Virus record (IMG/VR): IMGVR_UViG_3300025759_009106
Location: 1-30,404 of that record
Direction: 5' to 3' (one strand)
DNA length: 30,404 nt
DNA from: a virus
Shown: in pieces, positions 1 through 30,404 of the stretch
How positions within the stretch are numbered: position 1 is the stretch's first letter
Layout of the letters: each line of letters opens with the position of its first letter
Made by a program: the position numbers and the translations under genes
Notes under the pieces: generated by a model
Seen by the model: the letters and a program-made list of their open reading frames with translations, nothing else
Databases searched by the model: none
What the model was told of the DNA's origin: nothing

Positions 1-2
1 GT

Positions 3-206
3 TTCGGTGGAGACGGATTAAACTCTTATGAGATTGGGGCAGTAGAAAGAGCCAACCCAGTAGTGAGTAAGCCGTTAAGAATGACAACATCAAGCAATCA
101 CACCTATGGAACAGCCGTTCCTTACTTTGTAGTAATCGAGGTAAACGAGGCACCAGCAGACTCTGGACCAGAAGGTCAGATCATATTTAGGAAAGCCCAA
201 CAATGA
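3..206 (+). CDS. C-terminal end of a virion/tail protein (partial)
   Basis: Frame 3 is open from the window edge to a TGA at 204-206, giving 67 residues. The other two forward frames stop within the first 32 bases. The sequence has no recognisable catalytic motif; it includes a beta-rich stretch (YGTAVPYFVVIEV) and ends FRKAQQ. The stop overlaps the next gene's start as ATGA, so the two are probably translationally coupled. Its position before a repeat-bearing tail-type protein suggests a tail fibre or tail-associated structural protein, but this is an inference from context only. The N-terminal part lies outside the window. Confidence 0.7.
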   Translation, partial: FGGDGLNSYEIGAVERANPVVSKPLRMTTSSNHTYGTAVPYFVVIEVNEAPADSGPEGQIIFRKAQQ

Positions 207-1438
207 GTAATCATATTGGAGGACCGGGCCAACCCGGAGGACCACCAGAAGAGAATGGAAAACTGTGGATTAGAGACAACACAGGAACAGCCTTAGAAAT
301 AAGCGATGTATGGATTAGAGAAGAAGGACAACTTAAAAAAATTGATAAGATTTGGATTAGAGATGGTTCATATGCATATTCATCTACTGTTCATTATGAC
401 AACTTACCAGAACCCTTAATAGCACCACCTACACCGACATATAACGAACAGGCGATTGCTAAAGGACACAAAAGAGAACTATATGTTCCTCAAGCAGCAG
501 GCGATTCAAATAGTACTGGTACTATAAATGATTCAGCAGTTCTTAGTTACATTGCAGGACGACCTTGGTTAAACGACGCAGAATATGGGATTCTTGATTT
601 TGAAACCCCATACATGAGTTGGTTGGCTCAAGGCGTAAGCAATCCACCAGATGATAATTATTATCAAGCATTGACTGAAATGATAGATCTTATTCAACAA
701 GTTAAGGCTGCATTTCCGCAGATTAAGTGGGCTTTTTATGGTGAGCCAAATGTCAGATTTTTTGTTTATGACAATACTTGGTATGGCTTAGAGCAAAGTA
801 ATCAACATCATTTAATAAATGAAAGATTAGACCAGTATGTAGCAGCATATGGTCCACTTCTTGATAAGCAGGATTACATATCACCTTCATTTTTTGATAA
901 ATATGTAGCCCCAGAAAGATCTGAGCAAACTAAAAGATGGGTGCATTATAATATAGAAGCAAGTAAAAGACATAATGAAGAAAGAAACCAAAACAAACTA
1001 ATAATTCCAATGCTATGTCCAATGTATCAATATATAAATATTGGTGATGATTACTTGCCAATATTTGTAGGTAGTGAAGAAGTAAGAGATGAAATGATTT
1101 ATCCAGCATTGGAAAATGGGTCGTATAATAACTTTACTTTATGGTCTGGTCAAACTTTTTGGGTACCAAGTGCGTTTAATCTATCGACATATCCTCTAGA
1201 TTGGACAGTTCTTCCACAAAACGAACAAGCCATGGGTCAACGAATAAGCAGATATAGAGCAGCATATACTGAAGAATTTTTTAATGGTGTTGCCCCAGAT
1301 TGGAACAGCCCAGAAGACGAAGAAACACTAAGGCACGCTGTGTGCCAAAGAATGATTCAATACATGGATGACATGAAAGCAGATGCTATTGAAAAATTAC
1401 AAACCAATCCAATAACACAATTGGTATACGAAATCTAA
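203..1438 (+). CDS. Putative tail-fibre / TIM-barrel-like virion protein
   Basis: 411 aa. The start at 203 overlaps the upstream stop (ATGA) and has AGGA at 189-192. The N-terminus is Gly/Pro-rich and then carries three spaced copies of a short beta motif: KLWIRDNTG (about residue 20), DVWIREEG (35) and KIWIRDGS (49). Such repeated W-[IV]-R-[DE] units occur in phage tail proteins. The remainder looks like one alpha/beta domain with alternating strand-like segments (GILDFETPY, KWAFYGEPNVRFF, LIIPMLCPMYQY, FTLWSGQTFWV), reminiscent of glycoside-hydrolase-type TIM barrels with acidic residues at strand ends. I cannot assign a family. A receptor-binding or glycan-degrading role, or even a wall-lytic role given the lysis genes just downstream, are all possible. 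The function call is tentative; the gene itself is certain. Confidence 0.75.
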   Translation: MSNHIGGPGQPGGPPEENGKLWIRDNTGTALEISDVWIREEGQLKKIDKIWIRDGSYAYSSTVHYDNLPEPLIAPPTPTYNEQAIAKGHKRELYVPQAAGDSNSTGTINDSAVLSYIAGRPWLNDAEYGILDFETPYMSWLAQGVSNPPDDNYYQALTEMIDLIQQVKAAFPQIKWAFYGEPNVRFFVYDNTWYGLEQSNQHHLINERLDQYVAAYGPLLDKQDYISPSFFDKYVAPERSEQTKRWVHYNIEASKRHNEERNQNKLIIPMLCPMYQYINIGDDYLPIFVGSEEVRDEMIYPALENGSYNNFTLWSGQTFWVPSAFNLSTYPLDWTVLPQNEQAMGQRISRYRAAYTEEFFNGVAPDWNSPEDEETLRHAVCQRMIQYMDDMKADAIEKLQTNPITQLVYEI

Positions 1439-1450
1439 AGGAGAGATACA

Positions 1451-1714
1451 ATGGAAGGAAGGCACCCAGACTTATCAACTGTTTTACAATTGCTTCAGAT
1501 AGTAATTATTGCTATAGGTTTGGCTGGAGTATTTGTAAGAGTAGGTGAGTATCAGGCAAACCAAATCTACAACACAGGCCAACTACAGGATCTAAAAGAA
1601 ATTGTAGAAGAGTTGACCAAATCGCAGATTGAGTTTGTTGCAACAGATGCTGCTTTAAAGGAGAGAATAGATGCGCTTAGAGTACGCATGGATCGTCTTG
1701 ATCGTTCTAATTAA
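1451..1714 (+). CDS. Small TM plus coiled-coil protein (i-spanin-like or holin-like)
   Basis: 87 aa, with a strong SD (AAAGGAG, 1437-1443) 7 nt before the ATG. One hydrophobic segment spans about residues 12-31 (LQLLQIVIIAIGLAGVFVRV). It is followed by a highly charged, heptad-like helix to the C-terminus, ending in KERIDALRVRMDRLDRSN. N-terminal anchor plus coiled coil is the topology of phage inner-membrane spanins (Rz type), and also of some small holin-like proteins. The next gene is a lipoprotein whose start lies inside this gene (44-bp overlap), an arrangement familiar from Rz/Rz1 pairs. A lysis role is inferred from topology and context, not from recognised homology. Confidence 0.7.
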   Translation: MEGRHPDLSTVLQLLQIVIIAIGLAGVFVRVGEYQANQIYNTGQLQDLKEIVEELTKSQIEFVATDAALKERIDALRVRMDRLDRSN

Positions 1715-2228
1715 TGGGTGTTCCCCTTCCAAACAAATAGGAAAGAATGTTGTAGAGGTTTCTAGAGTAGCACAGTCAAGCAAAGAGCGATTCCAAACTA
1801 TTGAGGAAGAGGTCCGTAAAACCGAGCATATGGATGTTCTGCTCATCAGTGATGAAGCAAAGCATGGAGCAAAAGAACAACAAGATATTATTGATATTAT
1901 GTATAACACCGTGGAACTGTTACCAGAGATTGATGACACAGTTCCATGGTGGGCACCAATACTGGAATACGGATTGTTGTCATTAGGAATCATAGGAGCC
2001 TTCGTCATCCTATGGTACCTTGGATTGGGAAAACCAATTAGAGCGTTTATGAGATTGTTTGCCTCAATGATTCCCGAAGGGAAGAAAGAAACTGCAAAGT
2101 TGATGATTGAGGCAGAGGACGATACTTCCAGAACAAGCATCAGAGAAGCCGTGGCTGTTCTCAGAGCAACAGACAAGGACTTTGATGCTGCATACAAGAA
2201 GGAGAAAAAACAATGGAAGCATTCCTAG
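1671..2228 (+). CDS. Lipoprotein with internal TM segment (u-spanin-like?)
   Basis: 185 aa. The start is chosen because AAAGGAG (1657-1663) sits 7 nt upstream, although it lies within the preceding gene. The N-terminus MRLEYAWIVLIVLINGCSPS is a lipoprotein signal with the lipobox ending at C17. Ser follows the Cys, so the Lol rule predicts outer-membrane sorting. A charged, probably helical segment (about 25-75) follows, then a clear TM segment at about 95-119 (PILEYGLLSLGIIGAFVILW). A roughly 65-aa basic/acidic tail containing KKETAKLM and DDTSRTSIREAV ends the protein. N-terminal acylation plus a later inner-membrane anchor is the layout of unimolecular spanins such as T1 gp11. The long C-terminal tail is unusual for that class. 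It overlaps the following 35-aa gene. Confidence 0.75.
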   Translation: MRLEYAWIVLIVLINGCSPSKQIGKNVVEVSRVAQSSKERFQTIEEEVRKTEHMDVLLISDEAKHGAKEQQDIIDIMYNTVELLPEIDDTVPWWAPILEYGLLSLGIIGAFVILWYLGLGKPIRAFMRLFASMIPEGKKETAKLMIEAEDDTSRTSIREAVAVLRATDKDFDAAYKKEKKQWKHS

Positions 2229-2320
2229 GAAGTTTGTGGTTTGCTGGGCTGATGTGCCTAGCCGGATACATCGCAGGATGTGTATTTCCCATCTCTAAGA
2301 TTAGAAGTCTTATTCGATGA
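2213..2320 (+). CDS. 35-aa single-TM peptide
   Basis: ATG at 2213 is preceded by AAGGAG at 2199-2204 (8 nt spacing) and the ORF ends with TGA at 2318-2320. The product is mostly hydrophobic (MEAFLGSLWFAGLMCLAGYI, then AGCVFP) with a basic tail (SKIRSLIR), so an N-out/C-in or tail-anchored membrane peptide is expected. The start overlaps the lipoprotein gene by 16 bp and the stop overlaps the terminase small-subunit start as ATGA. The good SD, tight overlaps and membrane character make it a likely real gene. A small holin or holin-modulating peptide would fit the neighbourhood, but nothing in the sequence proves it. Confidence 0.65.
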   Translation: MEAFLGSLWFAGLMCLAGYIAGCVFPISKIRSLIR

Positions 2321-2538
2321 AGAGTAAAGTACAGATCTTAAATGAGATGCTACTGGATTCACTTGTTCGGGATCTCAAGGATCCTGACAAGTGTACTCCG
2401 GGGCTGTATACTGTCATCCGTGGCATTATCAATGACAATAGAGAGTCGGCAGATGGCATCCCAAGCCAAGCCCTTGAAGAAGTAACCAAGGCAATGTCCG
2501 AGGCTGCACCCTTCAAGATCAAGGAATCTACATATTGA
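2317..2538 (+). CDS. terS: Terminase small subunit (T7 gp18 / DNA maturase A-like)
   Basis: 73 aa, predicted mostly helical. The signature is an N-terminal helix followed by DLKDPDKCTPGLYTVIRGI and IINDN, a pattern I recognise from T7-like small terminase (maturase A) proteins. Those recognise the packaging site and present concatemeric DNA to the large subunit. There is no obvious SD; the ATG overlaps the preceding stop (ATGA), so translation is probably coupled. The gene ends in TTGA, where TTG begins the large-subunit gene, the usual neighbour. The length is somewhat shorter than T7 gp18. Confidence 0.8.
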   Translation: MKSKVQILNEMLLDSLVRDLKDPDKCTPGLYTVIRGIINDNRESADGIPSQALEEVTKAMSEAAPFKIKESTY

Positions 2539-4199
2539 TTAAACCTACTGAAGAAGTCGTTAATGATTTCAGGAACCATGTGTTCTTTTGCATGAAGCAC
2601 CTAGGACTTGGAGAGCCTACCCCCATGCAATATGAAATCTCAAGACAACTTCAGTATGGGCCAAACGATTTCATTCTGGCGGCTGGGCGTGGAACAGGGA
2701 AGTCCACGCTCACCGCCATGTTTGCCTCATGGTTCATGATGGCAAACCCAAACAAGACTGTATTGGTGTTGTCTGCCACCCAACAGAAAGCCATTGAGTT
2801 TGTGTCTCAAACAAGAAAGATCTTGAACATGGTGCCATACTGCAATCACATGATTCCAGATGAGCATACCAAGGACTCGGCACTTGGCTTCAATCACAAT
2901 ATCAGAACATCATTCACACAGGATCTATCCTGCACTGCCAGAGGATCCACCTCTCAGATCACAGGACTTCACGCAGATCTTATTGTCTGTGATGACGTAG
3001 AGATCTCAACCAATACCCAAACAGTAGAAGCAAGAGAGCGTCTTCTTCACAAACTAACCGAACTAGAGTCCGTCAGGAACAAGGGATCAAGAGTCCTGTT
3101 CCTAGGGACACCGCACTCTGCGGAATCAATATACACAGTACTCAAGCAATCATATCCAATGGTCAAGTATCCTGCTCTCATGCCTGACCAAAGCCTTCCC
3201 GGTGAATCCGAGGATGTTGCTGATTGGATATGGGATCTTAGTTTTGCTGCTGGCGAGTCCACCCAGCCTGAGCGTTTTGATACGGAAATGCTCATGGAAC
3301 GCAAGGCTAAGATTGGACCCAAGGCTTTTGCCTTGCAATACATGCTTGATACTACCCTGTCAGATATAGACAAGTATCCGTTGAAGCTGTCCGATCTCAT
3401 CGTATTCGATGTACCGTTTGACAAGGCTCCAGAGAAAGTCATCTGGCAGGGTCAAAACGCCAATAAGAAGATGCCTAGTTGGGGATTGGGTGGGGATATG
3501 ATCATGGAACCTATGCACATATCCTCAAACTATGTGGACTATCAACATAGACACATGGTCATAGATCCCTCTGGTCGTGGAGCAGATGAGACTGCGGTAT
3601 GCATCGCTTCCACGGCTGGTGGGATGATCTATATCCATGAACTTGCTGGATGGGAAGGGGGATACAATGATGCTGTCCTAAACAAAATTGCTAAATTATG
3701 TTTGGAATATGGTATCAAAATGGTACGGGTAGAGTCCAACTTTGGTGATGGTCTCTTTTCCAAAGTCATTACCCCATTCCTCATTGAGAACTGTGGGCGT
3801 ATAGGCATCGAGGAGTTCCGTGTATCGGGGCGGAAGGAAGCAAGGATGTTGGATACCCTAGAGCCTGTGATGGCCCAGCATCGCCTTATATGGGATCGTA
3901 GGGTAGCCAAGGATGAGAAGAACCAGATCCAACTCACACGCCTTACAGACGAACGTGGGTGCCTCAAGCACGATGACCGGGTGGATGCCTTGGCTAGTGC
4001 TGTGGACTTCTACAAGGACATGATGCAATACAATACGGATAAGTTGGTAAAGGAAAACAGACAGAAGGAATGGGAAAGGACGGTTGCTAGTTGGGCTAGC
4101 AACTTCAGGGCATCTGAGTGGATTCCGCATAGCGGAGCAATCAGGGAACTCACTGCCCAGCCAAAGGAAAAAAAACGCAACCAGTGGGGATGGAGGTAA
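2535..4199 (+). CDS. terL: Terminase large subunit (T7 gp19 / DNA maturase B-like)
   Basis: 554 aa, close to the usual length for T7-type large terminases. This is the ATP-driven packaging motor and nuclease that docks on the portal. Visible motifs are Walker A AAGRGTGKS (residues 49-57), Walker B LIVCDDVE (149-156, catalytic E156), and a coupling motif near VLFLGTPHS (187-195). The RNase H-like nuclease contributes D344 (MVIDPSGRGADET), E400 (RVESNFGDG) and D480/D481 with D484 (KHDDRVDAL). The start is a TTG at 2535 overlapping the TerS stop, with AAGGA at 2521-2525; no better ATG lies before the conserved N-terminus. Here the packaging genes precede the ejection proteins, unlike T7, where gp18/gp19 follow gp14-16 and the tail fibre gene. 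Confidence 0.95.
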   Translation: MIKPTEEVVNDFRNHVFFCMKHLGLGEPTPMQYEISRQLQYGPNDFILAAGRGTGKSTLTAMFASWFMMANPNKTVLVLSATQQKAIEFVSQTRKILNMVPYCNHMIPDEHTKDSALGFNHNIRTSFTQDLSCTARGSTSQITGLHADLIVCDDVEISTNTQTVEARERLLHKLTELESVRNKGSRVLFLGTPHSAESIYTVLKQSYPMVKYPALMPDQSLPGESEDVADWIWDLSFAAGESTQPERFDTEMLMERKAKIGPKAFALQYMLDTTLSDIDKYPLKLSDLIVFDVPFDKAPEKVIWQGQNANKKMPSWGLGGDMIMEPMHISSNYVDYQHRHMVIDPSGRGADETAVCIASTAGGMIYIHELAGWEGGYNDAVLNKIAKLCLEYGIKMVRVESNFGDGLFSKVITPFLIENCGRIGIEEFRVSGRKEARMLDTLEPVMAQHRLIWDRRVAKDEKNQIQLTRLTDERGCLKHDDRVDALASAVDFYKDMMQYNTDKLVKENRQKEWERTVASWASNFRASEWIPHSGAIRELTAQPKEKKRNQWGWR

Positions 4200-4202
4200 C
4201 AT

Positions 4203-4895
4203 ATGGTAGATCCACTTTCATGGGTAGGTTTGGGTGTTGGTGTACTAGGGGGTATATTCCAAGGTTTTGGAGCAAACGCTGCAAGACAGGATGCAATCAA
4301 TCAGTGGGTTCAGGGGGAAATGCAAAAAGCCATCAACAATGGCAAAGAACTCTTTAACGCCACATATCAACAGCAACAAGTGCATGACCGAAATGCAGCA
4401 ATAGTAAAGTCTTCTTATATTTTTCAACAAGACTCATTGGATTCAGCAAGGTCTCAATTCAATTTTGCTCAAAACCAAATCTCCCAAAACTATAGGGCTT
4501 ATCGAGGTGCCTTGGCTAATCAACTAGCCTCCAGTAGAATTTCTGGAGGAACAAGTAGTGCATTGTCCCTATCACAAAGTGCTAACTTTCTAAAACAAAC
4601 ACTACAAACAGAAAAGAATCTTAAACAAGCAGAGAAAAATATTGACAGACAAATGCAAAATATGCTAGCACAACAAAGGAACGATATTATTATTCCTAAT
4701 GTTCAACTTTCTAGTGCCAAACCAGCGGGACCATCTCCATGGAACATGGCTGCTGGTCTGACATCAGGAGTTGCAACAGGACTTGGCTTGTATGCCCAGT
4801 TGCAAGGACCAGCAGGAATAGATGTACAACCGGCAATAAATGGCGGTCCTGTGGGATATCATCATTCCAATACCTTTGTTGGCGCTCCCTTGTAA
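4203..4895 (+). CDS. Internal virion protein, T7 gp14-like
   Basis: 230 aa with SD GGAGG (4192-4196) six nt before the ATG. The N-terminus is a Gly-rich hydrophobic segment (LSWVGLGVGVLGGIFQGFGA). A long Gln/Asn/Ala-rich helical region follows (about 30-170), then a second hydrophobic Gly/Ala segment (MAAGLTSGVATGLGLYAQL, about 181-199). Size, order and composition match T7 gp14, the core protein that inserts in the outer membrane as the first part of the DNA-ejection conduit. The phrase YRGALANQLASSRISGGTSS resembles gp14-type YxAxxxQxxxSR segments. It heads a four-gene run of ejection-type proteins and has no cysteine. Confidence 0.8.
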   Translation: MVDPLSWVGLGVGVLGGIFQGFGANAARQDAINQWVQGEMQKAINNGKELFNATYQQQQVHDRNAAIVKSSYIFQQDSLDSARSQFNFAQNQISQNYRAYRGALANQLASSRISGGTSSALSLSQSANFLKQTLQTEKNLKQAEKNIDRQMQNMLAQQRNDIIIPNVQLSSAKPAGPSPWNMAAGLTSGVATGLGLYAQLQGPAGIDVQPAINGGPVGYHHSNTFVGAPL

Positions 4896-4909
4896 GTTAA
4901 GGAGAAAAA

Positions 4910-7900
4910 ATGATTGATCCAAGATTAATAAAACCAGAAGACATCCAACCACTAACAGACACTGTTACTCCAACCCCACGTTATGTTGGACAAGGTAGCA
5001 TTTCTGGTGGCAGCGTTCAACTAGGTGATGTGTATTCTAGAGGACCATCAGATGCAGAGACTATGTACAATAGCCTTGCCTCGATTGCTCAATCTGCTGG
5101 ATCAATCCTTTTGGCTCCACAACAAATAGAAGCACAGCGAAGAAGAGCAACCCAACTTGAAAAAGAAAAGTTGAATGAAGCAGACAGAGGATTGATTCTT
5201 GCCTATGAACAGGCAGAACGAGATGCAATGAACGCTCAAAAGAATGGGCTTAGTTTTTCCTATAAGGGAGAGCAATATAACACTACGGATGCTAGTTCAT
5301 TTGCTTCCTTAAGAATGAACATGGCAGAGAACATGCTGAGTGGCTTAGTCACACCTGAAGGAAAACTAAGCCGATCAGAAAAAATTGGAGCCATTCTACA
5401 AGAGAGAAACAAAAGTTGGGATTCAAGAGCCGAAGATCTGTACAAAGAATGGGAACTTAGGTACAATGAAATTATGGCTGATAACTCTCTTTTAGATCCC
5501 TCAGCAAAGTTTGATATAGTTTCCAAAGATCCAACACTCAAGCGTCTTTCTAGACAACTCACATCTTTGGGTGACAATCCTAATAGTAAAACAAGAGAAA
5601 TAGTTGAGGGTGGAATAGGTCTTGCAATGCGGACCTTAGGTTCTGAAGCACAGAGATATAATACCAATAACCAACTTGTAGGAGTGCAATCTGCAATTGG
5701 TGGTATGATGGAAGAACTGTCAAATAACCCAGAGTTTGGAAGTGTTTTAGTAGCCGGGGACATAAACAACCCAGAGTCTTTAATTCCTGTTGTTAATGCT
5801 TTATTTAAAGGAACATCATCCAATCCCAGAACAATGGAAAAGATTGGGATTTTAAATGCTGGGACTCCTCAGCAAGCAATTAACCCAGATTCTCTAGTTG
5901 CATCTCTTATTGAGGGCAACGATGTAGAAGGTTCTTTAAAGGCAATTTATACAATCATTACTACAGATGAATTAGAACAAGCGGGTATAAACCCACCAGT
6001 TGCAAGAAGAATTGCTTCTAACTTTGTTGAAACAGAGTCAAGAACAAATGGACTTCTTGATAAACTGGAAAGACAGATTGCCTCAATAAGAAGAACCAAC
6101 GAACAAAATGCTGCATTAATTGGTTTAATGGCATCTCAAAAAGAAGCAATTGAGTCAGGCGACCCAAAAAACTTTAGTTTTGTTGGTAGAAATTTAAAGG
6201 AAACATTTGATAACCATCTTAGTATGGCTTCTGCATTTGGAAATAAGTCAGGAGTAACAATTGTTGACTTACTTGATTTTTCAGCAAGAGCCGCAACAAA
6301 CTTATCCTCAAGAATTTTTCCAGATGCAGATCCACAAAACGAAACATTAAGAACTCAGTTGGAATTCAATGTTAGAGACGCAATCAACGAAGGTTTTTAT
6401 CGTATTGATGAAGAAACAAGTCGTGTTTTAATTACAGAAAAAGGCATAGCATTTAGAGAATCAAGAATTGAAGATGAGTTTAGATTAGCAGTAAGAGCAG
6501 AACCTGAGTTTGGTGGATTATTCTTATCAGAAATGAGTAATGTAGAAAGAAGATCATTACACGATTCCATAATTTTTGCAAAAACACCAAGCGAAGCCAT
6601 TAATCTATATAAAGAAAATCTATTAACCCAATTAAAGTCCACTTTTCCAGAATTAACAAACAAATCAGATGAGGAAATACTTGCTGCTATTGGTCAACCA
6701 ACAAGAAATAACAGAGCAACAACCGATCTAAATGGAATTGTTGGATATAGAAACGCTCAGGCAATAAGAAACCAAGTAGAAAGTTCGGTTAAAAGTATAC
6801 AAAGTGAATTTGGTGATATACTAAAAGGAAGTCAGGTAGATCAAAAGGATGTTCCCGGTGTAGCAAAGTTTAGAAATCCAGCATATATGCATGATGTAAA
6901 CGCTGAGGCAGACCAAGTAAGCATTATGTATTTGGATAACTTTATAAAAACATATATCAATACTAAAGAACCAAAAACACCAGAGGAAATAAGCGAAGCA
7001 ATAGACTCTTATCTCAGGGCTTCTGTTGATTCAGATACAACGAATGAAGATTATTTAATTATACGAGAGTCGTTTGTTGCAAATCTTAAATCTAGAATGC
7101 AATACAATGCTCAAATAGAGGGAATACAAAGACATTTAGGTTTCCCTGTTCCAGAAGATCAAGAAACACATGTAGACCAGCGAAGCCTAAGTGTTTTCTT
7201 GGATGATAGATACTACAATGAAGATGGAACACCTAATGAATTATTTGCAATAGAGTACCCACATTATATAGCAAGAGCAACATCTCCTACTTTATCTGAT
7301 GATACAAGAAGCCAGTTAGCAAGTACACTAATAGACTTAACATCAAGAGCAGCAAACCCCTCTGAAGGAGAAAGATCAAGATATTTATTAGGTAAAACTA
7401 TGTTCCTTTTGGCCTATAGCCTAGCAAAGACAGAAGGATTATCAGAAGATCCAGACACCATTACAAGAACATTTGATATCCCCAATCAAGAAAGCATTGA
7501 TCTTTATATTTTAAAAGAGGGATATTTAAATTTTCAGGATAAAATGTTTAGTAGACTGCAATCAAAAACGCCTGAAACCAATCAAGCAATACAGTTAATT
7601 GTAAGTGGTTATCAAGATATAATTGAACTAGGAACACTAAACCCAAATGTTCAGTCTAGAATAGTAGATGCAGCCACTGTACCTGCAAGAGAAAGAACCG
7701 CAAGATATTTTCCTAATTCTTCAGAACCTATTTCAAACCAAACAAACACAATTGTTAGAAATCCTAATGAGTTTTTTGATAAAGATGGAGACCCTCTTGA
7801 TAAAGCAGATGTTTTAAAACAAAAGGTAACTTCTTGGCTTCAGGTCGCTGCATTAAAGGGGGGAAGCGAGTACATATATAATGATAACATAAGATTAGAG

Positions 7901-9022
7901 GAAGGAAGAGAAGGGTTTGTTATTGGAGATCTTATGAGTGATCTTAGTTTGGCTTTTCTTCAGCCTTTTAATATACATGTTCCAGTAACCAAATTTGCTC
8001 TTGAAGGATATAAATTAACTTTAGAGCCGGGAGGAGAACGGGAAATTGAAATCAAAAAAGGAGATATGATTCCTTTAAATGAGTGGATAAGGTATTTTAA
8101 TGAAGCAGTTAAAGGAGAAAAAGATAGGGGACTGTTTGGTGGCTGGGGTTGGAATTATTATGACGACGAAACAACAGAAGTAATGCTAGATGTACTTACA
8201 ATCCCAACCCAAGTTTTTGGTGGTTCTGTAGGATTTACAGACATGATTGGAACAATGGCATCAGCAGTAATTTCTCCCAGTAGACAACCAAGTAAAGAAA
8301 TACCTCAACGAGATTTTTTAATGATGGCATCTACCTTTGATACGGTTAGGCAAAATGATCCAATGATTTCTTATTCTTTTGGTTATGAGGGAGAAAGACC
8401 AGTCAAGGTTAATAGAAGAATGGCTGTTCAAGGTTATCCTAATTTAACATTAGATTTTATGAAACCGCCAACACATGAGAATCAACAGGGTGAAAGAGTT
8501 CCCTACTTTTACAATCCAAATCAAGAAGCAGCCGCTCTAGTTTTAGAATCTAGAGTTCACACCGCTTCGGATCCAAATGCTTATAAAGAACAAAGGAAGA
8601 GGTTCTTTATAGACAATTCAGATTCTGATGGAAGAAACTTAGACATGATAGGTACACGACCAATTGACACCGATACAAATATTACTTTTGCAGAGTGGGT
8701 TGCCCAAACAGAAAGAGATACAGGAGCCACGCTAAACTTAGATCTTTCTAATGGATTTTGGCACAACTATGGAGCAAGCAAAACAAAGGATTTAAGTGAT
8801 GGGTTTAAACTTAATGGTGTTTACATCAACCCCAATGAACCACTAAGAATAGATAATAGTCAGGTAATCACTATTAGAAGATCTATGAAAGACGGGGAGT
8901 TGGTTGTTTATCCTGAACTTATAAAGTCAATTGATAAAAGCAAAACATTCGGGTTGTTAGGAAGACCAATTGATGCTAAACCACCAAGGCTACCCGCTCT
9001 TTTTCATATGCGTATAAGATAG
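4910..9022 (+). CDS. Large internal virion protein, probable gp15 counterpart
   Basis: 1370 aa, SD AAGGAG at 4899-4904, spacing 5. It is soluble-looking, rich in Asn/Ser/Glu and mainly helical in its first two thirds, with charged helices around residues 65-110 and 130-190. The C-terminal third is more beta-rich and aromatic, containing GGWGWNYYDDET and VPYFYNPNQEA. There are no Walker, lytic-transglycosylase or protease motifs that I can see, and no cysteine at all in 1370 residues. Position directly after the gp14-like gene suggests the gp15-type core protein, which in T7 (747 aa) forms the periplasmic tunnel with gp16. This version is nearly twice as long. The role is inferred from synteny and architecture rather than motifs. 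Confidence 0.7.
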   Translation: MIDPRLIKPEDIQPLTDTVTPTPRYVGQGSISGGSVQLGDVYSRGPSDAETMYNSLASIAQSAGSILLAPQQIEAQRRRATQLEKEKLNEADRGLILAYEQAERDAMNAQKNGLSFSYKGEQYNTTDASSFASLRMNMAENMLSGLVTPEGKLSRSEKIGAILQERNKSWDSRAEDLYKEWELRYNEIMADNSLLDPSAKFDIVSKDPTLKRLSRQLTSLGDNPNSKTREIVEGGIGLAMRTLGSEAQRYNTNNQLVGVQSAIGGMMEELSNNPEFGSVLVAGDINNPESLIPVVNALFKGTSSNPRTMEKIGILNAGTPQQAINPDSLVASLIEGNDVEGSLKAIYTIITTDELEQAGINPPVARRIASNFVETESRTNGLLDKLERQIASIRRTNEQNAALIGLMASQKEAIESGDPKNFSFVGRNLKETFDNHLSMASAFGNKSGVTIVDLLDFSARAATNLSSRIFPDADPQNETLRTQLEFNVRDAINEGFYRIDEETSRVLITEKGIAFRESRIEDEFRLAVRAEPEFGGLFLSEMSNVERRSLHDSIIFAKTPSEAINLYKENLLTQLKSTFPELTNKSDEEILAAIGQPTRNNRATTDLNGIVGYRNAQAIRNQVESSVKSIQSEFGDILKGSQVDQKDVPGVAKFRNPAYMHDVNAEADQVSIMYLDNFIKTYINTKEPKTPEEISEAIDSYLRASVDSDTTNEDYLIIRESFVANLKSRMQYNAQIEGIQRHLGFPVPEDQETHVDQRSLSVFLDDRYYNEDGTPNELFAIEYPHYIARATSPTLSDDTRSQLASTLIDLTSRAANPSEGERSRYLLGKTMFLLAYSLAKTEGLSEDPDTITRTFDIPNQESIDLYILKEGYLNFQDKMFSRLQSKTPETNQAIQLIVSGYQDIIELGTLNPNVQSRIVDAATVPARERTARYFPNSSEPISNQTNTIVRNPNEFFDKDGDPLDKADVLKQKVTSWLQVAALKGGSEYIYNDNIRLEEGREGFVIGDLMSDLSLAFLQPFNIHVPVTKFALEGYKLTLEPGGEREIEIKKGDMIPLNEWIRYFNEAVKGEKDRGLFGGWGWNYYDDETTEVMLDVLTIPTQVFGGSVGFTDMIGTMASAVISPSRQPSKEIPQRDFLMMASTFDTVRQNDPMISYSFGYEGERPVKVNRRMAVQGYPNLTLDFMKPPTHENQQGERVPYFYNPNQEAAALVLESRVHTASDPNAYKEQRKRFFIDNSDSDGRNLDMIGTRPIDTDTNITFAEWVAQTERDTGATLNLDLSNGFWHNYGASKTKDLSDGFKLNGVYINPNEPLRIDNSQVITIRRSMKDGELVVYPELIKSIDKSKTFGLLGRPIDAKPPRLPALFHMRIR

Positions 9023-9039
9023 TTATATAAGGAACTAAA

Positions 9040-12000
9040 ATGAATATATTTGAATTCATTCAATCAAAACCAGAACTTCTAGAACAAGAGCAAGCAAGTC
9101 AAGTAGAAAGACAACAGATCTATGATTACTTTGTAAAAAGTATAGATCAAAGGTCTGAGTTGGAAAGAAAGGCATTTGAATCTTTTAACAGAAGGACTGG
9201 AGTATATAACCCTACACCCTTGAATTTTTCAGATTCCGCTCCAGTGTTTAAGGCTATAAAAGAACAGGAAGAGGAGCAATTAAAAAGAAAATCTCTAGCG
9301 TTGGGATTTGTAGAATCCTTCATGCCAGAAGAATCTGAGGAAGCAAAAAGAATCCAGCAACAACAAGGAACTTCTGTTCCAATGCTTCAGTATGATCTGG
9401 AAGGTGATTTAAAATATGTAGATAGAGATTCCTACCAGCAAGCCGTCGATTACTCTTCTTACGGATTTGAAAACCAAAGAGGTTTGTTTGGTATTGAATA
9501 CTCATCAAGGTATAATATCACAAACGCTATGATGGCTAACAGTGAGTTATATGACAAACTCAGGGAAAGAAACCCAACTTTGTTTCCAGAACCAACGGGA
9601 GAAGAACAGGCACTTATAAATTCTTTTCTAAAGTATAGGGGATCTTGGCAAGCCATGTCCTCATACATTCCTATATTAAATCTTTTTATACTAACAGGAG
9701 TAATCAACCCAGCAACAGAAGGAAATGAAAATGCCAGTGAAATAATCCCATTCTTTGGAAACGTCCAAAGTATGTTTTCTGATTCTGTTTTACCAACTGA
9801 TATGTTGTTTTCAAGAAAACAAGAAGGATGGGATGGCAAGAAAGCGTGGGAGGTTCTTCAAGAAGAGCATCCAGCATTTGCTGCATACATGACTGATGTT
9901 GTTGGGTTAAACGTAGACAACCTTTCGCAAACAAATAACCAATATGATTGGAGATATGTAATCAACAACAGTCTTCAAACAGCCGCAGCACAAACAACCA
10001 TTTCTGATTTTCAATACAATGCAAACTTTTTAGAAAAAACTGGAGATACAATATGGCAGTTTGCAAAACAATCTGCATTGTCTGTAGATATGCCTGCCGA
10101 ACTAGCAATCACGGTTGGAACAGGACTTGTTTATGGAGCCGCAGCCCTTGGAACAAGACTCATTCAATCTACTAGAGCAGCGTATAGAATGAAAAGAGGA
10201 CTTGATGTTCTTGAAACAACAGCAAGCATAGGCAGGTCTACTCAAAGATTAGGAAAAATACAACAAGTTATAAAAGGAGTGCAGGCATACACAATTCCAA
10301 GCAACTGGGGACACTTGGTTGTAAATGGATTTAAAACAGAAGGAATTAGGTGGGGAACTGGAAGAGGATTTGGTTATCGGTTGGCTCAGATGACTGCGGT
10401 TGATTTTGGACAGGGACTTGTTGAGGGTGCTTTATACTCCATTCAAAACCAAGCAATGGATAGTCATCTATTTTCTACAGATAAACTATGGACAGAAATG
10501 TGGCAAGAAGGTATTGGTCAAGCGATATTTGGAAAGGTGTTTAGAGGAATCAACTGGGGCGTTGGTTCTGCGACAACAGGAGTAGGAGACACACTTCTTT
10601 TAAATAAAGTTTGGTCTAGGGTATCTAGCCTTGTTTCACCAGAGATCAAAGAACTAGTCAAACTACAATCAGGAATTCAAGGATCAGATCTCACGCCAGA
10701 GCAAAAACAATTGGCTCTTACTGTTGGTATATCCATGATCCATCAGCATGTTGGGTTCCAACAAATGACGGGAAAGCCACAAACAGGAATGCCACCAGTG
10801 GTTATGCAAACCCTAGCAGCAATCCAAGAACAAGGAAAACAGAATGGCACGCCTGTTGATTTTATTGGGATAATGGAAAAAGCAGTAAAAGACCTAGATG
10901 GAAAAACTTTAAGTGATGAAGAAGCGACCTTATACCTTGTTTCTAGAGTTGTAGATACGGCTAGAAGTTTACAAATACCCGGCTTTGAACCCAATAGCAG
11001 CATGAGTGTAGACCAAGTTGTACGATTGATGGTTAGAAACAATCTTATTGAGGCAGAGTTAAAAGACAAGGGATTGGATCCAGTAAATAAACCAACTGAA
11101 TATGAACGTGCTTTTGAAGAAGCAGAAAATAAAATTGCAGAAAATCCAGATTTAATTCAAGCAGAGGTTGATGTATTAATGAAAATAGCAAAAGATTTAA
11201 AGAGCAGAATGCCTTCTTTGTTCTCAGACCCTCCTCTTGATACACGACCTGATTGGATAAACTTAAACCAAGCAGTAGATGCTCTTCCTTCAGATACACG
11301 GGAAGAAGTAGTTACTATTATTAACGAATCTGAAAGAGGAAATGTTGAAGATAATACAGAAGAATGGGATCGTAGAACCAAAGAAGATGAGCCTCAAGTA
11401 AGAGAACTAACGAGACAAATGGATCAAGGAATGGAACGATGGGATAGAGAAAGGATCGCTGCTGAGGCTCCTACTGAGGCTCCTACTGAGGCTCCTACTG
11501 AGGCTCCTACTGAGGCTGCTCCTGAGGCTGCTCCTGAGGCTCCTACTGAGGCTGCTCCTAAGGCTGCACCTACAGATCCTTCACCTAGAAAATTAAATGC
11601 TTTTGCTAAACTAAAAGCAAAAGTTGATGATGCAAGATCAAGAAATCTAGGACCAAAAGAAGTTTTAAATAGGTTACATAACTTAAAAAGATCATATAGA
11701 CTAGCGATTGAGTCTGATAATGCCGATCCTTCTCATCCTGCTATGGTTGATATAGATAATTATATACAAGAAATTGAAACAGAACTTGCTCAACAAGGTT
11801 ATGAAATAGAAGATCCTATTGGTTCGTTATGGGATGAGGGACGAGCAGACCTTAAAGTTGTAGCATTTAATCCAAATCCCGAAACAGACGGAAAAGAAAT
11901 AGATGAAGTAGAAGCAATTATTGTAGATGTTGAAAAACCAATTATCCGAAAAGATGGTGAAATAATCCAAATTGGGCAGGTTGTAGCGGAAGATAGACCA

Positions 12001-12630
12001 CTTTCCGATTCTGAAATTGCAGCTAAAATTGAACAAGAAAAATCTATAAGACAAAGACTTGAGGAAAGAACTTCCGAGGCTGCTCCTGAGGCTCCCGATC
12101 CAGAAGAAGCAACACTTGAAGATTTTATGAACTGGGAGGATGATAATAGATACACCATTGCACAAATTGATAAAGCGGTAAAAGATGGGATAATTACTGA
12201 ATTAAGAGGTGAAATGATAAAAAGAGCAATAGTAAAATTAAGAGGGAAAGGCGATGCAGAAATGGCAGATTTCAATATAAATTTTGCATCAGGTAATGTG
12301 GTTGGTGCCAAAGAAATATTTACACATTCTTTACCGCAATTAGAGGCTATTGCACGATGGGCAAAAGGTGTTAAGACCCCAGAACAAATTGCTAGGGAAA
12401 CTGCTAGGGCTACTGCTAAAGCTGTTGCTGAGACTGCTGAGGCTCCTACTGGGGCTCCTGCTGGGGCTGCTTCTGAAACTCCCAAACCTGTTTCTCAAGC
12501 ACAGGAACAAGTTAAACCAACGCCACCAATTCCCCAAACTATAACTAAACAACCCAGAATAACCAGAGCGCAGAACAGAGTTCAAGAAAATTTGTTAGAA
12601 GAATATAAAAGAAAACATGATTGTCTTTAA
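9040..12630 (+). CDS. Large internal virion protein with Ala/Pro/Glu linkers
   Basis: 1196 aa, SD AAGGA at 9029-9033. The N-terminal half has hydrophobic stretches around residues 210-230 (YIPILNLFILTGVINPA) and 355-375 (ELAITVGTGLVYGAAALG), consistent with membrane interaction. From residue 809 a repetitive (EAPT)n/(EAAP)n linker separates the body from a charged C-terminal region. Similar linkers recur near 1013 (EAAPEAPDPEE) and 1129 (ETAEAPTGAPAGAASE), bracketing two small domains. The last residues are EEYKRKHDCL, with the only cysteine at position 1195. No catalytic motif was recognised. Being between the gp15-like gene and the giant gene, it is probably part of the ejected protein set; it has no clear T7 counterpart. 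Confidence 0.65.
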   Translation: MNIFEFIQSKPELLEQEQASQVERQQIYDYFVKSIDQRSELERKAFESFNRRTGVYNPTPLNFSDSAPVFKAIKEQEEEQLKRKSLALGFVESFMPEESEEAKRIQQQQGTSVPMLQYDLEGDLKYVDRDSYQQAVDYSSYGFENQRGLFGIEYSSRYNITNAMMANSELYDKLRERNPTLFPEPTGEEQALINSFLKYRGSWQAMSSYIPILNLFILTGVINPATEGNENASEIIPFFGNVQSMFSDSVLPTDMLFSRKQEGWDGKKAWEVLQEEHPAFAAYMTDVVGLNVDNLSQTNNQYDWRYVINNSLQTAAAQTTISDFQYNANFLEKTGDTIWQFAKQSALSVDMPAELAITVGTGLVYGAAALGTRLIQSTRAAYRMKRGLDVLETTASIGRSTQRLGKIQQVIKGVQAYTIPSNWGHLVVNGFKTEGIRWGTGRGFGYRLAQMTAVDFGQGLVEGALYSIQNQAMDSHLFSTDKLWTEMWQEGIGQAIFGKVFRGINWGVGSATTGVGDTLLLNKVWSRVSSLVSPEIKELVKLQSGIQGSDLTPEQKQLALTVGISMIHQHVGFQQMTGKPQTGMPPVVMQTLAAIQEQGKQNGTPVDFIGIMEKAVKDLDGKTLSDEEATLYLVSRVVDTARSLQIPGFEPNSSMSVDQVVRLMVRNNLIEAELKDKGLDPVNKPTEYERAFEEAENKIAENPDLIQAEVDVLMKIAKDLKSRMPSLFSDPPLDTRPDWINLNQAVDALPSDTREEVVTIINESERGNVEDNTEEWDRRTKEDEPQVRELTRQMDQGMERWDRERIAAEAPTEAPTEAPTEAPTEAAPEAAPEAPTEAAPKAAPTDPSPRKLNAFAKLKAKVDDARSRNLGPKEVLNRLHNLKRSYRLAIESDNADPSHPAMVDIDNYIQEIETELAQQGYEIEDPIGSLWDEGRADLKVVAFNPNPETDGKEIDEVEAIIVDVEKPIIRKDGEIIQIGQVVAEDRPLSDSEIAAKIEQEKSIRQRLEERTSEAAPEAPDPEEATLEDFMNWEDDNRYTIAQIDKAVKDGIITELRGEMIKRAIVKLRGKGDAEMADFNINFASGNVVGAKEIFTHSLPQLEAIARWAKGVKTPEQIARETARATAKAVAETAEAPTGAPAGAASETPKPVSQAQEQVKPTPPIPQTITKQPRITRAQNRVQENLLEEYKRKHDCL
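11464..11569 (+). repeat. In-frame tandem repeat GAGGCTCCTACT
   Basis: A 12-bp unit GAGGCTCCTACT is repeated four times and then mixes with GAGGCTGCTCCT units, encoding EAPT/EAAP repeats at residues 809-844 of the 1196-aa protein. The same units recur at about 12076-12100 and 12430-12477. The tract is likely to vary in copy number by slippage. Confidence 0.85.
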
Positions 12631-12642
12631 GGAGATTGCACT

Positions 12643-15600
12643 ATGGCAAAAAAACCATGCCCACCAGATATTAAGGAAAAAATTCTTAACGAGTACAGAG
12701 AAACCCTTACTGGTTTAGATCCTCAAGAAATTGAAAACCTAGTTGAAGCAATGTCCTTAAAGTTGGATGGTAAATTTAACTACAATGAGATTGGGGTTGT
12801 AAATAAATTAACTGTAGAAGAACAGAACGAGTTGGCTCAACTAAGAAAAGAATTAATTAGTGGATTGCAAAAAAGAAAGAAGAAGAATGTTGAGTCCATC
12901 TTAGGTGACAAGTATGAGCGGTTTAAAGAACTGCATTATCGAGAGTCTGCTGGAGGAAGAGAACGGGTTGTTTCTGAACAGGAAAAACCAAAGACAAGAA
13001 GATCACAGGTTGCTGCATTGCAAGACCAGATTGAAGTATTGGAATCAGCAGGTGAAACAGAAAAGGCTGAAGGAGTTAGGCGTGTTCTAGAAATTCTAAA
13101 AAGAATTGAGAACAAGAATAACATTGCTGGAAGAAACAATCAAAAAATTAGAGAGATTAAAGAAAGATATGATATCATTGAGTCTGAGATTTCTCAAGTA
13201 AGGGAAGCACTCAACCAAAGCGTTTTTGATGCTACAGGTCAAGAAGAAATTAGTTTGATTGAGGCAAGAGATTCAAAGCAGCAAAGCCTAAGCAATACTG
13301 GAAGAAGAATTGAAAAAGTAAAAGAAGCAATTACAAGAGCAAAGAAGGACGGGAACAAGGAAGCCCTAGCAAAACTAAAGAAAGAAAGAGACCAGTTATC
13401 ATCAAAGGCAAGGAAAGAAGCAAAAGAACTCCTAAAGGCAGAGGAACTGTTAAAGGACTTTAATAAAAGAAAAGAAGCATCTAAAAGAGGCAATACGGCA
13501 AACGCTTATCTTCAAACTTTAGAAATGGAATCATTAAAACTTGCAAGAGAACTTAGCAAGTATGGATCAAGTAATGGTTATATTTTCCACCGTTTAATTG
13601 AAAACGGACCAGCAACCGCAAGAGAAATAAGCAATGCTTTAAAGACCGCTAAAGAAAAGATTGATGCACGAAGAAAAATAATTGATGAGTTGATGGAGCA
13701 TCGCAAATCAGAGGGACTGGATACAATGCTTGTAGTAGACCTTGCTACAATTCTAGGACCAAGATTTGTTCTAAGTCGGGCAGATAACAAGTCAGAACTC
13801 TCTTTTGAAGAGACTGATAAACTGTTTAGGGAATATAGAAAAAGAGCAATGGCACATGCTGCACTGACAAATCAGTTCATTTCCGATACAGAATTTGCTG
13901 ATCGAAGATCTTTAAAAGCATTGGAAGATCTATTCAACAGCATTGACGCATCTACAGTCATTGATGGACACGATCCTCAGCCTCTTGTTGAGGGATCAAC
14001 AATGGAGGAAAGGGTTGAAAGATCAACACCCGGAGTTACATCCGAAAGGTGGAACAAGGAAGTTAATACAGGCAGGCAGTTGTTTAACGTCCTTCGACTG
14101 TTTGCTGGAAGAATCAATACACTAAGATCCCTGCCTAACTTTGGAAAGTATGTAGACATTGACTACATTTGGGCTATTCTATTGGATATACCAGAGTTAA
14201 GAGATCGCCACCCAATGCAAATGTTTCCCGATGCTGCTAGGTATTCGACTGTAAACGAAACAATGGATAAGCCAGAAGATCAGGATATTAAAAGTGCTGC
14301 TAGGGCAGTCCTATCTGAACTAGGAATATCAGATGATATTCTTTTGGGAAGAGAGTTTACTGACTTTGAAGGATGGAAGTATGAGGCTCGCATTGTAAGT
14401 TTTGATATTGAAACCTTTGTTGGCGGAGAAGAGGGCATTCATACCATTGGTCTTACAGTTAATGGTGAACGAAGACTTATGTATGCAGCAGATCAAAGGT
14501 TCTCTCCTGAAGAACTTATGAATGTTCTTCAAGAGATTGAATCTCTTCAAAACAATAACCACATACTAACCACCTTTAATGGAAGTGGATTCGACCTATT
14601 GCAAATGGCTAAGGCCATAGGAACAGAAGAGGCATACAAACTTGCAGCAAGAATAGCATTGCGAAGCGTCGATATAATGCATAATGTTGCATCTTGGGAA
14701 GCATCCAATATGGCTGGAGGAGGCACTGGAAAGAACTTTAGTCTTGCTAATGTTTCCGAAGCAGTAGGGGCTACAATGGCTGGTAAGGTAGAGAGTTACT
14801 GGGCATCCTTGTGGTTCTTGAGATCAAAGGGAATAACGGTAACTGTAGACGATCTTAGTAAAGTTGCTATTAGTGATGCTGAAAAGAAAATCATTGTGGA
14901 CGATGCAAACAACTATACCCCAGAAGAAGCACGGATATCTTTAGAAAACTATATTACCGGGGACATCGACTCCACAGCAATTGTGTTTTCTAATCTAGAA
15001 AAGGTAGCAAGAGGTACAGCAACCTTAAATATTAAGGATAAGCATGGAACATCGTTTATCCTTCCTGCCAACCTAATGCAACCTAACTGGAACATGGACA
15101 CTCGTTATTCATCGTTCTTTGGTGGATTCAGACAAGCAATGTCTGATTGGAAATTCTCTTCAGAAACGGGTAGAAGAATGTTCGACCAATACTCAGCCTT
15201 AGTTCCAGATGGTTCTTACGGTCGAGTGGAGTTTGATCTAGACAAGGTAATGGGTCGCATCGTATCTATGATGACGGCAACCATGGTTCTGGATCCAAAG
15301 TCTAGAATCTTGGGTAGAACAATTGCTTCAATTGCCCAAACAGATATGACTCCAGATGAAAAGATTGCATCTAGTTTTATTGGTTTAATTACAAACCTTC
15401 AAGAATCATCAACCGAAGTAAACAAGAAAATGTTTGCTGATTCAGGAAACAGACTACCACTTAAACTCCAAACATATGCTGAGGGAGGAGACAGACTTCC
15501 TACATTCAACTATGCAGAAGGCACTGTGGAGGAGCAAGAAAACCTTTATATTGCTTCTATGGTTCAAGCAATGAAGGATCAAATCAAACTATCCCGATTA

Positions 15601-18600
15601 ACAGTAGAAGATATATCTAAAAGTATTGGATATGAGGGAGTTGTCACAGATGGAAACGATAACTCCTATGCTGAATTAGCTAAGTTTATAGTTACCAAAT
15701 ACACAAGACATAGAAACTTTAGTCTTGCTGATTTTGGAAATGGTAATTTAGACTTTGCACCAGCACAGAATGTTGGTCGCGGTCTTATTCAGGCTGTTAC
15801 GGATCAACGACAAGGATTTAAAAAGTCTCTCAATAGAGAAAGAACCTTTCAAGAGAATGTCGATGTGGTGGAGAATCCAGAAGAAATTGAAAAATCAATT
15901 GAGAATCCACTAAACGAAACATTCCTTACGAGAATCTTTAGGCACCCAAATCAACATGAAGTTAATAACATTATTCCAATTTCGGTTGCAGACATCCAAA
16001 CTGCAATTTGGGATTTTAAATTAAGAGAAAGAATCAAGCACATTCTTTCGTATGAGTTTAAAACAAACGAAGAAGCACAAGAAGTTATTAAGCAGTATCA
16101 AGACCTTGTTGCCGATGTTGAAGAAGTTCTTGGTGAAACCAAAACAGAGGTTTTAAAACTCCTACCAAATGTGAACAATGCTGTTCTTGGAAACAAGGTT
16201 GATAGCATTGATGAGATTAGAGAAAGAATTGTAGAAGCACTTTTAGATCTACCACAAATGCTATTCCTTTGGCAACACGACTCAGTTACTTCTGGTGAAA
16301 ATGAGAAGATGTTCTGGGACGAAAGCACGCAGAAGACCTATGTAGACGATGCACTAAGTCCGGGATCATTTAATAGCATTGGTTTAATCTCTACCATGGG
16401 TCCGCAGTTTGCATGGTCACTATCTTATTTCCAATCAGACGATCCAGTTAAGCAGAGAGTGTTCTATGAAAAACTTTTCTTAAAGTCCCTTGAAAGAGGA
16501 AGGGCTTTATTTGAAAAGAACAAAGATGTTTATAGCGTCTCTAACTATAGAGACTATAACATGAATGGCGTACACCATGCAGCAGCACTCCACCTTGCAT
16601 ATTCAAAAGATAGGGAATCAAGGATTCTAAACCTTTTGCTTGAACTCAACAATGATAAGATTACTGGAGAGATTCAAGATCGGTACAATAAAATTGGTGA
16701 GTCTATTATAGAAAACCAAGATGCAATTAGAGAGACCCTTTCAAGATTGGGTGATAAAAGAAAACTAGAACAATTCGACGCAATTGTTGATTTTATTAAA
16801 ATGGATAACGCCAATACATTTAGAGAGATAATGAAGGGAGCAGCAATTCCTAGAAACTACCTATCGGGTGTTCAAGGAATTAAGAGAGGGATTAGAGAAA
16901 AAATTAAAGAACTAGATATAGCAGTCCCTTTTGATGTAAACTTCCTTTCTGAAATGTTGGTTAATGAATCAAATGTAATCAATATGTTTCTACTTGATTC
17001 AGCCTTATCAACAATCACTTATCAAGAGCGAATCCAACTTGCAAACAAGATTGCTGCGGAAATGTCTGACGTTTATTCCAATGCAACTTGGTTTAGGGAA
17101 TTAAAAAATATTGCAGCCAAGACAGGGGCAAGTACAGAATCTTGGTTTGCCGGATCTCAGATTAGAGATCTTATTGAAGAAAGAATTCTTTGGGAGTCTA
17201 AGGTAACTGGAAAGTCAGTAGAAGCGGTAAAGGAAAAGTATAAGAGTAGAGTGGAGAAGGCAGAGGAGTATGTAAGAAAGGTGAGAAAAGAGGCAGGAAT
17301 ATCTGGCAAGGTTGATATTAGATCAAGCGAGCATATGAGAAACCTTAACATTATTCTTCTAGGAGATGAGTTTGCCTATAAGAATCTTCCAACTCTCCGT
17401 GCCATTAACGCAATGAATCGCGTTTCATTTAGAATGAACATGGATGCCTTTATGAGACAGGCATCAATGCTTCCATTCCATATTGATCCTGCTGATTCTT
17501 TAGGATTTGAACTATATAACATTTACTTTTCCTTTGGGCACGACACCTTCGGTGAAAGATTCTATCCAACAGGAATGAATGGAGTTATACCAATTAACTC
17601 TTCATTTGCAAGTGTTGTTCGTTACTTAACACAAGGTGGAAAAAACGACAACCCAAATGCCATGTGGGAATTAAAAGACAACATGCTTTACAATATGAGC
17701 AGAGAAGAGGCAATTGCAGAAATTGACAAGATTATGGCAAAGAATATTGCTCTTCAGTTCGCAAGAGAACATATGCCAAAGTTTGGAGATTATGTAGGAG
17801 AGTCACAAGAATCACTAAGTAAGTTCCTTTCAGATTGGAAAGAAAGGTCTTCATTAGAAGATCAAGCGTTCATTCGTGCTGAAAGAGATAGTGTTAGACT
17901 AACAGATAAGGAAAGAGCCGAACTTAAGAAGAATGGTGGGTATGTTGGGATGATCATGCGTGCCATCTTGAATGAAAACAATACAAGAAACTCTACCTTT
18001 GACACTACATATTTACCGGGGGTGGAAAGGTCTGTTAAGGGTTTTGCTGCACTAAGACCAGAGTATGCGTCCATGCGATGGGAAGACCGTGGTATCTTCA
18101 GTCTCATGGAAATACACTATAACCGAAGATTGGAAAATGCAAGACAATACAGAGCATCCATTAAGGATGAGGATCCCAAGTCTGTAAATGACATTCTTCC
18201 ACCAAGTTCCGCTGGGTATGTTAACCCATTTGAAAACTCTCCTACTCCAATGCCACACGTTTATGAAACTCCTTTTGATTTCATTCACGAAATGACCTAT
18301 GGAGATTCAAACTCCAGCGTGGAAAGAAGAGCAACCCATTTAAGAAACAGACTGCAAGAGTTTGCAAGAATCAATGGATTTGATTCTCTCCTGCCAGAAA
18401 CAGGAAGCGGAGACTATGCAAGAATCTACACCATTATGGAGATTCAAAGAAAGGTATTGGATAAGTTTGTCAAGAAGATTATGAAAATCATTGACTCTCC
18501 AAATGCATACGAAGAAATGCTTATGGCAAGAATGGAAATGCTTTCGGATCTTACTGAAAGATTTGAGTTCCATCAGAACGTGTCACAACAAGAAGTCTTG

Positions 18601-21600
18601 ATTCAAGACCTTGGAAACATGATTGGCATTAAGGGATCTGATGTTGCAGGAATGCTTTACATAGATGTGTTTAAGTATTTAAAGAATAGAGGAGTAGATC
18701 CCCTATCTAAGATTAGTCTTGGTCTAAGTCCAATGAATACCCTTAAGACTGATCCTGATACACCCACAGGAAAAGAAAGACCAGCACCAGCAACCATGGC
18801 TCAAAAGATCCAAGGTGTTGAGGCTTTCCAAGTAATTACCAATATTCTATATTCAGAAGTTGGAAGACAGTATGCAACAAAGTTCTTAAAGGAAAAACTA
18901 ACACCAGAAGAATTTGATGCATTGGAAAAAGATAGAAACGGTTTTGTAACCCTGTCATCTATCCCAATGCAGTATCAAAATCACATTGCTCTGTGGCTTT
19001 ATAGCCCACAGGGTGGACTTAACAACTTTGATATCACAAGAGAGATACCTCTATACATCTTCATGGATGAGGTAACTGGTGAAACCTACATCCATACAGA
19101 ATCTGAAGAGTCTATTGCAAGAAGGATTGACTACAGCCCAATGGCTCAACCAGTTAGAATAGCAATGGGTTCTTTCAACATGAATAACAAAACAAACGGA
19201 AAAGCACAATACCACTTGACTCCAGAAGATCTTAGTCAAATGCTTACCGCTCTCCGCAATGTTAGTTTCTTTGAAAGAATTGCCCTTGCTGGTGCAACTA
19301 GAAGTGATATTGGAATGACAGTAACACCAGAAATGAGAATGGTCAGTGCAGAAAAATCTAGATTCTACGAAGCACAAAGAATCATGTATGGAAATGAAAT
19401 GGATCTTCTATCCTTCCTTCATAATGAATCTGGAAATAAACTTGAAACCACCATCTCAACCAAGCGACGAGACGAATTTGGAATGCCTTTAGTTGTATAT
19501 GACGCTACTTATTATACTGGAGGCGAAAAGTATGGAAATGTTCCAGCATTGGTTGAAGCATATGCTGGTTATGTAAACCAAGCCATTATGATGGCAAGAA
19601 AGTATGGATTAGAAGAAGAAGCAGAAAACCTTGTCAACTTTATCAAGGACAATGTTAAAAATAAGGATGGAGATTTCAATCTCATCCCCGCTATGATTAT
19701 CGTGGCTTCGGCTTATGACAAACCAATTAGCCACCAACTAAAACTATTAACTGGTTATTTTGGAGCCGGTGTATCTGACGAGTATATCAGAAGCCTACAT
19801 ACCAAGGTTTCAAAGATAGCCTCTACTTATCTAATGGTAACTAGCAGAACAGAACCAAGAAACCCATTCTTCCATCAAGCAAAAAGAATGGTTGAGATTC
19901 TTGGAACAGTCAATGTAATGAATACAAATCTTTCTGAAAACTTCATTGGATATGACGGATCTCCAGAACATGATTCATTGATTCGCAAAGCAGTTGAACG
20001 AGCCAATCAACTATACATGTTTGATCGAGGAAGACGATCATCCCCCGGAGAGGCATCCTCAAATGCATCAGAGTCTTTGTTTGTAAATCCTGAGTATCAA
20101 ACTCTATTGGACCCAAATAGCAGAAACACCATTAACAACGCTATTGTTGAAATGGTTGAAAACAATGTTATCTCAGAAGAAACAGCGGGAATGTTCAGAT
20201 CAATGATTGCAATCATTGCCGATAAGAATGATGCGTTCTTGGATGGGCTTTCAATTCAACTGGATCCCAATCTTGAAACTGAAGGCGAAAGCCAAAGATA
20301 TGATAACAGGTTTGTAATAAAACTAAATCCACGACTCCTTAAGGAACGAGCGGTTCCTGAAATAATTGAAGTGTTTGCACACGAAATAACACACATTGCA
20401 AGACTGAAGTATATCAAAACAGGAGGAGATTCTTGGAGAAAGTTGACTGCATTCTTTAGGGATCCATCAGCCCAAGAAACAATGCACTCCATGGTTTCTG
20501 CAATGTATTCTGGTGACAAGTTTGAAATTAACTCCTTAATTCAACACTTCAAATCAAACCCAGAAGAGTTCTTGGCAGAGTGGGGAGCATTTGTTCTTAT
20601 TGCAGAAGCAACAAAAGAGTCCAATAGAAAGTTAAGGGACAAGTATACCAAGGCTTCTGAGTCAAGCATGGCTGCACAAGAAGCAACTTCTTGGTGGAAG
20701 AGAGCCTTTGCTAGAGTTAAGAAACTTGCACAAACAATAACAATTGGAATGAATGAATTTAGATCCAAGCATCCAAAGATAATGAAACTCATGGATGATG
20801 TTGTTGAGGAGATGTTCAACTTCGATGGGTCTTTTGATAGATCACGACCACATGTGGTTGCTGAATCTGGATCCTTCCAATACCCAAGAAGATTCTTTGA
20901 AAAGGGAACAGGAATACTGGATGTCAACAAGTTGATGTCTCTTTACTATGACTTCCAAGTTAGGGATGAACTTGGAAGACTAAGTATTCAATTAGACCCA
21001 ACAAAACAAAAGATACTGGATGATGTAGAAAAACGCCTCGCAGCCGTTGAGGGAAGAAGAAACTTGCTAGGACAAGATATTCAAGAGTATAGCCAAGCAA
21101 TCTCTGAAATGTATGACATTATGAATGAAAACCCAGAGAATAGAAGGCTTTCCCCTCAGAATAGATCTCAAAGAATTGCTCTTGCTAATCTTGTTTTAGA
21201 GAAAGTAGCAGAACAAAGAGGTGAAAGAGTTGGGGGATCGGAGGCAGAAGATGCCATTAGGACCGTTGGAGACAAGGCGTCGGAACTATTTAAGCATGCT
21301 CTTGATGTCCTATACAATGGAACTTCAAGAACCCCCGGTAAGAAGGGATTGTGGGGAACATCTGGTATTGGTGGAGGAAACGATTCAGGATTAACCTACG
21401 CATCATCTGAAACCATCCTTGCTGCTTTAGGATATTTATTAGACTCGTCCAAGGGATCGGCTCAAAACGTCTTTACAACCCAAAACCAAGGTATAATTAG
21501 CAGGTGGTCTGCAATAAGACAGGAAATCAACACTGCATCTCTCATGGTCCACTCAATTAAGGGAAGATGGGGCAAGGATAGCAACAAAGTATTGTTTGGT

Positions 21601-24600
21601 GCCATTGAGTATCTCCAACTTAATCGTTCAGACCAAGCAATTAAGAGATCAAAGACAAACCTAACAGATGAAATGTGGGAACATGCCAAGGAACTGGCTA
21701 ACCAATACGCTGCTGTAATTGATTTATGGATGAGCGGAGCCAAAGAAACAGGTATTCTATCAAAAGATTCCTTGGCACCCAACGATAGAATGGCTTTCAT
21801 GTTAAGAAGCAAGGCTTTGGAAAGAGCAGGACAGGATTCAACAACACAATTTGTTTCTGCTTTGCAAAAAGCCTATGAACATAGGATTCAAAATCAACTC
21901 CACCCAACAGGATCCATTGATTCGTTTGGTTTTTACCTATCAAACCTCTTTCCTCAGTTTGGATACGAGAAGGAGTTCTTCATTCAACACTTTGAAAACA
22001 GAAAGAGAGTCCAAAATGGAGAACAAATTGAGGATTTCGATGCTCAGGTTGCCGTAGTCAATACAATACTAAAGATGGCACGAAGAAAGTTCATCAAAAA
22101 CGTAAGAAGAAGAGACAGAACAGTAACTGAAAAAGATGCTGGAGCCAGATTTGACAGAAACATTACCGATATTCTAGAATGGAGAGTTGTGGGAGAGAGC
22201 ATTGAGTTTGCAACAAAGCAACTCATGCGTCAGATCCACTCTGGAACAACATACAACGTCTTATTTAGTGATGAAAGTGCTAGGATCATGGACATAATCA
22301 GTGCCATAAGCCGATCAAACAGCAGAAAACTTAATTCGGCAAAGGCAGATGACATCATTGATAGAAAGTTTTATAATGATTTATTCAACACAAAGGTAAG
22401 ATTCAAACCAAATCCACTCTGGATGAAGGATAGTCGAAGACCAAAAACAATTTCCGACCTGCATACAACCATGTTGTTGAAGGAGATGGGCAACAATGCG
22501 TACCTTCCCAACGCAAATGCCTTCCATCTTTCATTCACTGACATGATGAATACCCCAACCTTGACTGAATCCGAAAAGGCAATTCTTTCTAGTGGGTTTG
22601 AACAAGACCTATCTCAAGTAATTCTTGGGGTATCCAAGACACTTGGAAGAAAATACATTGGAAGGTTGTCTGTAATGGACATTACAGGTGTAACAGGAAT
22701 TGAGTTTTCCGATGTAATCGACGCCATAAAGGAATCCAAGAATGGAGATGAGGCATGGACAAATGCTTTAGATGCGATCCAAAGAAAACATGATCTTGCC
22801 ATTGGAGCAGCAGCAGTATTCGATGATACCGCAGATAATGGAATGTGGGGCTTGATAGCAAGAGCAGGCAAGGCATCTACGGATGTCATATGGGGAGGAA
22901 ACCAAGGTGCTGCCACTCTTATATTTGAGGGGTTTCTTGGTTCCGTAACTGACATTATGTATGGACAAAATCCCCTCTTGTTGTGGAAAGATGTACTTTC
23001 AAACATTGCCAACCTCTTTGTAGGAGTCTATGGGGGAAGAGGATACCTCAATAATCAAAACTTCAATGCTGATCTTGGTGCTTTGTTTGACATGGAAAAC
23101 ATAATGTCTGAAGTCATGGATCCATCTTTTACAAATTATGCCACTGTTGATTCCGATGAGACAGGAAAATTAGCAAGATTTCAAAATTGGTGGTGGAGAA
23201 AACTAAGACAAGGACATAGAGTAGCACCTGTTGCAGTAAGAAATTCCTTAAAACTTCAAGGACAAAGACTTATTTTCCAACGACTAAGCCTTCTTGACAA
23301 GTATCGAAAGGCTTTGGAAAACTATAAGGGACCGCATAATCTTAAGAAGTTTAAGAAAATATTGAGAGAAGTTGGATCAGTAAGGAATCTTGATCTATGG
23401 GGCACCGAAAGTTCTGTTCTATTGAAGATGTCAGAGGCAGGGGTGTTCAAATCAGAACGCACAATCACAGCAATAAAGTTCTTGTTTGACAACTTCAGAA
23501 AGAAAAACGGGCTTATAGATTATGTGGAACTTCAAAAGCAGTTGGCTTTCATCATCAAAGAAAGAGGTGTTGATGGCATTGTAGCCCCAAACATAACCGT
23601 AAAAGACCTGAAAGACGCTATGGTGGTTGTCAACAAGTTCCAAGAAAAGTATGCAGAAGATACAATGGTCGTAAGCCACCCAATGGATAGACCAACCGGA
23701 TCTCACCCAGCATCGTTCTTGTTCAACTTGTATCGTTCATTCCCAAAACTTTTCATGGCACAGCATGTTTTAGACAAGTATCAAAGATTAACAAATCGCC
23801 AATTTGTAACCCACCTTCTATCCGCATTTGCCTTGGATATTATTTACAATGTTGCATTGATGTATGCTTCTGGAGCAATAGATGATGATATGTTGGAAAG
23901 GATTCGGAAGGGAGACGTAACTACAAGAGATGTGCAGATGATTGTTGCTATCGTCTTAAGAAACCCAATTATAAGCAATCGCATGCTTACCAACATTGCT
24001 GTTCAGGGAACAAACCTCCTTGCTTTCCAGATGCTTGGAAACCGTCCGGGAATGCCATCTTTTCCACAACTTGGAATGCTTTTGCTTCCACCATCTGCTA
24101 TTGCAGCCATAAGTGCAATATATAAATCAGGAAAACCAGTAGCAGATGCAATTAAGGGTGACTTCGATACTGCATCATTTGTAAATCACTTCAGTAAACT
24201 GGTTCCGGGAGTTGGTCTCTTAACCAGAACAGCCTTAAACGAACTTATTGAAGAAGAAAAGAAGTCAACAACAAGAGGAGGCAGAAGCGCATCTGCCACA
24301 AGCACATTCATTAGCAACATGGATAGCCAAGACTACTCTGATAAACAACTTCTTAAAGATGTATTGAAGGAGTTTTTTCCAAATGCATTAGACAATATCC
24401 CCCCAACAAGAGGGATGGCTTTGCCAGTAGAGGTTATGAGCAACCTAGATCGCTTCAGAGAGGCTACAAAACCCAAGGCTCCCCAGACACCCCCAGCCAC
24501 ACAAAGCCCAGCACAGGCGGCTCCCGTGGCTCCTACGCAAGCTCCAGCACCATCTGGTCCTAGAGCCACAAATCCCGCAACCCCACCCCCAGAATTAGGA

Positions 24601-24609
24601 GGACCGTAA
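12643..24609 (+). CDS. Giant 3988-aa virion/ejection protein with exonuclease and zincin motifs
   Basis: One uninterrupted 11,967-bp frame, SD AAGGAG at 12629-12634. Residues about 30-270 are a charged coiled-coil-like region. A complete DEDDy exonuclease signature follows: Exo I SFDIET (D588, E590), Exo II TFNGSGFD (N646, D651) and Exo III YITGD (Y770, D774). Near residue 2580 there is HEITH with EEFLAEW (E2646) about 62 residues on, a gluzincin-type metallopeptidase pattern. Near the C-terminus RSFPKLFMAQHVLDKY and hydrophobic segments (about 3722-3745 and 3790-3835) recall gp16-type membrane-active ends. The last 45 residues are Pro/Ala-rich. Only one cysteine (C6) is present. Size and multi-domain make-up fit phage polyvalent/ejection proteins. 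Position suggests the T7 gp16 role, three times longer. I found no RNA-polymerase motifs. Confidence 0.85.
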   Translation: MAKKPCPPDIKEKILNEYRETLTGLDPQEIENLVEAMSLKLDGKFNYNEIGVVNKLTVEEQNELAQLRKELISGLQKRKKKNVESILGDKYERFKELHYRESAGGRERVVSEQEKPKTRRSQVAALQDQIEVLESAGETEKAEGVRRVLEILKRIENKNNIAGRNNQKIREIKERYDIIESEISQVREALNQSVFDATGQEEISLIEARDSKQQSLSNTGRRIEKVKEAITRAKKDGNKEALAKLKKERDQLSSKARKEAKELLKAEELLKDFNKRKEASKRGNTANAYLQTLEMESLKLARELSKYGSSNGYIFHRLIENGPATAREISNALKTAKEKIDARRKIIDELMEHRKSEGLDTMLVVDLATILGPRFVLSRADNKSELSFEETDKLFREYRKRAMAHAALTNQFISDTEFADRRSLKALEDLFNSIDASTVIDGHDPQPLVEGSTMEERVERSTPGVTSERWNKEVNTGRQLFNVLRLFAGRINTLRSLPNFGKYVDIDYIWAILLDIPELRDRHPMQMFPDAARYSTVNETMDKPEDQDIKSAARAVLSELGISDDILLGREFTDFEGWKYEARIVSFDIETFVGGEEGIHTIGLTVNGERRLMYAADQRFSPEELMNVLQEIESLQNNNHILTTFNGSGFDLLQMAKAIGTEEAYKLAARIALRSVDIMHNVASWEASNMAGGGTGKNFSLANVSEAVGATMAGKVESYWASLWFLRSKGITVTVDDLSKVAISDAEKKIIVDDANNYTPEEARISLENYITGDIDSTAIVFSNLEKVARGTATLNIKDKHGTSFILPANLMQPNWNMDTRYSSFFGGFRQAMSDWKFSSETGRRMFDQYSALVPDGSYGRVEFDLDKVMGRIVSMMTATMVLDPKSRILGRTIASIAQTDMTPDEKIASSFIGLITNLQESSTEVNKKMFADSGNRLPLKLQTYAEGGDRLPTFNYAEGTVEEQENLYIASMVQAMKDQIKLSRLTVEDISKSIGYEGVVTDGNDNSYAELAKFIVTKYTRHRNFSLADFGNGNLDFAPAQNVGRGLIQAVTDQRQGFKKSLNRERTFQENVDVVENPEEIEKSIENPLNETFLTRIFRHPNQHEVNNIIPISVADIQTAIWDFKLRERIKHILSYEFKTNEEAQEVIKQYQDLVADVEEVLGETKTEVLKLLPNVNNAVLGNKVDSIDEIRERIVEALLDLPQMLFLWQHDSVTSGENEKMFWDESTQKTYVDDALSPGSFNSIGLISTMGPQFAWSLSYFQSDDPVKQRVFYEKLFLKSLERGRALFEKNKDVYSVSNYRDYNMNGVHHAAALHLAYSKDRESRILNLLLELNNDKITGEIQDRYNKIGESIIENQDAIRETLSRLGDKRKLEQFDAIVDFIKMDNANTFREIMKGAAIPRNYLSGVQGIKRGIREKIKELDIAVPFDVNFLSEMLVNESNVINMFLLDSALSTITYQERIQLANKIAAEMSDVYSNATWFRELKNIAAKTGASTESWFAGSQIRDLIEERILWESKVTGKSVEAVKEKYKSRVEKAEEYVRKVRKEAGISGKVDIRSSEHMRNLNIILLGDEFAYKNLPTLRAINAMNRVSFRMNMDAFMRQASMLPFHIDPADSLGFELYNIYFSFGHDTFGERFYPTGMNGVIPINSSFASVVRYLTQGGKNDNPNAMWELKDNMLYNMSREEAIAEIDKIMAKNIALQFAREHMPKFGDYVGESQESLSKFLSDWKERSSLEDQAFIRAERDSVRLTDKERAELKKNGGYVGMIMRAILNENNTRNSTFDTTYLPGVERSVKGFAALRPEYASMRWEDRGIFSLMEIHYNRRLENARQYRASIKDEDPKSVNDILPPSSAGYVNPFENSPTPMPHVYETPFDFIHEMTYGDSNSSVERRATHLRNRLQEFARINGFDSLLPETGSGDYARIYTIMEIQRKVLDKFVKKIMKIIDSPNAYEEMLMARMEMLSDLTERFEFHQNVSQQEVLIQDLGNMIGIKGSDVAGMLYIDVFKYLKNRGVDPLSKISLGLSPMNTLKTDPDTPTGKERPAPATMAQKIQGVEAFQVITNILYSEVGRQYATKFLKEKLTPEEFDALEKDRNGFVTLSSIPMQYQNHIALWLYSPQGGLNNFDITREIPLYIFMDEVTGETYIHTESEESIARRIDYSPMAQPVRIAMGSFNMNNKTNGKAQYHLTPEDLSQMLTALRNVSFFERIALAGATRSDIGMTVTPEMRMVSAEKSRFYEAQRIMYGNEMDLLSFLHNESGNKLETTISTKRRDEFGMPLVVYDATYYTGGEKYGNVPALVEAYAGYVNQAIMMARKYGLEEEAENLVNFIKDNVKNKDGDFNLIPAMIIVASAYDKPISHQLKLLTGYFGAGVSDEYIRSLHTKVSKIASTYLMVTSRTEPRNPFFHQAKRMVEILGTVNVMNTNLSENFIGYDGSPEHDSLIRKAVERANQLYMFDRGRRSSPGEASSNASESLFVNPEYQTLLDPNSRNTINNAIVEMVENNVISEETAGMFRSMIAIIADKNDAFLDGLSIQLDPNLETEGESQRYDNRFVIKLNPRLLKERAVPEIIEVFAHEITHIARLKYIKTGGDSWRKLTAFFRDPSAQETMHSMVSAMYSGDKFEINSLIQHFKSNPEEFLAEWGAFVLIAEATKESNRKLRDKYTKASESSMAAQEATSWWKRAFARVKKLAQTITIGMNEFRSKHPKIMKLMDDVVEEMFNFDGSFDRSRPHVVAESGSFQYPRRFFEKGTGILDVNKLMSLYYDFQVRDELGRLSIQLDPTKQKILDDVEKRLAAVEGRRNLLGQDIQEYSQAISEMYDIMNENPENRRLSPQNRSQRIALANLVLEKVAEQRGERVGGSEAEDAIRTVGDKASELFKHALDVLYNGTSRTPGKKGLWGTSGIGGGNDSGLTYASSETILAALGYLLDSSKGSAQNVFTTQNQGIISRWSAIRQEINTASLMVHSIKGRWGKDSNKVLFGAIEYLQLNRSDQAIKRSKTNLTDEMWEHAKELANQYAAVIDLWMSGAKETGILSKDSLAPNDRMAFMLRSKALERAGQDSTTQFVSALQKAYEHRIQNQLHPTGSIDSFGFYLSNLFPQFGYEKEFFIQHFENRKRVQNGEQIEDFDAQVAVVNTILKMARRKFIKNVRRRDRTVTEKDAGARFDRNITDILEWRVVGESIEFATKQLMRQIHSGTTYNVLFSDESARIMDIISAISRSNSRKLNSAKADDIIDRKFYNDLFNTKVRFKPNPLWMKDSRRPKTISDLHTTMLLKEMGNNAYLPNANAFHLSFTDMMNTPTLTESEKAILSSGFEQDLSQVILGVSKTLGRKYIGRLSVMDITGVTGIEFSDVIDAIKESKNGDEAWTNALDAIQRKHDLAIGAAAVFDDTADNGMWGLIARAGKASTDVIWGGNQGAATLIFEGFLGSVTDIMYGQNPLLLWKDVLSNIANLFVGVYGGRGYLNNQNFNADLGALFDMENIMSEVMDPSFTNYATVDSDETGKLARFQNWWWRKLRQGHRVAPVAVRNSLKLQGQRLIFQRLSLLDKYRKALENYKGPHNLKKFKKILREVGSVRNLDLWGTESSVLLKMSEAGVFKSERTITAIKFLFDNFRKKNGLIDYVELQKQLAFIIKERGVDGIVAPNITVKDLKDAMVVVNKFQEKYAEDTMVVSHPMDRPTGSHPASFLFNLYRSFPKLFMAQHVLDKYQRLTNRQFVTHLLSAFALDIIYNVALMYASGAIDDDMLERIRKGDVTTRDVQMIVAIVLRNPIISNRMLTNIAVQGTNLLAFQMLGNRPGMPSFPQLGMLLLPPSAIAAISAIYKSGKPVADAIKGDFDTASFVNHFSKLVPGVGLLTRTALNELIEEEKKSTTRGGRSASATSTFISNMDSQDYSDKQLLKDVLKEFFPNALDNIPPTRGMALPVEVMSNLDRFREATKPKAPQTPPATQSPAQAAPVAPTQAPAPSGPRATNPATPPPELGGP

Positions 24610-24869
24610 TGGCAAAGAAAAAAGGTGCAATGAAAGGTTGCAATATTGGAAACAAATGCAAAGATCCCAAGGGCGGGCTTACCGCCAAGGGTAGAGCCAT
24701 GATTAACAGAAAAACAGGCTCCAATCTCAAACCACCCCAACCGGGAGGGGGACCACGCAAGAAATCCTTCTGTGCCCGCAACCTAGGACAAATCAAGAAA
24801 TTCAATATTGATTGTAAAAAGACTCCCGATAAACGAGCATGTAAGGCAAGAAGAAAGTGGGCGTGCTGA
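24609..24869 (+). CDS. Small basic Cys-rich protein, 86 aa
   Basis: The start overlaps the giant gene's stop by one base (TAATG) and has a strong SD, AGGAGG (24597-24602). The sequence is MAKKKGAMKGCNIGNKCKD, then KGGLTAKGRAMINRKTGSNL, then a Pro/Gly turn, then RKKSFCARNLG and a Cys/Lys-rich end (KKTPDKRACKARRKWAC). It has six cysteines. The GGLTAKGR..NRKTGSNLKPP motif is one I recall from small uncharacterised proteins of aquatic phages (possibly the DUF6321 group; from memory, unverified). The high Lys/Arg content and paired cysteines suggest a nucleic-acid-binding or metal-binding mini-protein. The function is unknown. Confidence 0.75.
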   Translation: MAKKKGAMKGCNIGNKCKDPKGGLTAKGRAMINRKTGSNLKPPQPGGGPRKKSFCARNLGQIKKFNIDCKKTPDKRACKARRKWAC

Positions 24870-24870
24870 T

Positions 24871-25029
24871 ATGGCAAAAAAGAAAGCAAAGCGAGACGCC
24901 TGCTACTCCAAAGTAAAAAGTCGTTATACCAAATGGCCCAGCGCATACGCATCCGGGGCACTTGTAAAATGCCGAAAGGTCGGAGCCAAGAACTGGGGAA
25001 AGGGTAAGTCCAATGGCAAAAAAGGCTAA
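24871..25029 (+). CDS. Small basic protein, 52 aa (KRDACYSKVKSRY family)
   Basis: ATG at 24871 follows the previous stop (24867-24869) by one base. An upstream in-frame ATG at 24808 would run through the conserved end of the 86-aa gene, so it is rejected. The product is MAKKKAKRDACYSKVKSRYT followed by KWPSAYASGALVKCRKVGAK and a Lys/Gly tail. The pattern DACY.KVK.RY..WPSAYASGALVKCRKVGA is a widespread unannotated motif I recall in phages, with two cysteines. There is no clear SD, so coupling to the preceding gene is likely. The function is unknown. Confidence 0.75.
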   Translation: MAKKKAKRDACYSKVKSRYTKWPSAYASGALVKCRKVGAKNWGKGKSNGKKG

Positions 25030-25243
25030 CTTTGATCAAGAAAAGAAAAAAGGATTGCATGGATGGTTTAGTCGCAATCAAGGCAAGGGATGGGTGGATT
25101 GCAAAACAGGCAAGACATGCGGGAGAAAGTCTGCCAAGGGAGAAAGCAAACGACCATACCCAGCGTGCCGACCAACCAAAGCCATGTGTTCGTCAGCAAA
25201 GAATCGAAAGAAAGGACCGAAAAGCATTTCTTGGAAAAAATAA
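25013..25243 (+). CDS. Small basic Cys-containing protein, 76 aa
   Basis: It starts 17 bp inside the previous gene, with GGGTAAG shortly upstream. It contains KKKGLHGWFSRNQGKGWVDC, KTGKTCGRK, then YPACRPTKAMCSSAKNRKKG and ends SISWKK. The succession GWVDCKTG..CGRK...YPACRPT..MC has four cysteines that could hold a zinc ion. It recalls a family found in aquatic phages and some large DNA viruses (possibly DUF5872; from memory, unverified). It is the last gene of the virion-type block; the next 100 bp are non-coding. The function is unknown; small DNA-binding or virion-associated proteins are reasonable guesses. Confidence 0.75.
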   Translation: MAKKANFDQEKKKGLHGWFSRNQGKGWVDCKTGKTCGRKSAKGESKRPYPACRPTKAMCSSAKNRKKGPKSISWKK

Positions 25244-25343
25244 CTAAAAAGAAAATCGACTAGGGGGTCAGGAATTTACGGAGGGGTAGTAATATATTGG
25301 GAGGTAGCGTTACCCCCCTTACCCCCCTTAGGAAAGGAATAGC
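25244..25343 (+). other. Non-coding junction between virion block and early-type block
   Basis: This 100-bp stretch lies between the last small virion-block gene and the first early-type gene. It holds an A-rich start, AATTTACGGAGGGG, an AT-rich ATATATT, an imperfect hairpin around GGTAGCGTTACC, and two copies of TTACCCCCC in tandem (25308-25325). No convincing intrinsic terminator or sigma-type promoter is visible. It marks the point where base composition and gene type change, so a genome end or early promoter could lie here; this is inference. Confidence 0.4.
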
Positions 25344-25442
25344 ATGGAAAAGTGCATTAACATCATCACGTGGGTATTGTTGTACATGTTGGCTGCTATG
25401 CTAACAACCACCCTTATTATCTTGTGGATGGTGACAGTGTGA
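25344..25442 (+). CDS. 32-aa single-TM peptide
   Basis: ATG at 25344 has AAAGGA at 25333-25338 (5 nt spacing). The product is hydrophobic throughout its middle (ITWVLLYMLAAMLTTTLIIL) with a short charged start (MEKCIN), so a single membrane helix is expected. It ends GTGACAGTGTGA, a string that also ends the next gene (CDS 25529-25783), immediately before identical hairpins. The first gene of the early-type block in T7-like phages is often a small host-interacting factor. Membrane-located exclusion or host takeover would fit, but nothing specific can be read from the sequence. Confidence 0.6.
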   Translation: MEKCINIITWVLLYMLAAMLTTTLIILWMVTV

Positions 25443-25446
25443 CCTC

Positions 25447-25515
25447 GGCTCCCCCAGCAATGGGGGAGCCATGGCTGTACTGTTACAGCAAAGGCAAGCC
25501 CAGCCTACAGTGGGC
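25447..25515 (+). promoter_or_regulatory. Leader element 1: three hairpins plus pseudoknot, before CDS 25529
   Basis: Hairpin 1 is 25447-25470 (10-bp stem GGCTCCCCCA with GCAA tetraloop). Hairpin 2 is 25474-25489 (GCTGTA/TACAGC, loop CTGT). Hairpin 3 is 25492-25506 (AGGC/GCCT, 7-nt loop AAGCCCA). The loop GCCCA (25498-25502) can pair with TGGGC (25511-25515), one base before the SD AAAGGAG (25516-25522). Hairpin 3 and the loop differ in sequence from the other three copies, yet pairing is kept. The SP6-like promoter core is degraded in this copy. Confidence 0.65.
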
Positions 25516-25528
25516 AAAGGAGTCAGCA

Positions 25529-25783
25529 ATGACTACGAAGTTTGAAGATGTGTACCTTGGCGTGTCCCCCGGAGAATACGGTATTCGGATTGTTTATTCA
25601 AGGAACTACGCAGACAAGCGTCCGTCCTCACTGGTTGTGCGAGACGGACGGGATACGCTGGTGGTGGTTAAGGAAGTTCCCCTGACTTCTGGAAAGTCCA
25701 TGATCACCATTGCGTTGGATGCGTACGACGAAATGAGTAGTAATCGTCGCCTCATCGCCAAGATGCACGCAGAGACAGTGTGA
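25529..25783 (+). CDS. Small early-type protein, 84 aa, unknown
   Basis: The start at 25529 is set by AAAGGAG at 25516-25522. The frame stays open further upstream, but only by running through the leader hairpins. The product begins MTTKFEDVYLGVSPGEYGIR and has alternating strand-like segments (IRIVYS, SSLVVRDGRDTLVVVKEVPL, SMITIALDAYDE) with an acidic/basic helical end. It therefore looks like a small beta-rich domain. I do not recognise a family. It sits between two leader elements and its last codons, GACAGTGTGA, are shared with the 32-aa gene, showing that the duplicated segment begins inside the coding end. Confidence 0.7.
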   Translation: MTTKFEDVYLGVSPGEYGIRIVYSRNYADKRPSSLVVRDGRDTLVVVKEVPLTSGKSMITIALDAYDEMSSNRRLIAKMHAETV

Positions 25784-25787
25784 CCTC

Positions 25788-25875
25788 GGCTCCCCCAGCA
25801 ATGGGGGAGCCATGGCTGTACTGTTACAGCACATGCTATGCATATGCCCGATGCATAGCATGACACTACAGGGCA
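25788..25875 (+). promoter_or_regulatory. Leader element 2: three hairpins plus pseudoknot, before CDS 25890
   Basis: Hairpin 1 (25788-25811) is identical to copy 1, with a GCAA loop. Hairpin 2 (25815-25830) is GCTGTA/TACAGC with loop CTGT. Hairpin 3 (25832-25862) is a perfect 12-bp stem CATGCTATGCAT/ATGCATAGCATG with loop ATGCCCG. Loop bases TGCCC (25845-25849) are complementary to GGGCA (25871-25875), just upstream of the SD AAGGA (25878-25882). The 3' arm overlaps the SP6-like promoter. Confidence 0.7.
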
Positions 25876-25876
25876 A
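25854..25876 (+). promoter_or_regulatory. SP6-like phage promoter core P1
   Basis: The sequence TGACACTACA followed by GGGCAA matches the SP6 promoter core TGACACTATA from -10 to -1 in nine of ten positions. Transcription would start at G25871. The -17 to -11 region, CATAGCA, lies in the 3' arm of hairpin 3 of the leader. The predicted transcript would start 19 nt before the GTG start codon, so its untranslated leader would be just an SD. The same core recurs twice downstream. Confidence 0.6.
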
Positions 25877-25889
25877 CAAGGATCCAGCA

Positions 25890-26201
25890 GTGATCACGAT
25901 CTACCAACTCAGGCGTCTGGGCAAAAGCAATCCAATGTTCCCAGAGGACTATCGCAAGGTGTTCCATGTAAACACCCACAGCCCGAGGATTGCGTGGGAG
26001 GCAACGCAACCCGAACTCGACGCCCACACCGTCAGCATCATCGACTGGGATCACGCCCGCTCAACGGGCGTCGGGGACATTATGGTCCTCGACCGCTGCG
26101 TAGTTCTACTGGTTGAAAAGGCAGGCTTTTCATACCAGTTCGACCTCAGGGATAAGGACATGGCCTCCAACAGCAAGGAGATCCAATTCCTCAAGGGCTA
26201 A
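25890..26201 (+). CDS. Small early-type protein, 103 aa, unknown (GTG start)
   Basis: The start is GTG at 25890, with AAGGA (25878-25882) 7 nt upstream. The longer in-frame reading from 25812 would translate hairpins 2 and 3 of the leader, so I reject it. The product reads (M)ITIYQLRRLGKSNPMFPED, then VFHVNTHSPRIAWEATQPE and SIIDWDHARSTGVGDIMVLD, and ends with CVVLLVEKAGFSYQFDLRDK and a charged tail. It looks like a small alpha/beta domain. The TGVGDIMVLD...F motif, with small hydrophobic strands, recalls YodL-like or host-interacting small domains in mobile elements, but I cannot assign it. G+C-rich third codon positions match the RNA polymerase gene. Confidence 0.7.
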   Translation: MITIYQLRRLGKSNPMFPEDYRKVFHVNTHSPRIAWEATQPELDAHTVSIIDWDHARSTGVGDIMVLDRCVVLLVEKAGFSYQFDLRDKDMASNSKEIQFLKG

Positions 26202-26216
26202 CACAGTCCTACCCTC

Positions 26217-26306
26217 GGCTCCCCCAGCAATGGGGGAGCCTTTGGGCTGTACTGTTACAGCACATGCTATGCACATGCCCGATGCATGGCATGACACTAC
26301 AGGGCA
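26217..26306 (+). promoter_or_regulatory. Leader element 3: three hairpins plus pseudoknot, before CDS 26319
   Basis: Hairpin 1 (26217-26240) is identical to copies 1 and 2. Hairpin 2 (26246-26261) is GCTGTA/TACAGC with loop CTGT. Hairpin 3 (26263-26293) is CATGCTATGCAC/ATGCATGGCATG, with one G-U pair replacing A-U and an opened loop-closing pair. The loop TGCCC (26276-26280) can pair with GGGCA (26302-26306), next to the SD GGAG (26309-26312). The spacer between hairpins 1 and 2 differs from copies 1 and 2 (TTTGG instead of ATG). Confidence 0.7.
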
Positions 26307-26307
26307 A
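26285..26307 (+). promoter_or_regulatory. SP6-like phage promoter core P2
   Basis: TGACACTACA then GGGCAA; the predicted start is G26302, 17 nt before the ATG at 26319. It is identical to P1 from -12 to +6; the upstream part differs by one base (CATGGCA instead of CATAGCA). It overlaps the 3' arm of the leader's third hairpin. Confidence 0.6.
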
Positions 26308-26318
26308 TGGAGTTAGTA

Positions 26319-26516
26319 ATGGACCCAATGGTATGGATCCATAAATGGGAGAGGTATCTCCTGAACTGGAACATCACACATGATGTCTTTCCAAATCTGG
26401 AAAGCATCTGGGGTCGGCGTCCGAGTTATGTGGACGACGACCTGAGGCGTGAGGCGTTCCAGAAATGGGAAGCCGCCGTTACCAGACGCTCCAAGAATTA
26501 TTGGGGCGTAAAGTAA
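26319..26516 (+). CDS. Small early-type protein, 65 aa, unknown
   Basis: ATG at 26319 is preferred to the in-frame ATG at 26307 because GGAG (26309-26312) lies 6 nt upstream of the former and overlaps the latter. The product starts MDPMVWIHKWERYLLNWNIT and ends RSKNYWGVK. It is rich in Trp (six), Arg and acidic residues and is predicted mostly helical. A small, charged, Trp-rich protein just before the phage RNA polymerase could be a host-takeover or polymerase-modulating factor. This is inference from context; no family was recognised. Confidence 0.65.
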   Translation: MDPMVWIHKWERYLLNWNITHDVFPNLESIWGRRPSYVDDDLRREAFQKWEAAVTRRSKNYWGVK

Positions 26517-26529
26517 CAGTTCTACCCTT

Positions 26530-26612
26530 GCCTCCCTACGGGGAGGCTTGGGCTGCACTGTTGCAGCACATGTTATGCACATGCCCGATGCATAGCATGA
26601 CACCATAGGGCA
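26530..26612 (+). promoter_or_regulatory. Leader element 4: three hairpins plus pseudoknot, before RNA polymerase
   Basis: Hairpin 1 (26530-26547) has a different sequence from the other copies, GCCTCCC/GGGAGGC closed by a TACG (UNCG-type) tetraloop, but the same fold. Hairpin 2 (26552-26567) is GCTGCA/TGCAGC: the T-A pair of the other copies is C-G here, a compensatory change. Hairpin 3 (26569-26599) is CATGTTATGCAC/ATGCATAGCATG with one G-U pair and an opened loop-closing pair. Loop TGCCC (26582-26586) is complementary to GGGCA (26608-26612), beside the SD TGGAG (26614-26618). Confidence 0.7.
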
Positions 26613-26613
26613 A
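26591..26613 (+). promoter_or_regulatory. SP6-like phage promoter core P3, before RNA polymerase
   Basis: TGACACCATA followed by GGGCAA. Compared with P1 and P2 the -4 base is C instead of T and the -2 base is T, as in SP6. The predicted start G26608 is 18 nt before the polymerase ATG. If functional, the polymerase would boost its own gene. Confidence 0.5.
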
Positions 26614-26625
26614 TGGAGTACCGAC

Positions 26626-28353
26626 ATGTTTCAACATGTCAAGGTAACGTGTGAGCCACTGGCGAGTTTCTTCTCGTCGGTCGCTAGGTCGCTCCGTACC
26701 ATCAATCACAAGGTGGTGCGGGAGGTGATCCAGTCTGGGATTGGATCTGGGAAGATCCGTCTCGCAATGCAGGATGGGGTGTGGCATGCTGCCAACATGG
26801 AAGCACCTGTCAAGGGTGCAACTGTGTCCCGTCTTGCTAGGACTCCTGTGGAGGCGTGGCATTTGGTGCCATCGCTTGACGATAAGCCCTCGGGCTTCGT
26901 TGAGGCGGTGGACTACTTGTCAAGCATTCAGTTTCGGATGAATGGTCAGATCATGGACCTTTATCTGGAGACGCACCGTGACAAGGACATCATGTCTTCG
27001 TTGCTTGCGAAGGAGTTCCACAACTTCGGGGCTGGTCCGTACTATCTCCCCGGATTCTGGGATCATCGCGGTCGGTTGTATGCCAAGGGTGGTGTTGCAA
27101 ACTACCAAGGCAGTCAACTGCACCGTGCGATCTGCGACTTCGCAGACTCGTTTGAGTGCAACGAGGATGCCCTTCTTCTGCTGGTTGACAAGATCCAGCG
27201 GGAGTGGAAGATCGGAGAGTCCGACATCCGGTCTGCCATCAAGGATCCCTCGGGGTTTGTGACGCATGCCAAGGTCAAGAAGCCTTGGCTGTGTCTCCGA
27301 TACTGCCTTGCCGTCCATGAGATCGAGCGTACCGGCAAGACCAGTCTGATTCTTCAATTGGATCAGACTGCCTCTGGCCCCGGCATCATGGCGTACATTA
27401 CGGGTGATGTCCGGTTGGCTAGGTACACAAACATGCTCATGTCTCGGGATGGGACTCAACAGGATGTGTACAAGGCGGCTTCGGATCGGGTGTTGCATGG
27501 CAACCTGCTGGGCGACATTGCCTATTTGGGCGATGGAGTCTTCCTCACCCGAACTTGCTCCAAGGCGATTAGCGTTCCAACCTATTATGGTGCGAACGCA
27601 GCGTCATCTGCGAGGGGTCTCATTCTCGATGACCCGCAGGACAACCCTGTGGTCTACTTGGACGAGGATGGGATCTTGATCGAGGGGGTTCTTGAAGACC
27701 TCTCCGAAGACAAGTTCAACCCTACCTTCCTTCCCGTGTGGAAGGAGTTGGGCTGGAAGCAGTCCGTGTTGGTTGCCTCTCATGTGTCAGAGTCGTACCA
27801 CGAGGCAATCTTTGGGTCTGAGCGCATTTCCGGCGTCAGCACCCGAATGCGGACCTTCATGATCGCAGCCAAGCGTGCCGCAAGGTGGGCACAGGATCGG
27901 GGAATCCCTCTCATGTGGGAGACCCCGGATGGGTTCTTGGCGAACAATGCCAAGGTCGGTGAGGACAGGTCCGCCAAGACTGTCGAGGAGAACTTCTACG
28001 TTCTTGTTGATGGTGTCAAGAAGCGGATCAAGGTTTCTGTCATGCCCCTCTGTTGGGAGGGAACTGTGGCAGGTTTCCCGCCAAACGGTGTCCACTCGGG
28101 CGATGGTTTTATCAACCGTCGCGTGCTGCTGTCTGGCAAGAAGTTTGGGATTCCAGTGGCTCCGGTCCATGATTCGTGGGGATTCCCTGTTCCCTACGCA
28201 CACATGGCAATCGGGTTCGCTCAGAATGCGTTCTTGGACTTGCCGCCAGAGTGGTTCAACAACATCCTGACTCAGTACGGTCAGGATCCCATCTTTGTTG
28301 ATGGTGGGGTGGACCGCAGCGAGTTCCTGAAGGCAAAGTACTTCCTGTCCTAA
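26626..28353 (+). CDS. Compact T7-family single-subunit RNA polymerase
   Basis: 575 aa; ATG at 26626 with SD TGGAG (26614-26618). Catalytic landmarks of the T7 family are all present. DHRGRLY (residues 146-152) matches the DWRGRVY region. Motif A is LDQTASGPGI with catalytic D246. Motif B is R309, K313, Y321 and G322 (RTCSKAISVPTYYG), aligned to T7 R627/K631/Y639/G640. A PPNGVHSGDG segment (485-494) precedes motif C, HDSWG, with catalytic D516 (T7 D812). The end, KAKYFLS, resembles the T7 carboxyl end. From DHRGR to the C-terminus the length is close to T7, but only about 145 residues precede it versus about 420 in T7. Most of the N-terminal domain is therefore missing or replaced. It should transcribe phage genes from the SP6-like promoters nearby. 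Confidence 0.93.
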   Translation: MFQHVKVTCEPLASFFSSVARSLRTINHKVVREVIQSGIGSGKIRLAMQDGVWHAANMEAPVKGATVSRLARTPVEAWHLVPSLDDKPSGFVEAVDYLSSIQFRMNGQIMDLYLETHRDKDIMSSLLAKEFHNFGAGPYYLPGFWDHRGRLYAKGGVANYQGSQLHRAICDFADSFECNEDALLLLVDKIQREWKIGESDIRSAIKDPSGFVTHAKVKKPWLCLRYCLAVHEIERTGKTSLILQLDQTASGPGIMAYITGDVRLARYTNMLMSRDGTQQDVYKAASDRVLHGNLLGDIAYLGDGVFLTRTCSKAISVPTYYGANAASSARGLILDDPQDNPVVYLDEDGILIEGVLEDLSEDKFNPTFLPVWKELGWKQSVLVASHVSESYHEAIFGSERISGVSTRMRTFMIAAKRAARWAQDRGIPLMWETPDGFLANNAKVGEDRSAKTVEENFYVLVDGVKKRIKVSVMPLCWEGTVAGFPPNGVHSGDGFINRRVLLSGKKFGIPVAPVHDSWGFPVPYAHMAIGFAQNAFLDLPPEWFNNILTQYGQDPIFVDGGVDRSEFLKAKYFLS

Positions 28354-28354
28354 C

Positions 28355-28380
28355 TCACCCATTGTGGGTGATCTTTCTTT
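28355..28380 (+). terminator. Intrinsic terminator after RNA polymerase
   Basis: A 7-bp stem TCACCCA/TGGGTGA with loop TTG is followed by TCTTTCTTT. It begins two bases after the polymerase stop codon. The stem is short and the U-tract is interrupted by C, so termination may be partial. Confidence 0.65.
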
Positions 28381-28384
28381 CAAG

Positions 28385-28398
28385 GTGGCGTTAGCCAC
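28385..28398 (+). promoter_or_regulatory. Small hairpin before the SD of CDS 28411
   Basis: GTGGC/GCCAC with loop GTTA, directly followed by the SD AAGGAG (28399-28404). It could hold the ribosome site open or protect the 5' end of a processed RNA; no repeat of it is seen elsewhere. Confidence 0.4.
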
Positions 28399-28410
28399 AA
28401 GGAGTTTGGA

Positions 28411-28899
28411 ATGTCTAGAATGAAGGGTGTGAGGCGTTTCTTGTGCCGCAAGGCTGATGTCCTTGGCTTTGCCTACATCGACATCTGTGGGTCTCCGTGT
28501 CAGACCTACTGGATGGTCGCTGCGGTGGTGGGGGATCCCTCCATCACCGGACTGTTCCCTGAGGTTGAGCGGGGAATGTCTAGGTCTTTGGCTGAGAGCA
28601 TCATCACCAGCAAGGGCTGTGAGGTTGTGTCCCTGTGCTGGAAGAGCAAGGGTGGCATTGACATTGACTGGGTTCATGAACCCAATGGACCTGTGAAGGT
28701 CAATGTCAAGGCTAAGAATGCCTTGGGTGAGTCCATCTCCGTCTCCGTGATTGGGTCCAACGAGGCGGAGGCTAGGAACTTCTTCTGGAAGGAGTTCACT
28801 CGGCGGGGTGCCGATTCCACCCACGGTGCTACGCACTTGGAGAACTGGGTCTACAACAACAAGATCAGGGAGCGTGCCTTGGCTGCAACTGTGAAGTGA
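28411..28899 (+). CDS. Unknown 162-aa protein
   Basis: ATG at 28411, SD AAGGAG at 28399-28404. The product starts MSRMKGVRRFLCRKADVLGF, has a strand-rich middle (SKGGIDIDWVHE, KVNVKAKNALGESISVSVIG) and ends in a helix, SNEAEARNFFWKEFTRRG, with a basic C-terminus. ESISVSVIGSNEAEARN resembles short beta-beta-alpha modules in which a helix named by EAE/AxxxF follows two strands; I cannot name a family. It lies one gene after the polymerase, where T7 has its kinase or host-interaction genes, and immediately before the 8-mer repeat array. The G+C-rich codon use matches the polymerase. Confidence 0.75.
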   Translation: MSRMKGVRRFLCRKADVLGFAYIDICGSPCQTYWMVAAVVGDPSITGLFPEVERGMSRSLAESIITSKGCEVVSLCWKSKGGIDIDWVHEPNGPVKVNVKAKNALGESISVSVIGSNEAEARNFFWKEFTRRGADSTHGATHLENWVYNNKIRERALAATVK

Positions 28900-28949
28900 T
28901 GGCTGGTGTGAGGGGGGATGGGACATGACAAGACATGTGGATGGCTACC

Positions 28950-29117
28950 TAGGCTACCCTATCTACGCTACTCTACGCTACAATACGATACTACGCTACT
29001 CTAGGCTACTCTAGGGGGCTACAATACGCTACGATACACTACCCTAGGTAGATACCCTACGCTACCTAGGATGCGTTTATAGGGCATCCTAGGCCGTTAT
29101 ACGGCAATATACGCTAC
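28950..29117 (+). repeat. Array of degenerate TACGCTAC 8-mers
   Basis: TACGCTAC starts at 28964, 28974, 28992, 29025, 29058 and 29110. The variants TAGGCTAC (28950, 29002) and TACGATAC (28984, 29030) fill the gaps. In the densest part the starts are 8-10 bp apart, near one helical turn. The array lies between the post-polymerase gene and CDS 29348. This could be an iteron-type protein-binding region, possibly an origin: T7's primary origin is just downstream of its polymerase gene. That role is inferred. Confidence 0.65.
29065..29104 (+). other. Hairpin pair in the repeat region
   Basis: A perfect 10-bp stem CCTAGGATGC/GCATCCTAGG (29065-29074, 29084-29093) with a 9-nt loop is directly followed by CCGT-TAT-ACGG (29094-29104). 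It contains the CCTAGG hexamer that also forms the stems of the hairpins at 29618 and 29825. Confidence 0.5.
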
Positions 29118-29204
29118 TACCCTACGGTAAATCTACAATAAGGTGGGTAACTAGGGGGGTATTCGTGAGGGTATCTGCTTTTTTCTACTCTCGCCACGCA
29201 CCGC

Positions 29205-29275
29205 GAGACAAGCCCATAGGGGTCTTGTCTCTCGCCTGAAAAAAAAGAGACGCCCCCCGCAGGACGCGAGGGGGG
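29205..29275 (+). other. Two strong hairpins flanking an A8 tract
   Basis: GAGACAAG/CTTGTCTC (29205-29212, 29224-29231) has an inner CCC/GGG. It is followed by an A8 run (29239-29246) and then CCCCCC/GGGGGG (29253-29258, 29270-29275) with inner GC/GC. On the minus strand the second hairpin followed by T8 resembles an intrinsic terminator, with a 6-nt gap. I see no minus-strand gene that needs it. Confidence 0.45.
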
Positions 29276-29306
29276 ACAGTTTCCATAATACCGGAGAGCC
29301 ATTAAA

Positions 29307-29327
29307 ACACTAGTCGTACGCTAGTGT
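29307..29327 (+). promoter_or_regulatory. Inverted repeat upstream of CDS 29348
   Basis: ACACTAG-TCGTACG-CTAGTGT: 7-bp arms and a central CGTACG that is itself palindromic, placed 7 bp before the SD AAAGGAG. It could be an operator or an RNA hairpin near the ribosome site. Confidence 0.45.
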
Positions 29328-29347
29328 ATCTTTTAAAGGAGTAACCA

Positions 29348-29605
29348 ATGAAGGTTACTGTGAATGGTGTGGAGCGAGATCTTGACATGAAGGATCCTGC
29401 AAAGTTCTCTTGGAAGTTGCACTACCTTCAGAAGTGTCAAAACGCATCCATGATGCGGTCGTGGCTGAGAGACATCCAGCACGGCAAGTGGCACGATAAG
29501 GTCAAGATCCAAGCGGCACTCGACGCCGCTGTTGAGATGGGTCTGACTGATGATGTCAACAACATCCTTCAGCCTGACTCCCCCGACCCTGCCCCGGTGG
29601 GATAA
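29348..29605 (+). CDS. Unknown 85-aa protein
   Basis: ATG at 29348 with SD AAAGGAG (29335-29341), spacing 6. The start MKVTVNGVERDLDMKDPAKF looks like a small beta hairpin. It is followed by helices (WKLHYLQKCQNASMMRSWLR, HDKVKIQAALDAAVEMGLTD) and an acidic Pro-rich tail, DSPDPAPVG. No family was recognised. It is followed at once by a GAAA-loop terminator hairpin, so it is probably the last gene of a short transcript. Early-type G+C content. Confidence 0.7.
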   Translation: MKVTVNGVERDLDMKDPAKFSWKLHYLQKCQNASMMRSWLRDIQHGKWHDKVKIQAALDAAVEMGLTDDVNNILQPDSPDPAPVG

Positions 29606-29617
29606 TACCGGGTGAGG

Positions 29618-29648
29618 ATCCTAGGGTAGAAATACCCTAGGATTCTTT
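29618..29648 (+). terminator. Intrinsic terminator, GAAA loop
   Basis: A perfect 11-bp stem ATCCTAGGGTA/TACCCTAGGAT with GAAA tetraloop is followed by TCTTT, 12 bp after the stop of CDS 29348. It is nearly the same hairpin as that at 29825. Confidence 0.7.
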
Positions 29649-29718
29649 GGTTCTCTTGGAGCCCCCAAGAGTAGCAGGAGACAACCTGTAATTACCACTA
29701 AAGAAAAAACCGGCAGGC

Positions 29719-29832
29719 ATGACTGTCGTGAGCAGATCGTTGAAGGCGATAGAGCAATGGCTAAGGGCATGTATGGGATTTACGCCCGGAGACACCTTAG
29801 TGCAACCCCTGTATTCATGTAATGAAGTCTAG
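29719..29832 (+). CDS. Possible 37-aa ORF
   Basis: ATG at 29719, stop TAG at 29830-29832, the stop lying in the stem of a terminator hairpin. The product starts MTVVSRSLKAIEQWLRACMG and ends GDTLVQPLYSCNEV. The upstream GGCAGG is only a weak and close SD. The position between two near-identical GAAA-loop hairpins would suit a single-gene transcript. Alternatively the segment is entirely RNA. Low confidence; no homology recognised. Confidence 0.3.
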   Translation: MTVVSRSLKAIEQWLRACMGFTPGDTLVQPLYSCNEV

Positions 29833-29856
29833 GATAGAAATACCCTAGGCTTCTTT
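29825..29856 (+). terminator. Intrinsic terminator, GAAA loop, second copy
   Basis: AAGTCTAGGATA/TACCCTAGGCTT around GAAA is followed by CTTTCC-type pyrimidines. It has one G-U pair and one A-C mismatch compared with the copy at 29618. The near-identity suggests duplication. Confidence 0.6.
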
Positions 29857-29880
29857 CCTTGGTATGATATGATACCAAAA

Positions 29881-30008
29881 CCGGAGTATGAAAACGCCTT
29901 GCAAGGTCTCCGGTAGGCACTTGGAATGCCGAACCTCGCGTGGCATGCTAAACGCGGGGGCTGTCAATTACGAAAGGAAAATATAGATCTACCTTACGAT
30001 TGACAGCC
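29881..30008 (+). ncRNA. Candidate structured RNA (consecutive hairpins)
   Basis: Four hairpins lie almost end to end. CCGGAG/CTCCGG (29881-29913) encloses CCTTGCAAGG. GGCA/TGCC is at 29916-29930. CCTCGCG/CGCGGGG is at 29934-29959. A 10-bp stem GGCTGTCAAT/ATTGACAGCC (29959-29968, 29999-30008) has an internal AAGG/CCTT. The last one ends three bases before the tRNA. It could be a small phage RNA or the tRNA's 5' leader. No known RNA class was recognised. Confidence 0.4.
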
Positions 30009-30011
30009 TAT

Positions 30012-30086
30012 GGGCTGGTGGCTCAGTGGTCCAAAGCACCCCGGCTTATAACTGGGGGGACGCAGGTTCGAATCCTGCCCGGCCTA
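30012..30086 (+). tRNA. tRNA-Ile(UAU)
   Basis: 75 nt. The acceptor GGGCTGG (30012-30018) pairs with CCGGCCT (30079-30085), with G-U pairs at 1-72 and 5-68. The D-arm is short, GCT/AGC. The anticodon stem CCCGG/CTGGG encloses CTTATAA (30045-30051), giving anticodon TAT. The variable loop GGGAC has 5 nt. The T-arm is GCAGG-TTCGAAT-CCTGC and the discriminator A is at 30086. CCA is not encoded. UAU reads the AUA codon, which is visible repeatedly in the A+T-rich virion genes. One extra base sits between the D and anticodon stems, so the fold should be checked. Confidence 0.8.
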
Positions 30087-30107
30087 TTCCTCTTTTAAGG
30101 AGCAAAT

Positions 30108-30404
30108 ATGCAAGAAGAAGAGAAGTATGTGGACAGGTTCCATAGGGATGTCCTCAATGACTTGCGGCGGCGTGGGTTGGAGATTCTAGATAAGAAGTCT
30201 AGAATAGTGTATATTAACCAAGAACCCTTTGATTGGAAGAAGTTTGTCAAAGAGTTGAAATTCATGCTGGATACTTCAGAAAGAATGATTGAGTACACTG
30301 AACGGTACTACAATGAAATGGGTGACAGTGAATTTGATCACTACAACCACACTGTTCATGAGTTGTTGGTTCGTTGTTCAGGATTCATTTGCCTACATGA
30401 AGAT
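30108..30404 (+). CDS. Unknown protein, N-terminal 99 aa (runs off the window)
   Basis: ATG at 30108 with SD AAGGAG (30097-30102), 22 bp after the tRNA. The frame is open to the window end. It starts MQEEEKYVDRFHRDVLNDLR and continues with charged, mostly helical sequence (EPFDWKKFVKELKFMLDTSE, RMIEYTERYYNEMGD) and ends HELLVRCSGFICLHED. No motif was recognised in this portion. The gene probably opens the next, replication-side, gene group. Confidence 0.75.
   Translation, partial: MQEEEKYVDRFHRDVLNDLRRRGLEILDKKSRIVYINQEPFDWKKFVKELKFMLDTSERMIEYTERYYNEMGDSEFDHYNHTVHELLVRCSGFICLHED

Follow-up and report, generated by a model that had tools for sequence, protein, structure and literature searches.

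Structured leaders precede three small ORFs and an RNA polymerase gene

A repeated RNA leader lies directly 5' of three small ORFs and a gene for a single-subunit (T7-type) RNA polymerase in an IMG/VR virus record of 30,404 bases, the whole of which was analysed and is called the window here. In its 5' domain, a long imperfect hairpin competes with a shorter one, termed hairpin 2, and in its 3' domain the loop of hairpin 3 can form a pseudoknot with a stretch next to the SD. Tentatively, and with confidence that stays somewhat below one half, we propose that the leader is an intercistronic element for mRNA processing and stabilisation of the kind known from the T7 early genes, with an added pseudoknot.

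Towards the right of the window, small basic ORFs are followed by ORFs L, M, N and O and then by the RNA polymerase gene, which matches PHROG 414 (E 2.3e-28) and Pfam PF00940 (E 3.1e-9). No PHROGs or Pfam match below E 0.05 was found for ORFs M, N and O, the best being one PHROGs match at 0.059. Of the four genes that the initial annotation called early-type, the RNA polymerase gene is the only one that can be identified; early expression is inferred from gene position. Further to the left, a giant ORF of 3988 aa (12643-24609) has RNase H-like and SprT-like matches and no match to a polymerase domain. The genes and the parts of the four leaders are as follows.

2535-4199: large terminase gene
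25529..25783, + strand: ORF M, 84 aa, without assigned function
25890..26201, + strand: ORF N, 103 aa, GTG start, without assigned function
26319..26516, + strand: ORF O, 65 aa, without assigned function
26626..28353, + strand: single-subunit (T7-type) RNA polymerase gene, 575 aa, target of leader 4
25431..25486, + strand: copy 1, long imperfect hairpin GTGACAGTGTGACC-TC-H1-AT-GGCTGTACTGTTAC, an inverted repeat; MFE fold, lower-stem probability 0.93
25434-25438 and 25447-25470, + strand: copy 1, ACAGT and hairpin 1
25474..25489, + strand: copy 1, hairpin 2, GCTGT-ACTGTT-ACAGC, which competes with the long hairpin's lower stem
25492..25515, + strand: copy 1, hairpin 3, AGGC-AAGCCCA-GCCT, plus pseudoknot
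25498-25502 with 25511-25515, + strand: copy 1, pseudoknot GCCCA with TGGGC; SD AGGAG at 25518-25522
25772..25827, + strand: copy 2, long hairpin, about 60:40 long hairpin versus hairpin 2
25775-25779, 25788-25811 and 25815-25830, + strand: copy 2, ACAGT, hairpin 1 and alternative hairpin 2
25832..25875, + strand: copy 2, hairpin 3 (12 bp, 25832-25862) plus pseudoknot
25845-25849 with 25871-25875, + strand: copy 2, pseudoknot TGCCC with GGGCA; SD AAGGA at 25878-25882
26203..26255, + strand: copy 3, long hairpin, MFE of the 5' domain; hairpin 2 favoured in the full leader
26203-26207, 26217-26240 and 26246-26261, + strand: copy 3, ACAGT (with CCC/GGG), hairpin 1 and alternative hairpin 2
26263..26306, + strand: copy 3, hairpin 3 (26263-26293) plus pseudoknot
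26276-26280 with 26302-26306, + strand: copy 3, pseudoknot TGCCC with GGGCA; SD GGAG at 26309-26312
26513..26564, + strand: copy 4, long hairpin, lower-stem probability 0.998
26516-26520, 26530-26547 and 26552-26567, + strand: copy 4, ACAGT, hairpin 1 (GCCTCCC-TACG-GGGAGGC) and alternative hairpin 2
26569..26612, + strand: copy 4, hairpin 3 (26569-26599) plus pseudoknot
26582-26586 with 26608-26612, + strand: copy 4, pseudoknot TGCCC with GGGCA; SD GGAG at 26615-26618

All window leaders fold better than shuffled sequences of equal dinucleotide content (z -3.3 to -5.3; among 200 shuffles, 0-2 did equally well). The parts named in the initial annotation are present in all four, namely hairpin 1, hairpin 2 with its CTGT loop and a hairpin 3 whose loop is complementary to a stretch close to the SD, with a gap to the SD core of 1-2 nt in the window. 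We also recovered the deviating hairpin 3 stem of copy 1 (a short AGGC/GCCT of 4 bp) and, in copy 4, both the swapped hairpin 1 and the T-A to C-G change in hairpin 2. The bounds of 25447-26612 given there had to be widened: the element starts near 25431 and ends with the SD of the RNA polymerase gene (26618).

The surroundings of the cluster hold further elements. A AAAATCGACTA(TA)GGGG motif at 25256-25267, upstream of the leaders, occurs a single time and at the same place in the window and in three relatives (L053, L054 and L056), and is a candidate promoter for the phage polymerase. At 28354-28410, 3' of the polymerase gene, a second and different structured leader precedes the next gene, as it does in L054 and L053; in these relatives it starts with the stems CCTAACC-AATGT-GGTTAGG and CCCAGCC-AACGT-GGCTGGG, which show compensatory differences, and continues with a pyrimidine stretch and a hairpin that directly abuts the SD. 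Many CTACGCTAC/CTACTCTAC-like repeats lie in the intergenic region at 28930-29140.

Related phages share the leader

For comparison we used nine distinct leaders, four from the window and five from two related phages (three IMG/VR records) that were reached via a terminase search. G004 (IMGVR 3300017788_000024) has four leaders, located before three small ORFs and the polymerase gene, and the near-identical records G003 and G005 (3300005611_000067 and 3300001419_000001) have one, before the polymerase gene. The polymerase of G004 is 35% identical to that of the window and 63% identical to that of G005, which sets the three phages well apart. A comparison of the small ORFs downstream of the leaders revealed no detectable relationship between those of the window and those of G004 (best E 0.29); judged from these sequences, the leaders are conserved between the two phages and the genes behind them are not. 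This occurrence before genes without detectable kinship, together with covariation in the relatives for the pseudoknot, hairpin 2, hairpin 1 and the hairpin 3 stem, strengthens the earlier suggestion of selection on RNA structure. Just 5' of its single leader, relative L054 has a 10-codon frame (MLLCWWVATV), which resembles a remnant of ORF L in the window.

L056 (record G006), whose terminase is 75% identical, is a relative at greater distance in which the leader model found no match by sequence. Its corresponding gene interval contains two copies of AATCTCAA-C-upper stem-TA-TTGGGATT, unrelated in sequence to the leaders and equal in layout: the lower stem is formed by AATCTCAA/TTGGGATT, the two upper stems show compensatory differences, and the 3' arm is able to refold locally with downstream sequence. 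The balance is unequal between the two copies; in copy 1 the outer stem, with a probability of 0.175, is not the preferred structure. Beside a polymerase ORF of 657 aa, this record has a second, larger one of 816 aa at 65810-66907.

Searches further afield returned no additional carriers. Pattern scans for hairpin 2 gave no match outside the two related phages that had a surrounding leader on reading, and the scan for the long hairpin 3 found the known relative only. RNA polymerase searches of viral contigs and cellular-species genomes yielded no further carrier of the leader; at 80 loci of an 86-aa neighbour gene, motif and covariance model detected it in none but the known relatives. Annotated phages gave no DNA match to the leaders, and three named relatives of the polymerase have no similar leader.

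The long hairpin and hairpin 2 are mutually exclusive

A conserved ACAGT (once TCAGT, once ATAGT) starts 13-14 nt 5' of hairpin 1 and pairs with the ACTGT of hairpin 2. This strand was missing from the three-hairpin model of the initial annotation; the hairpins of that model exist, but hairpins 1 and 2 are not independent units: mostly they are parts of one long imperfect hairpin, in which the ACAGT strand pairs with the loop and 3' arm of hairpin 2. The long hairpin consists of the ACAGT/ACTGT lower stem, a CC(C)/GG(G) segment and a tetraloop-capped stem of about 10 bp, and hairpin 2 is a mutually exclusive alternative to its lower stem. The segment reads CC/GG in six leaders and CCC/GGG in three and is never mixed.

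Folding predicts the long hairpin as the MFE of the 5' domain in seven of the nine leaders. The preference amounts to 23 kcal/mol in the polymerase leader of G004 and is near balance in copy 2 and in G005, and in copy 3 hairpin 2 dominates within the full leader; altogether, the balance between the two folds ranges from 0 to 99.5% among the copies. The lower stem pairs at 8-11 of 12 positions in eight leaders and at 6 of 12 in copy 3. It beats random phage 12-mers in 8/9 leaders (p 0.00005 to 0.027), with p 0.31 for copy 3.

In a sliding control on an alignment of eight leaders, 92% of the cells pair in the long hairpin versus 38-53% when slid; for hairpin 2 the values are 100% versus 38-60%, with pairing in 8/8 leaders and one double-sided stem change. 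Permuting the 5' flanks among the leaders gave a mean of 81.7 pairs versus 83 for the real ones. The permuted flanks pair almost equally because the core is invariant, and support for the lower stem therefore comes from a few variable pairs. Three covarying bases of G004, named x, Y and R, read A/T/A in leaders a and c and G/C/G in b and d, where Y is the partner of x in the long hairpin and that of R in hairpin 2. Across nine related leaders, the compensatory changes in both exclusive folds are supportive of these structures and not conclusive. Without the 5' arm, the 3' arm is predicted to fold as hairpin 2 (-6 to -10 kcal/mol), which is weakly better than shuffles (z -1.4 to -2.5). Pairing of ACAGT with the hairpin 2 loop as a further pseudoknot was rejected: a single nucleotide would have to span the stem, and the exclusive long hairpin explains the pairing better.

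A pseudoknot ends directly before the SD

In all nine leaders the pseudoknot helix ends 1-3 nt before the SD. Three types can be distinguished: type A, with the AGGC/GCCT stem and GCCCA/TGGGC (window copy 1 and the first G004 leader), type B, with a long stem of about 12 bp and TGCCC/GGGCA (window copies 2-4 and the second and third G004 leaders), and type C, with TGACCC/GGGTCA (the polymerase leaders of G004 and G005). Compared with random tails, a helix this long ending at most 3 nt from the SD has p 0.0012-0.0092; the Fisher combination of one member of each of the three types gives 1.2e-5.

The initial annotation held that loop and target had changed together within the window. The GCCC/GGGC core is, however, constant and in register in all four copies; at its flanks, one end is extended by an A-T pair in copy 1 and the opposite end by a T-A pair in copies 2-4, and type B loops pair with the copy 1 target as well as with their own. 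True double-sided change comes only from the relatives (TGACCC/GGGTCA), where both partners are exchanged at two pseudoknot positions, G-C to A-T and T-A to G-C. The type B stems show the series C-G to T-G to T-A and T-A to T-G to C-G.

Comparison with known RNA elements

No Rfam family, ribozymes and riboswitches included, matches the leaders at or above the gathering score. Of the "possibly new regulatory RNA family" suggested initially, an undescribed family is thus a fair description, while the regulatory part is conjectural, as SD accessibility barely depends on the fold. The unpaired fraction of the SD is almost equal with the long hairpin and with hairpin 2, which speaks against a simple SD-masking switch; an SD-sequestering riboswitch, which needs the SD paired in one of two states, was rejected on this ground. 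We also discarded a self-cleaving ribozyme (nothing similar in Rfam, and almost no unpaired bases that are conserved), an N4-type hairpin promoter for a virion polymerase (no polymerase domain match in the giant ORF), a frameshift signal (the pseudoknots sit 3' of stop codons) and an intrinsic terminator, that is, a G+C hairpin with a T run (no plus-strand site listed at the leaders).

Five T7 early RNase III sites (R0.3, R0.5, R1, R1.1 and R1.3) were folded at what we take to be their positions. There, each folds into a hairpin whose stem next to the loop measures about 9-12 bp, in most cases together with an internal loop and a lower stem; for four of the five, the distance to the following early gene or gene 1 is about 27-35 nt. 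The leaders likewise are intercistronic, upstream of an RNA polymerase gene and, judging by position, presumably early. A few tens of nt ahead of the next start codon they form an imperfect hairpin, in which an upper stem of about 10 bp and a lower stem are joined by internal mismatches or loops. Like the T7 sites, this hairpin comprises about two double-stranded turns and an internal loop, a feature that is weaker in copy 3. Unlike the T7 sites, to which we saw no sequence similarity, the leaders have a 3' arm that can refold into its own hairpin and a pseudoknot that touches the SD; we know of no pseudoknot before the SD at T7 RNase III sites. In its arrangement, the leader resembles these sites at least as well as a regulatory switch, and its novelty would be the SD-abutting pseudoknot added to a T7-like intercistronic processing hairpin.

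An H-type pseudoknot with its 3' strand at the SD is found in the SAM-II and preQ1 riboswitches. The leaders share the H-type pseudoknot near the SD and differ in that the SD lies outside the pseudoknot strand, loop and stem sequences vary across types and Rfam gives no match. Another H-type pseudoknot in a phage mRNA leader, also kept across relatives, is that of gene 32 in T4, T2 and RB69 (PMC535899, PMC3014915). In T4, about 67 nt lie between the pseudoknot and the start codon downstream of it, and they include an A+U-rich stretch without structure (PMC535899, PMC3014915); according to a 2010 review, the gene 32 pseudoknot of the T4 type may be the sole viral case in translation autoregulation (PMC3014915). 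In contrast, the pseudoknot described here ends 1-3 nt before the SD, follows a long hairpin and recurs before several genes; with this distance, and as the protein-binding A+U-rich unstructured repeats between pseudoknot and start are absent, we rejected a gene 32-type operator.

Possible functions of the leader

In the proposed processing pathway, host RNase III or a similar double-strand nuclease would cut the long hairpin and separate the cistrons. With the 5' arm lost, the 3' arm would refold as hairpin 2, so that the new mRNA would begin with hairpin 2, followed by the pseudoknot and an open SD. Hairpin 2 and the pseudoknot would protect the 5' end, and the ribosome site would stay open independently of the upstream cistron. 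Refolding after cleavage would explain why two incompatible folds were kept by evolution. Cleavage and the involvement of RNase III are, like early expression, what we infer. Precedents are the stabilisation of mRNA by 5' hairpins or ribosome sites (PMC3997798) and the 10 RNase III sites of T7, which shape transcript levels (PMC9135205). The similar layout in L056 and an SD openness that barely differs between the folds fit this pathway. The weak lower stem of copy 3 and the near 50:50 folding of copy 2 and the G005 leader are points against processing, as are the permuted flanks, the small advantage of the refolding hairpin over shuffles and the disfavoured outer stem in copy 1 of L056.

As the main alternative, the two folds could be regulated states of one translational operator that jointly controls the early genes, with the state set by some ligand, among them phage proteins such as the RNA polymerase or one of the early proteins. 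Two exclusive folds that each have compensatory changes, a base Y in G004 that changes along with both alternative partners (A/T/A versus G/C/G), the four leaders in each of two phages before different genes and the RNA polymerase, and the pseudoknot operator of T4 gene 32 as a precedent (PMC3014915) are in line with this reading. It is nevertheless rather unlikely: the SD is about equally accessible in either fold, conserved unpaired bases are scarce apart from the pairable hairpin 2 loop and leave no obvious ligand pocket, and a fold balance of 0 to 99.5% between copies would be odd if it were tuned. That a bistable element, in which one strand pairs alternately upstream and downstream, coordinates the early cluster and the RNA polymerase via a phage-encoded factor seems distinctly unlikely; to our knowledge, such a post-transcriptional regulon has not been described for T7-like phages.

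Without any cleavage, the leader might act as a constitutive insulator of translation, with the structure after the stop codon blocking ribosome readthrough and the pseudoknot freeing the SD or setting initiation strength. The pseudoknot abuts the SD in 9/9 leaders, as does a plain hairpin at the gene after the polymerase, and the SD region is not consistently sequestered. We consider this unlikely, as it leaves the conserved ACAGT/ACTGT long hairpin and the maintained alternative fold unexplained. Least probable by far is a role at the DNA level, in which a phage protein or polymerase would bind the palindromes or use them as promoters. Although the 5' domain is near-palindromic, with a model finding it on the minus strand too, and is repeated upstream of genes, many of the maintained pairs are G-T, which pair only in plus-strand RNA, the loop pairs with an SD-proximal stretch at a fixed distance from the SD, and a separate promoter-like motif lies upstream of the cluster.

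If the processing reading is true, these uncultured aquatic phages, distant relatives of T7, would split their early transcripts into stable single-gene mRNAs as T7 does, using a self-refolding leader that loses one arm to the cut and caps the new 5' end with the other. The repeated family of SD-abutting pseudoknots would then provide new natural material on the relation between 5' structure, mRNA life and initiation.
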